Source: Shinella kummerowiae (GTDB taxonomy: Bacteria; Pseudomonadota; Alphaproteobacteria; Rhizobiales; Rhizobiaceae). From it: DNA of 64,000 bases. The position numbers and the translations under genes are program-made. The DNA lies in assembly GCF_009827055.1 (NCBI RefSeq), contig NZ_WUMK01000002.1, positions 620,001-684,000 of the forward strand, written 5' to 3'. The notes beneath the pieces are model-generated. The model ran no database searches, had not been told where the DNA came from, and saw nothing but the letters and a program-made list of their open reading frames with translations. Shown one piece after another: positions 1-64,000 of the stretch. The stretch's first letter is position 1. Each line of letters starts with the position of its first letter.

Positions 1-480
1 CGCGATGACGGACCGTTCCCCTCCGCCACCATGCGGCTGTCCGGCTTTCTCGACGAGGAATGGCAGCGGCCGGCCTACGAGATCGAGGACATCTATCTCG
101 ACATGCTGCAGAGCGGGCGCTACCGCGACGCGGCGGCCGGCCGCACGCTGGACGGTCCGCACCGCGCCGACCTGCTCATTCGCCACCGCGAGAAGGACAT
201 GGAGGCGGAGCGCTGCTCCACGGGCGAGCAGAAGGCGCTGCTCGTCGGTCTTATCCTCGCCCATGCCGGCCTCGTCGGCGGCATGACGGGCCATGCGCCG
301 GTGCTGCTGCTCGACGAGATCGCCGCCCATCTCGACGAGGGCCGGCGCGCCGCCCTGTTCGACCGGGTCGACGCGCTCGGCGGCCAGGCCTTCATGACCG
401 GCACCGACCGGTCGATGTTCGACGCGCTCGGCGAGCGCGCGCAGTTTCTCACCGTCTCGAACGGAGGCATTGTGACATGA
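1..480 (+). CDS. recF: DNA replication and repair protein RecF, C-terminal part (5' end outside window)
   Basis: RecF is an SMC-like ATPase that helps load RecA at single-stranded gaps. Only the last ~159 codons are visible; the frame is open to the window edge. The ABC-type signature is seen as STGEQKALLVGLIL, followed by Walker B and D-loop residues VLLLDEIAAHLDEGRR and a late GTDRSMF segment, the usual order at the end of RecF. The stop overlaps the start of the next gene (ATGA), so the two are probably translationally coupled. The N-terminal Walker A is outside the window and cannot be checked. Confidence 0.9.
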   Translation, partial: RDDGPFPSATMRLSGFLDEEWQRPAYEIEDIYLDMLQSGRYRDAAAGRTLDGPHRADLLIRHREKDMEAERCSTGEQKALLVGLILAHAGLVGGMTGHAPVLLLDEIAAHLDEGRRAALFDRVDALGGQAFMTGTDRSMFDALGERAQFLTVSNGGIVT

Positions 481-1235
481 CCGATCCCCTCAGCGCCGAC
501 GAAATCGACCGCTACCGCCGCCATATCGTGCTTGCCGAAATCGGCGGTGCAGGCCAGCAGAAGCTCAAGCAGGCGAACGTGCTGGTGATCGGCGCCGGTG
601 GCCTCGGCGCCCCCGTCATCCAGTATCTCGCCGCCGCCGGCATCGGCCATCTCGGCGTTACCGACGACGACACGGTGTCGCTGTCCAATCTCCAGCGCCA
701 GATCATCCACGACACGGCCGGCATCGGCATGGCGAAGATCGCCAGCGCCGAGACCGCTGTCACCCGCCTCAACCCGCATGTGCGTTTCTCCGGCATCGCG
801 GAACGGCTGACGGCGGAGAACGCGGCGTCATTGCTTGCCGGATACGATCTGCTCGTCGACGGTTCTGACAATTTCGACACGCGCTATCTCTCCGCCGATG
901 CCGCAGAAACCGCGCGCATTCCGCTCGTCACCGGCGCCGTCGGCCGGTTCGATGGCTCGCTGACCGTGCTGAAGCCCTACGAGGCCGGCGCGGATGGCGC
1001 CCTCAATCCCGGCTACCGCGACCTCTTCCCCTCCGCCCCGCCCCCGGGCGTCGTACCGGCCTGCGCGGAAGCCGGCATCGTCGGCGCGCTGACCGGCGTC
1101 ATCGGCACCTTGATGGCGATGGAGGTCATCAAGCTCGTCACCGGCGCCGGAGAGCCACTGGTGGGCCGCCTGATGCTGTATGACGGCCTCGCCGCACGGT
1201 TCGAGACGCTGAAGTACCGGCGGCGGAAGGGTTAG
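477..1235 (+). CDS. moeB: MoeB/ThiF/HesA-family E1-like adenylyltransferase
   Basis: A 252-residue E1-like enzyme that would adenylate the C-terminus of a MoaD/ThiS-type sulfur carrier for molybdopterin or thiamine synthesis. Visible are the nucleotide-binding loop VLVIGAGGLGAPVIQYLAAAG (split by convention after GLGAP), the DTVSLSNLQRQIIH segment, VDGSDNFDTRYL, and the conserved Cys region PACAEAGIVG. The structural zinc pairs of E. coli MoeB are absent: the CYRCLF-type pair reads GYRDLF and the protein ends KYRRRKG without the final CxxC. The start overlaps the recF stop by 4 bases. MoeB versus ThiF specificity is not certain. Confidence 0.85.
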   Translation: MTDPLSADEIDRYRRHIVLAEIGGAGQQKLKQANVLVIGAGGLGAPVIQYLAAAGIGHLGVTDDDTVSLSNLQRQIIHDTAGIGMAKIASAETAVTRLNPHVRFSGIAERLTAENAASLLAGYDLLVDGSDNFDTRYLSADAAETARIPLVTGAVGRFDGSLTVLKPYEAGADGALNPGYRDLFPSAPPPGVVPACAEAGIVGALTGVIGTLMAMEVIKLVTGAGEPLVGRLMLYDGLAARFETLKYRRRKG

Positions 1236-1261
1236 TTCTTACGACGAGACGGTCCTTCCTG

Positions 1262-1391
1262 CCCCTTCCCCCCCGCGGGGAGAAGGTCGCGGCAGCGGGA
1301 TGAGGGGGATATCGCAGGCATATCGGCTTGCTTGGCGCGCCACCCCCTCATCCGACCCTTCGGGCCACCTTCTCCCCGTGGGGGAGAAGGG
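1262..1391. repeat. RIME-like intergenic palindromic repeat, copy 1
   Basis: Two imperfect inverted halves. The left half runs CCCCTTCCCCCCCGCGGGG then AGAAGGT ... GGATGAGGGGG; the right half starts CCCCCTCATCCGACCC and ends TTCTCCCCGTGGGGGAGAAGG. It resembles the intergenic mosaic palindromes common in Rhizobiaceae. It fills the gap between convergent genes and may act as a transcript end or stabiliser. The same modules recur at 54715-54832 in the opposite half order. Confidence 0.7.
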
Positions 1392-1416
1392 AGTTGCGTC
1401 CCATGCAAACGTCTCG

Positions 1417-2421
1417 CTAGACCCGGCTCGGCAGCACGCGATCCGGCGGGCGGTGGCCGTCGAAGAAGGTGCGGATGTTGATCACCACCTTCTCGCCCAT
1501 GTCGACGCGGCCTTCGAGCGTCGCCGAGCTCATATGCGGCAGCAGCACGACCTTGCCCTCGGCGGCGAGTTTCAGGAGCTTGGGATTGACCGCCGGCTCG
1601 TTCTCGAACACGTCGAGGCCGGCGCCAGCGATCTTGCCTTCGCGCAGGCACTTGATCAGCGCCGTCTCGTCGATGATACCGCCGCGCGCCGTGTTGACGA
1701 TATAGCTCGACGGCTGCATCAGCTCGAGCCGACGGGCCGAGAGCAGGTGGTAGGTCGCCGGCGTCGAGGGGCAGTTGACCGAGACGATGTCGACGCGGGC
1801 GAGCATCTGGTCGAGGCTGTCCCAATAGGTCGCTTCCAGCGCGTCTTCGGTGTCCGGGCGCACGCGGTGGCGATTGTGGTAATGGATGGAGAGGCCGAAG
1901 GCCTTGGCGCGCTTGGCGACGGCGGTACCGATGCGGCCCATGCCGACGATGCCGAGGCGCTTGCCCCAGATGCGCCGGCCAAGCATCCAGGTCGGCGACC
2001 AGCCGGCCCATTCGCCCTTGCGGTCCGTCAGGATGCGCGCACCTTCCGCAAGCCTGCGAGGGGCGGCAAGAATCAGCGCCATCGTCATGTCGGCCGTATC
2101 TTCGGTCAGCACGTTCGGCGTGTTGGTGACGGTGATGCCGCGCCGGGCGGCCGCCTCGACATCGACATTGTCGACGCCATTGGAAAAGCAGGCGATCAAT
2201 TTCAGCTGCGGTCCGGCCTGCTCGATGAGCGCGGCGTCGATCCGGTCCGTCAGCGTCGGCACCAGCACGTCGGCCGATTTGACGGCGGCGACCAGCTCCG
2301 GCTGGCTGCGCGGCGTGTCGTCGATGTTGAGTTCCGCGTCGAACAGTTCGCGCATCCGGGTCTCTACGACCTCGGGCAGGCGGCGGGTGATATAGACCTT
2401 CGGTTTTTTCTTCTGGGTCAT
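1417..2421 (-). CDS. D-2-hydroxyacid dehydrogenase (glyoxylate/hydroxypyruvate reductase-like)
   Basis: A 334-residue NAD(P)H-dependent D-isomer-specific 2-hydroxyacid dehydrogenase. The Rossmann loop reads GIVGMGRIGTAVAKRAKAFG (~residues 158-177). Catalytic Arg lies in VNTARGGIIDE, the acid in the LDVFENEP region, and His in LLPHMSSAT near the C-terminus. These are typical of the glyoxylate reductase/hydroxypyruvate reductase branch (GyaR-like), which would fit the glyoxylate metabolism elsewhere in the window, but substrate cannot be fixed from sequence. The start ATG is followed by a basic KKKPKVYITRRLP segment. Monocistronic, convergent with moeB. Confidence 0.85.
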   Translation of the reverse strand: MTQKKKPKVYITRRLPEVVETRMRELFDAELNIDDTPRSQPELVAAVKSADVLVPTLTDRIDAALIEQAGPQLKLIACFSNGVDNVDVEAAARRGITVTNTPNVLTEDTADMTMALILAAPRRLAEGARILTDRKGEWAGWSPTWMLGRRIWGKRLGIVGMGRIGTAVAKRAKAFGLSIHYHNRHRVRPDTEDALEATYWDSLDQMLARVDIVSVNCPSTPATYHLLSARRLELMQPSSYIVNTARGGIIDETALIKCLREGKIAGAGLDVFENEPAVNPKLLKLAAEGKVVLLPHMSSATLEGRVDMGEKVVINIRTFFDGHRPPDRVLPSRV

Positions 2422-2601
2422 GGGATGTTCCGGCGTCCTGTTGACGGGTCCTTAACCAAGTTGGGCAAGGATTGCTTCATCAGGGGCATTTTCTACCAGA
2501 CCCGGTCGCGAAGACAATCCGCCCATCGTGCGGTCCCCGCGATTTGCCACCGCTGACCGGCATGGCGACCCGATGCCCTCATTCATTTGTGCGGATGTTC
2601 C

Positions 2602-3141
2602 ATGCGTAACCTTGTCGTGCGTCTCAGTCTCGCCGCTCTTGCCGGCATCATCGTTTCGGTCGCGGGCCTCCAGTCCGCCCATGCCCAGGCGGCCAAGGGG
2701 CCGAGCGGCCTGCCGCTGCCCCGCTTCGTCAGCCTCAAGGCAAAGAGCGTCAATCTGCGCGTCGGCCCGAGCGTCGATTATGCAGTGGCCTGGCGCTATC
2801 TGAAGTCCGGCGTTCCGGTCGAGATCATCCAGGAATATGACAATTGGCGCCGCATCCGCGATGCCGACGGCACGGAAGGCTGGGTCAACCAGGCGCTGCT
2901 GTCGGGCGAGCGCACCGCCGTGACCGCGCCTTGGATGCGCGGCAAGGGCGAAGACATCTATGTGAACATGCGCCGCGAGGGCATGCCGAATTCGACGCTT
3001 ATTGCCAAAATCCAGCCTGGCGTCGTCGTCAAGGTCGGCGAATGCAACGGCGACTGGTGCCGTGCCGAAGTGGACGGCACGGCGGGCTGGGTCTCGCAGA
3101 ACGAGATCTGGGGCGCCTATCCGGGCGAGGCTTTCAAATAA
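2602..3141 (+). CDS. exported SH3b-domain protein
   Basis: A 179-residue secreted protein. The ATG at 2602 (MRNLVVRLSLAALAGIIVSV) gives a clean signal peptide with cleavage after AHAQA; an upstream in-frame TTG at 2587 is less likely. Two tandem bacterial SH3 domains follow: the first includes SLKAKSVNLRVGPSVDYAV and ends EGWVNQALL, the second ends DGTAGWVSQNEIWGAYPGE. Such proteins usually bind peptidoglycan or other envelope polymers; no catalytic domain is present. The last 8 bases overlap the 3' end of the convergent kinase gene. Confidence 0.8.
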   Translation: MRNLVVRLSLAALAGIIVSVAGLQSAHAQAAKGPSGLPLPRFVSLKAKSVNLRVGPSVDYAVAWRYLKSGVPVEIIQEYDNWRRIRDADGTEGWVNQALLSGERTAVTAPWMRGKGEDIYVNMRREGMPNSTLIAKIQPGVVVKVGECNGDWCRAEVDGTAGWVSQNEIWGAYPGEAFK

Positions 3142-4126
3142 GGCCGACCTTCTTCGCCTCGTCCGCCAGCGACAGCAGCGGACGGGGACCGACCTGCTGG
3201 ATGACCAAACCGGCGGCAAGGCTGCCGAGCTTGCCGCAATCGGCAAGCGAGCGGCCCGCCGTGTAGCCGTAGAGGAAACCGGCGGCATAGAGATCGCCCG
3301 CACCCGTGGTATCGACGACGCTCGGAATACGGATGGCATCCACCTTGGTGCGCTCGCCCTTCGTCAGGACGACGGAGCCTTCCTCGCTCATCGTCACCGC
3401 TGCCAGACGGCAATCCTTGGCGATGCGGGTCAGCGCCTCCTCGAAATCCTCCGTCTCGTAAAGCGCCAGGGCTTCCGCCTTGTTGGCAAAGACGATGTCG
3501 ACGGTGCCGGAGCGCATGAGGTCGAGGAATTCGCCGCGATAGCGGTTTACGCAGAAACTGTCGGAGAGCGTCATCGACACTTTGCGGCCATGGGCGTGGG
3601 CGATGCGGGCGCATTCGCGGATCGCATCCTTGGCGCGCGGCGGATCCCACAGATAACCTTCGAAATAGGTGACCTTGGCCTCGGCCACGACCTGCTCTTC
3701 GACATCCTCCGGTCCCAGCTCGACGCAGGCGCCGAGATAGGTGTTCATCGAGCGCTCGCCATCGGGCGTGACGAAGATCATCGAGCGGGCGGTCGGCGGG
3801 GGGCCGGCGAGCGGCTTCGTTTCGAAATGCACGCCCTGGGCGCGGATATCGTGAATGAAAATGTCGCCGAGCTGGTCGTTGGCGATCTTGCCGAAATAGG
3901 CAGCCTTGCCACCGAAGCTTGCGACGCCGGAGGCGGTGTTGCCAGCGCTGCCGCCGGAAGCCTCGAGCGCGGGTCCCATGCGGGAATAGAGCAGTTCGGC
4001 ACGTTCGGCGTCGATGAGGTTCATCGCACCCTTGATGATGCCGTTGTCCGTGATGAAGTTTTCGTCGCAGCGCGCGATGATGTCGACGATGGCATTGCCA
4101 ACCGTCAGCACGTCAAATTTGGTCAT
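3134..4126 (-). CDS. PfkB-family carbohydrate/nucleoside kinase (adenosine kinase-like)
   Basis: A 330-residue ribokinase-superfamily enzyme. The N-terminal substrate region has GNAIVDIIAR and SGGSAGNTASGVASFGGKAAYFGKI; the C-terminal PfkB signature is VVDTTGAGDLYAAGFLYGY with the catalytic Asp in TGAGD. Similar proteins in rhizobia are annotated as adenosine kinase; the DUTGAGD-type motif with a tyrosine-rich following segment is consistent, but sugar kinases share the fold. The gene ends inside the last codons of the SH3 gene (8-base convergent overlap), so one hairpin or antisense termination must serve both. Confidence 0.8.
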   Translation of the reverse strand: MTKFDVLTVGNAIVDIIARCDENFITDNGIIKGAMNLIDAERAELLYSRMGPALEASGGSAGNTASGVASFGGKAAYFGKIANDQLGDIFIHDIRAQGVHFETKPLAGPPPTARSMIFVTPDGERSMNTYLGACVELGPEDVEEQVVAEAKVTYFEGYLWDPPRAKDAIRECARIAHAHGRKVSMTLSDSFCVNRYRGEFLDLMRSGTVDIVFANKAEALALYETEDFEEALTRIAKDCRLAAVTMSEEGSVVLTKGERTKVDAIRIPSVVDTTGAGDLYAAGFLYGYTAGRSLADCGKLGSLAAGLVIQQVGPRPLLSLADEAKKVGLI

Positions 4127-4193
4127 GCGGGATCCCGTCTCAGTTCGGTAAGAGCCGGGATGTGGTCTTAACGGATTTTCCGCAAGTTGAAAG

Positions 4194-4226
4194 AAAAAAG
4201 CCGCCGCGCCGTGTCCGGCGGGCGGC
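4194..4226 (-). terminator. Rho-independent terminator of efp
   Basis: On the minus strand a GC stem of 6+5 pairs with one bulged base (GCCGCC / GGCGGC and CGCCG / CGGCG around a 4-base loop) is followed by six T residues (A-run 4194-4199 on the plus strand). It lies 24 bases after the efp stop. Confidence 0.85.
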
Positions 4227-4249
4227 TTCAGGGTTTGCCGTTCGGCAAA

Positions 4250-4819
4250 TCAATCCTTGGCGCGTTCCACGTAGGAACCGTCTTCCGTCGCGATGACGAC
4301 GCGCGTACCGGCCGAAATGTGCGGCGGCACCAGCGTGCGCACGCCGTTCGACAGGATCGCCGGCTTGTAGGAGGACGACGCCGTCTGGCCCTTGACGACC
4401 GGCTCGGTCTCCATGATCTCGAGCGTGACGTGACGCGGCAGGTCGATGGCGATCGCGACGCCTTCATGCACCGACAGGATGACCGTCATGCCTTCCTGCA
4501 GGTAGGCCTTCAGATCGCCGATGTCTTCGACCGACATGGTGAGCTGGTCGTAGCTCTCCGGGTTCATGAAGTGGTAGCCTTCACCATCCTCGTAGAGGAA
4601 GTTGTGCTCGCGATCTTCCACGAAGGCGCGCTCGACCTGCTCGGTCGTGCGGTAGCGTTCGGAGACCTTCACGCCATCGGAGATGCGGCGCATGTCGACC
4701 TGGGTGACCGGCGTGCCCTTGCCCGGGTGGAAGTTCTGCGCCGTCAGCACGACATAGAGCTTGCCTTCGACCTCGAGGACATTGCCCTTGCGGACGGAAG
4801 AGGCGATGATCTTTACCAT
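4250..4819 (-). CDS. efp: translation elongation factor P
   Basis: A 189-residue EF-P, which binds between the ribosomal P and E sites and relieves stalling at polyproline. KOW-like domain I begins [20 protein letters not shown]; the modification loop reads HPGKG with the lysine at position 34, the residue that carries beta-lysine in the EpmA/EpmB pathway. OB domains II and III follow, ending GSYVERAKD. The frame stays open far upstream, but homology starts at this ATG, preceded by an AAGGA Shine-Dalgarno. It is divergent from epmA-epmB, so the modifier genes share its intergenic region. Confidence 0.97.
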
Positions 4820-4969
4820 AAGTCTTCCTTGTAACTGGATGGATCGCGTCGTAGAGGACCGTCTGAGACGCCTTCCCGGACGCTGAAAAAGCGTATTCGG
4901 GGCCGCAACTATCCTATATTCCGGCAAAACACCAGTCTCACCGCCGGCATGGCCGAAGAAACCTGTCAC

Positions 4970-6034
4970 ATGAGCGCCACACGCCAAAGACCCTCGCCCT
5001 GGTGGACGCCCGACGTCCATGCCGACCGCCGGCCGTTCCTGATGGCCCGCAACCGCATCCAGGCGGCGTTGCGCGGCTGGTTTGCGGCCCGCGATTTTGT
5101 CGAGGTGGACACGGCGACGCTGCAGGTCTCGCCCGGCAACGAGGCGCATCTGCACGCCTTCCAGACGGCCGCCATCGGCCATTCCGGCGCCGAGACGCCG
5201 CTTTACCTGCACACCTCGCCGGAATTCGCCTGCAAGAAGATCCTCGCCGCCGGCGAGCCGCGCATCGCCTGCTTCGCCCATGTCTATCGCAACCGCGAGC
5301 GCGGGCCGCTGCACCACCCGGAATTCACCATGCTGGAATGGTATCGCGCCGGCGAGACCTATGACGCGCTGATGGCCGATTGCGCCGAGATGCTGGCGCT
5401 TGCCGCCGAAGTCGCGGGCGTTTCCATGCTCACCTATCGCGGTGCTGTCTGCGATCCCAGGCAGGTGCCGGAACGGCTGACCGTGGCCGACGCCTTCCAG
5501 CGTCACGCGGGCATCGACCTCCTTGCATCGATCCATCCGGATGGCACGACGGACCGGCAGCATCTGGCTTCCGCCATGCAGGCGGCCGGTCTGCGCGTTG
5601 CTGAGGACGATACCTGGGCCGACCTGTTCAGCCGGGTGCTGGTGGAAAAGGTGGAGCCGGACCTCGGCTTCGGCCGCGCCACCTTTCTCTGCGAATATCC
5701 GGTGGCGGAAGCCGCCCTCGCGCGGCCGGCGCCGCATGACCGGCGTGTTGCCGAGCGGTTCGAACTCTATGCCTGCGGCGTGGAACTGGCCAATGCCTTC
5801 GGCGAACTGACGGACGCCGCCGAGCAGCGCCGGCGCTTCGAGCTGGAAATGGCTGAGAAGGCCCGCGTCTATGGCGAGACCTATCCGCTCGACGAGGATT
5901 TTTTGGCCGCCCTTGCTGTCATGCCCGAGGCGAGCGGCATCGCGCTCGGCTTCGACCGGCTGGTGATGCTGGCAACCGGCGCGTCGCGCATCGACCAGGT
6001 GATCTGGGCACCCGTCGTGGAGACGGCGCCATGA
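4970..6034 (+). CDS. epmA: EF-P--(R)-beta-lysine ligase EpmA
   Basis: A 354-residue class II lysyl-tRNA-synthetase paralogue lacking the anticodon-binding domain, which adenylates (R)-beta-lysine and transfers it to Lys34 of EF-P. Visible class II motifs are [34 protein letters not shown] (motif 2) and [15 protein letters not shown] (motif 3). The ATG at 4970 ([12 protein letters not shown]) fits family N-termini; an in-frame ATG 21 bases upstream adds an unlikely MAEETCH. The stop overlaps epmB (ATGA), so the pair is an operon. Confidence 0.95.
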
Positions 6035-7092
6035 CGGCGGCACGCAGCCTGACGACGGTGGCGGAACTCGTCGACGCCGGCCTCATTGCCGAGACCAAGC
6101 GCGCCGAGACGGCCGCCGTTGCCGAGCGCTATGCCGTCGCCGTCACGCCGTCGCTGGTCTCCTTGATGGATGCCACCGATCCGCTCGACCCGATCGCCCG
6201 CCAGTTCCTTCCCGATGCCGCCGAACTGGTGACGCTGCCGGAGGAACGCGCCGACCCGATCGGCGATCTCGCACACAGCCCCGTCGAGGGCATCGTGCAC
6301 CGTTACCCGGATCGCGTGCTTTTGAAAGCCGTGCATGTCTGCCCGGTCTATTGCCGCTTCTGCTTCCGCCGCGAAATGGTCGGGCCGGAGGGGCTTGGCA
6401 CGCTGTCGGCAAAGGCGCTCGATGCGGCGATCGCCTATATCGCCGAACGCCCGGAAATCTGGGAGGTGATCCTGACCGGCGGCGACCCGCTCGTGCTCTC
6501 CCCGCGCCGGCTGCAGGCGATCATGGAACGGCTTGCGGCCATTCCCCATGTGAAGATCGTGCGTTTCCATACCCGCGTGCCCGTGGTCGATCCCGCGCGC
6601 ATCGATGCGGCTCTCGTGGCGGCGCTGAAGGCCTCCGGCAAGACGACCTATGTGGCGCTCCACGCCAACCACCCGCGCGAGTTCACGCCGGAGGCCCGCG
6701 CCGCCATCGCCCGGATCGTCGAGAGCGGACTGGTGATGATCAGCCAGACGGTGCTTTTGAAGGGCATCAACGACGACGCGGACGTGCTGGCGGACCTGAT
6801 GCGCACCTTCGTCGAGAACCGCATCAAACCCTATTACCTGCATCATCCGGATCTCGCGCCGGGCACGTCGCATTTCCGCCTGACACTCGCCGAAGGTAGG
6901 ACGCTGGTCGAAAGCCTCCGCGGCCGCGTCTCCGGCCTCTGCCAGCCGACCTATATCCTCGACATTCCCGGCGGGCACGGCAAGGTGCGGGCGGATTCAC
7001 GTGCTGTCGAGGAAGCGGACAACGGCTGTTTTCGTGTGCGCGATTTCCGCGGCACCACGCATGTTTATCCGCCGGAGGACGGCCAGGCTTAG
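6031..7092 (+). CDS. epmB: EF-P beta-lysylation protein EpmB (lysine 2,3-aminomutase family)
   Basis: A 353-residue radical-SAM, PLP-dependent lysine 2,3-aminomutase that makes beta-lysine for EF-P. The iron-sulfur motif CPVYCRFCF (CxxxCxxC) is near residue 110, preceded by [14 protein letters not shown]; the [12 protein letters not shown] segment and the late IPGGHGKV, with the PLP lysine, are in place. Length is that of EpmB rather than of the longer KamA of lysine fermenters, and coupling to epmA supports the EF-P role. No epmC hydroxylase is seen here. Confidence 0.93.
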
Positions 7093-7129
7093 CGCCGAAG
7101 CGGAGGTCCAAGCCTTGCCCGACACTCAG

Positions 7130-7207
7130 CCGTCATCCTCGGGCTCGACCCGAGGATCCATGCGGCACCGTTGGCGTGGATGGTCGGATCAAGCCCGACC
7201 ATGACGG
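7130..7207. repeat. REP-like palindromic element with two hairpins
   Basis: Bounded by inverted CCGTCAT / ATGACGG. It holds two perfect hairpins: ATCCTCGGG (7135-7143) with CCCGAGGAT (7149-7157), and ATGGTCGG (7180-7187) with CCGACCAT (7195-7202). Elements with a GTCATCCTCGGGCTxGACC core are abundant between genes in alphaproteobacteria. It sits between convergent epmB and the chemoreceptor gene. Confidence 0.75.
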
Positions 7208-7224
7208 AGGGAGAGGTTTCCATC

Positions 7225-9255
7225 TCAAAACTCTTCCCAATCGCCGTCCGGCCCCTTGTCCTGGCGTACGCCCAAGGCACCGGCCAGCTTTTCGCTGAGG
7301 GCGAGTGCGGGCGAACTGACCGGGCGCGCGCCGCTGCCGGCCGGCTTGACGTTCCACTGGCCGGACGACTTGCGGACAAGTGCCGGCGCCGGGGCAATGG
7401 GCGGGGCCACCGGGGCGGAGGGCACGACATGGAGGTGGGGGGCCTGCCGGCTGTGACCGGCCGCCGTGCTGCCGCCGACGTTGAAGCGGCCGATCAGCGC
7501 GTTCAGCGCGTGCACTTCCGACGCGAGACCGTGGCTTGCCGCCGTCGTCTCCTCGACCATGGCGGCATTTTTCTGCGTGCCCTGATCCATCGTGTTGACG
7601 GCAGTGTTGATTTCCTGAAGGCCGGTCGACTGTTCGCGGGCGGCCTCGACGATCGCCTGCACGTGGCTGTTGATCTCCTGCACCTCGCCGACGATGGTCT
7701 GGAGCGAACGGCCCGTCTCGCCGACGAGCGATACGCCGGTGCGCACCTGTTCGCCGGAGGTGTTGATCAGCGTCTTGATTTCCTTGGCGGCCTTTGCCGA
7801 GCGCTGGGCAAGCTCGCGCACTTCCTGTGCGACGACGGCAAACCCCTTGCCGGCCTCGCCCGCGCGCGCCGCTTCCACGCCGGCATTCAGTGCCAGCAGG
7901 TTCGTCTGGAAGGCGATGTCGTCGATGACGCCGATGATGCTGGTGATCTCGCTCGACGACTTTTCGATTTCCTGCATGGCCGAAACGGCGCGACGCACGA
8001 TCTCGCCGGATTTTTCGGCGCCCGAGCGGGTGCGGCCGACGAGGGCTCCGGCCTCTTCGGCGCGCTTGGTCGAATCCTTGACGGTCGTGGTGATCTGTTC
8101 GAGGGCTGCGGCCGTCTCCTCGACGGACGCCGCCTGCTGCTCGGTGCGGCGCGACAGGTCATCGGCGGCGGCACGGATCTGGCTGGCGCCGGCGTCGATC
8201 GCCCTTGCATTCTCGCCGACCTCGCGCAGCGCATCACTGAGGCGCGAGACCGAGGCGTTGAAATCGTCACGCAACCGGTCGAGATCACCATCGAAGGGCT
8301 GCTCGATGCGGCAGGTCATGTCGCCGGCGGCAAGCTTGCCGAGCGCATCGGCAAGGCTCGAAACGGCCTCCTGCACGCGGCCGCTGTCGCGGGTGCGCTC
8401 CGCCTCGCGCGCCTGGCGCTCGCCGTCCGCCCGACGGCGGTCGTCCTCGCCCTGGCGCTCCAGGCGCTGCCGCTCGGCGGCGTTGTCGCGGAAGATGGCA
8501 ACGGTGCCGGCCATCTCGCCGATTTCGTCGGTGCGGTCGGCGTGCGGGATGGTGACCGTTGCGTCGCCACCGGCCAGGCGCTTCATCGCAGCCCCCAGGC
8601 CGTTCAGCGGTTTGACCACGCGGCGGTTGACCAGAAAGATCGCGGCGATGGCGATACCCATGGCGACGGCGAGCGACGCCCAGGTCAAGGCGAAGGCCGA
8701 GCCTTCTTCCCCGCGCGCGGCAAGGATCGTCTCTTCGGTAATTTTCTGGGTACGGGCGACGAGATCGTTGAGCGAGGCGGTGATCGCATCGGCGCTCGCC
8801 TGCATCGGCCCCTTGTAGACTTCCAGCGCCGGGCCCTTGGCGGCGATGGCGGAGAACTGGATGAGTTTGGCGGATTCGTCGATATAGGTCTTCAACGTCG
8901 CCTTGATGCTGTCGACTTCCGCGACCGTCGCCGCATCGCCGCTGTTGGCGGCGCCGTAACCATCGACCATGCCGGCAAAGGCATCGGCGCGCTCCTTGAT
9001 GCGCGCTTCGATGCGGCCGATCTCGTCCGGATCCATCGACAGCAGGTGTTCTGAGTAAGTTGCGTTGAGTTCGGAGAAGGCGTGGCTCAGTTGCAGGATG
9101 CTGCTCATCTGCGGCATGCGCTCCGCGCCGATCCGCTCGATATGGCCGGTCATCGTCGAGAGCGAGCGGAAGGCGACGGCACCTTGCAGCGCCCCCAGGA
9201 TGACCATGAGGACGAAGAGCGCGGGCAGAAGCCTGCTGATCCGGACGTTGCGCAT
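7225..9255 (-). CDS. methyl-accepting chemotaxis protein with C-terminal CheR-docking pentapeptide
   Basis: A 676-residue transmembrane chemoreceptor. TM1 is at ~residues 9-29 and TM2 at ~190-210 ([19 protein letters not shown]), enclosing a ~160-residue four-helix-type periplasmic domain. A HAMP domain, a second HAMP-like linker and a long MCP signalling domain follow; the hairpin tip includes [20 protein letters not shown]. The extreme C-terminus, GDWEEF, fits the xWxxF tether that recruits CheR and CheB. Ligand unknown. A CtrA-type box lies 68 bases upstream of the start. No che genes are nearby, so it is an orphan receptor. Confidence 0.93.
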
Positions 9256-9322
9256 AACAGTTCCCTGATTTTCTGGCGCCGCACGGCGTCGTGCGTGTAC
9301 GCGAAAGTCTAGGAGCGGTCGT

Positions 9323-9337
9323 TTAACGCCGGCTTAA
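9323..9337. promoter_or_regulatory. CtrA-type box TTAA-N7-TTAA between chemoreceptor and EI24 genes
   Basis: TTAA at 9323-9326 and 9334-9337 separated by CGCCGGC, an exact match to the full CtrA consensus spacing. It is 68 bases upstream of the chemoreceptor ATG and 75 bases upstream of the EI24 ATG, so it could act on either divergent gene. Motility and chemotaxis genes are classical CtrA targets in this class. Confidence 0.5.
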
Positions 9338-9411
9338 TGCACGGCCATAACCTCCTGCCTTGCCGGGCGCTTTTCCACACCCTACATGCGACAACGAACA
9401 GGAGTTTCTTG

Positions 9412-10137
9412 ATGATCTTCGATGCCGCACGGCGCTCGCTCGCCAATCTCTTCGCTCCCGAGACGCGCGGCGTCTTCTGGAAGGTCATCGGGCTCACGCT
9501 TCTCGCCCTCGTCGTCATCTGGTTCGGCCTGCGGGAGAGTTTCATCGCCTTCGCCTGGCCGTGGCTGCAGGGGACGGTAATGCCCGACCTGCCGGAATGG
9601 GCGGGCTGGCTCACCTTCATCTTCGGCATCATCGCGAGCCTCGGGCTGGCGCTCGGCCTTGCCCTGCTGCTGGCGCCGGTGACGGCCATCATCGCCGGCT
9701 TCTTCCTCGACGATGTGGCCGAGGTCATCGAGAAGCGCGACTATGCGACGGAGGCGCCGGGGACCGCCTTGCCGCTCGGGCAGGCGATTGCCGGCTCGGT
9801 CAAGTTCCTCGGCATCGTCATCCTCGGCAACCTCATCGCGCTGTTCCTGCTGTTCATTCCCGGCGTCAACCTCATCGCCTTCTTCCTGGTCAACGGCTAC
9901 CTGCTCGGCCGGGAGTTCTTCGAGTTCGCGGCGATGCGCTACCGCACACCTGCGGAAGCACGGCTGTTTCGGGCCAAACACGCATCCACGGTTCTTCTCG
10001 CCGGCCTGCTCGTCGCCGCGTTCCTCGCCATCCCGATCGTCAACCTGCTGACGCCGCTGTTTGCCGCCGGCCTCATGGTGCACCTCCACAAGGCCTTGAG
10101 CCGCAAGGATCCGGGCTTCTCACTGCGGCAGAACTGA
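9412..10137 (+). CDS. EI24/CysZ-like multispanning membrane protein
   Basis: A 241-residue inner-membrane protein of the EI24 (etoposide-induced 2.4 / CysZ-related) family. ATG 9412 follows AGGAG at a good distance; an upstream in-frame ATG at 9337 lacks an SD. Hydrophobic segments occur at ~23-43, 58-100 (a long [20 protein letters not shown] stretch), 140-180 and 205-225, with [17 protein letters not shown] in the family's conserved loop. CysZ relatives transport sulfate, but nothing nearby supports that. Its 3' end overlaps the convergent VOC gene by 18 bases. Confidence 0.75.
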
Positions 10138-10545
10138 TGCCTCATAGAGAGCGACATACTCGCCCTTCGGCGGGATCGGCTTGATGACGTCGATCAGCAC
10201 GCCGTTCGGATCGGCGGTGATGAAATGACGCTGGCCAAAATCCTCGTCGCGCAGGTCGAGCAGGATCGGCAGGCCGGCGGCGCGCGCGGCAGCGTATACG
10301 GTATCGACATCCTCCACCTCGAAGTTCAGGAGCAGTCCGGAGACCTTGCCGCGGCCGACCGCCGGGATCGTCCCGTGACTGCCGTCGAGCACGGCAAGGG
10401 TCACCTTCTCGTCCTCCTTCGACTGAAGGTGGATGTACCAGCCGCTGTCGAACAGCGCTTCGAACCTGAAATGGCTCTTGTAGAAGGCGGCGGTGCCGGC
10501 CACGTCGTCGGTCATGATCACGGGATAGTAGCTGGTCGTTTTCAT
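10120..10545 (-). CDS. VOC-family (glyoxalase/bleomycin-resistance-like) protein
   Basis: A 141-residue vicinal-oxygen-chelate protein. It begins [22 protein letters not shown], the typical first beta-alpha-beta unit, and ends [20 protein letters not shown], with the metal-binding Glu/His pattern only partly matched, so catalytic identity is open. ATG 10545 is preceded by GGGAAAGAG. It is divergent from the tetR gene at 10629 and shares its operator region, so it is the likely regulated gene. Lactoylglutathione lyase is unlikely given low motif match. Confidence 0.75.
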
Positions 10546-10568
10546 CTCTTTCCCTTTCTTGAAAATAA

Positions 10569-10618
10569 ACATACAGTCTGCATGTTTCTATCAATTAACA
10601 TACAGACAGTTTGTATGT
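10569..10618. promoter_or_regulatory. tandem TetR operators between VOC and tetR genes
   Basis: A perfect palindrome ACATACA-N7-TGTATGT lies at 10598-10618, ten bases from the tetR ATG. A second, imperfect copy ACATAC-N5-GCATGT is at 10569-10585, about three helical turns away and just upstream of the VOC gene. The repeated ACATACAG word is AT-rich in a GC-rich background. The layout fits autorepression plus control of the VOC gene. Confidence 0.7.
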
Positions 10619-10628
10619 AAAGGCAAAA

Positions 10629-11204
10629 ATGGCACGCAGCAACAAGGAACGCACCGAGGCGACGCGCCTTGCCCTGATCGAGGCGGCACGGCGGCTCTTC
10701 GTGGAAAAGGGCTATGCGGAGACGGCGACGCCCGACATCGTGGCGGAGGCAGGCGTGACGCGGGGCGCGCTCTACCATCACTTCGAGGACAAGAAAGCGC
10801 TTTTTCGCGCCGTGCTCGAGCGCGAGGGCGAGGCGGTGGCCGTACATATCGAGGGCGTCGCGCTCAAGGGCGCCTCGCCACGGCAAGCGCTGCTGCTTGG
10901 CGCTTCCGCCTATTTCGACGCCATGGCGATAGCGGGCCGCACGCGTCTGCTGCTGCTGGAGGCGCCGGCGGTGCTCGGTCTGGAGAGTGTGGTCGCGATC
11001 GACCGGGAGAATACCGAGAGCACGCTCAAGACAGGGCTTTCCAACTTTCTCGGTGCGGCTGCGGGAGCCGCAACGCTCCAGGCACTGACGGACATGCTCT
11101 CCGCCGCCTTCGACCGCGCGGCGATCGCCATCGAGACCGGCGCGGATCGCGCGATCTACGAAAAGGCAATCGCCGGCCTGCTCGACGGGCTCGTCAGGGC
11201 GTAG
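10629..11204 (+). CDS. TetR-family transcriptional regulator
   Basis: A 191-residue repressor. The N-terminal helix-turn-helix spans ~10-55 (LIEAARRLFVEKGYAETATPDIVAEAGVTRGALYHHFEDKKALF, quoted in part: VTRGALYHHFEDKKALF). The C-terminal ligand domain resembles the TetR_C_33 type used for small aromatic or drug ligands. ATG 10629 was chosen over an upstream TTG that lies inside the operator palindrome. It ends inside the 3' end of the convergent nth gene (11-base overlap). Probable target: itself and the adjacent VOC gene. Confidence 0.85.
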   Translation: MARSNKERTEATRLALIEAARRLFVEKGYAETATPDIVAEAGVTRGALYHHFEDKKALFRAVLEREGEAVAVHIEGVALKGASPRQALLLGASAYFDAMAIAGRTRLLLLEAPAVLGLESVVAIDRENTESTLKTGLSNFLGAAAGAATLQALTDMLSAAFDRAAIAIETGADRAIYEKAIAGLLDGLVRA

Positions 11205-11976
11205 GGCCGAAGAGCTGCGCCGGCAGTTCAACCAGGGGTGCGGGCACGTCGCAGGTCTTTTCCGGCGACCGACAGAGGTCGGCGATGACGCAACGCTCGC
11301 ATTCCGGCTTGCGCGCCTTGCAGCAGTATCGTCCGTGCAGGATCAGCCAGTGGTGCGCGTGGTAGAGATATTCGTCCGGGATGATGCGGATCAGCCGGTC
11401 CTCCACCTCGTCCGGCGTCTTGCCGGGGGCCAGCAGCAGGCGATTGGCGATGCGGAAGATATGCGTGTCGACCGCCATCGTCGCCTGCCCGAAGGCCATG
11501 GAGAGCACGACATTCGCCGTCTTGCGGCCGACGCCCGGCAGCAGGATCAGCTCCTCGCGGGTGCGCGGCACTTCGCTGCCGAAACGATCGACGAGCATCT
11601 GGCTGAGTGCGATGACGTTCTTCGCCTTGTTGCGGTAGAGCCCGATCGTCTTGATGTAGTCTCGGACCTTCTCCTCGCCGAGCGCCAGCATCTTTTCCGG
11701 CGTATCGGCAATGGCAAAGAGCGCGCGCGTCGCCTTGTTGACGCCGGCATCCGTCGCCTGCGCGGAGAGTGCGACGGCAACGACGAGCGTGAAGGGATTG
11801 ACGTGTTCCAGCTCGCCCTTCGGCTCGGGCCGCTGGATGGAGAAGCGCCGGAAGATCTCCTTCAGCTCGTCCTGCGAATAGAGGCTCTTCGGCCGCGCCG
11901 GGGCCTTGCGGCGCGGCGATGCGGAGGGCGCTTTCGTTTTGATCTTCCCGTTTTCCATGATGCTCTGTTGCCGCAT
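11194..11976 (-). CDS. nth: endonuclease III
   Basis: A 260-residue DNA glycosylase/AP lyase for oxidised pyrimidines. The helix-hairpin-helix LPGVGRKTANVVLSMAFG carries the catalytic Lys and the following VDTHIFRIANR the catalytic Asp. The 4Fe-4S loop is CKARKPECERCVIADLC (C-x6-C-x2-C-x5-C). A ~35-residue basic N-terminal tail (KTKAPSASPRRKAPARPKS) precedes the core, as in other rhizobia. The start could also be the ATG at 11958 (MENGKIK). Confidence 0.95.
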   Translation of the reverse strand: MRQQSIMENGKIKTKAPSASPRRKAPARPKSLYSQDELKEIFRRFSIQRPEPKGELEHVNPFTLVVAVALSAQATDAGVNKATRALFAIADTPEKMLALGEEKVRDYIKTIGLYRNKAKNVIALSQMLVDRFGSEVPRTREELILLPGVGRKTANVVLSMAFGQATMAVDTHIFRIANRLLLAPGKTPDEVEDRLIRIIPDEYLYHAHHWLILHGRYCCKARKPECERCVIADLCRSPEKTCDVPAPLVELPAQLFGPTP

Positions 11977-12032
11977 TTGTTATCGCAAAACCGCTGCACA
12001 CTTTCGCGCAACATGCTCTATAATCGTCAGCG

Positions 12033-12533
12033 ATGACGCAAGGCAACGCCGACATGACGATGAACGACCTGCCGGTCTTTTCCGCAGAACTCCACCCGTA
12101 CCGGTCGCTGGGACGGAACGGGCATCGCATATTCTTCGTCATCGCGGGCGTTCTCACCCTTGCCCATATGGCCGTCTTCCTGATTTCCGGTGCCTGGCCG
12201 GTCATGCTGTTCTTCGGCCTCGATTTCGGCATCCTCATCGGCGCCTTCTGGCTGAACAACCGGGCGGCCCGGGCGCGCGAGGTCGTCTCGCTCTCGCGCA
12301 CCAATATTTCCGTGCGCAAGATCAGCCCCTCCGGCAAGGAAACGGAACACGTCTTCAACCCGTTCTGGGCGCGCTTCCTCGTCTCGCGCAAGCCGAAGAT
12401 CGGCATCACCGCCATGCATGTCAGCGGCAACGGCCGGGAAACCGATGTCGGCACCTTCCTGCCACCCGATGACCGCGAGCGTTTCGCCTCGGCCTTTTCC
12501 GGGGCGCTCGCGCGGGTCAAACGCGGTTACTAG
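12033..12533 (+). CDS. DUF2244 membrane protein
   Basis: A 166-residue integral membrane protein of the DUF2244 family. A short N-terminus with SAELHPYRSLGRNG is followed by two hydrophobic segments at ~37-56 and ~60-78 (FFVIAGVLTLAHMAVFLISG and AWPVMLFFGLDFGILIGAFW), then a cytoplasmic beta-rich domain ending DDRERFASAFSGALARVKRGY. Function unknown; in other alphaproteobacteria it often sits near cytochrome oxidase genes, which is not the case here. The start may be at 12054 (MTMNDLPVF). Divergent from nth. Confidence 0.75.
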   Translation: MTQGNADMTMNDLPVFSAELHPYRSLGRNGHRIFFVIAGVLTLAHMAVFLISGAWPVMLFFGLDFGILIGAFWLNNRAARAREVVSLSRTNISVRKISPSGKETEHVFNPFWARFLVSRKPKIGITAMHVSGNGRETDVGTFLPPDDRERFASAFSGALARVKRGY

Positions 12534-12602
12534 CCTGTCTGGCAGGAATCGGGTGGCGAGTACGCCTCGAGCGTGCTTTTCTGGCGGCACAGGAGAAGAC
12601 CA

Positions 12603-13475
12603 ATGAACATTGCCGCGACTTTGCAAAACGACATCACGCCCGAGGGCGACGACTATGCGACCGTCCGCCGGGTCATCGAGCTGATCACCGAAGACTATCG
12701 CGACCAGCCGGGTCTCGACGACATTGCCGGCCGGCTCGACCAGTCGCCGACGCAGTTGCAGAAGACTTTTACGCGCTGGGCGGGGCTGTCACCGAAGGCG
12801 TTCCTGCAGGCCGTGACGCTCGACCATGCCAAGCGCCTGTTGCGCCAGGAAGAGCTGCCGCTGCTCGAAACCAGTTTCGAGGTCGGCCTTTCCGGCCCGA
12901 GCCGCCTGCACGATCTCTTCGTCACGCACGAGGCCATGTCGCCCGGCGAATGGAAGGCGCGCGGCGCGGGCCTGACGATCCGCTACGGCCTGCATCCCTC
13001 CCCCTTCGGCCAGGCGCTCGTCATGATCACCGATCGCGGCCTTGCCGGCCTTGCCTTCACCGACGAAGCGGATGGCATGGATGCCTTCGAGGACATGTCC
13101 TCGCGCTGGCCGAACGCACACTATGTCGAGGACCGCGAGGCAACTGCGCCCTATGCGTCGCGCATCTTCGACCCGAAACGCTGGGACCCGAAGGAGCCGC
13201 TTCGCATCGTGCTGATCGGTTCGGATTTCCAGGTCCGCGTCTGGGAGGCGCTGTTGCGCATCCCCATGGGCTGCGCCGTCACCTATTCGTCGATCGCCGA
13301 AAAGCTCGGCCAGCCGACCGCATCCCGCGCCGTGGGCGCCGCCGTCGGGCGCAATCCGATTTCCTTCGTGGTGCCCTGCCACCGGGCGCTCGGCAAAAGC
13401 GGCGCGCTCACCGGCTACCATTGGGGCCTGACGCGCAAGCGCGCGATGCTGGGCTGGGAATCGGGCAAGGCCTGA
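12603..13475 (+). CDS. Ada-like AraC-HTH/methylated-DNA--protein-cysteine methyltransferase fusion
   Basis: A 290-residue fusion: an AraC-type helix-turn-helix at ~15-110 and an O6-alkylguanine-DNA alkyltransferase domain at ~120-285. The acceptor-cysteine motif is FVVPCHRALGKSGALTGYHW; the HTH of the transferase is MGCAVTYSSIAEKLGQPTASRAVG. It lacks the N-terminal Ada zinc domain whose Cys senses methylphosphotriesters, so unlike E. coli Ada it cannot be switched on by that route. ATG 12603 follows AGGAGA. It may repair DNA and also regulate, by an unknown signal. Confidence 0.88.
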   Translation: MNIAATLQNDITPEGDDYATVRRVIELITEDYRDQPGLDDIAGRLDQSPTQLQKTFTRWAGLSPKAFLQAVTLDHAKRLLRQEELPLLETSFEVGLSGPSRLHDLFVTHEAMSPGEWKARGAGLTIRYGLHPSPFGQALVMITDRGLAGLAFTDEADGMDAFEDMSSRWPNAHYVEDREATAPYASRIFDPKRWDPKEPLRIVLIGSDFQVRVWEALLRIPMGCAVTYSSIAEKLGQPTASRAVGAAVGRNPISFVVPCHRALGKSGALTGYHWGLTRKRAMLGWESGKA

Positions 13476-13493
13476 TACGCGGGCCAAGCCAAC

Positions 13494-14105
13494 TCAGGTT
13501 GCGGGCTTGGCCAGAATACCGCCAAGCACCGCATCGACCACGGCATCGACCTCCTCCTCGGAGACGTTCAGCCGCTCCGTCAGCAGCCGGCCCCAGGCGA
13601 AGCTCGCCAGGATTTCGGTGACCAGCTCCGGCTTGACCTCCGGTCGAACCTCGCCGCGCGCCTGCGCCCGCTCGACGATCTTGCCGCTCTGCTGGCGCCG
13701 GCCGGCCATGTAGGCGGAGAGCGCCGTAAGCGCCGCAGGTTCTTCCTGCGCCTTCGCCACCACGCAGCGGAAGACCTCGCCGCTTGCGCCTTCCCGCCAG
13801 GTTTGCAAGAGGCCGTGAAGATAGGCGCGCAGGTCGTCGTGTACATTGCCTGTGTCGGGGAAAATGAAGTTGATGCGCTTCTGGTTGTGATAGACATCGA
13901 GCAGGAGCGCCGCCTGGGACGGCCACCAGCGATAGATCGTCGGCTTGCCGGCACGGGCGCGGCGCGCGACCGCTTCGATGGAGAAGCCGCTCAGCCCATT
14001 TTCAACCAGCACCGCTTCGGCCGCCACCAGGATAGCCTCCTGGCTCGCCGGATTGCGCGTGGCGCCGATGGAGCGTCGTGCCGGTTTGATGTCTGCCTCG
14101 GTCAT
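13494..14105 (-). CDS. TetR-family transcriptional regulator (controls the adjacent small membrane protein)
   Basis: A 203-residue repressor. Helix-turn-helix at ~22-65: AAEAVLVENGLSGFSIEAVA then ARRARAGKPTIYRWWPSQAALL. The C-terminal domain is of the TetR_C_16/AcrR-like type. ATG 14105 (MTEADIKPARRS) has a strong AAAAAGGAAAAGG Shine-Dalgarno. It is divergent from a 78-residue membrane protein gene across a 42-base perfect palindrome, so autoregulation and control of that gene are very likely. Confidence 0.85.
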   Translation of the reverse strand: MTEADIKPARRSIGATRNPASQEAILVAAEAVLVENGLSGFSIEAVARRARAGKPTIYRWWPSQAALLLDVYHNQKRINFIFPDTGNVHDDLRAYLHGLLQTWREGASGEVFRCVVAKAQEEPAALTALSAYMAGRRQQSGKIVERAQARGEVRPEVKPELVTEILASFAWGRLLTERLNVSEEEVDAVVDAVLGGILAKPAT

Positions 14106-14145
14106 AGCCTTTTCCTTTTTCACGCTTCTACCATGAAAGGTACTT

Positions 14146-14187
14146 GAACGGAACGTTTCGTTTCTATATAAACGAAACGTTCCGTTC
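14146..14187. promoter_or_regulatory. 42-base perfect palindrome, TetR operator
   Basis: Left arm GAACGGAACGTTTCGTTT (14146-14163), six-base spacer CTATAT, right arm AAACGAAACGTTCCGTTC (14170-14187): 18 of 18 bases pair. Each arm also holds an AACGTT core, so two dimers could bind. The right edge is 15 bases before the ATG of the small membrane protein and the left edge 41 bases from the tetR ATG. Confidence 0.85.
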
Positions 14188-14202
14188 TATAAGGCTCCTC
14201 CC

Positions 14203-14439
14203 ATGACCACGTCCGTTTCCAATCGCAAGCTCTCGAAACTCCACCTGGCGCTCGCCATGCTGGTCCCCGTCTACCCGCTGATCACCACGATCCTCTACAT
14301 CGTGCTGCCGCTCACCGAAGGCTGGACGATCTGGCAGCGCACAGCGGTCATCGCGCCGATCATGGTGTTCGCCATGGTCTTCGTCGTTTCGCCCTTCGTG
14401 CAGAAGCGCTTTGCAAATTTCATCCTGCGCGCCGCATGA
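14203..14439 (+). CDS. small two-TM membrane protein under TetR control
   Basis: A 78-residue protein with two membrane segments at ~17-36 (LAMLVPVYPLITTILYIVLP) and ~47-65 (TAVIAPIMVFAMVFVVSPFV), a basic N-terminus (SNRKLSKLH) and a positively charged tail. It resembles small DUF2798-type proteins. Function unknown; regulation by a divergent TetR suggests a role in envelope stress or export of a small molecule. It is followed at once by a bidirectional terminator, so it is a single-gene unit. Confidence 0.75.
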   Translation: MTTSVSNRKLSKLHLALAMLVPVYPLITTILYIVLPLTEGWTIWQRTAVIAPIMVFAMVFVVSPFVQKRFANFILRAA

Positions 14440-14440
14440 A

Positions 14441-14470
14441 AAAAGCCGGGGTGTTTCCACCCCGGCTTTT
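14441..14470. terminator. bidirectional Rho-independent terminator
   Basis: AAGCCGGGGTG (14443-14453), loop TTTC, CACCCCGGCTT (14458-14468): a perfect 11-pair stem, with a T-run on the plus side (TTTTGTTT) and an A-run on the left giving a T-run on the minus strand. It closes both the small membrane protein gene and dnaJ. Confidence 0.9.
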
Positions 14471-14491
14471 GTTTGAACAATCCGACAGCGA

Positions 14492-15616
14492 TCAGCCCTC
14501 GAAGAATTCCTTCATCCGCGCGAAGAAACCGGCGGATTCCGGGTTGTTGTCCTTCGAGGAAATCTCCTCGAATTCCTTCAAGAGTTCGCGCTGGCGCTTG
14601 GTCAGTTTCTGCGGCGTCTCGATCTGGATCTGGATATAGAGATCACCGACCTGCGCGGAGCGCAGCACCGGCATGCCCTTGCCCTTCAGCCGGAACTGAC
14701 GGCCGGCCTGCGTGCCTTCCGGCACCGTGACGCGCGACTTCGTGCTGTCGAGCGTCGCGACGTCGAACGTGCCGCCGAGCGCTGCCGTGGTCATCGAGAT
14801 CGGTACGGTGCAGTACAGATCCGCGCCATCACGCTGGAAGAACTCGTGCGGCTTGACCGACAGGAAGATGTAGAGATCGCCCGCCGGGCCACCACGAACA
14901 CCCGCCTCGCCTTCACCGGAAAGCCGGATGCGCGTGCCATCCTCGATCCCGGCCGGAATGTTGACCGACAGCGAACGCTCTTCCGTGACGCGGCCATGGC
15001 CGTGGCACTTGGTGCAGGGATCGCTGATGGTCTGGCCGCGGCCGTGGCAGGTCGGGCAGGTGCGCTCGATCGAGAAGAAGCCCTGGGCGGCCCGCACGCG
15101 GCCGGAGCCCTGGCAGGTGGCGCAGGTCTTCGGGCTGGTGCCGGGCTTGGCGCCGGTGCCGGTACAGACGTCGCAGGTAATGGACGTCGGCACGCGGATC
15201 TGCGCGGTCTTGCCGGCATAGGCCTCTTCCAGCGAGATTTCCATGTTGTAGCGCAGATCGCCGCCGCGCTCGCGCCCGCCGGAGGAGCGCCGCTGGCGCC
15301 CGCCACCCATCATCTCGCCGAAGATGTCCTCGAAGATGTCGGAGAAGCCACCGCCCTGGAAGCCGCCGCCACCACCGCCCATGCCGCCCTGCTCGAAGGC
15401 AGCGTGGCCGTAACGGTCGTAGGCCGCGCGTTTCTGCGGGTCCTTCAGCGTCTCATAGGCTTCGTTGACGTTCTTGAACGTCTGCTCGGCCGTGGCATCG
15501 CCCGGATTCTTGTCCGGATGGTACTTCATCGCCATCTTGCGGAAGGCGCTCTTCAGCTCCTTCTCGTCAGCGGTCTTGGAGACACCCAGCGTCTCGTAAA
15601 AATCAGCTTTTGCCAT
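14492..15616 (-). CDS. dnaJ: chaperone DnaJ (Hsp40)
   Basis: A 374-residue type I J-protein, cochaperone of DnaK. The J domain has YHPDKNPGD (HPD motif) at ~33-41; a G/F region with long glycine runs covers ~78-110; the zinc region has four CxxCxGxG repeats ([32 protein letters not shown]); the C-terminal substrate domain ends MKEFFEG. It follows dnaK after a 237-base gap and is probably transcribed from both the dnaK promoter and its own. Confidence 0.98.
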
Positions 15617-15818
15617 TCGGGTTCACGTCCGTTTCAGTGGAACGGTCTTCTTGTTATGGACCTGGAAGCTTGCCTTAGCCTGCGCTTGAAATTCGCGCAT
15701 GCAAAAGGCGGAAGCCGGGGCGAAGGAAAAGCCAGGACATCGTCACCGCTTAGAACGGGCGTGATCATCTTGGCCTTGTTCCCTTCGCGCTGACTTCCGC
15801 CCTTGTGCTATCCGTTGC

Positions 15819-15841
15819 GCCGGCCGCTTGTGGCGGCCGGC
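15819..15841 (-). other. strong hairpin just after dnaK
   Basis: GCCGGCCGC / GCGGCCGGC arms (9 pairs) around TTGTG, 12 bases after the dnaK stop. There is no T-run on either side, so it is more likely an attenuator or mRNA-stabilising structure that lowers dnaJ relative to dnaK than a full terminator. Confidence 0.55.
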
Positions 15842-15853
15842 ATTTCAGAGGCT

Positions 15854-17764
<1,911 letters not shown>

Positions 17765-17872
17765 GTCATTCTCTCCTTGAAGCGAACTGCCGGAACCCAT
17801 TCAGGCATTCTGTTGGCAGCCCCTAATGGTATGGTCTTCACGAAAGCTTGAGCGTAAGCCGAAGCCTTGCGG

Positions 17873-17904
17873 CGTATATAAGGAGCACTCCAGACGACTG
17901 CAAG
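17873..17904 (-). promoter_or_regulatory. RpoH (sigma-32) heat-shock promoter of dnaK
   Basis: On the minus strand CTTG (17904-17901) is followed after 18 bases by CTTATATACG (17882-17873). This matches exactly the alphaproteobacterial heat-shock consensus CTTG-N17/18-CYTATNTNNG. Predicted transcription starts near 17866, leaving a ~100-base leader before the dnaK ATG. Confidence 0.85.
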
Positions 17905-17972
17905 ACATTGGCACGCCGCAAAGCGCGCAAAATCAGCACTATGAGAGGGGTGAACCGTCTGCGGGACGCAAT

Positions 17973-18272
17973 GTGGTGAGGTTCCCGACGGGCGTCAAGC
18001 CGAAGGGTGCGATCCGTTGGCATCGTCATGCGGATATTCTTGCCGCCCCGGCACAGGCTTGGCTTACGCGAGCTGAACAAGAAGAGATCAACCGCATCGG
18101 TCGCAAATTCGGCTGCCACCGATGCGGCACGAAGATACCCGGAACCGAGAAAGGAGGGTATGTAGGAGATCACCAAGTGCCAACTTCACTGGGTACACCT
18201 ACACGCATATATCCTCATTGCCTTTTCTGCAGCAATGCGCAGGGCGGCATCGTAAGTGGCGGGAAATTCTGA
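17973..18272 (+). CDS. small treble-clef/HNH-like putative nuclease (toxin-domain-like)
   Basis: About 99 residues if started at GTG 17973; the frame is open back to an ATG at 17826, but that part overlaps the dnaK promoter and is probably not coding. Key residues: GCHRCGTKIPG, then GYVGDHQVPTSLG, then YPHCLFCSNAQGG, i.e. CxxC ... DHQ.P ... CxxC. This arrangement looks like a zinc-bound treble-clef nuclease domain of the kind found at the C-terminus of polymorphic toxins. I do not recognise the exact family. Lower GC than the neighbours and no N-terminal delivery domain, so it may be a detached or remnant toxin tip. Its stop is one base before the next gene's ATG. Confidence 0.5.
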   Translation: MVRFPTGVKPKGAIRWHRHADILAAPAQAWLTRAEQEEINRIGRKFGCHRCGTKIPGTEKGGYVGDHQVPTSLGTPTRIYPHCLFCSNAQGGIVSGGKF

Positions 18273-18273
18273 A

Positions 18274-18642
18274 ATGGCTATTCTTCACTTCAGCATAGCA
18301 CCCGAATACAACAGCGTTTACCTCGCGAGCCGCACTCTGCGCGATGTTCCCTACGATTTCAGGGAAAGAATCATTCCCTTCACGCCCGACTGCGTCAGCA
18401 TTCCATGTACATATTGGAACGACGGCGATACAAATTTTACTGTTGGTGAGGCCTTGGAAATACCGATGTCGACGCCACCAACGTTCGATGGCATTCTCAA
18501 CACGCCCGAAAAGAAGCTTATCTTCTTCGACGCCAACGAACCAGAGTTCGCCAGCATTCCCGTGCCTACGGTCAAAACACGAATCCGCGTCTGGATCGAT
18601 CACCCAAGAGAACCTGAGAACGTGATCGTCGCTTGGGGTTAA
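18274..18642 (+). CDS. hypothetical protein, candidate immunity/antidote partner
   Basis: A 122-residue acidic, beta-rich protein (MAILHFSIAPEYNSVYLASR ... RIRVWIDHPREPENVIVAWG) with no signal peptide, membrane segment or family I recognise. It begins one base after the stop of the putative nuclease, the spacing usual for toxin-immunity pairs. Base composition is AT-richer than the flanking genes, and codons such as AAA, TTT and ATA are frequent, hinting at transfer. A GTG at 18256 in frame would overlap the upstream gene. Function as inhibitor is inferred from position only. Confidence 0.55.
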   Translation: MAILHFSIAPEYNSVYLASRTLRDVPYDFRERIIPFTPDCVSIPCTYWNDGDTNFTVGEALEIPMSTPPTFDGILNTPEKKLIFFDANEPEFASIPVPTVKTRIRVWIDHPREPENVIVAWG

Positions 18643-18674
18643 GCCAAGAAGGCACGGGGAACGCGCCGACGTCC

Positions 18675-20900
18675 TCACCCCCCCAGTAGCACATCCAGCA
18701 ACGTCGTGCGCCGCGTTCCCGTCTGCCGCTGTTCGCCCACGTCGGCGGGTGGAACAAGGCCGTCGTCGAGCGGCACCGCGCCCGTCTGTTCGGCGGCGAC
18801 AGACTGTCCGTCGCGGGTATTGCCGCCATCGGTGCCGAGCGTGCGGGAAATGATGTCGAACAGTTGGTCACCTTCGGGCGCGGGTTCGGTCCCCTCCACC
18901 ACCGGCTGGTCACCGCCGGCCGTGCCGAACAGCGGCGACGGGTTGAGGCCCTCGTGGGCAGCGATCATGAACTGGCTCCAGGCCTTGGCGGGAAGCCCGC
19001 CGCCCGTCACCTTCTTCATCGACTTGCCGTCGTCATTGCCGAACCAGACACCGGTCGTCAGGTTGCTGGTGAAGCCGACGAAGAGCGCGTCGCGGAAGGA
19101 CTGCGTCGTGCCGGATTTTCCCGCCGCCGGCCAGCCGGGAATGCGGGCATTCTTGCCGGTGCCCTCGGTGATGACGCGCATCATCATGCCGTTCATCTGC
19201 GAGACGATGTTCGGCTCCAGCACGCGGGGCGGGTTGTCGTAAGTGTTTTCGTAGAGCACCCGTCCGTCGGCCGTCGAAATGCGGCGGATGATGTGCGGCG
19301 TCGCCTTGTAGCCGCCATTCATGAAGGGGGCGTAAGCGGCCGTCAGCTCGACCAGCGTGACTTCCGACGTGCCGAGCGCGATCGAGGCGTTCGCCTGCAT
19401 TTCGGATTCGATGCCGAGCCGGCGCGCGAGCTTGACCACTTCGTCGGGCCCCACTTCCATGACGAGCTGGGCGGCGATGGTGTTCAGCGAATTGGCAAGC
19501 GCCGAGGACAGCGTCACCTCGCCGCGATATTTCTGGTCGTAGTTTTCCGGCGTCCACTTGCCGATCTTGACCGGCGCATCGTTGCGCACCGACAGCGGCG
19601 AGCGGCCGGCTTCCAGCGCTGCGGCATAGACGAAGGGCTTGAAGGCGGAGCCGGGCTGGCGCTTGGCCTTGGAGGCGCGGTCGAACTGGCTTTCGGCATA
19701 GTCACGGCCGCCGACCAGCGCGCGGATGGCGCCCGTGCCGTCGATCGAGACGAGGGCGGCCTGCGAGGCATTCGACTTGGCACCTTCCTTGTCGATGATC
19801 GCGGTGATCGCCTCGTCGGCCTTCTTTTCGAGGTCGAGGTCGATCGTCGTGTCGATGATAAGGTCTTCGGTAATGTCGCCGATCATGCCGGGAAGCTGCG
19901 CCATCACCATGTCCGCGGCATAATGCTGCGCGCCGGACCAATAGCTTTTTGCGCGCGCCGGCGTCTGCGACATCGCGGTCTTGATCTCGGTATCGGTGAC
20001 GAAACCCTCTTCGCGCATGGCGCCGAGCACCACCTGGGCGCGGGCTTCCGCCGCCTCCGGATCGCGTGCCGGCGACAGGCGCGACGGCGCCTTGAGCAGG
20101 CCGGCGAGAAGGGCCGCCTCGCCGAGGTTCACGTCGCGCGCCGACTTGTTGAAGTAGCGCCGCGAGGCGGCCTCGACACCGTAGGAATTCGAGCCGAAGA
20201 ACACGCGGTTGAGATACATCGCAAGGATCTGGTCCTTGGAATATTTGTGCTCCAGCCAGAAGGCGAGCAGCACCTCCTGCACCTTGCGCTCCAGCGTGCG
20301 CTCCGGCGAGAGGAACATGTTCTTGGCAAGCTGCTGGGTCAGCGTCGAGCCGCCCTGCACCATGCGGCCGGTGGTGATGTTGGTGAGCATCGCGCGGGCA
20401 AGGCCGAGCGGATCGACGCCGAAATGCGAATAGAAGCGGCGGTCCTCGATGGCGATGACGGCCTGCGGAATATAGGGCGACATGTTTTCGAGGTTCAGCG
20501 CCTCGCCGCCGGTCAGGCCGCGGTTGGCGATCGCCTCGCCGCTGACGGCCAGGATCTTGACGTTCGGCGGCCGGTCGGGGATCGACCAGCTGGTGGCGCT
20601 CGGCATGCGTGCGCCGTAATAGAGCACCAGCCCGCCGACGCCGATGGCGCCCCACAGGCCGAGCACGAAGCACCAGTAGACCAGCCTGCGGACCAAACCG
20701 AAGACACCGCCGCCGGACGATTGCCGGCGTGCCCTGGCGCCACGCTGCGGCCGCTCGGCCTTCGGCGGCTTGCCACGCCCCTTGCGCCCTCCGCCGCCCA
20801 CCACGCGATCCGCCGCGCCGACGTGAAAATCATCGTCGTCGCGCCCGCGTGATCCCTGGAAGGACGGTTCAATACGCTCGGATTTGCGGTTGCCTGCCAT
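18675..20900 (-). CDS. penicillin-binding protein 1A, bifunctional transglycosylase/transpeptidase
   Basis: A 741-residue class A PBP that polymerises and crosslinks peptidoglycan. A ~70-residue cytoplasmic basic/glycine-rich tail precedes a TM helix (~residues 72-95). The GT51 domain has AVIAIEDRRFYSHFGVDPLG with the catalytic Glu and GGSTLTQQLAKNMFLSPERT. The transpeptidase has SxxK in RQPGSAFKPF, SxN in ANSLNTIAAQ and KSGTT in PAAGKSGTTQSFRDALF. A Gln/Pro-rich C-terminal tail follows. Immediately upstream are a palindrome and a CtrA-type box. Most like the PBP1a/MrcA of rhizobia. Confidence 0.93.
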   Translation of the reverse strand: MAGNRKSERIEPSFQGSRGRDDDDFHVGAADRVVGGGGRKGRGKPPKAERPQRGARARRQSSGGGVFGLVRRLVYWCFVLGLWGAIGVGGLVLYYGARMPSATSWSIPDRPPNVKILAVSGEAIANRGLTGGEALNLENMSPYIPQAVIAIEDRRFYSHFGVDPLGLARAMLTNITTGRMVQGGSTLTQQLAKNMFLSPERTLERKVQEVLLAFWLEHKYSKDQILAMYLNRVFFGSNSYGVEAASRRYFNKSARDVNLGEAALLAGLLKAPSRLSPARDPEAAEARAQVVLGAMREEGFVTDTEIKTAMSQTPARAKSYWSGAQHYAADMVMAQLPGMIGDITEDLIIDTTIDLDLEKKADEAITAIIDKEGAKSNASQAALVSIDGTGAIRALVGGRDYAESQFDRASKAKRQPGSAFKPFVYAAALEAGRSPLSVRNDAPVKIGKWTPENYDQKYRGEVTLSSALANSLNTIAAQLVMEVGPDEVVKLARRLGIESEMQANASIALGTSEVTLVELTAAYAPFMNGGYKATPHIIRRISTADGRVLYENTYDNPPRVLEPNIVSQMNGMMMRVITEGTGKNARIPGWPAAGKSGTTQSFRDALFVGFTSNLTTGVWFGNDDGKSMKKVTGGGLPAKAWSQFMIAAHEGLNPSPLFGTAGGDQPVVEGTEPAPEGDQLFDIISRTLGTDGGNTRDGQSVAAEQTGAVPLDDGLVPPADVGEQRQTGTRRTTLLDVLLGG

Positions 20901-20942
20901 AAGCGGTCGGATAAGTCCTCGTGGATGTTGGCGTCGGTTGAA

Positions 20943-20973
20943 CCTTAAATGCGGCGATTTAAGGGGTAGTTAA
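20943..20973. promoter_or_regulatory. palindrome plus overlapping CtrA-type box upstream of PBP1a
   Basis: CCTTAAAT (20943-20950), spacer GCGGCG, ATTTAAGG (20957-20964) is a perfect 8+8 inverted repeat. Its right arm overlaps TTAA-GGGGTAG-TTAA (20959-20973), an exact TTAA-N7-TTAA box. The box is 59 bases upstream of the PBP1a ATG, within promoter range. Confidence 0.5.
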
Positions 20974-21202
20974 GAAATCGGAAACGGAAAGCTCCAATTT
21001 CTCAATCACTTCCGCCAACAGGGCTTAAGAGCGCGTGAACCGGTCCCCGTGAGCCTTCATGCCTCTGCGCCACAACGGGCATCGTCTCTCGGCTGACGCA
21101 CGGACGAGCGCAAGCAACACCCACCTTCATTTCAGCAATTCTCGATAAAGAACTATCTAAAATATTGGATTCGTTGGCGAAATTTGGGTGTTTAGTCTTT
21201 CG

Positions 21203-21210
21203 TTAACCAT
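21203..21210 (+). promoter_or_regulatory. TTAACCAT half-box upstream of flagellin
   Basis: TTAACCAT is reported as a partial CtrA motif in alphaproteobacteria. It is 67 bases upstream of the flagellin ATG in an AT-rich stretch. The same word occurs upstream of the Wzz-like gene (41769). Confidence 0.35.
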
Positions 21211-21277
21211 GATTGCGCTTACTGGCCACAACCTACCCGCCCATGACAGGCAAACCTCAATTTTTACATGTGCTAAT

Positions 21278-22249
21278 ATGACCAGCATCCACACGAATGC
21301 CGGAGCCATTTCTGCGCTCCAGACTCTGCGCACCATCAACGCCAGCATGCTTGAAACACAAAGCCGCGTTTCCAGCGGATTGCGCGTGCGCACCGCCGAA
21401 AACAATGCCGCCTATTGGGCGGTCGCGACGACGATGCGCTCCGACAATATGGCGCTGAACGCGGTTTCCGACGCGCTCGGCGTCAGCGACGGCATCGTCA
21501 ACACCGCCTATGCCGGCATGTCGTCGGCAATCGAGGTCATGCACCAGATCAAGGCGAAGCTCGTTGCCGCCCATGAAGCGGGCGTCGACAAGACGAAGAT
21601 CAACACGGAACTCGACCAGTTGAAGGACCAGCTCCGGTCGATCGCCTCTTCGGCCTCCTTCGCCGGCCAGAACTGGCTGCACATGACGGATCCGACCGAT
21701 CCGCTGCAGAATGGCGTCAAATCCCTGCCGGCCTCCTTCGTGCGCGACCCTTCCGGAAGCGTGTCGATCAGCAACATCAAATTCGACATGACGGCGGTGT
21801 TCGACACGGACCAGGTCTTCTACCTCGTGTCGGACGGCGGCTGCGACGGCATCATCACCAATTCCGGCTTCGCCACCATGCAGGGCTACAGCCAGGACTG
21901 GGTTCTGATCAGCGGCGAAAACCATGGCGGCCACCCCGAGATCACCTTGACGGACGAGACGACGAGGGAGGAACTTGCGGAAATGACCGTCGTCGTCGAT
22001 CTGATGACCGAGCGGATGATCAAGGTCGCCTCGATGTTCGGCGCGCTGTCCGAGCGAATCGCCTCATCGTCGGCCTTCGTGGAGAAACTCACCGATTCGA
22101 TCGAAACGGGCATCGGCCGGCTTGTCGATGCCGATATGGATCAGGAATCCACCCGCCTCAAGGCGCTCGAAACCCAGCAGCAGCTTGGCCTGCAATCGCT
22201 GCAGATCGCCAATACCAGCGCCGAAGGCATCATGACGCTGTTCCGTTGA
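21278..22249 (+). CDS. solitary flagellin
   Basis: A 323-residue flagellin, the filament subunit exported through the flagellar type III system. N-terminal D0/D1 is TSIHTNAGAISALQTLRTIN and SRVSSGLRVRTAENNAAYW; the C-terminal D0 is QQLGLQSLQIANTSAEGIM. ATG 21278 was chosen because the conserved N-terminus starts there; upstream in-frame codons are not flagellin-like. The central domain carries a cysteine (SDGGCDGIITNSG), uncommon in flagellins. No flagellar genes are nearby, so it is an extra, separately located flagellin. Confidence 0.93.
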   Translation: MTSIHTNAGAISALQTLRTINASMLETQSRVSSGLRVRTAENNAAYWAVATTMRSDNMALNAVSDALGVSDGIVNTAYAGMSSAIEVMHQIKAKLVAAHEAGVDKTKINTELDQLKDQLRSIASSASFAGQNWLHMTDPTDPLQNGVKSLPASFVRDPSGSVSISNIKFDMTAVFDTDQVFYLVSDGGCDGIITNSGFATMQGYSQDWVLISGENHGGHPEITLTDETTREELAEMTVVVDLMTERMIKVASMFGALSERIASSSAFVEKLTDSIETGIGRLVDADMDQESTRLKALETQQQLGLQSLQIANTSAEGIMTLFR

Positions 22250-22264
22250 TCGCCTGAAAACATT

Positions 22265-22287
22265 CGGGCGGCCTTTCGGGCCGCCCG
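22265..22287. terminator. hairpin between convergent flagellin and BA14K genes
   Basis: CGGGCGGCC / GGCCGCCCG (9 pairs) around TTTCG, 16 bases after the flagellin stop and 11 bases from the BA14K stop. No T-run follows, so a terminator role is likely but not certain. Confidence 0.6.
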
Positions 22288-22297
22288 GTGGATTGCC

Positions 22298-22735
22298 TTA
22301 ATAGTAAGGCGAGTAGCACTGGCGGCGGCCACCATAGTTGGGCTGATACGTGTTGTCGTAGTCGCGATACGACCGGTAGCGCGCATAGCACCAATCGATG
22401 TGGCGCGGGTTGATGCCCGCGTCGCGCGGCCGGGAATAGCCGTCATTGGCAATTGCCCCGCCGATGATCGCGCCGGCGCCGAAGGCTGCCAGCGGATACC
22501 ACCAGCCATCCGAATGGCGGCGATAGCCATGGCGGTGGTACCGGTAGCCGCGGTGACCACCATACCAGCCGCGCCGGTCGCGCCGATCACGCCATTGCAC
22601 CTGCTGGACATCGCTGGACTGAGACGCGCCAACCTTCGGCATCGGCATGGCGAAGGCCTCTGCCGGGACGAATGTCGTGGCGAACATAGCGACGGCCATG
22701 GCTGCGGCAATGCCGCCCTTGAACCTTGTCTTCAT
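22298..22735 (-). CDS. BA14K-family exported protein
   Basis: A 145-residue protein of the BA14K family, first known as an immunoreactive Brucella protein with lectin-like properties. An N-terminal signal peptide (MAVAMFATTFVPAEAFA) is followed by an Arg/His/Tyr/Gly-rich segment, a hydrophobic glycine-rich helix AAFGAGAIIGGAIA, and the family C-terminus INPRHIDWCYARYRSYRDYD then RRQCYSPYY with two conserved cysteines. Location: periplasm or surface. Physiological role unclear; restricted to Rhizobiales. Confidence 0.9.
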   Translation of the reverse strand: MKTRFKGGIAAAMAVAMFATTFVPAEAFAMPMPKVGASQSSDVQQVQWRDRRDRRGWYGGHRGYRYHRHGYRRHSDGWWYPLAAFGAGAIIGGAIANDGYSRPRDAGINPRHIDWCYARYRSYRDYDNTYQPNYGGRRQCYSPYY

Positions 22736-22836
22736 GCCGATCTCCCTTGGATTGTCACTGTTTTACAGTGATCAAGACGGATCACACCATGAAAGAATTC
22801 GGCTGAACCCGGGATGAACCAAATCTGTCCGTGCAA

Positions 22837-23784
22837 TCAGTCGTCACCGCTGCGCAATCGGGCGAGAAATCGCTGGCGTTCGAAGATCAGGATGACGCCC
22901 AGCGCCATGATGAACGGAATGATCAGGTAGAACAGCCGGAAGACGGCAAGCGCCGCGAGCACCGTTGCCGGATCCATATCCGGCAGGCCGGCGATGAAGA
23001 CCAGTTCCAGCACGCCGATGCCGCCCGGCGCATGCGACAGCAGCGCCACCGAGAAGGAGGCGAGGAAGATACCGAGAACGACGAAGAAACCCGGATTGCC
23101 CTCCGCCGGCAGCACGAAATAGATGATCGCCGCCGCGCCGATGAGCTCGATGGGGGCGATGAACAGCTGGCGAAAGACCAGCGAGGGTTTGGGATATTCG
23201 AGCTTCAGCCAGCGCGTGTTGACGGGGCGAAAGCCGACAAGACTGCCCACCACATAGAGCGCCACCAGGCCCAGGATGACGACGCCGGTCGAAAAAGCCG
23301 CCTCAATCGGCAGAAACCCGGCGAAACGCTCGATGATCGTCGGTTCCAGCACCAGGACAAGGCCGAACAACATGACCGTGCCAAGCGCGAAGGTGAACGA
23401 GCAGAAGGCGACGAGCACGCCGACCTCCGATCCCGTCAGGCCCTTCGACGTATAGGCGCGGTAGCGCACCAGCGCGCCGGAAAACACCGAGGCGCCGATA
23501 TTGTGCGACAGGGCGTAGGTGGTGAAGGAGGTGATGGTGATGAACCACAGCGAAATACGGTGGCCGAGATGTTCCAGCGCCAGGTGGTCGTAGGCGGCAA
23601 GGGCTGCATAGGCGACGAGCGTTGCAAGCGAGGCGAGAACCCAGCCGGAGACCGGAATGGCATGGATGCTCGCCATGAACTCGTCGAGCGACAGACCTCT
23701 CAGGTCCTTGTAGAGGATGTAGACCGACAGGATGATCGCGGCGGTGCTGACGAGCGGCCAGAAGAATTTTTTCAGCCGCTTCAT
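22837..23784 (-). CDS. UPF0104/lysylphosphatidylglycerol synthase-like TM protein
   Basis: A ~315-residue integral membrane protein of the LPG_synthase_TM (UPF0104) family, equivalent to the flippase half of MprF without the C-terminal aminoacyl-transferase domain. About eight hydrophobic segments are seen, with the conserved FSGALVRYRAYTSKGLT loop and the LLSHAPGGIGVLELVF motif typical of the family. ATG 23784 (MKRLKKFFWP) has a good AAGGCAGG SD; a longer start at 23874 adds 30 unrelated residues. It probably translocates or handles a lipid; the substrate is unknown. Confidence 0.8.
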   Translation of the reverse strand: MKRLKKFFWPLVSTAAIILSVYILYKDLRGLSLDEFMASIHAIPVSGWVLASLATLVAYAALAAYDHLALEHLGHRISLWFITITSFTTYALSHNIGASVFSGALVRYRAYTSKGLTGSEVGVLVAFCSFTFALGTVMLFGLVLVLEPTIIERFAGFLPIEAAFSTGVVILGLVALYVVGSLVGFRPVNTRWLKLEYPKPSLVFRQLFIAPIELIGAAAIIYFVLPAEGNPGFFVVLGIFLASFSVALLSHAPGGIGVLELVFIAGLPDMDPATVLAALAVFRLFYLIIPFIMALGVILIFERQRFLARLRSGDD

Positions 23785-23981
23785 CCTGCCTTGCCCCCTG
23801 CGCCCGGCGCGCGATCGCCTGAGCCGCGAGGGTGTCTCGCAATCTTTCCTGATGCCATCCTGACCTTTCCCCATCGTCTGGACCTGTCATCGCCTGTCCG
23901 CGATGCGGCCCTTGTCATTCAGTTGGCCAGCCTTTCCGTTCCCTTCGGTTAATGCCGGCCAACTTTGTCATCACATCTGCG

Positions 23982-25373
23982 TTAACGCGCTGCGAGCGCC
24001 GAAAGTATGCGCACCCAGGAGCGGATGCCCTTCTCGAAGGAGCGCAGCTCGTATTTCTCGTTCGGCGAATGGATGCGGTCGTCCGACAGCGCAAAGCCGA
24101 CGAGCAAGGATTCCATGCCGAGCATCTTTTGGAAATCGCCAACGATGGGGATCGAGCCGCCCATGCCGATGACCACGGCGGGCTTCGGCCATTCGTCGGA
24201 GAGCGCGTTCTTTGCCTTGCCGAGCAATTCCGAATCGTAGGGCAGCTGGATCGCCGGCGAACCGCCATGGGCATGGAATGCCACCGAGCAGTCGGCCGGG
24301 ATTTTGGACCGGACATAGGCGCGGAAGGCGTCGCGGATCTTGGCCGGATCCTGCTTGCCGACCAGGCGGAAGGAGACTTTTGCGGAGGCTTCGGCGGCAA
24401 TCACCGTCTTGAAGCCTTCGCCGGTGTAGCCGCCGGTGATGCCGTTCACTTCTGCCGTGGGGCGTGCCCAGGTCAGTTCCAGCACCGAGCGGCCCTTCTC
24501 GCCGGACGGGATCGACAGGCCGATCTCGCCGAGGAAGCTTTCCGCCGAGCTGCCGAGCTTTTCCCAGGCCGCCTTGATCTGCGTCGGTGTTTCCTCGACG
24601 CCGTCGTAGAAGCCGTCGAGCGTCACCCGGCCGGTCTCGTCATGCAGGCCGGCGAGGATGGTCGACAGAATGTGGATCGGGTTTGCCGCCGCACCGCCGA
24701 AATAGCCGGAATGCAGGTCGCGATCGGCCGCCTTGATGACGACCTCCTCGCCGACGAGGCCGCGCAGGCCCGCCGAGATGGCCGGCGTATCGGCGTCCCA
24801 CATGCTGGTATCGCAGACGAGGGCGAAATCGGCCGTCAGTTCCGCGGCATTGGCTTCCAGGAAGGGTTTCAGCGAGGGCGAACCGGATTCCTCTTCGCCT
24901 TCGAAGAGGATCGTCACGCGGCAGGGCAGGCTACCCGTCGTTTCCTTGTAGGCGCGGCAGGCCTCGACGAAGGTCAGGAGCTGGCCCTTGTCGTCGGAGG
25001 TGCCGCGGCCAGTGATGATGCGGCGGCCATCGCCAGTGTTGCGCACTGCCGGCTCGAAGGGGTCGTGATCCCAGAGATTCAGCGGATCGACCGGCTGGAC
25101 GTCGTAGTGGCCGTAGAACAGCACGTGCGGCGCATCGGGCTTCGCACCGTCATGATGGGCGACGACCATGGGATGGCCGGGTGTGTCGCGCACCGTCGCG
25201 CCGAAGCCGAGCGACCGCAGTTCCGTCACCAGCCATTCGGCCGCACGACGGCACTCGGCCTTGAAGGCCGGATCGGTCGAGATGGACTTGATGCGCACCA
25301 GCTCGAACAGGCGTTCGAGGCTCGCCGGAATGCCGGCGCTGGCGTGATCGAGGACGGGCAGAATATTGGTCAT
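23982..25373 (-). CDS. M20-family metallopeptidase (dipeptidase)
   Basis: A 463-residue zinc peptidase of the M20 (ArgE/DapE/CNDP-like) family. Metal-binding segments: VLFYGHYDVQPVDP (His, Asp), RGTSDDKGQLLTF (bridging Asp), FEGEEESGSPSL (catalytic Glu and metal Glu), ALVCDTSMWD, and the C-terminal LRSFEKGIRSWVRIL region with its preceding HSPNEKYE His. No signal peptide, so cytosolic. Likely a broad dipeptidase. Monocistronic; the 3' neighbour is convergent in neither sense (same strand, ~200 bases away). Confidence 0.88.
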   Translation of the reverse strand: MTNILPVLDHASAGIPASLERLFELVRIKSISTDPAFKAECRRAAEWLVTELRSLGFGATVRDTPGHPMVVAHHDGAKPDAPHVLFYGHYDVQPVDPLNLWDHDPFEPAVRNTGDGRRIITGRGTSDDKGQLLTFVEACRAYKETTGSLPCRVTILFEGEEESGSPSLKPFLEANAAELTADFALVCDTSMWDADTPAISAGLRGLVGEEVVIKAADRDLHSGYFGGAAANPIHILSTILAGLHDETGRVTLDGFYDGVEETPTQIKAAWEKLGSSAESFLGEIGLSIPSGEKGRSVLELTWARPTAEVNGITGGYTGEGFKTVIAAEASAKVSFRLVGKQDPAKIRDAFRAYVRSKIPADCSVAFHAHGGSPAIQLPYDSELLGKAKNALSDEWPKPAVVIGMGGSIPIVGDFQKMLGMESLLVGFALSDDRIHSPNEKYELRSFEKGIRSWVRILSALAAR

Positions 25374-25508
25374 GGTGGAATCCCTAGAGCACGATGCGCC
25401 AAATGCGTGAGCGGTTTTGCGATGACGACATGCGGCAAATCAAAATTTCGGCGCGACATTAGACCGATCGTGTCGGGAAGGGCAAATCGTATGACGGTTT
25501 CGCGACCA

Positions 25509-25949
25509 TCATGCGCGCGGATCGCAGCCGAGATTGGCCAGCGCCATGCGCATATATTCGAGCAGCAGTTCTCGTTCGAAGCGCCGGAAGCCCTGAAAGA
25601 GCGCGTCTTCGGTCGCCGCGGCCGCGGCAATTGCCGTCTCGCGCAGCGCCTTGCCGCGCGCCGTCAGGAACACCAGTTGCGCGCGTTTGTCCTTCGGGTG
25701 GCGGCGCCGCGCGATGAGACCGTCGCGCTGCATGCGGGCGAGCGTGTTGGCCATCGTCGCCTGTTCGATATCCAGCCGGTCGAGAAGTTCGCGCTGGGTG
25801 AGGCCGTCACCGCTCCACAGTTCGACCAGAACCGGGAACTGGCCGGGCGCAAAGCCAGCCCCGTCCGCCCGCGCCTGCAACGCGCGGGACGCTCCCTTCG
25901 CCAGGAGATTGGCGAGGTACGCGGCCGACTCCTTCCGGTCAAAGTCCAT
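25509..25949 (-). CDS. MarR-family transcriptional regulator
   Basis: A 146-residue winged-helix regulator. The recognition region reads LTQRELLDRLDIEQATMANT then LARMQRDGLIARRRHPKDKR, the wing, typical of MarR. ATG 25949 (MDFDRKESAAYL) was chosen; the frame is open much further upstream but that part overlaps the candidate structured RNA. In rhizobia a MarR-type gene faces polA across a conserved sRNA locus, and this arrangement is seen here. Confidence 0.88.
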   Translation of the reverse strand: MDFDRKESAAYLANLLAKGASRALQARADGAGFAPGQFPVLVELWSGDGLTQRELLDRLDIEQATMANTLARMQRDGLIARRRHPKDKRAQLVFLTARGKALRETAIAAAAATEDALFQGFRRFERELLLEYMRMALANLGCDPRA

Positions 25950-26009
25950 GAAGGCGAGGCTATGCCGGATTGCAACCGATGGCAATGGATCGCAGACGAT
26001 GCAATCCGC

Positions 26010-26150
26010 AAATGCGAGAAGCCGCCGACGACAGGAGGCTTGTCGCGGCGGCTTCTTCGAATGATGGACAAAGGCCCGGAGAGGGGGATGAGGCCTTTGT
26101 CCTTGTCTGGCGCGGCGGGGGACAGGCCGGTGATGCCAGACAACGGCTTG
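26010..26150 (-). ncRNA. candidate alpha-r7-type (Smr7C-like) trans-acting sRNA
   Basis: Three consecutive perfect hairpins in the marR-polA gap: TTGTCTGGC (26103-26111) with GCCAGACAA (26135-26143); GGACAAAGGCC (26066-26076) with GGCCTTTGTCC (26092-26102); AGAAGCCGCC (26017-26026) with GGCGGCTTCT (26047-26056), the last also pairing CGACA/TGTCG inside. Read on the minus strand, all three loops are C-rich (CCCCCUCUCC, CCUGUCCCCC, AGCCUCC), able to pair with Shine-Dalgarno sequences. A CTTGAA ... CAAATAT promoter-like pair lies just upstream on that strand. From memory, the alpha-r7 family sits between a DNA polymerase and a MarR gene in Rhizobiales. Strand is inferred; no clear T-run ends it. 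Confidence 0.65.
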
Positions 26151-26326
26151 ATCAGGTGCCGTTGATGAATATTTGTGGATCCGAATGTGGCTTTTCAAGG
26201 GATTCGCAGGCCCTCGGAAATTACAAATTGGTAACGTTCGTGTGAGCCTTTTCGCGCTCTCGAAAGAACCCCGAAGCCGCAATGAGAGATGGACGCGGAA
26301 AGCGCCCCGCGCTATCCATTCACCCC

Positions 26327-29314
26327 ATGAAAAAAGGTGATCATCTCTTCCTCGTCGACGGCTCCGGCTTCATCTTCCGCGCCTTCCACGCCATCCCGCC
26401 GCTCAACCGCAAATCGGACGGGCTTCCGGTCAATGCCGTGTCCGGCTTCTGCAACATGCTGTGGAAATTGCTCAAGGACGCGCGCAACACCGACGTGGGC
26501 GTGACGCCGACCCATTTCGCGGTCATCTTCGACTATTCGTCGAAGACCTTCCGCAACGAACTGTACGACCAGTACAAGGCCAACCGCACGGCGCCGCCGG
26601 AAGACCTGATCCCGCAGTTCGGCCTGATCCGCCACGCGACCCGCGCCTTCAACCTGCCCTGCATCGAGAAGGAAGGCTTCGAGGCCGACGACCTGATCGC
26701 CACCTATGCGCGCCTGGCCGAAGCCGACGGCGCTGATGTCACTATCGTCTCCTCAGACAAGGACCTCATGCAGCTCGTGACGCAGAACGTCTCGATGTAT
26801 GACAGCATGAAGGACAAGCAGATCGCCATTCCCGAGGTCATCGAGAAATGGGGCGTGCCGCCGGAGAAGATGATCGACCTCCAGTCGCTGACGGGTGACT
26901 CGACCGACAACGTGCCGGGCGTGCCCGGCATCGGCCCGAAGACCGCCGCCCAGCTTCTCGAGGAATATGGCGACCTCGACACGCTGCTCGCCCGCGCCGA
27001 GGAGATCAAGCAGGTCAAGCGCCGCGAGAACATCGTGGCCAACCGCGAGCTTGTGCTGCTGTCGCGCCAGCTCGTCACACTGAAGACCGATACGCCGCTC
27101 GACACGACGCTCGACGAACTGGTGCTGCATCCGCAGGACGGCCCGAAGCTGATCGCCTTCCTGAAGGCCATGGAATTCACCACGCTGACGCGCCGCGTCG
27201 CGGAGGATTGCGCCTGCGACGCGAGCGCCATCGAACCGGCGAGCGTGCCGGTGGAATGGGGCGCGGAAGCGCGCGGCCCGGATCTCGACAAGGGCGACGT
27301 CGCCGGTCCCGCATTGGTTCTTGACGGCAACGAGACGGCTGCCGAGGCCGCGGCAACGCTGCTGCCTTCCGCCGGCAGCGGCGGTGAGACGCCTTCGGCC
27401 CTTGCGAAGGCACGCGCCGAGCGGTTTTCCGCCGCCCCGATCGACCATTCCGCCTATGAGACGGTGCGCGACCTCGACGCGCTCGACCGCTGGATCGCCG
27501 CGGCGCGCGAAACCGGCCTCGTCGGCTTCGACACCGAAACGACCTCGCTCGACGCCATGCAGGCCGAGCTTTGCGGCTTCTCGCTGGCGGTTGCCGACAA
27601 CGCCAAAGACCCGACGGGCACGACGATCCGTGCCTGCTACGTACCGCTCAACCACAAGACCGGCGTCGGCGACCTCTTGGGTGGCGGGCTTGCCGATGGG
27701 CAGATCCCGATCCGTGCCGCCCTCGAGCGGCTGAAAAGCCTGCTGGAGGACCGGTCGGTCCTGAAGGTCGCGCAGAACCTCAAATACGACTACCTCGTTA
27801 TGCGCCGCCACGGCATCACCATCGAGAGCTTCGACGACACGATGCTGATGTCCTACGCGCTCGACGCGGGGGCCGGCACGCATGGCATGGACACGCTGTC
27901 GGAACGCTGGCTCGGCCACAAGCCGATCGCCTACAAGGACGTCGCCGGCTCGGGCAAGGGTGCGCAGACCTTCGACATGGTCGATATTTCCCGCGCCACG
28001 GCCTATGCGGCCGAAGACGCCGACGTGACGCTGCGCCTCTGGCACGTGCTGAAGCCGCGCCTTGCGGCCGAACGCATGACCACCGTCTATGAGCGGCTGG
28101 AGCGCCCGCTCGTGCCCGTGCTCGCGCGCATGGAAGAGCGCGGCATCACCATCGACCGGCAGGTGCTGTCGCGCCTGTCCGGCGAGCTGGCACAGGGCGC
28201 CGCCCGGTTCGAGGAGGAGATCTACGAGCTGGCCGGCGAGCGCTTCAACATCGGTTCGCCCAAACAGCTCGGCGACATCCTGTTCGGCAAGATGGGCCTC
28301 TCCGGCGCCTCGAAGACCAAGACCGGCCAGTGGTCGACCTCCGCGCAGGTGCTGGAAGACCTGGCCGCGCAGGGCATTCCGCTGCCGCGCAAGATCGTCG
28401 ACTGGCGCCAGCTCACCAAGCTGAAATCCACCTATACCGACGCACTGCCGGGCTTCGTGCATCCCGAAACCAAGCGCGTGCACACCTCCTACGCGCTCGC
28501 CGCCACGACGACCGGCCGCCTCTCCTCGTCCGACCCGAACCTGCAGAACATTCCGGTGCGCACCGCCGAAGGCCGCAAGATCCGCACGGCCTTCATCTCG
28601 ACGCCCGGCAACAAGCTGGTCTCGGCCGACTACAGCCAGATCGAACTGCGCGTGCTTGCCCATGTGGCGGACATTCCGCAATTGAAACAGGCCTTTGCCG
28701 ATGGCGTCGACATCCACGCGATGACGGCCTCGGAAATGTTCGGCGTACCGGTCGAGGGCATGCCGTCGGACGTGCGCCGCCGCGCCAAGGCGATCAATTT
28801 CGGTATCATCTACGGCATCTCGGCCTTCGGCCTCGCCAACCAGCTGTCCATCGAGCGCTCGGAAGCGGGCGACTACATCAAGAAGTATTTTGAACGCTTC
28901 CCGGGCATCAAGGACTATATGGATTCCACCAAGGCCTTTGCCCGCGAGAACGGCTATGTCGAGACGATCTTCGGCCGGCGCGCGCACTATCCGGAAATCA
29001 AGTCGTCCAACCCGTCGGTGCGCGCCTTCAACGAACGCGCCTCGATCAACGCGCCGATCCAGGGGTCGGCCGCCGACGTCATCCGCCGCGCCATGATCAA
29101 GATGGAGCCGGCACTCGCCGCCGCCGGCCTTTCCGCCCGCATGCTGCTTCAGGTGCACGACGAACTGATCTTCGAAGTCGAGGATGGCGAAGTCGAAAAG
29201 GCGATCCCGATCATCGTCGACACCATGGAAAACGCGTCGATGCCGGCGCTGTCAATGAAGGTGCCGCTGAAGGTGGATGCGCGGGCCGCGCACAATTGGG
29301 ACGAGGCGCACTGA
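26327..29314 (+). CDS. polA: DNA polymerase I
   Basis: A 995-residue Pol I for Okazaki-fragment processing and repair. The 5' nuclease domain (1 to ~300) has HLFLVDGSGFIFRAFHA and SSDKDLMQLV; the linker (~305-390) is variable; the 3'-5' exonuclease is intact, with the DxE motif in GFDTETTSLDAM (~400) and later AEDADVTLRLWHVL; the polymerase has motif A SADYSQIELRVLAH, motif B RRRAKAINFGIIYGIS and motif C LQVHDELIFEVEDGE. ATG 26327 was chosen over 26282. Proofreading residues are present, unlike in Taq. Confidence 0.98.
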   Translation: MKKGDHLFLVDGSGFIFRAFHAIPPLNRKSDGLPVNAVSGFCNMLWKLLKDARNTDVGVTPTHFAVIFDYSSKTFRNELYDQYKANRTAPPEDLIPQFGLIRHATRAFNLPCIEKEGFEADDLIATYARLAEADGADVTIVSSDKDLMQLVTQNVSMYDSMKDKQIAIPEVIEKWGVPPEKMIDLQSLTGDSTDNVPGVPGIGPKTAAQLLEEYGDLDTLLARAEEIKQVKRRENIVANRELVLLSRQLVTLKTDTPLDTTLDELVLHPQDGPKLIAFLKAMEFTTLTRRVAEDCACDASAIEPASVPVEWGAEARGPDLDKGDVAGPALVLDGNETAAEAAATLLPSAGSGGETPSALAKARAERFSAAPIDHSAYETVRDLDALDRWIAAARETGLVGFDTETTSLDAMQAELCGFSLAVADNAKDPTGTTIRACYVPLNHKTGVGDLLGGGLADGQIPIRAALERLKSLLEDRSVLKVAQNLKYDYLVMRRHGITIESFDDTMLMSYALDAGAGTHGMDTLSERWLGHKPIAYKDVAGSGKGAQTFDMVDISRATAYAAEDADVTLRLWHVLKPRLAAERMTTVYERLERPLVPVLARMEERGITIDRQVLSRLSGELAQGAARFEEEIYELAGERFNIGSPKQLGDILFGKMGLSGASKTKTGQWSTSAQVLEDLAAQGIPLPRKIVDWRQLTKLKSTYTDALPGFVHPETKRVHTSYALAATTTGRLSSSDPNLQNIPVRTAEGRKIRTAFISTPGNKLVSADYSQIELRVLAHVADIPQLKQAFADGVDIHAMTASEMFGVPVEGMPSDVRRRAKAINFGIIYGISAFGLANQLSIERSEAGDYIKKYFERFPGIKDYMDSTKAFARENGYVETIFGRRAHYPEIKSSNPSVRAFNERASINAPIQGSAADVIRRAMIKMEPALAAAGLSARMLLQVHDELIFEVEDGEVEKAIPIIVDTMENASMPALSMKVPLKVDARAAHNWDEAH

Positions 29315-29385
29315 GGGGACGCAGTCCCCTCTCCCCTGTCGTCACATTCCCCGATGGGGAGAAGATGGTGGTCGGCGGAAGACGG
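29314..29385. repeat. palindromic element after polA (RIME-like fragment)
   Basis: Starts with AGGGGAC-GCA-GTCCCCT directly at the polA stop (7-pair hairpin) and continues with a CCCCGATGGGGAGAAG module like the other intergenic repeats. No T-run, so termination is possible but unproven. Confidence 0.5.
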
Positions 29386-29424
29386 ACGTGGCATCACGCC
29401 CTGCCCGTCTTCCATCGATCGTGA

Positions 29425-30084
29425 TCAGGCGGCCGGCTGCTTGGTCTTGCGCAGGTAGGGCAGCACCGTGTCGAATGCGCCGAAGCGGGCGATGGCGTCT
29501 TCATTGGAGACGGCGGCGGTGATGATGACATCCTCGCCCTGCTGCCAGTTGGCGGGCGTTGCCACCTGATGCTTGCTGGTGAGCTGGATCGAATCGATCG
29601 AACGCAGGATTTCCGCAAAGTTGCGGCCCGTGGTCATCGGGTAGGTAAGGATCAGCTTGATCTTCTTGTCCGGGCCGATGACGAAGACGGAACGCACGGT
29701 GGCATTGTCGGCGGGCGTGCGGCCCTCGGACGTCTCGCCAGCACCGGCCGGCAGCATGTCATAGAGCTTGGCGACCGCGAGGTCCTTGTCGCCGATCAGC
29801 GGGTATTCGACGTCGAAGCCGGTGGCGGTGCGGATGTCGTTCTTCCACTTGGCATGGCTTTCGACCGGATCGACCGAGATGCCGATGATCTTGACGCCGC
29901 GCTTGCGGAATTCGCCTTCGAGGCCGGCCATGGCGCCAAGCTCGGTGGTGCAGACCGGGGTAAAGTTCTTCGGGTGCGAGAAGAGTACGGCCCAGCCATT
30001 GCCGATCCAGTCATGGAAGCCGATCGTGCCGGCGGTGGTTTCGGCGGTGAAGTCCGGAGCGATGTCGTTGATGCGCAGGCTCAT
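29425..30084 (-). CDS. 1-Cys peroxiredoxin (Prx6 family)
   Basis: A 219-residue thiol peroxidase. The peroxidatic Cys is in HPKNFTPVCTTELGAMAGL (~residue 48); the Prx6-type C-terminal extension (ANWQQGEDVIITAAVSNEDA) is present and no resolving Cys is seen, consistent with a 1-Cys mechanism. ATG 30084 (MSLRINDIAPDF) follows a GAGAGGA-like SD. Cytosolic peroxide defence. Monocistronic, convergent with polA. Confidence 0.93.
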   Translation of the reverse strand: MSLRINDIAPDFTAETTAGTIGFHDWIGNGWAVLFSHPKNFTPVCTTELGAMAGLEGEFRKRGVKIIGISVDPVESHAKWKNDIRTATGFDVEYPLIGDKDLAVAKLYDMLPAGAGETSEGRTPADNATVRSVFVIGPDKKIKLILTYPMTTGRNFAEILRSIDSIQLTSKHQVATPANWQQGEDVIITAAVSNEDAIARFGAFDTVLPYLRKTKQPAA

Positions 30085-30341
30085 GGGTCTCGTCCTCTCT
30101 TGTGCGGGATCGCAGACATGGAGCCTGCGAGACAATATCGGGCCGGTAGATAGACCGAAAAATTTGGCTTGCCTATAGCGGCACGCCGTCGCTGGAGGGG
30201 CAGGGACGAGCGCATCTTTGCGCTTTTATCGCCGGTTGGAAGACGGCGTTCGGTTCTTGGCAGCACCCGCGCCAAACCGTTCTCCGAAGTCGCCGCGCAG
30301 TGGAAGGCGATTTTCTTTTCGCCGGGCGAGCAGTGTGCGTC

Positions 30342-30923
30342 TCAGTCGCCGATTTCGGCGCGCCCGCTGGTGAGGTCGACGATCATCCGGCCGATCTCCT
30401 CCGCCTTCTCTGCGGGCACGCGAAAGGAAAGCCTTGCCCCCGTCTCATGATAGGCCTCGTCGTCCATGATGAGCCCGGCAAAAGCGCCAAGCCGCGCCTT
30501 GACCAGCGCCAGATCGGAAAAGCCGAGCGAGACGGAAAGGGCGACCCGTTCCACATATTCCGTCTTGGCCGCGGCGCGCAGGCAGGCGGCCGCGGTGCCG
30601 CCATAGGCGCGGATGAGGCCGCCGCTGCCAAGCAGGATGCCGCCGAACCAGCGCGTGACCACGACGAGCGTGCGATCGAGCGCCTGGCCATCGATGGCTT
30701 GCAGGATGGGTTTTCCCGCAGTGCCGCTCGGCTCGCCGTCGTCGCTGAAGCGGTAGGCCTGGCCGATGCGCCAGGCCCAGCAATTGTGGTTGGCGGCAGG
30801 ATCGGAAAGCTCGGCGATCCGGGCCTTCGCCTCCGTGTCGCTCTCGACGACACAGGCGATCGCAAGAAACCGGCTTTTGCGGATTTCCTGATCGAAGGTC
30901 TCGGTGCGGTCCAGCGTATACAC
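30342..30923 (-). CDS. YigZ/IMPACT-family protein
   Basis: A 193-residue UPF0029 (IMPACT N-terminal) protein, starting at GTG 30923 (MYTLDRTETFDQEIRKSRFL). The family core TAGKPILQAIDGQALDRTLV (as GTAGKPIL) and RWFGGILLGSGGLIRAYGG is intact; the C-terminal EF-G-like domain ends TSGRAEIGD. E. coli YigZ relates to amino-acid starvation responses; biochemical role unresolved. No partner gene nearby. Confidence 0.88.
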   Translation of the reverse strand: MYTLDRTETFDQEIRKSRFLAIACVVESDTEAKARIAELSDPAANHNCWAWRIGQAYRFSDDGEPSGTAGKPILQAIDGQALDRTLVVVTRWFGGILLGSGGLIRAYGGTAAACLRAAAKTEYVERVALSVSLGFSDLALVKARLGAFAGLIMDDEAYHETGARLSFRVPAEKAEEIGRMIVDLTSGRAEIGD

Positions 30924-31074
30924 GGGCGGTTTCCGGTGGCGATGATCGCGCTTCGTAGCCCCTCGGCGACCCTCGCATCAAGCCCGCAATAGAGCACTAA
31001 TTCTATAGACTATTGACAGATGCCACGATTCCGCCATGATGTTTGCCGGGACGTAAACGGAACGGGAGCATGGC

Positions 31075-31266
31075 ATGATCTATCTCGGCGGCGTGACGCT
31101 TGGTTATTTCAACCTCTATCCGGTCGGCTTCCAGCCGAAGGACGAGCAGGCGCAACGCGACGATGCGGTCGTGGCATCGGTGACGCAGGAGCGTCTGCCG
31201 CTGGAAGGCAGCCGGCTTTCCTCTTCAAAGCGCCCGGTGCAGTGGCCGTTGCACGTTTTCTTCTGA
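31075..31266 (+). CDS. possible small hypothetical protein
   Basis: A 63-residue frame starting MIYLGGVTLGYFNLYPVGFQ, with a GGGAG Shine-Dalgarno 11 bases upstream and an AT-rich promoter-like stretch (ATTCTATAGACTATTGACAG) ~60 bases before. No signal peptide or domain recognised. It could be a true small gene or chance; conservation would decide. Confidence 0.35.
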   Translation: MIYLGGVTLGYFNLYPVGFQPKDEQAQRDDAVVASVTQERLPLEGSRLSSSKRPVQWPLHVFF

Positions 31267-31456
31267 GGCGATTTTCCGCGACTGTGAGAAATCATCGATG
31301 ATTTCCTGTTGTCCGCGCGAAATGCGGCGGCCTGCGCCGGAATGGGCGGTTTTGTTTGGGGCATTCATCCTGCATTAAGGTTTCGTAGACAAATTGCAGG
31401 GACGAGCAGAGGACCGACGGGTCGTCGCCGCCATCGATTGTTGCAAGGCCTTCTCC

Positions 31457-32341
31457 ATGCTTCCGGATGATCCGGTTTTCCTGATATCGATGGTTGTCGC
31501 CACGCTCGGCCGTTCCAGTGAACTGGACCTGCTGTTCGCGTCGCTTGCCGCGCTCGGACGGCATGATTTCGAAATCATCCTCGTCGATCAGAACAAGGAT
31601 GAGCGCCTCGCGCCGATCGTCTCGCAGTGGCAGGACCGCCTCCACATTCAACATGTCAGGACCGATCGCGCGGGCGTGTGCCGGGCGCGCAATCTCGGGG
31701 CCTCCAAGGCCACCGGCACCTGGCTGCTCTTCCCGGATGACGATTGCTGGTATCCGGCCGACCTCGTCCAGCGTTTCGAGGCGATATCGCAGGCGGTGCC
31801 GGCCGATTTCTACTGCGGACGTGCCGTCAACGCCGAGGGCGAGACGATCATGGGTCGCTTCGAACTCTCGCCCCGCACCATCGAGCGCGAAAACATCTGG
31901 ACAACATTGATCGAGTGGATGCTGTTCGTGCGGCGCTCTGCCTTCGAGAAGGCCGGTGGCTTCGATGATCGCATCGGCCCCGGCTCCGGCACGCCCTGGG
32001 GCGCCTATGAGGTGCAGGATCTGGCGTTGAACCTGCTGTCGACAGGCGCGCGCGGCCATTACGACCCGTCGCTCACCGGCCATCACCCGGATGACCGTCT
32101 GCAGGCGGCAACACCCGACGGCGCACTCAAGATGCGCGTCTACGGCGCCGGCCTGGGTTACGTCATGCGCAAACACGGCTATCGTTTCACCGACTATCTT
32201 CCGCATCTTCTGCGCCCGCTTGCCGGCATTGCCGTCTACACGGTGACGGGCCGTCCGGCACTTGCCCGCCGCTCGCGGGAAATCCTGGCCGGCCGCTGGT
32301 CCGGCTGGCGCATGGCCCCCGCCAAAACGACGATATCTTAA
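31457..32341 (+). CDS. glycosyltransferase family 2
   Basis: A 294-residue GT-A fold glycosyltransferase acting on a lipid-linked glycan in the cytoplasm. The N-terminal nucleotide-sugar site is SMVVATLGRSSELDLLFASL with VDQNKDERLAP; the DxD motif appears as LLFPDDDCWYPADLV; acceptor-side residues include GSGTPWGAYEVQDLALNLLS. ATG 31457 (MLPDDPVFLIS) was chosen; the TTG 63 bases upstream gives a non-family tail. First gene of a plus-strand group with the flippase and hydrolase (gap 58-70 bases), and part of the polysaccharide locus. Confidence 0.85.
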   Translation: MLPDDPVFLISMVVATLGRSSELDLLFASLAALGRHDFEIILVDQNKDERLAPIVSQWQDRLHIQHVRTDRAGVCRARNLGASKATGTWLLFPDDDCWYPADLVQRFEAISQAVPADFYCGRAVNAEGETIMGRFELSPRTIERENIWTTLIEWMLFVRRSAFEKAGGFDDRIGPGSGTPWGAYEVQDLALNLLSTGARGHYDPSLTGHHPDDRLQAATPDGALKMRVYGAGLGYVMRKHGYRFTDYLPHLLRPLAGIAVYTVTGRPALARRSREILAGRWSGWRMAPAKTTIS

Positions 32342-32399
32342 GGGTTTCGTCCTAGGGTTCCCGCTGAATGACCGCGAAGAATTGCGGTTCGTACGGTGA

Positions 32400-33941
32400 A
32401 TGGAACGACCGATGAGCAAGGGCATCATGTCCAATTCGATCATGAATGCTGCGGCGGGCATGCTGCTGCTGGTGACCGGATTCGCCTGCTCGATCCTTGT
32501 CGCCCGCCTGCTCGGGCCGGAAGCCAACGGCACCATTGCCTTTGCGCTGTGGATCGGCGCGACGGGCTCCCTCGTCGCCGAGCTCGGCACCGGCGTGCTG
32601 CTTCTCCGCCTCCTGCCGCAGTTGAAGGCCCGCGGTGTCGACGATGCGGGGCGCCGTGGCTTTGCCGCCTATCTGGCGCTGCCGGTCATCGCCTCCACTC
32701 TCATTCTCGTCGCGCTCTACTTCGGCGTCTCCCTCAAGACGGAGCTGCTCTACGGCACCGACGTGACCACCGGTATCATCGTGCTGACGGCGGCGCTGCT
32801 GTTCATCCAGTCGGTCGGCTCGTTTTCGAAGAACTTCCTGATCGGCGAGCAGCGCCTCGGCACCTTTTTCCGCATCACGGCCCTGTCCTCGCTGCTCCAG
32901 TTCGTCTTCGTCGTCGCCGGTGCGCTGGGTTATGGCATTGCCGGCGCGCTCGTCGGTTACATTGCCGGGCAATGTGTGCAATTCGTCTATACGCTCGGCC
33001 TGTTCGGGGTCCGCCGCGACAACGCCGGCTATCGCCGGCGCTATCTGCTTGGCAATTCCGCGGTGCTGTTCTTCGAATTCGCCGTCAGCGCGGTCTTCCT
33101 CAACCGACCGGAACTGTTCTTCCTGCAGCATTTCCAGTCGCTCGGCGAAGTCGGCTATTATGCCGTCGCCCTGTCGCTCGCCAATCTCGCGCTTCAGCTC
33201 CCCGTGCAACTGACCGGAAGCCTGCTGCCATTCTACGCGGAACGGCGCGAGGCATCTGGCGGCAGCGTGCATGCCAGCATCTTCGACGGCGTGGTGCGCA
33301 GTTTCGCCTATATCACCTTCCCGCTCTGCTTCGGGCTCGCCGCCATTGCCCATCCGCTGGTGACCGCCGTCTACGGCGCGCCCTTCGCCGAAGCCGGACT
33401 GATCGTCGCGATCCTCGCCGCCGGCTCGCCCGCCTATGTCTTCGGCCAGCTCGTCACGCAATATCTCTACTCCATGGACCGGGTGAAAATCCGCCTGGTG
33501 GCAAGCGGCGTCGGCGCGGCGCTGATGGTCGTCGGCCTCTTTTTCGTCGTGCCGGTGGCCGGCGGGGCCGGGGCTGCGGCGGTGCGCGGCGTCGTCTTCG
33601 CCATCATGGTCGGGCTGTTGCTGACGGGTGTCGGCCGCGGCGCCATGTCGGCCGGCCTCTCTGTCATCGTGCTCAAGGTGGGCATTGCCGCCGCCGGCTG
33701 CGGCCTTGCGGCCTGGCCGATCGCCGAAAAGATCGGCGGCTTCACCGGCGTCGTCATCGGTATCCTGGCCGGCGCCGTTGCCTACGGGGTTCTCTTGCGT
33801 CTGCTGCGGGCGGTGCCGGCGGAGGATGGAGCCGTCATCGACAAGATGCTGGAGCGCCTGCCGATGAAACCCGGCCGCATCGCCCGCCGGCTGCTCGCCT
33901 TCGTGGTGCCGCTGCCGCTATCGCAGCCCGCCGGAGAGTGA
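32400..33941 (+). CDS. Wzx-like polysaccharide flippase (MOP superfamily)
   Basis: A 513-residue multispanning protein of the polysaccharide transporter family, which flips lipid-linked repeat units across the inner membrane. About 12-14 hydrophobic segments: the first is NAAAGMLLLVTGFACSILVA, followed by the RLLGPEANG motif typical of Wzx/RfbX. The hydrolase gene follows after 6 bases, so they are co-transcribed. Starts at 32412 or 32427 are also possible. With the Wzy- and Wzz-like genes 8-12 kb away it completes a Wzx/Wzy set. Confidence 0.87.
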   Translation: MERPMSKGIMSNSIMNAAAGMLLLVTGFACSILVARLLGPEANGTIAFALWIGATGSLVAELGTGVLLLRLLPQLKARGVDDAGRRGFAAYLALPVIASTLILVALYFGVSLKTELLYGTDVTTGIIVLTAALLFIQSVGSFSKNFLIGEQRLGTFFRITALSSLLQFVFVVAGALGYGIAGALVGYIAGQCVQFVYTLGLFGVRRDNAGYRRRYLLGNSAVLFFEFAVSAVFLNRPELFFLQHFQSLGEVGYYAVALSLANLALQLPVQLTGSLLPFYAERREASGGSVHASIFDGVVRSFAYITFPLCFGLAAIAHPLVTAVYGAPFAEAGLIVAILAAGSPAYVFGQLVTQYLYSMDRVKIRLVASGVGAALMVVGLFFVVPVAGGAGAAAVRGVVFAIMVGLLLTGVGRGAMSAGLSVIVLKVGIAAAGCGLAAWPIAEKIGGFTGVVIGILAGAVAYGVLLRLLRAVPAEDGAVIDKMLERLPMKPGRIARRLLAFVVPLPLSQPAGE

Positions 33942-33947
33942 GGCGAG

Positions 33948-35741
33948 ATGCTGCGCGGGGAGACCAGACAAAACGACAGAGAGCAGCATGACGCCGCGCC
34001 GCGCTGGCACGCCGGGGAGGCAGCCCTTCCCGTGACCTTCGCGGGCACGGTCGGCCTCTACACGCCCGCTGCCGCCTCCGCCACGCCCTCTGATATCGCC
34101 GTGCTCTTTCTCAGCCCCTGGGGTTTTGAGGAAATGTGCACGCGAAAACTCTGGCGTCTCATCGCCGAGCGGGTCGCCGTCCATGGCGTCGCCAGCCTGC
34201 GCTTCGACTATCCCGGCACGGGCGATGCGCTCGATGCGCCGGAAGAGCAATGCCTCGAGACCTGGTCGCAGGCGATTCTGGAGGCCGGGCGCACGCTGCG
34301 CCGGCTTTCCGGCGCCGCTCGCCTTGTGCTGGTCGGCCACGGTCTTGGTGCGACGCTTGCGGCAAGGCTCGGCAACGCGCTCGATAGCGAGGCGGCCGTG
34401 CTGATGGCCCCGGTGGTCAGCGGCCGCTTCTATCTACGCGAACTGTCCGCCTGGTCGAAGATGGTCGATGAGGGGCTCGGCCTGCGATCGGAGCAGCGCA
34501 TTGCCGGCCGCGTCGCCGTCGCCGGGCTGGTCATGCCGGAAAAGGTCGCCGAAGCCGTCAAGAGCCTCGGCATCGACCGGCTGGAGATGCTGCCGTTTGC
34601 AAAAGCCCTGGTGGTCGAGCGCCCCGGCCGCGAGAAGGATGCGGCGCTTGCCGCGCATCTTTCAAGCCTCGGTGCTGATCTTGCCCGCATGGACTATGCC
34701 GGCTACGACGATCTCGTTTCCAACCCCACATTGGCGCACCAGCCGCAGGCGGTCATCGATGGCGTCGTCCACTGGCTCGCCGGGCTCACCAAGGCCGGCG
34801 GGCGGGCGCGGGCCGCTGCGGAGCCCACAGGCCCGGCGCCGCTGACGGGTGATGGCTTCGTCGAGGAGCCGTTGCGTTTTGGCGAGAACAACCGGCTGTT
34901 CGGAACGCTTTGCGGCCCGCAAGGCCAGCGCCATGGCGCGGCCGTGCTGCTGCTCGGCACCGCCTATGACCGGCAGGCCGGCTGGGCGCGGGGCACGACC
35001 GAGACCGCCCGCTATCTTGCGCAGCACGGCATCGTGTCGCTGCGCTTCGATGCCGCGAATGTCGCCGACAGTCCGCCAGCGCCGGATGCGCCCGAACAGG
35101 TGCAGTACAGCGAAACACAGCTTGCCGATGTGCGGGCGGCGATGGATTTTCTCGTTTCCCGCAATCTCGCGCCCATCCTTCTTTCGGGCCGGTGCAGCGG
35201 CGCCTATCTCGCGTTCCGCGCGGCCGTCACGGATGAGCGCGCGGCCGGCGTCGTCTCGGTCAATCCCTTCACCTTCCGCTGGGACCCGGATATGTCCGTC
35301 GATGAGGCGTTGCGCGCCAATCCGCGCTCGCTCGACGATTATCGCCAGCGCGCCTTCGACCCCGCCACCTTCCGCCGGTTGCTGGCCGGCGAGATCGACC
35401 TGCGCCGCGCGGCCGGCAATGTCGGTGTGCAGATCGCCCGCCGCCTTGCCGTCATCGCACCCCGCACGCTCGGCCGTTTCTCCCGTTTCGGCCGGTTGCG
35501 GGGTGATACGCAGGCGGATTTCCGCCTGCTTGCGAAACGCGGGGTGCCGGTGCTGCTGGTCTATAGCGAAGGGGACGTCGGGCTGGAGCGGCTGAAGCTC
35601 GATTTCGGCCGCACCGGGCTCGACAGCTACCACAACGTGGCGGTCGAGATGATCCCCGATGCCGATCACAATCTCTCGCCGCCGCATGCCCAGGCCGCCT
35701 ATCGCGCGCTGCTGCTCAAGGCTGCCCTGAAGTTCGCCTGA
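33948..35741 (+). CDS. tandem alpha/beta-hydrolase fusion with altered nucleophile positions
   Basis: A 597-residue cytosolic protein made of two alpha/beta-hydrolase units (~40-290 and ~305-597), similar to the exosortase/EPS-associated hydrolase family. In unit 1 the nucleophile elbow reads LVLVGHGLGATLAARL, so the expected GxSxG serine is glycine. In unit 2 it reads LLSGRCSGAYLAF: cysteine sits at the nucleophile position. A late Asp (YSEGDVGLE) and His (PDADHNLSPPHAQ) complete a plausible Cys-His-Asp triad for unit 2. Six bases after the flippase; convergent (3 bases apart) with the GH2 gene. It may be an acyl or aminoacyl esterase/transferase for the glycan. Confidence 0.8.
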   Translation: MLRGETRQNDREQHDAAPRWHAGEAALPVTFAGTVGLYTPAAASATPSDIAVLFLSPWGFEEMCTRKLWRLIAERVAVHGVASLRFDYPGTGDALDAPEEQCLETWSQAILEAGRTLRRLSGAARLVLVGHGLGATLAARLGNALDSEAAVLMAPVVSGRFYLRELSAWSKMVDEGLGLRSEQRIAGRVAVAGLVMPEKVAEAVKSLGIDRLEMLPFAKALVVERPGREKDAALAAHLSSLGADLARMDYAGYDDLVSNPTLAHQPQAVIDGVVHWLAGLTKAGGRARAAAEPTGPAPLTGDGFVEEPLRFGENNRLFGTLCGPQGQRHGAAVLLLGTAYDRQAGWARGTTETARYLAQHGIVSLRFDAANVADSPPAPDAPEQVQYSETQLADVRAAMDFLVSRNLAPILLSGRCSGAYLAFRAAVTDERAAGVVSVNPFTFRWDPDMSVDEALRANPRSLDDYRQRAFDPATFRRLLAGEIDLRRAAGNVGVQIARRLAVIAPRTLGRFSRFGRLRGDTQADFRLLAKRGVPVLLVYSEGDVGLERLKLDFGRTGLDSYHNVAVEMIPDADHNLSPPHAQAAYRALLLKAALKFA

Positions 35742-35744
35742 TTT

Positions 35745-38192
35745 TCAGAACGACACGATCGCCTCGACGCCGATACCACCCACCGTGCCGGAGGGTTTGG
35801 CAGCCGGATCGGTGCCGGCGCGTGGCACAAGCCGGATGGTTTTTGCGCCACCCGGCGCCAGATGGAACCAATTGTCCGACGGCAGAAACCCTTCGACGTT
35901 GATTGCGACGGACTGGGCGAAACGATCCGCCGAAAGCGCGAGGTTCCAGCCTTCAGCGTCTTGATCGAGGGTGGAGCTGATCGCCGCGAAAGCCATCGCC
36001 GCCGCCCGGCCGCGCGGAAAATGGAAGGCGTCCGCAACCACAGTCCCATCGGCATCGATCAGCCGGGCGACCGTCACGTCATGGGCGGGTGGGCCGAAAC
36101 GGAAGGCATAGGTCGTGTCGAAGAAGGCGCCGAACAGTTGAGTTGCCGGCAGGGTTTGCGCCGAATGCGGGGCAAGCGTGATCTCCCGCCGGCCGCTGAC
36201 GACCGGTTGGCGGCCGTGTCGCAGGCAGGAAAGCTCCAGCGTCAGGGATTGTTCGTCTGCGCTGTCGTTGATCGTATGCACATCGAGCCCGTTGGTGCCC
36301 TCGTCGGACACTGCGACCTGCACCGGCCGGAAGGCACGGCGCAATGCATGCCAGGCGGATTTCGGCAGGCCCGTGGCGTCCACGATGCCCCAGCCGGCGC
36401 CGGGCAGCAGGTCCTGGAACGTCCAGACGAGCGCGCCGTTGCACGTGGATTGTTCGCGGCGCCATTCGGCAAACGTCGCCTCCATGACCTCGGCGACGAC
36501 GGCGCGGGAGAGATCGAGGTAGCGGGCCGGGTCCTCCCGGCGCAAGCGCGCCGGATCATGGCCGTAGAGCAGGCCGAGATAGTGGTCGCGCACATCCTCG
36601 AAGTCCCAGGAGGCGCCGCGGTCGCGCGGCACGCGCGCCTTCCAGCGCGGATCGTGTACGGCGGGCACCGGCAGGTGGGCATCGAGTGTCTGCTGTTCCG
36701 GCACATTGGCAAAGGCGAGGCTCTCGGCGGCAAAACGCACCGCGGCGCGACGCGCGTCCTCCAGCGGCCGGCAATAGGCGCCGACACCGTAATAATGCGT
36801 CACGCCAGCATCGGGCGAGAAGGGCATGGCGCCACCGCTCGGCGAATTTTCGACATAGGGCACATCCGGACGGTGTACGGCGACGAGGGCGGGCAGGATG
36901 TCGAGCGTCAGCGGCCCGGCCCAGGCCGTCTCCGGCAGGCCGAGCATGGCCGCCTGCTGGTCGATCTCGCTGCCGCCGCAGAGCACGGCGAGCGACGGCG
37001 AGGCAGCGGTGGCGTCGAGGAACTGCGAAACCTCCGTGCGGACGTTTTCGACAAAGGTCGGATCGTTCGCCGGGTAATCAAAATTGGCGAACTGGAAATC
37101 CTGCCAGACCATCAGGCCAAGCTCGTCGCACAGCGCAAAAAACGCCGGCGTCTCGTAGGCCATGGTGCCGCCGATGCGCAGCATGTTCATGTTGGCGTCG
37201 GCAGCGAGGTTCAACAGCGGTTCGTAGCGCTCGCGCGTGCCCGGCAGGTCGACGATGTCGGCAGTGGTCCAGACGGCACCGCGGCAGAAAATTTTCGTGC
37301 CGTTGACGATGAGCGCGAAGTCGCGGCCGTCCGTGCCGCGGTCGACCTCGATGCGACGGAAACCGGTACGGCCGAGGGTTTGCCGCACGCCACCCACCAC
37401 GAGCGAGATATCGTGCAGGACCGGTGTCCCATGCGTGCGCGGCCACCAGGCTTCGACGCCGGGGATGGTGAGGCTGGCGCTGAAACTGTGGTCGCCGTTC
37501 GGGATCGCTTCGACTGAAACGCCGGCGCATTCCACGACAGGTGCCGCCGCGCTATCCAGCGTGAAACCGATCTCGAGCTGGCCCTTGCCGTTTTCGTGCA
37601 GGCGCGCGGAAAGGCGGATATCGGTGGGAACAGCCGGCGTCGGCCGCGTGAGGCGCACCGGCCGCCAGGGGCCTGCGGCATAAACATCCGGGCACCAACC
37701 GGGCATGCGGCCAAGCAGCGTCGTGCGCACGAGGCGCAGACCCTGCGGCGTGATCATCTGCGGCCGCCAGCGGGCACGGGGACCGCGTTTTTCCAGATGC
37801 GGTTTTAATGCGCGGAAACACAGCGCGAGGTGGTCGCTGCCGGTCAGCGTGACGGGAAGCGCGTGGCGCACGAACATGCTGCCGGAGGAAAGGGCAAGCG
37901 CGCCGTTCCACCAGATCTCGGTGATCGTCGCGAGGCCGTCGAAATGCAGCACGGCCTCGCCCGGCGCTTCGCCCGAGAGATCGAGCATATACCAGGCGTC
38001 GAGATGGTCGAGCGGTTCAGGGGCGGTGCGATCGAAGCGACCGGCGCGCTCGAGGGCGCCGGCGACGGTGCCGGGAACGGGCGCATCGAGAACATCGGAA
38101 AGGCTTTGCAGCGCGGCAGGGTCAGCCGCACTGCCTGCCGCCGTCAAGGCCATGCGCCAGCCGGTGGAAAGCGCCTTTCCGGTCTCGGACAT
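35745..38192 (-). CDS. glycoside hydrolase family 2 protein (beta-mannosidase-like)
   Basis: An 815-residue GH2 enzyme lacking a signal peptide. N-terminal jelly-roll with LDAWYMLDLSGEAPGEAVLHFDG (in part: HFDGLATITEIWWNG), immunoglobulin-like domain, and TIM barrel with GTKIFCRGAVWTTADIVDLP, the MNMLRIGGTMAYETPAFFALC strand and the WQDFQFANFDYP region typical of beta-mannosidases; acid/base Glu likely in LCGGSEIDQQ (the usual N of NE is S) and nucleophile near the GALVWTFQDLLPG strand. ATG 38192 has GAAGGAAAAGG. It is the fifth gene of the carrier-protein operon (11 bases after DUF1839), an unusual partner. The altered GSE motif deserves checking for activity. Confidence 0.85.
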   Translation of the reverse strand: MSETGKALSTGWRMALTAAGSAADPAALQSLSDVLDAPVPGTVAGALERAGRFDRTAPEPLDHLDAWYMLDLSGEAPGEAVLHFDGLATITEIWWNGALALSSGSMFVRHALPVTLTGSDHLALCFRALKPHLEKRGPRARWRPQMITPQGLRLVRTTLLGRMPGWCPDVYAAGPWRPVRLTRPTPAVPTDIRLSARLHENGKGQLEIGFTLDSAAAPVVECAGVSVEAIPNGDHSFSASLTIPGVEAWWPRTHGTPVLHDISLVVGGVRQTLGRTGFRRIEVDRGTDGRDFALIVNGTKIFCRGAVWTTADIVDLPGTRERYEPLLNLAADANMNMLRIGGTMAYETPAFFALCDELGLMVWQDFQFANFDYPANDPTFVENVRTEVSQFLDATAASPSLAVLCGGSEIDQQAAMLGLPETAWAGPLTLDILPALVAVHRPDVPYVENSPSGGAMPFSPDAGVTHYYGVGAYCRPLEDARRAAVRFAAESLAFANVPEQQTLDAHLPVPAVHDPRWKARVPRDRGASWDFEDVRDHYLGLLYGHDPARLRREDPARYLDLSRAVVAEVMEATFAEWRREQSTCNGALVWTFQDLLPGAGWGIVDATGLPKSAWHALRRAFRPVQVAVSDEGTNGLDVHTINDSADEQSLTLELSCLRHGRQPVVSGRREITLAPHSAQTLPATQLFGAFFDTTYAFRFGPPAHDVTVARLIDADGTVVADAFHFPRGRAAAMAFAAISSTLDQDAEGWNLALSADRFAQSVAINVEGFLPSDNWFHLAPGGAKTIRLVPRAGTDPAAKPSGTVGGIGVEAIVSF

Positions 38193-38203
38193 TGCCTTTT
38201 CCT

Positions 38204-39157
38204 TCAGTCGATGCGGGCAGCAAGACCCGACATCAGAGTATCCCACGCCTCGATTGCCGGGTCGAGCGCCGTTGCCAGCGGATCGAACTTTCGCCGGGTC
38301 ACCGCACGGGCAAGCTGGAATTGCACGGACTTCGCCGTCTCCGAAATTTTGCGCGCGGCGTCGCCGCCATCAAGGCCCAGCCAGTCTAGATGGCTGCCGG
38401 CCAGCTCGAAATTGGCGCCGAGCTGGCGCAGCGTGTTGAAGGCGTATTTGTGGAAGAAGCCGAAGGGGCGATCCGCCACGGCCTCGACCTGCTTCGGAAA
38501 CACCTTCGCGAAGGCCGCAACCGGATTTTCCGTTGGGCGCCGGGCGAAGTGGAAAGCAAGCAGGCGTTTTGCCTCGCGGCGCAGATGCAGGTCGTCCGGG
38601 CGCTTTTCCGGGAATTTGGCGAATTCCGTATAGGGCAGGAAGGGCAGAGCGTCGGGGCCGTAGTTCAGTTGGAACAGGCCGTCGAAATCCTCGCCTTCCA
38701 GCCGGAAGAAGCCGGCATTGTGGAAATAGTCGAGCTGCTTTGCTTCGAGATCCAGCCGGTTGATCGCCACCGTCGTCTTGCCGTGCTCCTGACGGTAGGC
38801 GACGCCGCGGGTGTCCGGCATGTAAAAGCTGTCCATCTCGACGAGGCAGAGACGGCCGCGGGCGATCTGCGTCGCGATGTGGCTCTCGACCGTGTCGAAG
38901 ATGGCAAGCTCCGTCGCGCGGATGCCATAGAGCGCTTCGAGGTCTTCCAGCGGCACCTTGAAGAAGGTGAACTGGTCGCCCTCGAAATCCTGGGTCAGCG
39001 AGAAGCCGAGCATCGCCTCGGGATGGCTGCCGAACGCATTCAGCACCTCGATCCATAGGTCGACATAACAATTCGTCTCCGGCCACATGCGCTCTGCGTC
39101 GTGCAGGGCATGCGGCCGGTAGGTCTCGGGATTGGCCCCGGCGAAGACGGCAGCCAT
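38204..39157 (-). CDS. DUF1839-family protein, partner of the amino acid:carrier-protein ligase
   Basis: A 317-residue protein of the DUF1839 family: MAAVFAGANPETYRPHALHD, then ERMWPETNCYVDLWIEVLNA, LVEMDSFYMPDTRGVAYRQE, and a C-terminal helical half (LGANFELAGSHLDWLGLDGG). No cofactor motif is recognised; SFYMPDTxGxxYxxxHxKT is a strongly conserved-looking patch containing Asp and His residues. It starts 2 bases after the ligase stop, so it is co-translated. The family is repeatedly found next to aa:CP ligases, hence likely downstream handling of the aminoacyl-carrier, e.g. transfer of the amino acid to an acceptor. This role is inference. Confidence 0.8.
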   Translation of the reverse strand: MAAVFAGANPETYRPHALHDAERMWPETNCYVDLWIEVLNAFGSHPEAMLGFSLTQDFEGDQFTFFKVPLEDLEALYGIRATELAIFDTVESHIATQIARGRLCLVEMDSFYMPDTRGVAYRQEHGKTTVAINRLDLEAKQLDYFHNAGFFRLEGEDFDGLFQLNYGPDALPFLPYTEFAKFPEKRPDDLHLRREAKRLLAFHFARRPTENPVAAFAKVFPKQVEAVADRPFGFFHKYAFNTLRQLGANFELAGSHLDWLGLDGGDAARKISETAKSVQFQLARAVTRRKFDPLATALDPAIEAWDTLMSGLAARID

Positions 39158-39159
39158 GC

Positions 39160-40074
39160 TCAGTCCTGATATCCCAGAACCTTGCGGACATCCGCAGGCC
39201 AGGTCGCGATATCCATGCCGTGGCGGGCAAAGAGCGCGAGCGCAATGCGCTCCAGGCCGAAGCCGACGCAGGCAGTGTGCGCGACGTCGCCGTTTTCGAG
39301 GTTCAGCCCCCACTTCGCGCCAAAAGCGTCCTGATGGTAGTTGAAGCTCATGCAGGCCGTTGGCTTGGCGGCCGAGGTGACGGGAATGAGCAGCTCGAAC
39401 TTCAGGTTCTGGTCACGCTGGTTGTTGGCCATCATGCGGCCGGCGCGGCCGAAGAACGGATCGTTGGCCACATCCATCGTCACGTCGAGGCCGACCTTGG
39501 CCATCATTTCGAGACCGCGGTCCATCCAGGTCTGGCGGAACTCGGTCACATGCTCCTGCGTCCCCATGCACACGTACTCGCGCATGCGAAAAAGCTGCTG
39601 GCGGGCCGGGTCGTTGGAGGGCTCGTGACGGAAGCAATAGGACTGCAGATCGTAGAGGCCGCCCTTGGCCGGCAGGCGACCGCGCTTGGCGATGGTCGGA
39701 TAGAGCGGATAGCAGGCGGCCGGCGTCAGCACGATGTCGGTCGCCTTCTGGTCCTTCGTCCAGTCGCCGTTCACTTCCATGCATTGCAGCAGGTTCATGT
39801 GGTCGGCATCGCCGCCGCAGAAGCTGTGCACGGTGCCGGCGAGCTGCGGAAAGCTCTTCATGTAGCCGGAGGTTTCGAAATGCGCGCGGTTCATGCCTGG
39901 CGGGAATCGCATGGCTTCTGCGCCATCACGGCCGCCATAGGCGTCGATCAGCCGCTCGAAGCGGGCGATGACGTCCTCGAAGGCGCCCGAGCGGCCATAG
40001 AGGCCTTCGACGCCGGTATCGATGAGCAGGCCTGAATCGAAGAGCCTGTCGAGAAGGGAGGTCTGCATATCCAT
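39160..40074 (-). CDS. amino acid--[acyl-carrier-protein] ligase (seryl-tRNA synthetase homologue)
   Basis: A 304-residue class II aminoacyl-tRNA-synthetase-like enzyme without the tRNA-binding coiled coil. Family members from Bradyrhizobium and Agrobacterium activate glycine or alanine with ATP and load it on the phosphopantetheine of a dedicated carrier protein. Motif 2 reads [19 protein letters not shown]; motif 3 is [19 protein letters not shown]. Cysteines in [10 protein letters not shown] / NLLQCMEV and TACVGFG with the motif-2 Glu could form the Cys-Glu-Cys zinc site of these enzymes and of archaeal-type SerRS. ATG 40074 is 4 bases after the preceding stop. Amino acid specificity cannot be read by eye. 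Confidence 0.9.
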
Positions 40075-40078
40075 GGTG

Positions 40079-41251
40079 TCACCCAATCAGGCTGGTGTCC
40101 TGCTTGTGGACAAGCAGGAGGTTGGACGTGTTGCCGAGGATGCGGTCGTTGGAAATCATCAGCTGGGCGGAGTGGGCATCGCGCAGGTGCCGGCCGATAC
40201 TGAACGGCGTGCCATTCTTGTAGCCCATGATGCCGACGATCAGCATCGCCTGGTTGATGATGGCGAGGATCGTTTCAGAGGAGGCGATCTTCACGTTGTT
40301 CATCGCCACCGCAAAGCCCATGGAGGACAGCCGGTCCGGATCCGCCTTGGCGGCTTCGTATTCGCGCAGGCCGGCAATCGTGTTCGACTTGACGAGCTGC
40401 AGCAGGTTGGAGGCTTCCGCCAGCCGCAACGCGCCGGGCGGCGTGACGCCGGGACTCTTGCGCGCAGCGGCGCGCACGAAGGCCTGGGCGCGGGAAACCG
40501 CGTTGACGGCGATGCCGTACCACACGGCACTCCACAGCAGGTGCGAGGTGGCGAGCATCGATTGTGCGGCGATCTCGGCAAAGGGCTTGGGCAGGATCTG
40601 TTCCTTCGGCGCCTCGCCCTTGAACAGCCAGCCGTCCGAGCAGGTGCCGCGCATGCCGAGCGTATCCCAGACATGGGTCTGCTCCAGCGTGTACTGGTCC
40701 TTGGTGAAGACGGTCATGACCTGATCGGTCGAGGCGGCGTCGGCATGCGCCCGCGACGTGATGAGGATCGCGTCGGCATGGGCGCCGTAGGAAATGACGG
40801 TGGCGTCCTTCGTGAGGCGGCAGGTGTCGCCGTCAATCTCGATGGCGCAGATGCTGTTGCGCAGATTGCCGCCGATGCCGCCCTCGGTCGTCGCCGAAGC
40901 GAGCAGCAGCTGTTCGTCGGAGACCCGGCGCATGAAGGCGGAATGCCAGGTGTCGCCGGCGCCATGCGAGACGAGGCTCGACAGCTTGATGTGGTGCATG
41001 GCGAAAACCATGGCGGCGGCCGAGCAGCTCTGGCCGATCAGCGAACAGGCTTCGGCGATCTCGGAAAGGGAGCAATCCTCGCCGCCGAGGGCTGCGGGGA
41101 TCTGGATGGACAGCAGCCGTTCGGCGATCATCGCATCGACGGCTTCCCGCGGGAAACGGCCTTTGGCGTCCACGTCGTCGGCATGCACTGCGGCCACGGC
41201 GGACACGCGCTGGGCGCGTTCCGCAAGGCTCGTACCGACGGTCATGGTCAT
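40079..41251 (-). CDS. acyl-CoA dehydrogenase-like flavoprotein of the carrier-protein operon
   Basis: A 390-residue acyl-CoA dehydrogenase superfamily protein: helical N-domain ([20 protein letters not shown]), beta-domain ([20 protein letters not shown] ... [17 protein letters not shown]), C-terminal helices ending [19 protein letters not shown]. The segment aligned with the catalytic YEGT of classical enzymes reads ILGNTSN, so that Glu is missing. It overlaps the carrier gene by 4 bases and precedes the ligase by 4, so its substrate is more likely an aminoacyl-carrier thioester than acyl-CoA. It could oxidise the aminoacyl group or act as an FAD-dependent hydroxylase (the nearest relatives include monooxygenase-like members). 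Confidence 0.85.
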
Positions 41252-41502
41252 TCGGCGGCCTCCGCGCTGCCGGTCAGACCTTCGACCGCCCGCGTGATCG
41301 CGGCGATGCTCTGGAAGGACTTGCGGTTCAACAGGTTGTCGGGGAACTCCACGTCGAAGGCTTCCTCGATGCCGAGCATCACCTGAACGGAGGCAAAGGA
41401 AGACAGGCCTGCGGCATAGAGATCGGCGTCGTCGGCCAGCGTATCGACCGGCACCGGGAGACCGCCGTGCTTGGCCAGAATGTCACGGATCTTCTGCTTC
41501 AT
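41248..41502 (-). CDS. dedicated acyl (aminoacyl) carrier protein
   Basis: An 84-residue carrier protein. The phosphopantetheine site is DLYAAGLSSFASVQVMLGIE with the modified serine at about residue 35 (LSS in place of DSL). The helical bundle ends [16 protein letters not shown] 41502 (MKQKIRDILAKHG) is preceded by GGAG at 6 bases; an ATG four codons upstream is less likely. First gene of the five-gene operon; its 3' end overlaps the flavoprotein start (ATGA). It is distinct from fatty-acid AcpP in sequence and location. Confidence 0.92.
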   Translation of the reverse strand: MKQKIRDILAKHGGLPVPVDTLADDADLYAAGLSSFASVQVMLGIEEAFDVEFPDNLLNRKSFQSIAAITRAVEGLTGSAEAAE

Positions 41503-41586
41503 GTTGTTCTCCATCGCGTTGTTTGTCGTTCACGGCCGGACAGCGGACCGTCGTCGTATTCTTCCGAAAAGACATAACCGACGGTT

Positions 41587-41627
41587 GATAAGATCGGCTG
41601 AAGGGACATGGATAAGATTCGGTGAAG
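41587..41627. promoter_or_regulatory. 17-base direct repeat upstream of the carrier-protein operon
   Basis: GATAAGATCGGCTGAAG (41587-41603) and GATAAGATTCGGTGAAG (41611-41627), start-to-start 24 bases. They share GATAAGAT and TGAAG. They lie 85-125 bases upstream of the carrier ATG, a likely regulator binding region. Confidence 0.45.
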
Positions 41628-41768
41628 CGCTGCGGCGATGTGGCCGGATCCGGGGCGTCATTTTTCGGAACGCCCTGAAGAAAGTCTGACCCACGTTTGT
41701 TTTTCAATGGGTTGCAAGAAGTTGTCGGTGTGCCGCGCTGATACGCGCCGGCAAAATTGAGGCTTTGT

Positions 41769-41776
41769 TAACCATA
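41769..41776 (+). promoter_or_regulatory. TTAACCAT half-box upstream of Wzz-like gene
   Basis: Same word and strand as upstream of the flagellin gene (21203). It is 99 bases before the ATG at 41876. Candidate CtrA half-site, low certainty alone. Confidence 0.3.
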
Positions 41777-41875
41777 TCCTGAGACTGTGCAGATCTAGCC
41801 ATCGCGCAGCCATTGCGTCGTGGCAGAGCATCATTGCAGCAGGCTGGTTGCCAGAGGCGGCCGTTCAGGCGTTCC

Positions 41876-43936
41876 ATGGACATAGATATTTTTCAGTTGC
41901 CCGGAATTGTGCTGAAGAGAATCCACTATGTGATTCTCTGCGCGCTCGCCTGTGCCGTGCTCGCGCTCGGCTTCGTGATGACCCAGAAGCCGTTCTATCG
42001 CTCCACGGCAGAAGTCTTTGTCGATATCCAGCGCGGCCCCGTCGTCGGCACGGATACCGGCGGCACGATGAACATGCAGCAGCTGATCGGCAGCCAGCTT
42101 TACCTGTTCCAGTCGCGCGACGTGCTGCGCGACGTCGTCAAGCGTCTCGACCTCGAGAAGGACCCATATCTCACCGGTGGCGGTGGTGGCCTGATGTCGA
42201 AAATCCTCGGGCGCAAGCCCGCGGAGGGAGATGCGACGAACGGCGTCGTCGATGCCATCCTGGAAAACCTGCTGGTCGCCCGCAACGGCGACACCTTCGT
42301 TTTCACCATCCAGATGAAGCACCGCGACAGCGAAATGGCCGCAAAGATCGCCAATGCCATCGCCGAAAGCTATCTGCGCATCGCCGACACGTCGCGGCTC
42401 GACGTCAACCTGCGCACCTCCAAGACCATCGAGGAGCAGACGGAAGAGCTGCGCCAGCGCGTGCTCGATGCCCGCGCCAAGGTGGAGACCTACCGGGCCG
42501 AGAACGGCCTTCTGACGACCGGTGAACAGGGGCTGATCGCCGACCAGCAGCTTGCCGCACTCAACCAGCAGCTGATTGCCGCCCGCCAGCAGGCCGAGCA
42601 GCAGAAGACCGCCTATGACCAGGCGCAACAGCTCAACATGTCCGATGTCGAATCGGGCGCCATTCCCGAAGCGCTGCAATCCACCGCGCTGACGGGGCTG
42701 CGCAGCCGCTATTCGCAGATGCTCGACCGCCAGGCGGAGCTCTCGGCCAATCTCGGCAACGGCCATCCGCAGATGAAGGCCGTGCGCTCGCAGATCGCCA
42801 GCATCCGCGGGGCGATTGAAAAGGAGCTCGTGCGCATTCGCCAGCTCTCGGCCAACACCTATCAGCGGGCGCAGACAAACCTCGCCGCGGTGCAGAAGCG
42901 CTTCGATGAACAGGCGACGGCGACCGGCGACAATGGCAATGTCCGCTACCGCCTGGCGCAGCTCATCAGCGAAGCCGACGCGATCGACGCGGTCTACAAG
43001 TCGTTCCTGACGCGTGCCGAGGAGCTGAGCCGCCAGCAGGATCTCGGCAACGGCAATTCGCGCATCATCTCGGCGGCCACGCCGTCCGGCAAGGCCATCC
43101 AGGCGCCGAAACTGCTTGTGCTCATCGCCGCAATCCTGTTCGGCACGGCTGCCGGTGCAGCGCTTGCCGTGGTGCGCGAACTGTTCGGCGGCACCGTGCG
43201 CTCGGAAAAGGACCTCGTCACGAAGACGGGCGCACCGGTCATCGCCGTGATCGAGGACGAGAATGCCGGCCGGAGCGAAAGCCGCTGGAGCGACAAGCTT
43301 GCCCGCGTGGTGCCGTTCGGCCGTGATGCGGCGCGGCACGATGCAACACCGCGCGTCTCGGGCCTCACGCGCGCGGCGCATCTGCTGGATGCGCAGTTCG
43401 AGCCGGGTGTTCCGGTGACGATCGCCGTGCTCTCCGCCGGCAGCGCCGGTTACGGCAATGCGGCACTCGGCATTGCACGCGAATTGCAGATACTCGGGCA
43501 GGACGTGCTGTTTTCCGACGGCGAGCTTCGCCGCGTGGCACAGAGCCCGCTGCGCGCCACCGGTTCGGTGAAGATCCGCACCGATTTCGCGCGGCCTTCC
43601 GGCGAGCGACACTCGCGCGGCCACGCCCAGACACTCGAGGACATGCTGCATTTCCGCCGCCTCGGCTCCGGCGGACTGCGCAAGGTCTCGGTCCTTTCGT
43701 CCGCCCGGGTCAGCACGTCGTTCCGCGACGAGGCTGCCGATTTCACGATCATCGACTGCTGCGGCACGCCGGCCGAGGCGATCCTTCCCGCCGTGCTGCG
43801 CCATGTCGACGGCATCCTGGTGGTTTCCGCCATCGGGGCGACCGGCAGCGAGGCGCTGTCGGCCCTGGTCTCCGAAATCGCGCCGTGGCGCGACAAGCTG
43901 GTCGGCAACATCCTGATCGGCGACCGGGCCGCCTGA
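41876..43936 (+). CDS. Wzz/GumC-type chain-length protein with degenerate BY-kinase domain
   Basis: A 686-residue polysaccharide co-polymerase. TM1 ~residues 13-35 (IHYVILCALACAVLALGF), a long periplasmic Wzz domain with coiled coils (AALNQQLIAARQQAEQQKTA), the PxxP-like segment before TM2 (~415-435, LLVLIAAILFGTAAGAALAV), then a cytoplasmic domain resembling the autokinase of ExoP/Wzc. Its P-loop is degraded: VLSAGSAGYGNAALGIAREL, where the Walker A Lys is Asn and no GKS remains; no C-terminal tyrosine cluster is seen. ATP-dependent kinase activity is therefore unlikely, and length control may be constitutive. ATG 41876 (MDIDIFQLPG) was chosen. It starts the plus-strand pair with the Wzy-like gene (10 bases apart). 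Confidence 0.88.
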   Translation: MDIDIFQLPGIVLKRIHYVILCALACAVLALGFVMTQKPFYRSTAEVFVDIQRGPVVGTDTGGTMNMQQLIGSQLYLFQSRDVLRDVVKRLDLEKDPYLTGGGGGLMSKILGRKPAEGDATNGVVDAILENLLVARNGDTFVFTIQMKHRDSEMAAKIANAIAESYLRIADTSRLDVNLRTSKTIEEQTEELRQRVLDARAKVETYRAENGLLTTGEQGLIADQQLAALNQQLIAARQQAEQQKTAYDQAQQLNMSDVESGAIPEALQSTALTGLRSRYSQMLDRQAELSANLGNGHPQMKAVRSQIASIRGAIEKELVRIRQLSANTYQRAQTNLAAVQKRFDEQATATGDNGNVRYRLAQLISEADAIDAVYKSFLTRAEELSRQQDLGNGNSRIISAATPSGKAIQAPKLLVLIAAILFGTAAGAALAVVRELFGGTVRSEKDLVTKTGAPVIAVIEDENAGRSESRWSDKLARVVPFGRDAARHDATPRVSGLTRAAHLLDAQFEPGVPVTIAVLSAGSAGYGNAALGIARELQILGQDVLFSDGELRRVAQSPLRATGSVKIRTDFARPSGERHSRGHAQTLEDMLHFRRLGSGGLRKVSVLSSARVSTSFRDEAADFTIIDCCGTPAEAILPAVLRHVDGILVVSAIGATGSEALSALVSEIAPWRDKLVGNILIGDRAA

Positions 43937-43946
43937 GGAGAGCGAG

Positions 43947-45281
43947 ATGGCGGCGCGGCAAGCCTATGCAGGACCTCCCGGCTCCGGCGGCTTCGTCCGC
44001 CATGCCGTGCCGTCCCCCGACGCGACGGATGACGGTTTGCCGCTTGCCATGCGGCTCTACCGGTTTCTCGCCATCATCACCGTGCTTGGCGCGCTGGTGT
44101 TCAACCCGTTCCTCGCCTTCGTCAACACGCGCATCATGGGCGTGGCCGACAGCCATGTGATGCTGGCGGAACTGGCGATCGTCGGCTGCACCTTCATCGC
44201 CGCGATGACGCGGAAATCCGGGCTCTACATCTTCCTCGCCGTGTTCTTCACCTACATGGTCTTCCTGTTCATGCTGCGCGGCGGCGTGGTGAACCCCAAG
44301 CCGATTCGCGACATCCTCATCCCGCTCGTCTTCTATTTCATGGGCCGGCGCATCGCCGATCTCAAGCTCTGCGACCGGCTGGTGGTGGCAAGTGCCGTCA
44401 TCGTCGTCGTCTTCGGCCTGTTCGAATATCTCTTCCTCGAGACCTTCCTCGAATATTTCAACGTCATCGGCTACTACCTCGCGCGTGGCTCGGTGACGCT
44501 CGACCAGACATTCGGCCAGACCAAGGGCCTGTTCATCTCCGGCCAGCGCCCGGAAGCGCGCACCATCCTGCCCTTCCTCGGCCAGCACCGCGTCTCCTCG
44601 GTGTTCCTGGAGCCGGTCTCCATGGGCAATTTCGCGGTGATCATCTATTCCTGGGCGCTGTTTCGCGGCCAGGCCTTCAAGGGGCGGTGGCTCACCTTCC
44701 TGCTCGCCTTCACGGTGGTGGCGCTGGCGGATGCGCGCTTCGGCCTCTACACCTGCGTGCTCATCACGCTGCTCTACCCGTTCTACCAGCTCCTGCCGCG
44801 CCTCTTCTGGAGCGTGCTGCCCTTCCTGCTGCTGGCGGTGCTGGCGGTCTATGGCGTGACGTCGGTGGAGGGCGGCGGGCCGAACGATCTCGCCGGTCGT
44901 TTCGCGGTGACGGCGCATATCCTGACGCAGCTGACGATCGGCGTCGTGCTCGGCATCGAAACGACGAGCCAGTTCGTCTCGGATTCAGGCCTTGCCTATT
45001 CGCTGGTGGCCTTCGGCCTCTTTGGCTTCATCACGCTCTGGAGCCTGTTCGTGCATGCGCCGGTCGTGCATGCCAAGGCGTGGAAATTCCACTCCATGGT
45101 CATCGTCTACATGCTGCTTCTGATGCTGATCAGCGACTCGTTCTATTCGATCAAGACGGCGGCGCTGATGTGGTTCATCCTTGGGAGCTCGAATGCCTTC
45201 GACCACGGCAAGGAACTGGCAGAGCGCCTAGCGGCGAAGCGCAAGGCAGCTGCCGGGCCGGGCCGGCAGGTTGCCGCCTGA
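43947..45281 (+). CDS. Wzy/O-antigen-ligase-like polysaccharide polymerase
   Basis: A 444-residue polytopic membrane protein with about ten hydrophobic segments and a large periplasmic loop around residues 170-220 (YYLARGSVTLDQTFGQTKGL, then SGQRPEARTILPFLGQHRVS and SSVFLEPVSMGN), the charged loop typical of Wzy/WaaL proteins. SD GAGGAGAGCGAG precedes ATG 43947. Co-transcribed with the Wzz-like gene. Its last 54 bases overlap the 3' end of the opposite-strand GH5 gene. Confidence 0.82.
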   Translation: MAARQAYAGPPGSGGFVRHAVPSPDATDDGLPLAMRLYRFLAIITVLGALVFNPFLAFVNTRIMGVADSHVMLAELAIVGCTFIAAMTRKSGLYIFLAVFFTYMVFLFMLRGGVVNPKPIRDILIPLVFYFMGRRIADLKLCDRLVVASAVIVVVFGLFEYLFLETFLEYFNVIGYYLARGSVTLDQTFGQTKGLFISGQRPEARTILPFLGQHRVSSVFLEPVSMGNFAVIIYSWALFRGQAFKGRWLTFLLAFTVVALADARFGLYTCVLITLLYPFYQLLPRLFWSVLPFLLLAVLAVYGVTSVEGGGPNDLAGRFAVTAHILTQLTIGVVLGIETTSQFVSDSGLAYSLVAFGLFGFITLWSLFVHAPVVHAKAWKFHSMVIVYMLLLMLISDSFYSIKTAALMWFILGSSNAFDHGKELAERLAAKRKAAAGPGRQVAA

Positions 45282-46280
45282 GACGAGGGCTGCGAGCTGC
45301 GGCCGGTCGCCGTCGGCGGTCGGCTGGATGTTGAGCGGTTCCGTTGCCGGCCACCAGTCGCCGGCCGCCCAATAGGTCCAGCCGGTCCAGACATCCGCTT
45401 CCTTGCCGATCAGCGCCGTCATACGGGTGAGCCCGTCGAGGCAGGCCGGATTGGCCGATGCGCCGAACTCACCGAGGAAACCGCGCTTGCCGTTGCGCTT
45501 CAGCCAGTCGGTAAAATGCGCCAGCGCGCCCACCGCGTCGTCCGCCCGCTCACAGGTGTCGGTCGTGCCGGAAAAATCCTTGTCGAGATATTGATGCACC
45601 TCGTAGGCATTGTTGTCGGCCGGATCCTGGATGCCGAGCATGACGGTGCCGTTCGCGCCGCCCGGACGGTCATCCTCCCAGCTATGCGCACCGGTCCAGA
45701 TCGTGCCGGGGATCAGGACGAGGTTTTTGGCACCCGTCTCGCGAATGGCGGCAATCGCCGCATTGGCGGAGACGAGCCAGCGATCCGCCGGCACATCGTG
45801 CGGCTCGTTCATCAGCCCGAACTGCACGCCGTCGTCATCCTTGTAGTCGTCGGCAAGACGCTTCCAGAAATCGGCAAATGCGCTGTCCGGCACCTCGGTC
45901 GAGCCGATCTGCTTGTCGCCGTAATAGGCGTAGTTGTGCGGGTCGAGGATGACGGTCATGCCGGCGCCGCGCAGGGCCTTGACCGTTTCGGAAAGCCGTT
46001 TCCTTTCCGCCTTGTCGAAGCCGCGGCCGAGCCGGGGTTGCAGCCGCTCCCATTTGAAGGGCAGCCGCACGGCGTTGAACCCCTTGCCGGCGAAATAGGC
46101 GATCGTCTTTTCCGAAGGGTAGGCATAGTCCTTGTCGTAGGTTCCGCGCCCTTCGCCGAATTCGGCGCCGGCGAGATTGATGCCGCGCAGGCATCCAGCA
46201 CTCGCCTCGAGCGGAACCGCAAAAGCCACCATGGCTGCCACCAGTCGAAAGAGTGTCCCGCTGCGGGATGAGGATCGCAT
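45228..46280 (-). CDS. secreted glycoside hydrolase family 5 (endoglucanase-like)
   Basis: A 350-residue exported hydrolase. Signal peptide MRSSSRSGTLFRLVAAMVAF with cleavage after EASAG, then a (beta/alpha)8 barrel: RGINLAGAEFGEG, FNAVRLPFKWERLQP, ILDPHNYAYYG, the acid/base in VQFGLMNEPHDV and the nucleophile in GFLGEFGASANPAC. These are the usual GH5 catalytic Glu residues. In EPS loci such enzymes trim or release the polymer (compare ExsH/EglC types). It is 18 bases after the GT4 gene, so probably co-transcribed with it. Confidence 0.9.
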   Translation of the reverse strand: MRSSSRSGTLFRLVAAMVAFAVPLEASAGCLRGINLAGAEFGEGRGTYDKDYAYPSEKTIAYFAGKGFNAVRLPFKWERLQPRLGRGFDKAERKRLSETVKALRGAGMTVILDPHNYAYYGDKQIGSTEVPDSAFADFWKRLADDYKDDDGVQFGLMNEPHDVPADRWLVSANAAIAAIRETGAKNLVLIPGTIWTGAHSWEDDRPGGANGTVMLGIQDPADNNAYEVHQYLDKDFSGTTDTCERADDAVGALAHFTDWLKRNGKRGFLGEFGASANPACLDGLTRMTALIGKEADVWTGWTYWAAGDWWPATEPLNIQPTADGDRPQLAALVSGGNLPARPGSCLALRR

Positions 46281-46298
46281 GCCCTGTCTCCGTTCGGC

Positions 46299-47510
46299 TC
46301 AGGCGCCGGTCCGCTCCGTGAGCAAGCCGCGTGGCTCGCCGCGCCGGCTGTCGCCAAGCGCGGCACGATAGACGTCGACGTAGCGATCCGCCACCCGGTC
46401 CCACGAATAGGCCGCGGCCGCGTCGATTGCGGCGCGGCGATAGCCGGCAGGGTCGCGCGAAAGCATCGTATAGGCGTCGCCTAGACCTTCGGCGGCAAGC
46501 CGCGCATCGGAAAAATCGCAAAGCCGGATTTCGGGATGGCTGGCGGCAAGGTCCGTATAGGCGACATTCGGATGCAGCACCGGCACCAGCCCCGCCGTCA
46601 TCGCCTCGATGGCAACGAGGCCAAAACCCTCATATTCAGACGCCGAGGCGAACAGCGAGGTGTCGCCGATCAGGTGACGCACGGCGCCGTTCGACAGGCC
46701 GACATGCACATCGACATGTTTCTCCAGCCCGCGGGCGCGCACCATGGCGGCCAGGTCGTCTCCGGAATGATCGCCCGGCACGCCGGCAATCTCCAGGTGC
46801 CATTCGGGATTCTCCGCCACGAGTGGCACCATGGCGTCCATCAGCCGGTCGAGGCGCTTGTTGACGGAAAAACGGCCGACGGTGATCAGCCGGCGACGCG
46901 GCTCGCGCACACCGGCATCGGCAAATTTCTGCGTGTCGGCACCGTTGTCGATGCGGGTGACGCGGCGCCCGGCGATGCGCTGGAACGTGCGGGTATCCTG
47001 CGCGCTGCACCCGATGATCCGGCGATAGGCGAAGGAGGAAAAACGCGTCGTCGTGTTGAACCACAGCGTCTTGAGGCCGGAGAATTTCGCCGTGTGGAAG
47101 AAGCCGCCATGGGTGGTGGCGACGAGCGGCTTGCGATGCAGGAGCCAGCCCCAGGCCAGCGCATCGTAGAAGAAGTCGATCGCATGCACATGCACGAGGT
47201 CGGCGTCAGCGAGATGGCGGAACACTTTTGGCGCGATCGGATACCGCGTGCTGCCGGAAAAGGGAATGCGCACCACTTCGACGCCGTCGATCATCTCGCG
47301 GGCGGGCAGGGTCTTGTCCGGGGCGGAAAACAGCCGGTCGAGCGTGACGACCCGCACGCGAAAGCCGCGCGACAAAAGCTGGCGGGAAAGCTGTGCGACC
47401 ACATCCTCCAGCCCGCCGCGGTTCGGGATGTACTGGCGCACGACCTGCACGGCGAGCGGGGCCGAGGCATTGGCGGAGGAGGTGATGGTTGCTGGGCTCA
47501 TTCCGGTCAT
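46299..47510 (-). CDS. glycosyltransferase family 4
   Basis: A ~403-residue GT-B glycosyltransferase. N-terminal acceptor loop VRQYIPNRGGLEDVVAQLSR; the hinge TVGRFSVNKRLDRLMDAMVP; the donor-binding EX7E in SEYEGFGLVAIEAMTAGLVP; nucleotide site HPNVAYTDLAASHPE. ATG 47510 (MTGMSPATITSS) is preferred over 47543, which overlaps no SD. It adds a sugar, probably to the growing lipid-linked unit of the locus. Transcribed with GH5; divergent from the ABC exporter across a CtrA-type box. Confidence 0.88.
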   Translation of the reverse strand: MTGMSPATITSSANASAPLAVQVVRQYIPNRGGLEDVVAQLSRQLLSRGFRVRVVTLDRLFSAPDKTLPAREMIDGVEVVRIPFSGSTRYPIAPKVFRHLADADLVHVHAIDFFYDALAWGWLLHRKPLVATTHGGFFHTAKFSGLKTLWFNTTTRFSSFAYRRIIGCSAQDTRTFQRIAGRRVTRIDNGADTQKFADAGVREPRRRLITVGRFSVNKRLDRLMDAMVPLVAENPEWHLEIAGVPGDHSGDDLAAMVRARGLEKHVDVHVGLSNGAVRHLIGDTSLFASASEYEGFGLVAIEAMTAGLVPVLHPNVAYTDLAASHPEIRLCDFSDARLAAEGLGDAYTMLSRDPAGYRRAAIDAAAAYSWDRVADRYVDVYRAALGDSRRGEPRGLLTERTGA

Positions 47511-47606
47511 CCGTCGCAAAGGGCTGAAACGCTGCACCCGCACATGGTTCGGGCGATGCCGGGCGGCGTCATCCGCCCTTTCGCGCCGATCAAGGCGCGG
47601 GCAACC

Positions 47607-47621
47607 TTAAGGTGACGTTAA
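47607..47621. promoter_or_regulatory. CtrA-type box TTAA-N7-TTAA between GT4 and ABC exporter
   Basis: TTAA (47607-47610), GGTGACG, TTAA (47618-47621): exact spacing. It is 97 bases from the GT4 ATG and 136 bases from the exporter ATG. Confidence 0.5.
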
Positions 47622-47757
47622 GGCAGGCTTTGGGCGGCGCTTCTTTGGCGAACAGGATTAAGAGATTGCAAGCGCCGGTTCTCCCGGTTAGAGGCGTGGA
47701 TGTCGCCAGCTCTGGCGTTCGGGCGCGCTACGCCCCCCAAAAACAGGTTCCGATCCC

Positions 47758-49557
47758 ATGACTGCCTCGCCAGTTTCTGCCCCGCTCTCCTCCGGCCAGC
47801 GTCATCCGCTCCGGGTGTTGCTGTCGCTTGTCAGTGAGGAAAAGGGTCGTGTGGCGCGGGCGGTCGCCTCGTCGGTCATCAACAAGATCTTCGACGTCAT
47901 GCCGGAAATCCTGATCGGCACCGCGCTCGACGTGGTGGTGCGCGGCAAGGATTCCTTCGTGGCACAGATCGGCATCACCGATCCGGTGCAGCAGCTCACC
48001 CTGCTCGGCATCGCGACCTTCCTCATCTGGTTCGGCGAATCGCTCTTCGAATATTTTTACCAGATTCTTTGGCGCGGCCTGGCGCAGGACGTGCAACACC
48101 GCCTGCGCATCCTCTGTTATGACCACGCCCAGCACCTGCCGACGAGTTTTTACGAAGAAAACCGCTCCGGCGATCTCGTCGCGGTGCTGAACGACGACAT
48201 CAACCAGCTCGAACGGTTCCTCGATCGGGGTGCCAACGAGCTGATCCAGACCTTTGCCGCCGTCATTCTCGTCGGCGCGGTCTTCTTCATCGTCAGCCCG
48301 CTGATCGCTGTCATCGCCTTTACGCCGGTGCCGGCGATCATTGCCGGGGCCTTCTGGTTCCAGCGCCGCGCACAGGCGCGTTACGACGCGGTGCGCGCAC
48401 GCGCCGGCGGCCTCGGCGCACGGCTCACCACCAACCTGCAGGGCCTCCAGACCATCCGCGCTTTTGGCGCGGAAGTGCGCGAGACGGCAGCGCTGACGAA
48501 GGAAAGCCTCGGTTATGTCGAGGCGAACCGTGCGGCGATCCGCGTCTCGTCGGCCTTCATCCCGATCATCCGCATGGCGATCCTGTCCGGCTTCCTCGCC
48601 ACCTTCCTGATCGGCGGCTGGCTGACGCTGACGGGGCAGATGCAGGTCGGCGCCTATGGCCTGCTCGTCTTCCTGACCCAGCGCCTGCTCTGGCCGATGA
48701 CGGGGCTTGCCGAGATCGCCGACCTCTATGAACGCGCCATGGCCTCGACGCGCCGCATCCTGCGCCTGCTCGACGAACCACGCGGCGAACCGCATGGCGA
48801 GCACGACGCAACGGTCTCCGGCCGCTTCGAGATCGACCATGTCGGTTTCCGCTATACGACCGGTCCCGGCGGCGTGACCGATATCAACCTCGCCATCCGG
48901 GCGGGCGAGACGGTGGCGCTGGTCGGCCCGACGGGCAGCGGCAAGTCGACGCTGATCAAGCTGCTCGGCCTGTTCATCCGCCCGCAGAAGGGCCGCATTA
49001 CGCTCGATGGCGTACCGCTTGCCGACTGGTCGGGCGAGCGGCTGCGCAAGAGCATGGCGTGGGTGCCGCAGGAGGTGACGCTGTTTGCCGGCTCGATCGC
49101 CGACAATATCGCCTATGGCAAGCCGGCCGCGAGCCGCGAGGAGGTCGAGGCGGCCGCGCGAATGGCGGAAGCCGATGGCTTCATCCGCGATCTGCCGGAC
49201 GGATACGAAAGCCAGATCGGCGAATACGGCCAGAAACTCTCCGGCGGCCAGCGCCAGCGCATCGCGCTCGCCCGCGCGCTGTTGATCGATCCGGCCATCC
49301 TCATCCTCGACGAGGCGACAAGCGCCGTCGACAACGAGACGGAAGCGGCGATCCAGCGCTCGCTCGCCAAGATGAAGGGCAAGCGCACCGTGATCCTCGT
49401 CGCGCACCGGCTGAGCACCGTCGTGCATGCGGACGCCATTCACGTGATGGATGGGGGCCGCATCATCCAGTCCGGCTCGCATGACAGGCTCGTAGAATGC
49501 CCCGGCCTCTACCGCACCCTGTGGAACATCCAGACGGGGCACGCGGAGATGGCCTGA
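47758..49557 (+). CDS. ABC exporter, fused permease and ATPase
   Basis: A 599-residue half-transporter. Six-TM type I exporter domain (~20-330; LIWFGESLFEYFYQILWRGL, and a VILVGAVFFIVSPLIAVIAF helix pair) followed by an ATPase with Walker A VGPTGSGKSTLIKL, Q-loop WVPQEVTLF, signature LSGGQRQRIALARAL, Walker B ILILDEATSAVD and H-loop VAHRLST. It would work as a homodimer. Context suggests export of a lipid or glycan component, but MsbA-like drug or lipid exporters look the same. Terminated by the hairpin at 49574. Confidence 0.93.
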   Translation: MTASPVSAPLSSGQRHPLRVLLSLVSEEKGRVARAVASSVINKIFDVMPEILIGTALDVVVRGKDSFVAQIGITDPVQQLTLLGIATFLIWFGESLFEYFYQILWRGLAQDVQHRLRILCYDHAQHLPTSFYEENRSGDLVAVLNDDINQLERFLDRGANELIQTFAAVILVGAVFFIVSPLIAVIAFTPVPAIIAGAFWFQRRAQARYDAVRARAGGLGARLTTNLQGLQTIRAFGAEVRETAALTKESLGYVEANRAAIRVSSAFIPIIRMAILSGFLATFLIGGWLTLTGQMQVGAYGLLVFLTQRLLWPMTGLAEIADLYERAMASTRRILRLLDEPRGEPHGEHDATVSGRFEIDHVGFRYTTGPGGVTDINLAIRAGETVALVGPTGSGKSTLIKLLGLFIRPQKGRITLDGVPLADWSGERLRKSMAWVPQEVTLFAGSIADNIAYGKPAASREEVEAAARMAEADGFIRDLPDGYESQIGEYGQKLSGGQRQRIALARALLIDPAILILDEATSAVDNETEAAIQRSLAKMKGKRTVILVAHRLSTVVHADAIHVMDGGRIIQSGSHDRLVECPGLYRTLWNIQTGHAEMA

Positions 49558-49567
49558 GGCCCCGTCG

Positions 49568-49598
49568 AAAAAGTCAGCCCGGTTTTCCGGGCTGATTT
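49568..49598. terminator. terminator between convergent ABC exporter and glycerate kinase
   Basis: TCAGCCCGG-TTTT-CCGGGCTGA (9 pairs, 49574-49595). The left flank AAAAA gives a T-run on the minus strand for the kinase gene; the right flank is TTTC for the exporter. Confidence 0.85.
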
Positions 49599-49607
49599 CG
49601 TGTCACG

Positions 49608-50876
49608 CTACTGGACGAGGATCGCCCGGAAGTCGTTGACATTGGTTCCGGTCGGGCCGGGCACGAAGAGGTCGTCCAGCGCGTCGAAGGCGGACCAGCT
49701 ATCGTTGCGGGAGAGGAATTCGGCGGCATCCTTGCCCATGCCGGCGAGGCGCGCGACGGTGGTGCCGTCGGCAAAGGCGCCGGCATTGTCCTCCGAACCG
49801 TCTATGCCGTCCGTATCGGCGGCGAGCGCGGAAAGGCCCTCCAAACCATCCGTGGCACAGGCGAAGGACAGCAGGAATTCGCCGTTGCGGCCGCCTTTGC
49901 CCTTGCCCTTGATCGTCACCGTCGTCTCGCCACCGGAGAGGATGACCACCGGCTTCGTGAACGGCCGGTCGCGGCGCACCACCTCGGCGGCGATCGCCGC
50001 GTGAACACGGCCGACTTCGGCGGCTTCACCCTCGATCGCATCGGACAGGATGACGGCTTCGACACCGGCTGTCTGAGCGGCTTCGGCGGCCGCTTCCAGC
50101 GACACGGCGGCGGAGGCGACGAGCCTGACTTCGTTACGGGCAAAACAGGCATCGGACGGCAGCGGCGCCTCGTCCTTGCCGTCGCGGATATGGCGCATCA
50201 CGGCGTCGGGCAGGTCGAGGCGGTAGCGCTCGATAAGGCGCAGCGCGTCGACGCGCGTGGTGGCGTCGGCGATGGTCGGACCGGAGGCGACGAGGGCGGG
50301 GTTATCGCCCGGAATATCGGAGACGACGAGGGACACCACGCGGGCGGGATAGGCAAGGGCCGCAAGCCGCCCGCCCTTGATGCGCGAGACCTGCTTGCGC
50401 ACGGCGTTCATGGCGCTGATCGGCGCGCCGGAGGCGAGCAGTGCCTTGTTGACGGCGATTTCATCGGCGAGGGTCAGGTCGCCGGCCGGCGCCGGCAACA
50501 GCGCCGAACCGCCGCCGCAGACGAGCGCGACGACCAGATCGTCAGCGGTGAGGCCGCGGACGGCGGCCATCAGCCGGCCCGAGGCGAGAAGGCCGCTGTC
50601 ATCCGGCACCGGATGGGCGGCTTCCAGCACGTCGATGCGCTCGCAGGCCACCGCATATCCATAGCGCGTGACGACCACGCCGGTGAGCGGCGCATCCCAC
50701 AGCCGTTCGAAGGCGCGCGCCATCTGCGCGGCACCCTTGCCGGCACCGATCACCACGGTCCGGCCCTTCGGCTTTTCCGGCAGGTTGGCGGCCAGCACCT
50801 TCTCCGGGTCCGCGGCGGCGACCGCGACGGAAAACAGGGTTTCGAGAAAGGCGCGCGGATCGGCGATGGGCGGCAT
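49608..50876 (-). CDS. glycerate kinase (GckA/MOFRL type)
   Basis: A 422-residue type II glycerate 2-kinase (DUF4147 plus MOFRL domains), which makes 2-phosphoglycerate from glycerate. N-terminal VIGAGKGAAQMARAFERLW and the VCGGGSALLPAP loop; C-terminal MOFRL with LSGGETTVTIKGKGKGGRNG (in part) and ADTDGIDGSEDNAGAF. ATG 50876 (MPPIADPRAF) follows AGGAACC. It lies just after the gcl-hyi-glxR operon and completes the D-glycerate pathway, though a strong hairpin (51003-51035) separates them. Confidence 0.92.
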   Translation of the reverse strand: MPPIADPRAFLETLFSVAVAAADPEKVLAANLPEKPKGRTVVIGAGKGAAQMARAFERLWDAPLTGVVVTRYGYAVACERIDVLEAAHPVPDDSGLLASGRLMAAVRGLTADDLVVALVCGGGSALLPAPAGDLTLADEIAVNKALLASGAPISAMNAVRKQVSRIKGGRLAALAYPARVVSLVVSDIPGDNPALVASGPTIADATTRVDALRLIERYRLDLPDAVMRHIRDGKDEAPLPSDACFARNEVRLVASAAVSLEAAAEAAQTAGVEAVILSDAIEGEAAEVGRVHAAIAAEVVRRDRPFTKPVVILSGGETTVTIKGKGKGGRNGEFLLSFACATDGLEGLSALAADTDGIDGSEDNAGAFADGTTVARLAGMGKDAAEFLSRNDSWSAFDALDDLFVPGPTGTNVNDFRAILVQ

Positions 50877-51002
50877 GCGGTTCCTCCGGGTCATGCGGGT
50901 CGATCATAATAAACACAGCCCCTCATCCGCAGGCCAGTGCCATCCTCCCGATCGGACGATGGCACGGCGGGACGAGAGGCTGTCTTCCTCCTCCAGAAGG
51001 GG

Positions 51003-51035
51003 TGACCGGGCGGGGCTCCCCTCCCCGCCCGGTCA
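51003..51035 (-). terminator. strong hairpin after glxR
   Basis: TGACCGGGCGGGG (51003-51015) pairs 13 of 13 with CCCCGCCCGGTCA (51023-51035) around CTCCCCT. It is 5 bases after the glxR stop. No T-run, so it may be a terminator-like or mRNA-protecting element between glxR and the kinase. Confidence 0.65.
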
Positions 51036-51040
51036 GGCCG

Positions 51041-51925
51041 TCATGCGACGGCGTGGTTCGCCATGCGCTCCAGCGCCGTGACGAGACCTGAGTGATCGAG
51101 GCCGGCATCGCCATGGGCGGCGCACTGGTTGAAGAGTTCCTGCGTCGAGGCGGTGTTGGGCAGCGAAACGCCCAGCGCCTTGGCGCCCTGGAGGGCCAGG
51201 TTGAGGTCCTTCTGGTGCAGCGAGATGCGGAAGCCAGGATCGAAAGTCCGCTTGACCATGCGGTCGCCATGCACTTCGAGAATACGCGAGGAGGCGAAGC
51301 CGCCCATCAGCGCTTCCCGGACGCGGGCCGGATCGGCACCGGCCTTGGAGGCGAAGACGAGAGCTTCGGCAACCGCCTCGATGGTCAAGGCGACGATGAT
51401 CTGGTTGGCGACCTTGGTGACCTGGCCGTCGCCGCAATCGCCGACCAGCGTGATGTTCTTGCCCATCAGCTGGAAGAGCGGTAGGGCGCGATCAAAGCTT
51501 TCCTGCGAACCGCCGGCCATGATGGAGAGCGAGGCGTTCTTGGCGCCGACTTCACCGCCCGAGACCGGGCCGTCGACATATTCGGCACCGGTTTCGCGGA
51601 CCTTCTTGGCGAATTCCTTGGTGGCGATCGGCGAGATCGAGCTCATGTCGATGACGAGCTTGCCGGCCTTGAGGCCGAAGGAGACGCCGTTTTCGCCGAA
51701 CAGGACGTCCTGCACTTCCGGGGTGTCGGGCAGCATGAGGATGATCGTGTCGACGGTCTCGGCCAGCGCCTTCGGGCTCTCGACGATCTGCAGGCCGTTA
51801 TCGACCAGGTCCTTGTGCGGCGGAATGAAGAACTTCGAGGTGACGACCGTGTGGCCGGCATTCTGCAGGTGGCGCGCCATGGGGGTGCCCATGATGCCGA
51901 GGCCGATGAAACCGATAGTTGCCAT
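51041..51925 (-). CDS. glxR: 2-hydroxy-3-oxopropionate (tartronate semialdehyde) reductase
   Basis: A 294-residue NAD(P)H enzyme of the beta-hydroxyacid dehydrogenase family converting tartronate semialdehyde to D-glycerate. Rossmann loop IGFIGLGIMGTPMARHLQNA at the N-terminus; substrate motif DGPVSGGEVGAKNASLSIMA; catalytic Lys in VTKVANQIIVALTIEAVAEA; C-terminal FRISLHQKDLNLAL. ATG 51925 (MATIGFIG) has GGGAGTAAACAG. Third gene of the gcl operon (30 bases after hyi). GarR versus GlxR naming follows the operon. Confidence 0.95.
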   Translation of the reverse strand: MATIGFIGLGIMGTPMARHLQNAGHTVVTSKFFIPPHKDLVDNGLQIVESPKALAETVDTIILMLPDTPEVQDVLFGENGVSFGLKAGKLVIDMSSISPIATKEFAKKVRETGAEYVDGPVSGGEVGAKNASLSIMAGGSQESFDRALPLFQLMGKNITLVGDCGDGQVTKVANQIIVALTIEAVAEALVFASKAGADPARVREALMGGFASSRILEVHGDRMVKRTFDPGFRISLHQKDLNLALQGAKALGVSLPNTASTQELFNQCAAHGDAGLDHSGLVTALERMANHAVA

Positions 51926-51955
51926 GCTGTTTACTCCCAATCAGAATTTTGTGGT

Positions 51956-52735
<780 letters not shown>

Positions 52736-52755
52736 GGTGTTCTCCTTCTCTTCAA

Positions 52756-54540
<1,785 letters not shown>

Positions 54541-54576
54541 GGGATTTCCTCCGTCTCTTGAGATCGAAGGTAGCGC

Positions 54577-54629
54577 ATTTCCGATGCGGCGCAATCATAA
54601 AATGGAAATCAATCTCATCAGATGGAAAT
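54577..54629. promoter_or_regulatory. twin ATGGAAAT boxes upstream of gcl (candidate IclR operators)
   Basis: ATGGAAAT occurs at 54602-54609 and 54622-54629, start-to-start 20 bases (two helical turns), with an inverted ATTTCC at 54577-54582 nearer gcl. The block is AT-rich and 37-89 bases upstream of the gcl ATG. Spacing fits a dimer-of-dimers such as an IclR protein, whose gene is divergent. Confidence 0.55.
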
Positions 54630-54714
54630 AAACATTTTCAACGAAACTGGAACAATCGATTGGAGACAGGTATGTCATCAGTGTCGGCGATGAGCGGGGC
54701 TAACGGCGCGCAAG

Positions 54715-54832
54715 CCCCCCTCATCCGACCCTACGGGCCACCTTCTCCCCGCTGGGGAGAAGGGAAACGAGACGCCTGCGATAATCCCCTTCTCCCCGCC
54801 GGGGAGAAGGTGCCGGCAGGCGGATGAGGGGG
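54715..54832. repeat. RIME-like palindromic repeat, copy 2
   Basis: Begins CCCCCCTCATCCGACCCTAC and ends GGCGGATGAGGGGG, enclosing two TTCTCCCCGCxGGGGAGAAGG hairpins. Same modules as 1262-1391 but with the CCCTCATCC ends outermost. It lies in the 326-base gcl-iclR intergenic region, between the twin boxes and the iclR start. Confidence 0.75.
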
Positions 54833-54866
54833 CGCGGCACGCATTCGAACAGACGGGGACAAACGC

Positions 54867-55694
54867 ATGGCAGACCATCAGGAAAAGACGCGGGGCAGGC
54901 CGGGGCGCAAACCGGCGGAAAATGCGGTGGCCTCCTCGGTGCAGGTGCTGGATCGCAGCCTCAAGCTCTTGGAGCTGGTGGCGCAGGCGGATGGCGCGGC
55001 CCTGACGGACCTTGCCGACCAGTCCGGTATGGCGCCCTCCACCGTGCACCGGCTGCTGACCTCGCTTGCCCAGCACGGCATGGTCACCCATGACGGCGAG
55101 ACGGGCGCCTGGACGATCGGCGTCAAGGCCTTCGAGATCGGCACCGCCTATCTGCGGTTCCGCAAGCTCGGCACGATCAGCCGGCCGTTCCTCAAGCAAT
55201 TGATGGAAGGCTGCGGCGAGACAGCCAATATCGCCATCGAGGACGATGGCGACGTGGTGTTCATCTCGCAGGTGGAGAGCCATGCGCCGATGCGCGCCTT
55301 CTTCCGCCCCGGCCGGCGCGGGCCGATCCATGCCTCGGGCATCGGCAAGGCGATCCTCTCGACCTGGCCGGATGCGCGCATCGAGGCGCTGCTCGCCGGC
55401 CGCACCCTGCAGCACTTCACCGACAAGACGCGTGATTCCGTACCGACGCTGCTGGAGGACATTGCCAGGATCCGCACCCGCGGCTGGTCGATCGATGACG
55501 AGGAGCACACGCTCGGCATGCGCTGCGTGGCAGCACCCATCTTCGACGAATATGGCGAAGCCGTCGCCGGCATTTCCGTCTCCGGACCGGCGGTGCGCCT
55601 GCCCGACAGCAAGGTCGACGCCTTCGGCCCGGTCGTGCGCGCGGCGGCGGAAGGGCTGACCAAGGCGATGGGCGGGCGGGCCAAGCGCGCTTGA
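54867..55694 (+). CDS. IclR-family transcriptional regulator
   Basis: A 275-residue regulator. A basic N-terminal tail (DHQEKTRGRPGRKPAENA) precedes the helix-turn-helix VAQADGAALTDLADQSGMAP then STVHRLLTSLAQHGMV; the effector-binding domain includes FFRPGRRGPIHASGIGKAIL and the MRCVAAPIFDEYGEAVAGIS patch usual in IclR/AllR/KdgR proteins. Divergent from gcl, it likely responds to glyoxylate or allantoin-derived signals like AllR, and may bind the ATGGAAAT boxes. Confidence 0.9.
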   Translation: MADHQEKTRGRPGRKPAENAVASSVQVLDRSLKLLELVAQADGAALTDLADQSGMAPSTVHRLLTSLAQHGMVTHDGETGAWTIGVKAFEIGTAYLRFRKLGTISRPFLKQLMEGCGETANIAIEDDGDVVFISQVESHAPMRAFFRPGRRGPIHASGIGKAILSTWPDARIEALLAGRTLQHFTDKTRDSVPTLLEDIARIRTRGWSIDDEEHTLGMRCVAAPIFDEYGEAVAGISVSGPAVRLPDSKVDAFGPVVRAAAEGLTKAMGGRAKRA

Positions 55695-55747
55695 CTTTAA
55701 AGCCCTGTCGACCACTCTACGCCGCATCGTCACGAGAGGATTTGTCG

Positions 55748-56044
55748 ATGAGAGCCAAAGCCCATTTTGCCATCGCCGCCTTCGCCCTTCTTGCAGCAAG
55801 TCCCGCTGTTGCAAAGATCCCGCTCGTCAACGCCACCTGCCCCGGCAATATCGAGGTTCACGCGGACGAGGGCGGGCCGATCTATATCAATGGCAAGGAA
55901 GGCAAGCTGCACGTCTTCAACGACAACTATTACGAGGCCAAGGGTGGCGGCGTGACAATCTCGCTGTCGATCAACCCGGATGGCTCGGCCGCCGTTTCCT
56001 ATACGGGACACGGCGGCGCGAACGGCATCTGCACCGTCAAGTGA
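55748..56044 (+). CDS. small exported hypothetical protein
   Basis: A 98-residue protein with a signal peptide (MRAKAHFAIAAFALLAASPA, cleavage after AVA) and a beta-rich mature part with two cysteines (NATCPGNIEVHADEGG ... GANGICTVK) that could form a disulfide. No family recognised with certainty. ATG 55748 follows GAGAGGA. Stop codons of this gene and guaD are back to back with no base between. Confidence 0.65.
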   Translation: MRAKAHFAIAAFALLAASPAVAKIPLVNATCPGNIEVHADEGGPIYINGKEGKLHVFNDNYYEAKGGGVTISLSINPDGSAAVSYTGHGGANGICTVK

Positions 56045-57382
56045 TCAGGCGGTTTCGAGCTGGCGCTTTTCTGCGGCACCGGCTTTCCTCGCCTTCATCG
56101 CCTTGCCGGCGACGTAGACTTCCGCCACGCAGCGGTCGTCGCCCATGGTCTGGAGGATGAAGAGTTCCTCGGCAAGCGAGGTGGCCGTGCGCATGCGGTA
56201 TTCCATCGCCGACTTGGCCCCCGAATCGAGCACGACGATATCGGCATCGGCGCCGGCATGCAGCGAGCCGATATGGTCGTGGAGGCCGAGTGCGCGGGCA
56301 TTGCCGAGCGTCATGCGGTAAAACGAGGCGAACGGCGTCAGCCGCTGGCCCTGCAGGTGCAGCACCTTGTAGGCCTCGTCCATGGTCTCCAGCATGGAGA
56401 AACTCGTGCCGCCGCCGACATCGGTCGCAACCGACCAGCGGGCACCGAGCCTGTCGAAACGATCGCGATCGAACAGGCCCGAACCGAGGAAGAGGTTCGA
56501 CGTCGGGCAGAACACGCCGACGGCACCGCTCTCGGCAAGAACCGAAATCTCCCGGTCGCTCAGATAGATGCAATGGCCGAGCAGCATGCGGTCGTTCAAC
56601 AGGCCGTAGCGGGCGTAGATGTCCGTATAATCCTTGGCGTCAGGGTACAGCGAGGTCGCGAAGGCGATCTCGTCGCGGTTTTCCGACAGGTGGGTCTGGA
56701 CGTAACATTCCGGATGTTCGGCAACGAGCGCCTGGCTCATCTCCATCTGCTCCGGCGTCGACGTGATGGCAAAACGCGGGCTGATCGCGTAATGCGCGCG
56801 GCCGCGGCCGTGCCACTTTTCGATCAGGCGCTTCGTCTCGTCATACCCCTGCTGCGGCGTGTCACGCAGTGCATCCGGCGCATTGCGATCCATCATCACC
56901 TTGCCGCCGATCATGCGCATGCCGCGCGCTTCGGCCGCCGAGAAATAGGCGTCGACGCTTTCGGGATGCACCGAACAGTAGGCGACGGCCGTGGTCGTGC
57001 CGTTCGACAGGAGTTCGTCCATGAAACGATCCGCCACGGCAGCCGCATGGGCGGGCCGCGCAAACTTCTGTTCCTCGACGAAAATATAGGTGTTCAGCCA
57101 TTCGAGAAGCTGGGCACCGTAGGAGGCAATCGCCTGCGTCTGCGGGAAATGCAGATGCGTGTCGATGAGGCCGGGCAGGATGAGGTTCGGGCGGTGGTCC
57201 GCGACCTCGACTGCGGCACCGGCCAGTTTGCTGACATCCGCGTAATTGCCGGTCTCGACGACCTTGCCACCGCGCACGAACACCGCGCCATCCTCGAAAT
57301 AGCGATAGGAGGCGGTATCGTCGATGCCCTGCGGCTCGTTGACGAAGGTCAGCACACGGCCGCGGATCAGCAGTTCGCTCAT
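56045..57382 (-). CDS. guaD: guanine deaminase
   Basis: A 445-residue zinc amidohydrolase converting guanine to xanthine. The diagnostic PGLIDTHLHFPQTQAIASYG motif holds two metal His residues; HYAISPRFAITSTPEQMEMS, THLSENRDEIAF (metal His), LGHCIYLSDREI and VATDVGGGTSFSMLETMDEA (metal Asp) follow. ATG 57382 has GGAGAAAAGACCC and overlaps the puuD stop (ATGA), so both are co-translated. Cytosolic; feeds XdhAB. Confidence 0.95.
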   Translation of the reverse strand: MSELLIRGRVLTFVNEPQGIDDTASYRYFEDGAVFVRGGKVVETGNYADVSKLAGAAVEVADHRPNLILPGLIDTHLHFPQTQAIASYGAQLLEWLNTYIFVEEQKFARPAHAAAVADRFMDELLSNGTTTAVAYCSVHPESVDAYFSAAEARGMRMIGGKVMMDRNAPDALRDTPQQGYDETKRLIEKWHGRGRAHYAISPRFAITSTPEQMEMSQALVAEHPECYVQTHLSENRDEIAFATSLYPDAKDYTDIYARYGLLNDRMLLGHCIYLSDREISVLAESGAVGVFCPTSNLFLGSGLFDRDRFDRLGARWSVATDVGGGTSFSMLETMDEAYKVLHLQGQRLTPFASFYRMTLGNARALGLHDHIGSLHAGADADIVVLDSGAKSAMEYRMRTATSLAEELFILQTMGDDRCVAEVYVAGKAMKARKAGAAEKRQLETA

Positions 57383-58620
57383 TGGGTCTTTTCTCCGTTT
57401 ACAGCGCTTTCGTACCAGGCGACGAAGAGCTTGCGCTCCTCGTCGGAAACCTGGGTCACGTTGGCCGGCGGCATGGCATGCGAACGGCCGGCCTGCAGGT
57501 AGATTTCGCGCGCGTGGTTGGCGATGTCGCCATCCGTCTCCAGCACGACACCCTTCGGCGGCACGACCATGCCTTCCCAGCCGGGCTCCTTGGCATGGCA
57601 CATGGCACAGCGGCCAAGCACCGTGTCGCGCACCTTCGGGAAGGCTTCCGCCGTGATGAAGCTCTGCTGGACAGCCGACACCTTGGCGTCGGCCGCCTCA
57701 CCCGTCAGCACCTTCGGCACCGTGGAAAGCCACATGACGAGGACGAAGAGCAGGGCTGTGGCAAGCCAGGTCCAGGTCGGATTGCCGGCATTGGCATGCG
57801 TGGTGTTGAAGTAGTGGCGGATCGTCACGCCCATCAGGAAGACCAGCGAGGCGATGATCCAGTTGAACTCCGTGCCGAAGGCCAGCGGATAGTGGTTCGA
57901 CAGCATCAGGAACAGCACGGGCAGCGTCAGGTAGTTGTTGTGCGTGGAGCGCTGCTTGGCGATCTTGCCGTATTTCGGGTCGGGCGTGCGGCCGGCGATG
58001 AGGTCGGCGACGACGACGCGCTGGTTCGGCATGATGATGAAGAACACGTTGGCCGACATGATCGTCGCGGTGAAAGCGCCGAGATGCAGGAAGGCCGCGC
58101 GGCCCGTGAAGAGCTGCGTATAGCCCCAGGCCACAGCGACCAGGATGAAATACAGCGCCACCATCAGCCGCGTGTTGTCATTGCCGAAGGGCGACTTGCA
58201 GATGAGGTCGTAGATAATCCAGCCGAAGGCCAGCGAGGCCAGCGAGATGGCGATCGCCACCGGCTTCGAGACGTCTAGCACGTTCGGATCGATCAGGTAG
58301 AGATCGGCACCGGCATAATAGACCAGACAGAGCATGCCGAAGCCGGAGAGCCAGGTGACGTAGCTTTCCCACTTGAACCAGACGAGGTGCTCGGGCATCG
58401 ACGCCGGCGCGACCAGGTATTTCTGGATGTGGTAGAAACCACCGCCATGGACCTGCCACTCCTCGCCATGCGCACCGGGCGGCAAGGCGGGATGTTTCTT
58501 CAGGCCCAGGTCGAGCGCGACGAAATAGAATGACGAGCCGATCCAGGCGATCGCCGTGATGACGTGCAGCCAGCGGACGGCAAACATCAGCCAGTCCCAG
58601 GCAATGGCATATTCGTACAT
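57379..58620 (-). CDS. puuD: membrane urate hydroxylase with cytochrome c domain
   Basis: A 413-residue integral membrane enzyme (DUF989 plus cytochrome c). About eight TM helices with conserved His residues (WLHVITAIAWIGSSFYFVAL, IIMPNQRVVVADLIAGRTPD, RSTHNNYLTLPVLFLMLSNH), then a periplasmic c-type domain with heme motif GRCAMCHAKEPGWEG and a distal Met in HAMPPANVTQVS. PuuD, first shown in Agrobacterium, oxidises urate to 5-hydroxyisourate and passes electrons to the respiratory chain, so no H2O2 is made, unlike uricase. ATG 58620 (MYEYAIAWDW). Confidence 0.95.
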   Translation of the reverse strand: MYEYAIAWDWLMFAVRWLHVITAIAWIGSSFYFVALDLGLKKHPALPPGAHGEEWQVHGGGFYHIQKYLVAPASMPEHLVWFKWESYVTWLSGFGMLCLVYYAGADLYLIDPNVLDVSKPVAIAISLASLAFGWIIYDLICKSPFGNDNTRLMVALYFILVAVAWGYTQLFTGRAAFLHLGAFTATIMSANVFFIIMPNQRVVVADLIAGRTPDPKYGKIAKQRSTHNNYLTLPVLFLMLSNHYPLAFGTEFNWIIASLVFLMGVTIRHYFNTTHANAGNPTWTWLATALLFVLVMWLSTVPKVLTGEAADAKVSAVQQSFITAEAFPKVRDTVLGRCAMCHAKEPGWEGMVVPPKGVVLETDGDIANHAREIYLQAGRSHAMPPANVTQVSDEERKLFVAWYESAVNGEKTQ

Positions 58621-58760
58621 AGGGGCCTCCACCCATTTTCCATGCACCTGTTTGCCATCAAGCGATTTTCGCGGAAATCCCGGTGAATCCCCAACACTTT
58701 CAAAAAAATCTATAAGATCGCGCCCACTTTGATCTGCACGCCAATGTGGTAGAAAGAACC

Positions 58761-59705
58761 ATGTCCTATCTCGATAATGTGCGCGTCTTCGTTCGTGTGG
58801 TCGAACTCGGTACCCTTTCGGCAGCAGGGCGCGACCAGCGCGTCACGCCTGCGGTTGCCAGCAATCGCATCAAGGAACTGGAGCGCCATCTCGGCGTGCG
58901 GCTGTTCAACCGCACGACGCGAAAGCTCTCGCCGACCGAGCACGGCCGCGTGTTTTATGATGGCGCGGTGAAGATCATCGAGGCGGTGAACGAGGCGGAG
59001 GCGGCGATTGCCGACCTCTCGCGCAACCCGAAGGGCTCGCTCAGGATCACCGCGCCGCTCGGCATCGGCCGGCGGCTGATCGCCTCGGGCATCCCGGAAT
59101 TCCACGATAAATACCCGGATATCGAAGTGCGCGTGCGCCTGTCGGATCACAATGTCGATATTCTCGCGGAAGGCGTCGACGTCGCCTTCAAGCTCGGCGT
59201 GCTGGAGGATTCGAACCTGCGCATGCGCGGCATCCTCAACTGCGAACGTGTGCTCTGTGCCTCGCCGGCCTATCTCGCCCGCCGCGGCACGCCGGCCAAT
59301 GCCGACGCGCTGATCGCTGACAAACACGACTGTCTGCTGCTGCGCTATCCCGGTTCGAAGGAATATTACTGGACGCTTGTCACCGCCGAGGGACCGCGAA
59401 AATTCGAGGTCGCCGGTCCCTATGACAGCGACGACGGCGATGTGCTGACCCAATGGGCGCTGGAAGACCGCGGCATCATCAACAAGCCGCTGTTCGAGGT
59501 GAAGGCGCATCTGACGGAAGGCCGGCTGGTGGAAATCCTGAAGGATTCCCCCCCCGCCGCCGTGCAGCTCGCCGCGATCTATCCGCACAAACGCTTCCAG
59601 GATCCGAAACTGCGCCTGATGATCGATTTCATGGCCGAGCGATGTCAGCGGCTGATCGGCAAGCTGTTGGGCGATGCCCCTGCCGCCGAAGCCTCTAGCG
59701 ACTGA
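58761..59705 (+). CDS. LysR-family transcriptional regulator
   Basis: A 314-residue LysR regulator. HTH at ~5-60: FVRVVELGTLSAAGRDQRVT then PAVASNRIKELERHLGVRLF; the co-inducer domain follows from ~90. ATG 58761 (MSYLDNVRVFV). It is divergent from puuD-guaD across 140 bases and convergent with xdhC (11-base 3' overlap), so it is the best candidate for purine-responsive control of both units. Confidence 0.9.
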   Translation: MSYLDNVRVFVRVVELGTLSAAGRDQRVTPAVASNRIKELERHLGVRLFNRTTRKLSPTEHGRVFYDGAVKIIEAVNEAEAAIADLSRNPKGSLRITAPLGIGRRLIASGIPEFHDKYPDIEVRVRLSDHNVDILAEGVDVAFKLGVLEDSNLRMRGILNCERVLCASPAYLARRGTPANADALIADKHDCLLLRYPGSKEYYWTLVTAEGPRKFEVAGPYDSDDGDVLTQWALEDRGIINKPLFEVKAHLTEGRLVEILKDSPPAAVQLAAIYPHKRFQDPKLRLMIDFMAERCQRLIGKLLGDAPAAEASSD

Positions 59706-60546
59706 CCGCTTCCCGGCTGTCGACCCGAGTTGGGCTCCATGCCAGCGCCGCCGTCATGATCTCGGCGGCGGCGAGGGTGGCGATGACGGCAGGCCGTTTG
59801 TCTTTCACCGTGGTGCCGCCGATCGGGCAGACGAGGTTGGAAAACAGGTCCGGCCGGTCGATTTCGCGCGCCAGCCAGTTGCGGAAGGTCGTGCGCTTGG
59901 TCTTCGAGCCGATCATGCCGACATAGGCGGCATCCTCCCGCCTGAGTGCCTCGGCGGTGATGAGGAAATCGAGCGCATGGTCGTGGGTAAGGATGACGAA
60001 GCTGCTGCCGGCCGGTGCATCGCGCACCACCGCCTCCGGCATCGCCGTCAGGCAGGTTTCGATGCGCGGCACCGTGCAGGCGACGAGTTCGTCCTCGCGC
60101 GTATCCACCAGCACGACGCGCAGCGGGGCAAGCGACAGCGCCATGGCCAGCGCATCGCCAACATGGCCCGCGCCGAACACATAGACATGCGGGCGTGACG
60201 CCATTTCGCGATCGCTGCGGTCGATCAGGTCGTTGGCAAGGACCGGGTTCAGCGCCGTGAAGGACAGCCCGACCCGGCCGCCGCAGCACTGGCCGATCTC
60301 CGGCCCGAGCGGCACGTTCATCGGTTCGGCGGCGAGACCGGAGCGCAGCGCCCGGCGTGCCTGGTCGATCGCCATATATTCGAGCTGCCCGCCGCCGATC
60401 GTCGCGAAGATCGCCCGTTCCGATACCAGCATCCACGCATCGGTGTCGCGCGGCGTGGAGCCCGCGGCACCCGTCACCTCGACCAGGATCGCCCCCGGTT
60501 CGCGGCGCAGGAAATCCCGGATATCTTCGCGAGCGGCCGGCATCAC
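59695..60546 (-). CDS. xdhC: xanthine dehydrogenase accessory protein XdhC
   Basis: A 283-residue factor that sulfurates and inserts molybdenum cofactor into XdhB. N-terminal XdhC domain with EVTGAAGSTPRDTDAWMLVS and TIGGGQLEYMAIDQARRAL; CGGRVGLSF holds the conserved Cys; C-terminal Rossmann domain VYVFGAGHVGDALAMALSLA with THDHALDFLITAEAL. It starts 1-2 bases after the xdhB stop. Part of the xdhABC operon. Confidence 0.95.
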   Translation of the reverse strand: MMPAAREDIRDFLRREPGAILVEVTGAAGSTPRDTDAWMLVSERAIFATIGGGQLEYMAIDQARRALRSGLAAEPMNVPLGPEIGQCCGGRVGLSFTALNPVLANDLIDRSDREMASRPHVYVFGAGHVGDALAMALSLAPLRVVLVDTREDELVACTVPRIETCLTAMPEAVVRDAPAGSSFVILTHDHALDFLITAEALRREDAAYVGMIGSKTKRTTFRNWLAREIDRPDLFSNLVCPIGGTTVKDKRPAVIATLAAAEIMTAALAWSPTRVDSREAVSR

Positions 60547-60547
60547 A

Positions 60548-62902
60548 TCACCCCTTGGTCTGGGCTCTCAGCCGCTCGATCGCCATCAGCACGCATTCCG
60601 GCGTGGCGGGGGCATCCAGGCGCGGGCAGATCTTGTGGTCGGCGATACTCGCCACGGCATCCGACAGCGCGTGCAGCACGGCAAGGCCGAGCGGCAGCGG
60701 CGGCTCGCCGACCGCCTTGGAGCGGTGGATCGTCGGCTCATAGGCCTCCGACCAGTCGGTCAGCGCCACGTTGAAGATTTTGGGACGGTCCGAAGCGAGC
60801 GGGATCTTGTAGGTGGAGGGCGCATGGGTGCGCAGCCGCCCCTTGCCGTCCCACCACAGTTCCTCCGTCGTCAGCCAGCCCATGCCCTGGATGAAGCCGC
60901 CCTCGATCTGGCCGATATCGATGATCTTGTTCAGCGACCGGCCGGTATCGTGCAGGATGTCGGTGCGCTCGACGATATATTCGCCGGTCAGCGTGTCGAC
61001 GGAGACCTCCGAACAGGCTGCACCATAGGCGTAGTAATAGAAAGCATGGCCGCGGCCCTTCGAGCGATCCCAGTGGATCTTCGGCGTCTTGTAGAAACCG
61101 GCCGCCGAGAGCTGGACGCGGGCCATATAGGCCTTCTTGACCAGCTCGTTGAAGGAAACCTCGATATTGCCGATACGCACCCGGTTCGGCAGGAACACCA
61201 CCTGCTCGCGCGGCACCTGATGGCTTTCCGCCGCGAAATCGATCAGCCGGTCCTTGATCTGGCGCGCGGCATCCTGCGCCGCCATGCCGTTGAGGTCAGC
61301 ACCGGAGGAGGCCGCGGTCGGCGAGGTGTTCGGCACCTTGGCCGTCGTCGTGGCGGTGATCTTCACCCGGTCGAGATCGATCTGGAACTCTTCCGCCACC
61401 ACCTGCGCCACCTTCAGGTGCAGGCCCTGGCCCATTTCCGTGCCGCCGTGGTTCATGTGCACGGAACCGTCCGTGTAGACATGCACCAGCGCGCCGGCCT
61501 GGTTGGATTCGGTCTTGGTGAAGGAGATGCCGAATTTCACCGGCGTCAACGCCAGCCCGCGCTTGACGATGCGGCTCTTCGCGTTGAATTCGGCGATCGC
61601 CTTGCGACGGCCGGCATAATCCGCACTTTCCTCCAGTTCCGCGACGATGCGCTGGATGATGCAGTCCTCGACCTTCTGGTGATAGGGCGTGAGGTTGCGC
61701 TCGCCCTCCACACCCATCGCGTCGTAGAAATTCAGTTTGCGGATGTCGAGCGGGTCCTTGCCGACAGCGAAGGCCACCTCGTCGATGACGCGTTCTGCGC
61801 CGACCATGCCCTGCGGGCCGCCGAAACCGCGAAACGCCGTGTTGGAGACCGTGTTGGTGTAAAGCGGCGCCGACTTGGCATGCACATGCGGGAAGAAATA
61901 GGCGTTGTCGCAGTGGAACAGCGCCCGGTCGCCGACCGGACCGGACAGATCGGCGGAAAAACCGGCGCGCAGCGCGAACGTATAATCGATGCCGAGGATG
62001 CGGCCCTCGTCGTCGAAGCCGACATCGTAATCGATGGCGAAATCATGCCGCTTGCCGGTCGCGACCATGTCCTCGTCGCGGTCGAGCCGGACCTTCACGG
62101 CGCGCTTCAGCTTCTTGGCGGCGATGGCGGCCAGGGCTGCACACTGGTTGGCCTGGGTTTCCTTGCCGCCGAAGCCGCCGCCCATGCGGCGCACTTCCAC
62201 CGTCACCGCATTGCTCGGCACGCCGAGCGCGTGCGCGATCATATGCTGCGTCTCGCTCGGCCCCTGCGTCGAGCAATAGACGAGCACTTCGTCGTCTTCG
62301 CCGGGCACGGCAAGCGACACCTGGCCTTCGAGGTAAAAATGGTCCTGACCGCCAAGCCGCATGCGGCCCGTCACACGGCGCGGCGCGCTTTCAAGCGCTG
62401 CCGCCGCGTCGCCGCGCTTCAGCGTCAGCGGCGTGACGACCTGCCGGTGCGTCTTGACGTCGAGATCCCAGATGTCGATGTCGGCCGGCAGTTCCTCATA
62501 TTCGATCTTGGCGAGCCGTGCGGCGCGGCGGGCCTGTTCGCGGGTTTCCGCGATCACGCAGAAGATCGGCTGGCCGTGAAACTCCACCTTGCCATTGGCG
62601 AGCACCGGGTCGTCGTTCATGTAGGAGGGCGAGATGTCGTTGACGCCGGGCACGTCTTCGTGGGTCAGCACGTCGACGACGCCGGGGGCGGCGCGCACCG
62701 CCGACAGATCGACGGATTTCAGGATGCCGTGCGCGACGGTCGACAGGCCGAGGCCGGCATGCAGCGTGCCGGCGGGCTCGGTGATGTCGTCGATATAGAC
62801 GGCCGAACCGGCGACATGTTTGTGCGCGGAATCGTGGCGGATGCTCGCATGGACGCCGCCTTCGATCTTTTCAGCGTTGAGATCGGGAGTGTGCTTGTTC
62901 AT
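60548..62902 (-). CDS. xdhB: xanthine dehydrogenase molybdopterin-binding (large) subunit
   Basis: A 784-residue subunit carrying the molybdenum cofactor; it hydroxylates hypoxanthine and xanthine to urate. Motifs: GLSTVAHGILKSVDLSAVRA (N-terminal Ald_Xan domain), YCSTQGPSETQHMIAHALGV, RRMGGGFGGKETQANQ, FRGFGGPQGMVGAERVIDEV, HMNHGGTEMGQGLHLKVAQV and the catalytic Glu in SKAVGEPPLPLGLAVLHAL. ATG 62902 (MNKHTPDLNAEK) is 5 bases after xdhA. Confidence 0.97.
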   Translation of the reverse strand: MNKHTPDLNAEKIEGGVHASIRHDSAHKHVAGSAVYIDDITEPAGTLHAGLGLSTVAHGILKSVDLSAVRAAPGVVDVLTHEDVPGVNDISPSYMNDDPVLANGKVEFHGQPIFCVIAETREQARRAARLAKIEYEELPADIDIWDLDVKTHRQVVTPLTLKRGDAAAALESAPRRVTGRMRLGGQDHFYLEGQVSLAVPGEDDEVLVYCSTQGPSETQHMIAHALGVPSNAVTVEVRRMGGGFGGKETQANQCAALAAIAAKKLKRAVKVRLDRDEDMVATGKRHDFAIDYDVGFDDEGRILGIDYTFALRAGFSADLSGPVGDRALFHCDNAYFFPHVHAKSAPLYTNTVSNTAFRGFGGPQGMVGAERVIDEVAFAVGKDPLDIRKLNFYDAMGVEGERNLTPYHQKVEDCIIQRIVAELEESADYAGRRKAIAEFNAKSRIVKRGLALTPVKFGISFTKTESNQAGALVHVYTDGSVHMNHGGTEMGQGLHLKVAQVVAEEFQIDLDRVKITATTTAKVPNTSPTAASSGADLNGMAAQDAARQIKDRLIDFAAESHQVPREQVVFLPNRVRIGNIEVSFNELVKKAYMARVQLSAAGFYKTPKIHWDRSKGRGHAFYYYAYGAACSEVSVDTLTGEYIVERTDILHDTGRSLNKIIDIGQIEGGFIQGMGWLTTEELWWDGKGRLRTHAPSTYKIPLASDRPKIFNVALTDWSEAYEPTIHRSKAVGEPPLPLGLAVLHALSDAVASIADHKICPRLDAPATPECVLMAIERLRAQTKG

Positions 62903-62907
62903 GGGCC

Positions 62908-63999
62908 TTACGCAGCCTCGTATCTGGACACCTGAGCGGGTGCATCGCTGGATGTCGTTTCCATAAAGAACCTGAGAAGCAGGTTTTTCGCCACCAGCGC
63001 GCGGTAGTCTGCGGTGGCGCGCATGTCGGTCAGCGGCGTATAGTCGTCCGCGTATTTTTCCATCGCCGCTTCTACCGTGGCCTCGGTCCAAGGTTGGCCG
63101 ACAAGCGCCTTCTCGACGGCGAAGGCCCGCTTCGGCGTCGCCGCCATGCCGCCATAGGCGATGCAGATTTCGGCCACCGTGCCGTCGGCGGCAAGTGCCA
63201 TACGGAAGGCGCCGAGCGTTGCCGTGATGTCCTCGTCGCGGCGCTTGGTCACCTTGTAGACGGCGAACTTTTCCGCCGCGGCCGGCACCGGAACATGCAC
63301 CGCTTCGACGAATTCGCCGGGCTGGCGATCCTGCTTGCCATAGGCGATGAAGTAGTCTTCCAGGCGAATGGTGCGCCGAACCGATCCCTTGCGCAAGGTG
63401 AGCGTGCTGGCGAGCGCGATCAGCGCCGGCGGCGTGTCGCCGATCGGCGAGCCGTTGGCGATGTTGCCGCCGATCGTGCCCATATTGCGCACCTGCTGGC
63501 CGCCGATGCGGGTGATGAGGGGGCCGAGCGCCGGGATATGTTGCGACAGCGTGTCTAGCGCCTCGGTATAGGTGACGCCGGCGCCGATCGAGACCGTGCC
63601 GTCCTTGACCGTGATCGACTTCAGTTCGTCGAGCCCGGCGATGAAGACCACCGGCGAGATATCCCGCATGTGCTTGGTGACCCAGAGGCCGACATCGGTG
63701 GAGCCGGCGACTACGGTCGCGGTCGGTGATGCCTCCAGAAGGGTGGCGAAATCGTCGAGGCTGGCCGGCACGACCAGCCGGTGTTTGCCGTCGGCGATCT
63801 CGACGCGCGCACCGTCACGCAGCGCCTTGAGGCGCGCGATCATCGTTGCGCGTTCAGTCAGAAGCGGATCCTTCTCCGTCCCGCCATAGCTGGAAATGGC
63901 GCGGGCGGCGCGCAGGATCGGCTCATAACCAGTGCAGCGACAGAGATTGCCCTGCAGAGCCGTCTCGATCTGCTGGTCGCTCGGGTTCGGTGTCTGCAT
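62908..63999 (-). CDS. xdhA: xanthine dehydrogenase FAD/iron-sulfur (small) subunit, 5' end outside window
   Basis: 363 codons are visible; the gene runs off the right edge. The second [2Fe-2S] cluster motif is GNLCRCTGYEPILRAARAIS; the FAD domain has VVAGSTDVGLWVTKHMRDIS, the GGQQVRNMGTIGGNIANGSP loop and IGDTPPALIALASTLTLR. The C-terminal CO-dehydrogenase-like domain ends SSDAPAQVSRYEAA. The N-terminal plant-type [2Fe-2S] domain is not in the window. First gene of xdhABC. Confidence 0.95.
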   Translation of the reverse strand: MQTPNPSDQQIETALQGNLCRCTGYEPILRAARAISSYGGTEKDPLLTERATMIARLKALRDGARVEIADGKHRLVVPASLDDFATLLEASPTATVVAGSTDVGLWVTKHMRDISPVVFIAGLDELKSITVKDGTVSIGAGVTYTEALDTLSQHIPALGPLITRIGGQQVRNMGTIGGNIANGSPIGDTPPALIALASTLTLRKGSVRRTIRLEDYFIAYGKQDRQPGEFVEAVHVPVPAAAEKFAVYKVTKRRDEDITATLGAFRMALAADGTVAEICIAYGGMAATPKRAFAVEKALVGQPWTEATVEAAMEKYADDYTPLTDMRATADYRALVAKNLLLRFFMETTSSDAPAQVSRYEAA

Positions 64000-64000
64000 C

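Follow-up and report, generated by a model that had tools for sequence, protein, structure and literature searches.

What could a carrier protein, a flavoprotein, an aminoacyl-tRNA-synthetase-like ligase, a DUF1839 protein and a glycosidase be doing together in one operon? The question is raised by five minus-strand genes in the window (the whole stretch of 64,000 nucleotides analyzed here). Our leading answer, to which we give about an even chance, is that they constitute a movable pathway for aminoacyl transfer to a sugar on a surface glycan. The gene set and the core idea of amino-acid transfer to a sugar are not new, having been in print since 2010. In the portion of that paper available to us (PMC2922099; Biol Direct 2010;5:48), a note added in proof lists an ACP, a redox enzyme, an Atu2574-type protein, a glycosidase and liposaccharide genes in the neighborhood of a SerRS paralogue, and predicts that Atu2574, a DUF1839 protein, ligates an amino acid to a surface amino sugar. 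The sequence-only reading had taken it to be new that a GH2 gene is the fifth cistron and that the surroundings are of polysaccharide type; the 2010 note removes that claim and rules out a first sighting of the linkage here. The passage available contains no Atu2574 fold, portability, paralogue pairs with cysteine loss or split of clades. What is added here is the portability of the gene set, the match of DUF1839 to CcbD and CtaG, the cysteine-loss pairs, a flavoprotein without the catalytic glutamate and a GH2 enzyme that keeps its glutamate pair.

The operon and its conservation

The operon begins with an ACP gene (41248-41514; 88 aa; PF00550 PP-binding and NF005480), followed on the same minus strand by genes for an ACAD-fold flavoprotein (40079-41251; 390 aa; Pfam acyl-CoA dehydrogenase N and C domains), an amino acid:[carrier protein] ligase with a SerRS-like class II core (39160-40074; 304 aa; NF005479), a papain-like DUF1839 protein (38204-39157; 317 aa; PF08893) and a GH2 glycosidase of the beta-mannosidase type, as judged by Pfam and PDB alignments (35745-38192; 815 aa). 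From ACP to GH2 the spacing is -4 (a 4-base overlap), 4, 2 and 11 bases, exactly as had been read from the sequence, and the operon is confirmed. Family scores were 120.5 bits for the ACP against NF005480 (cut-off 72), 510.8 bits for the ligase against NF005479 (curated cut-off 357) and 444.8 bits for the DUF1839 protein against PF08893 (gathering cut-off 22.5), and the phosphopantetheine serine, Ser39, is present in all 76 aligned ACPs. An alternative ACP start at the internal Met5 (end 41502, 84 aa) matches the start position in nine of the ten other aligned homologues; 41502 is also where the sequence-only reading had ended the operon. Alignments A1-A5 comprise just 11 loci, those of the window and 10 plasmid stretches. 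Convergent with the cassette in the window lies a plus-strand gene for a two-domain alpha/beta hydrolase (33948-35741), a hydr2_PEP- plus hydr1_PEP-like fusion with matches to TIGR03101 and TIGR03100 that both fall below cut-off; it is the usual sixth cassette gene, present in 39 of 43 loci.

The five genes occur in the same order in 43/43 relatives of the ligase, with all five window proteins matched, a conservation far beyond chance that supports the earlier claim of a conserved carrier-flavoprotein-ligase core. The order is also kept in 16/16 genomes with DUF1839 (from a sample of 398 genomes) and is intact in 10 of 11 annotated plasmid stretches around ligase or DUF1839 matches, the eleventh being a remnant. 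GH2 is present in every intact cassette seen. The cassette is portable and widespread, and it often lies outside polysaccharide loci: its neighbors elsewhere include nif, thiamine-type or plasmid-replication genes. One locus adjoins repABC and an MFS transporter, another adjoins nifHDKENX and an ACC deaminase gene, and ABC transporters are found near the cassette at one Agrobacterium locus and on Caballeronia plasmids. The cassette genes include no glycosyltransferase, and neither dedicated amino-sugar synthesis genes nor a constant exporter was seen among them. In the nif region of R. gallicum, a search for a sigma-54 promoter of the cassette gave 8 matches with at most one mismatch (2.18 expected), none of which lies in the stretch immediately preceding the ACP gene (at 11640).

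Polysaccharide genes around the cassette

In the window, the local context outside the cassette includes plus-strand genes for a Wzx-like flippase (32412-33941; PF13440), a Wzc/GumC-like chain-length protein (41876-43936; PF02706, PF13807) and a Wzy-like protein (43947-45281), the last labeled by reading its sequence and giving no Pfam or NCBIfam match. The operon is also flanked by genes for a GT2 (31490-32341), a GT4 (46299-47501) and a GH5 (45228-46232) enzyme. These flanks make it plausible, as far as this window goes, that the operon lies within a Wzx/Wzy-type locus, as the earlier reading had placed it. At another locus (L094), a gene annotated as O-antigen-ligase family adjoins a GumC gene and may be a counterpart of the Wzy-like gene.

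Elsewhere the association is looser. Polysaccharide-type genes were detected within 10 kb of the cassette at 27 of 69 loci and not at the other 42, a count that keeps near-identical strains separate, excludes the window, includes a few short stretches, contains one match that may be a ParA-type false positive (L090) and misses a probable flippase (L065). Among the 27 positive loci, a GH5 match is the sole basis for three (L005, L008 and L053), and ManC is the sole basis for L035. A Wzz or flippase gene lies within 30 kb in 9/16 genomes, as compared to 1.28 expected under a chance model that treats the genomes as independent, though they are related; the distances behind this count and a count of 3/12 were read by hand from tables, with G255, which has a contig break, scored as negative. 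Three Burkholderiaceae-type loci (L045, L054, L058) have ManC, Bac_transf, Wzc or Poly_export neighbors. Because 42 of the 69 loci are without a detected polysaccharide-type gene, Wz linkage is enriched but not required, and the idea that the cassette is a component of Wzx/Wzy loci as such was rejected, constant linkage not being found. The refuting observation named in the sequence-only reading, relatives without GH2 and Wz linkage, turns out split: every intact cassette seen has GH2, and Wz genes are often absent.

Catalytic residues and fold relatives

The ligase is shorter (304 aa) than related serine--tRNA ligases (518-527 aa). Amino acid:[CP] ligases were described in 2010. Their zinc ligands we take to be Cys, Glu and Cys, corresponding to C121, E166 and C269 of the window ligase; C121 is present in 94 of 95 aligned ligases (one gap) and E166 and C269 in all 95. 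Relatives of the ligase load Gly or Ala, with Ser also listed, according to the part available of a review table (PMC9437257), and the window ligase probably loads a small amino acid of the glycine or alanine class. We found no in vivo product for such ligases in the accessible portion of the literature searched, which covers few subscription papers. In a tree built from 73 of the 95 rows, 22 loci having been dropped beforehand (near-duplicates, broken copies and one remnant), the window ligase falls in clade A, the clade seen with DUF1839 and GH2. DUF1839 and GH2 are absent near the 12 loci of its sister, clade B, where carrier, flavoprotein and ligase alone are retained, the latter two at 12/12. 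No further conserved neighbors of clade B were found, the other clusters being mostly single-genus or shadow ORFs.

For the flavoprotein, an AF2 model (pLDDT 84.1) gave the ACAD fold. We take the catalytic glutamate of the dehydrogenases to be at positions such as E376 of MCAD and E254 of IVD. Among 82 aligned rows there is no glutamate at flavoprotein position 366 (Ile in 80, Val in 1, gap in 1; mapping read from the alignment) or at position 236 (Ser, Ala, Thr or Cys). PDB profile scores were 87.1 bits for the best ACAD, which is the top single match, 76.7 for DnmZ and 72.4 for KijD3, and the Foldseek list is headed by TdsC, KijD3 and DszC, interspersed with ACADs. The flavoprotein seems about equally near to the sugar nitrososynthases DnmZ and KijD3 and to ACADs, and it is probably a monooxygenase- or amine-oxidase-type enzyme.

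A DUF1839 profile search of PDB sequences gave two matches (E 0.63 and 0.91), which we take as chance. With the AF2 model of DUF1839 (pLDDT 84.9), all 19 Foldseek matches in the PDB at E <= 0.001 are AziU2-U3, CtaG or CcbD (E 2.5e-8 to 3e-4; TM-score 0.47-0.63), with no BtrH entry among them. Staphopain C and phytochelatin synthase come next in the list, with E about 0.014. The triad is Cys30-Thr129-His146, a permutation that PMC10318531, in its available part, describes for DUF1839 itself; the order Cys-His-Glu/Asp was not found. Substitutions of Cys30 and Thr129 are confined to Cupriavidus-type operonic copies, and in 5/5 Cupriavidus-type genomes examined the operonic DUF1839 lacks the cysteine and a second, intact DUF1839 keeps it. 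On the evidence of the model, DUF1839 is a probable papain-like, carrier-dependent amide synthase. The earlier idea that the aminoacyl group is passed via DUF1839 to a sugar survives to the extent that its matches to CcbD and CtaG make DUF1839 a likely transfer enzyme and a sugar a plausible acceptor, and loses its newness.

In the GH2 enzyme the acid/base Glu409 is present in 69 of 71 rows (two gaps) and the nucleophile Glu490 in 68 (two gaps and one Ser, in the partial GH2 match L030). The residue before the acid/base is serine (Ser408) in 68/71 rows and Asn, the residue of beta-mannosidases, in one (two gaps); serine at this position may be a mark of exo-beta-glucosaminidases. The best CsxA alignment listed covers profile positions 71-367 and stops short of this residue. 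No signal peptide was evident by eye, and the enzyme is probably cytoplasmic.

A proposed transfer pathway and its alternatives

In the pathway we favor, the SerRS-like ligase would adenylate an amino acid of the glycine/alanine class and load it onto the phosphopantetheine of Ser39 of the ACP. The flavoprotein would then modify the carrier-bound aminoacyl group, N- or alpha-oxidation being likelier than alpha,beta-dehydrogenation, and the acyl group would pass to Cys30 of DUF1839 and on to an amine, most likely that of an amino sugar, as with CcbD. GH2, probably cytoplasmic, may work on the glycosidic portion of acceptor or product; editing or release of the product may fall to the linked hydrolase. 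The acceptor would be part of a surface glycan whose assembly genes adjoin the cassette, as here, or lie elsewhere. Gene content, conservation, the fold match and the catalytic residues are observed; we infer loading from characterized relatives, and the later reactions and the acceptor as well. Against the transfer pathway we count the 42 loci without a detected polysaccharide-type gene within 10 kb, the missing glycosyltransferase, a clade B devoid of DUF1839 and GH2, the null comparison with BtrH_N, the differing triad order and an ACAD as best PDB match of the flavoprotein.

The cassette's unrelated neighbors, among them repABC with MFS, nifHDKENX with ACC deaminase and the ABC transporters of Agrobacterium and Caballeronia, would suit a self-contained product: a small N-aminoacyl amino sugar (a signal, antibiotic-like or storage compound) made by lincosamide-like logic with an aaRS-like loader, processed or unmasked by GH2 and the hydrolase, the Wz genes being chance neighbors. 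CcbD, one of the fold matches of DUF1839, works in a small-molecule pathway (PMC12945683, as far as available). Against this stand the Wzz/flippase enrichment, the EPS genes at Burkholderiaceae-type loci and the cassette's want of dedicated amino-sugar synthesis or a constant exporter, and we hold it less likely than not. A further proposal, which we regard as speculative and rather unlikely, is that Pseudomonadota possess a transferable pathway that resembles lincosamide synthetase but is NRPS-free. Its loader would be derived from an aaRS, its flavoprotein would resemble sugar-amine oxygenases but work on an aminoacyl carrier, and its amide synthase would be of papain fold with a permuted triad (in Cupriavidus, a pair of Cys-less and Cys-bearing paralogues); together they would yield an oxidized N-aminoacyl amino sugar trimmed by cytoplasmic GH2.

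Papain-fold enzymes are often hydrolases, and DUF1839 could instead be a thioesterase or editing enzyme that frees an oxidized amino acid, the link to glycans then being indirect. Staphopain C and phytochelatin synthase among the weaker matches would fit, as would the retention of only carrier, flavoprotein and ligase in the sister clade; however, no protease is among the 19 stronger matches, and the GH2 of every intact cassette would be superfluous for a free modified amino acid, so that we consider this quite improbable. The flavoprotein, for its part, might act on the amino sugar, as DnmZ and KijD3 do, and these are among its nearest sequences and folds. Yet it stays beside the ligase in 12 sister loci without DUF1839 and GH2, for which reason the aminoacyl carrier fits better as substrate and the amino sugar seems an unlikely one.

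With DUF1839 placed beside CcbD and CtaG, and with the cysteine-loss pairs, what was a loose association becomes a definite reaction that can be tested, from carrier-bound aminoacyl group to amino sugar. If correct, the transfer pathway would tie the evolution of aaRSs to carrier-protein chemistry and to the tailoring of glycans. Among known systems, Bll0957 of Bradyrhizobium (PDB 3mey, 4h2s-4h2y) belongs to the same family as the window ligase and keeps the C121, E166 and C269 positions. The window ligase is in clade A, whereas Bll0957, which is not in the tree, probably belongs with clade B: where the window ligase has His150 it has Arg (alignment to 4h2w/3mey), as do 11 of the 12 clade B rows. 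The GH2 beta-mannosidases 2je8 and 5n6u align with the window enzyme across the greater part of their length and share the catalytic glutamate pair, but the window enzyme has Ser for Asn before the acid/base and no evident signal peptide. Exosortase-A EPS loci (hydrolase 1/2, ligase_PEP_1) offer a further comparison: a hydr2-type hydrolase adjoins the AMP-forming ligase in 5 of 8 genomes whose ligase exceeds the cut-off, with four of the five hydrolase matches below cut-off and no such adjacency in the remaining three; in the window, by contrast, the hydrolases are fused and the loader is aaRS-like. BtrH (PF14399), an ACP:aminoglycoside acyltransferase, is described in the accessible part of PMC10318531 as papain-like and capable of carrier-dependent transfer to an aminoglycoside, but DUF1839 has no significant profile match to it (hhalign against BtrH_N: probability 1.2%, E 0.043, both alignments being small, with 11 and 6 rows). 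CcbD/LmbD and CtaG share with DUF1839 a papain-like fold of about 300-350 aa at an identity of only 11-17%; CtaG entries name C11, H128 and D144 variants, and CcbD has a Cys-His-Glu triad, in contrast to Cys-Thr-His in DUF1839. CcbD, of celesticetin biosynthesis, transfers carrier-tethered proline to an amino sugar via a Cys thioester, according to the available part of PMC12945683, and it is in this carrier-bound donor, Cys thioester and amino-sugar acceptor that its likeness to the proposed pathway lies.

Organization and distribution of the cassette

The cassette consists of five minus-strand genes, for an ACP (41248-41514), an ACAD-like flavoprotein (40079-41251), an amino acid:[CP] ligase (39160-40074), a DUF1839 protein (38204-39157), and a GH2 glycosidase (35745-38192). 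The positions, families, and spacings (-4, 4, 2, and 11 bases) given in the sequence-only reading were borne out; the operon end that it placed at 41502 is an internal start, Met5, of the ACP, at which 9 of 10 other aligned homologues begin. When species genomes were searched with the window ligase as query, 43 loci of 57-99% identity (95-99% for four Shinella loci) were recovered, a set that, having been recruited by the ligase, is skewed toward near relatives. All five proteins were matched in the same order at all 43, with partial copies at L017 (at a contig end) and at L030 and L033 (partial matches). An alpha/beta hydrolase (in the window, 33948-35741, plus strand) was present at 39 of these loci within the fetched stretch, which reached at most 10 kb to either side; it is mostly convergent with the cassette in the Rhizobiaceae and co-directional in Mesorhizobium and two Azospirillum loci.

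Among 398 sampled Pseudomonadota genomes, that of the window included, the ligase exceeded the cut-off in 28 and DUF1839 was present in 16, each time beside the ligase and each time in the five-gene order (16/16). The remaining 12 ligase genomes all have the flavoprotein nearby, and 10 an ACP match, and neither DUF1839 nor GH2 was found in the stretches fetched around these 12 ligases. The two architectures formed separate groups in a ligase tree of 73 rows (clade A, with DUF1839 and GH2 nearby, 49 rows, 94/88; its sister clade B, with neither, 12 rows, 96/94), and 12 distant ligases stood apart. Residue 150 of the ligase, beside the motif 2 Glu, is a possible clade marker: of 95 rows, 71 carry His, 12 Arg, 10 Tyr, and one Asn, and one has a gap. 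The Arg ligases comprise 11 from clade B (out of 12 in that clade) and L052 of clade A. The Bradyrhizobium ligase Bll0957 has Arg at this position. Because betaproteobacterial rows (Caballeronia, Mycetohabitans, and the f66 genomes) are placed next to Azospirillum, because a Bradyrhizobium row falls within Mesorhizobium, and because some cassettes are located on plasmids, tree placement and plasmid location suggest that the cassette has moved laterally.

Distant SerRS-like ligase homologues occur in other Pseudomonadota (loci L072-L082 and L084), mostly in open frames of 400-480 amino acids, and their neighborhoods held no match to the flavoprotein, DUF1839, or GH2. Decayed or possibly broken cassettes were seen as well (L095:13968-14960, L030, L033, and the ligase of genome G197), the organisms being R. 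leguminosarum Vaf10, Mesorhizobium loti UFLA 01-765, M. silamurunense, and one further relative; in G197 the ligase match is interrupted by one internal stop.

Genomic surroundings

Genes for Wzz (PF02706) or a flippase (PF13440) lie within 30 kb of the cassette in 9 of 16 cassette genomes where 1.28 would be expected (P of roughly 7e-7, were the genomes independent), and within 30 kb of the sister-clade ligase in 3 of 12 genomes as against 0.97 expected. At three Burkholderiaceae-type loci (L045, L054, and L058), genes for an initiating sugar transferase, ManC, Wzc, or export lie close by. A polysaccharide-type gene was detected within 10 kb of the cassette at only 27 of 69 loci. The cassette adjoins an ABC transporter and genes that read as thiamine-type from their translations at an Agrobacterium locus, and repABC in Phyllobacterium; on the Rhizobium gallicum plasmid pRgalIE4872c (L093:11640-17499) it comes after nifHDKENX-fdxB and is followed by a gene for ACC deaminase, and on two Caballeronia plasmids it is without annotated polysaccharide genes. 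Thus, the window locus is one among several contexts of the cassette. A GH5 cellulase-type gene (45228-46232) adjoins the Wzy-like gene in the window, and matches to it lie near 10 of 69 other cassettes.

Flavoprotein, glycosidase, and hydrolase

By eye, in an alignment to a short-chain ACAD, the position of the catalytic Glu is occupied in the flavoprotein by Ile in 80 of 82 rows (Val in one, a gap in one), and that of the alternative base by Ser, Ala, Thr, or Cys. His86, His237, and Trp240 are invariant in all 82 rows, the sister clade included. The nearest PDB profiles were an ACAD (87.1 bits), DnmZ (76.7), a second ACAD (75.8), and KijD3 (72.4), and among fold matches TdsC, KijD3, and DszC were intermixed with ACADs. 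Given the replaced Glu and the nearby profiles and folds of the DnmZ and KijD3 type, we favor an oxidation other than alpha,beta-dehydrogenation as the predicted reaction; monooxygenation was already proposed in the 2010 note in PMC2922099.

The GH2 protein is closest to beta-mannosidases. Its Glu409 and Glu490 align with the beta-mannosidase residues that we take to be the acid/base and the nucleophile. Of 71 rows, 69 have the former and 68 the latter, and the exceptions consist of gaps and a single partial copy. At position 408, where Asn is usual, 68 of the 71 rows have Ser. No signal peptide was apparent on inspection by eye. Since the cassette includes no glycosyltransferase, the glycoside would be supplied from outside it. 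Among the matches listed, homologues of the N-terminal half of the alpha/beta hydrolase lie beside the exosortase-associated ligase_PEP_1 in five (G019, G024, G127, G131, and G087) of the eight sampled genomes with ligase_PEP_1 above the cut-off, and none was found beside it in the other three (G102, G107, and G155). We regard this parallel as a lead only.

DUF1839 and earlier proposals

In PMC10318531, DUF1839 is given a papain-like fold and a Cys-(Thr/Ser)-His triad, and a role in glycan processing is guessed at. Over 74 rows, Cys30 is retained in 71 (otherwise one gap, one Gln, and one Arg), Thr129 in 71 (one gap and two Cys), and His146 in 73 (one gap). The two Cys30 substitutions led us to inspect Cupriavidus-type genomes, and in all five examined (L058, L049 and L083 from a single genome, and the Cupriavidus records L105, L106, and L107) the Cys of the operonic DUF1839 is replaced by Arg or Gln and the motif is intact in a second DUF1839. 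About 4 kb separates the pair in L058 (9301-10278 and 14135-15394), L105, and L107, and about 7 kb in L106; in L049/L083 the copies are on two contigs. Cys is retained in L089, L104, and L108, for which the stretch showed only a single DUF1839, and in ten plasmid rows. This pattern suggests that the Cys chemistry is required and that the Cys-less copy may be kept for a partner role.

The GH2 gene as fifth cistron and the polysaccharide context had been put forward as new, but a note added in proof in PMC2922099, which names the Agrobacterium DUF1839-type protein Atu2574, already states the neighborhood, the glycosidase, and the hypothesis of amino-sugar ligation, so that the claim to novelty does not hold. 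The cassette is a known kind of gene set whose function is so far only predicted; in the literature searched, which did not extend to two primary ligase papers, we found no product assigned to DUF1839, the ligase, or the Agrobacterium locus tags. The mechanism itself, in which an aminoacyl thioester tailored by the flavoprotein would pass, perhaps via DUF1839, to a sugar or glycan also handled by GH2, emerges strengthened. When an AF2 model of DUF1839 (24 sequences, pLDDT 84.9) was compared with PDB structures, all 19 matches at E <= 0.001 were to AziU2-U3, CtaG, and CcbD. According to the account of CcbD in PMC12945683, this papain-fold enzyme joins carrier-protein-tethered proline to an amino sugar as an amide via a Cys thioester, and its sugar site includes residues of the neighboring monomer.
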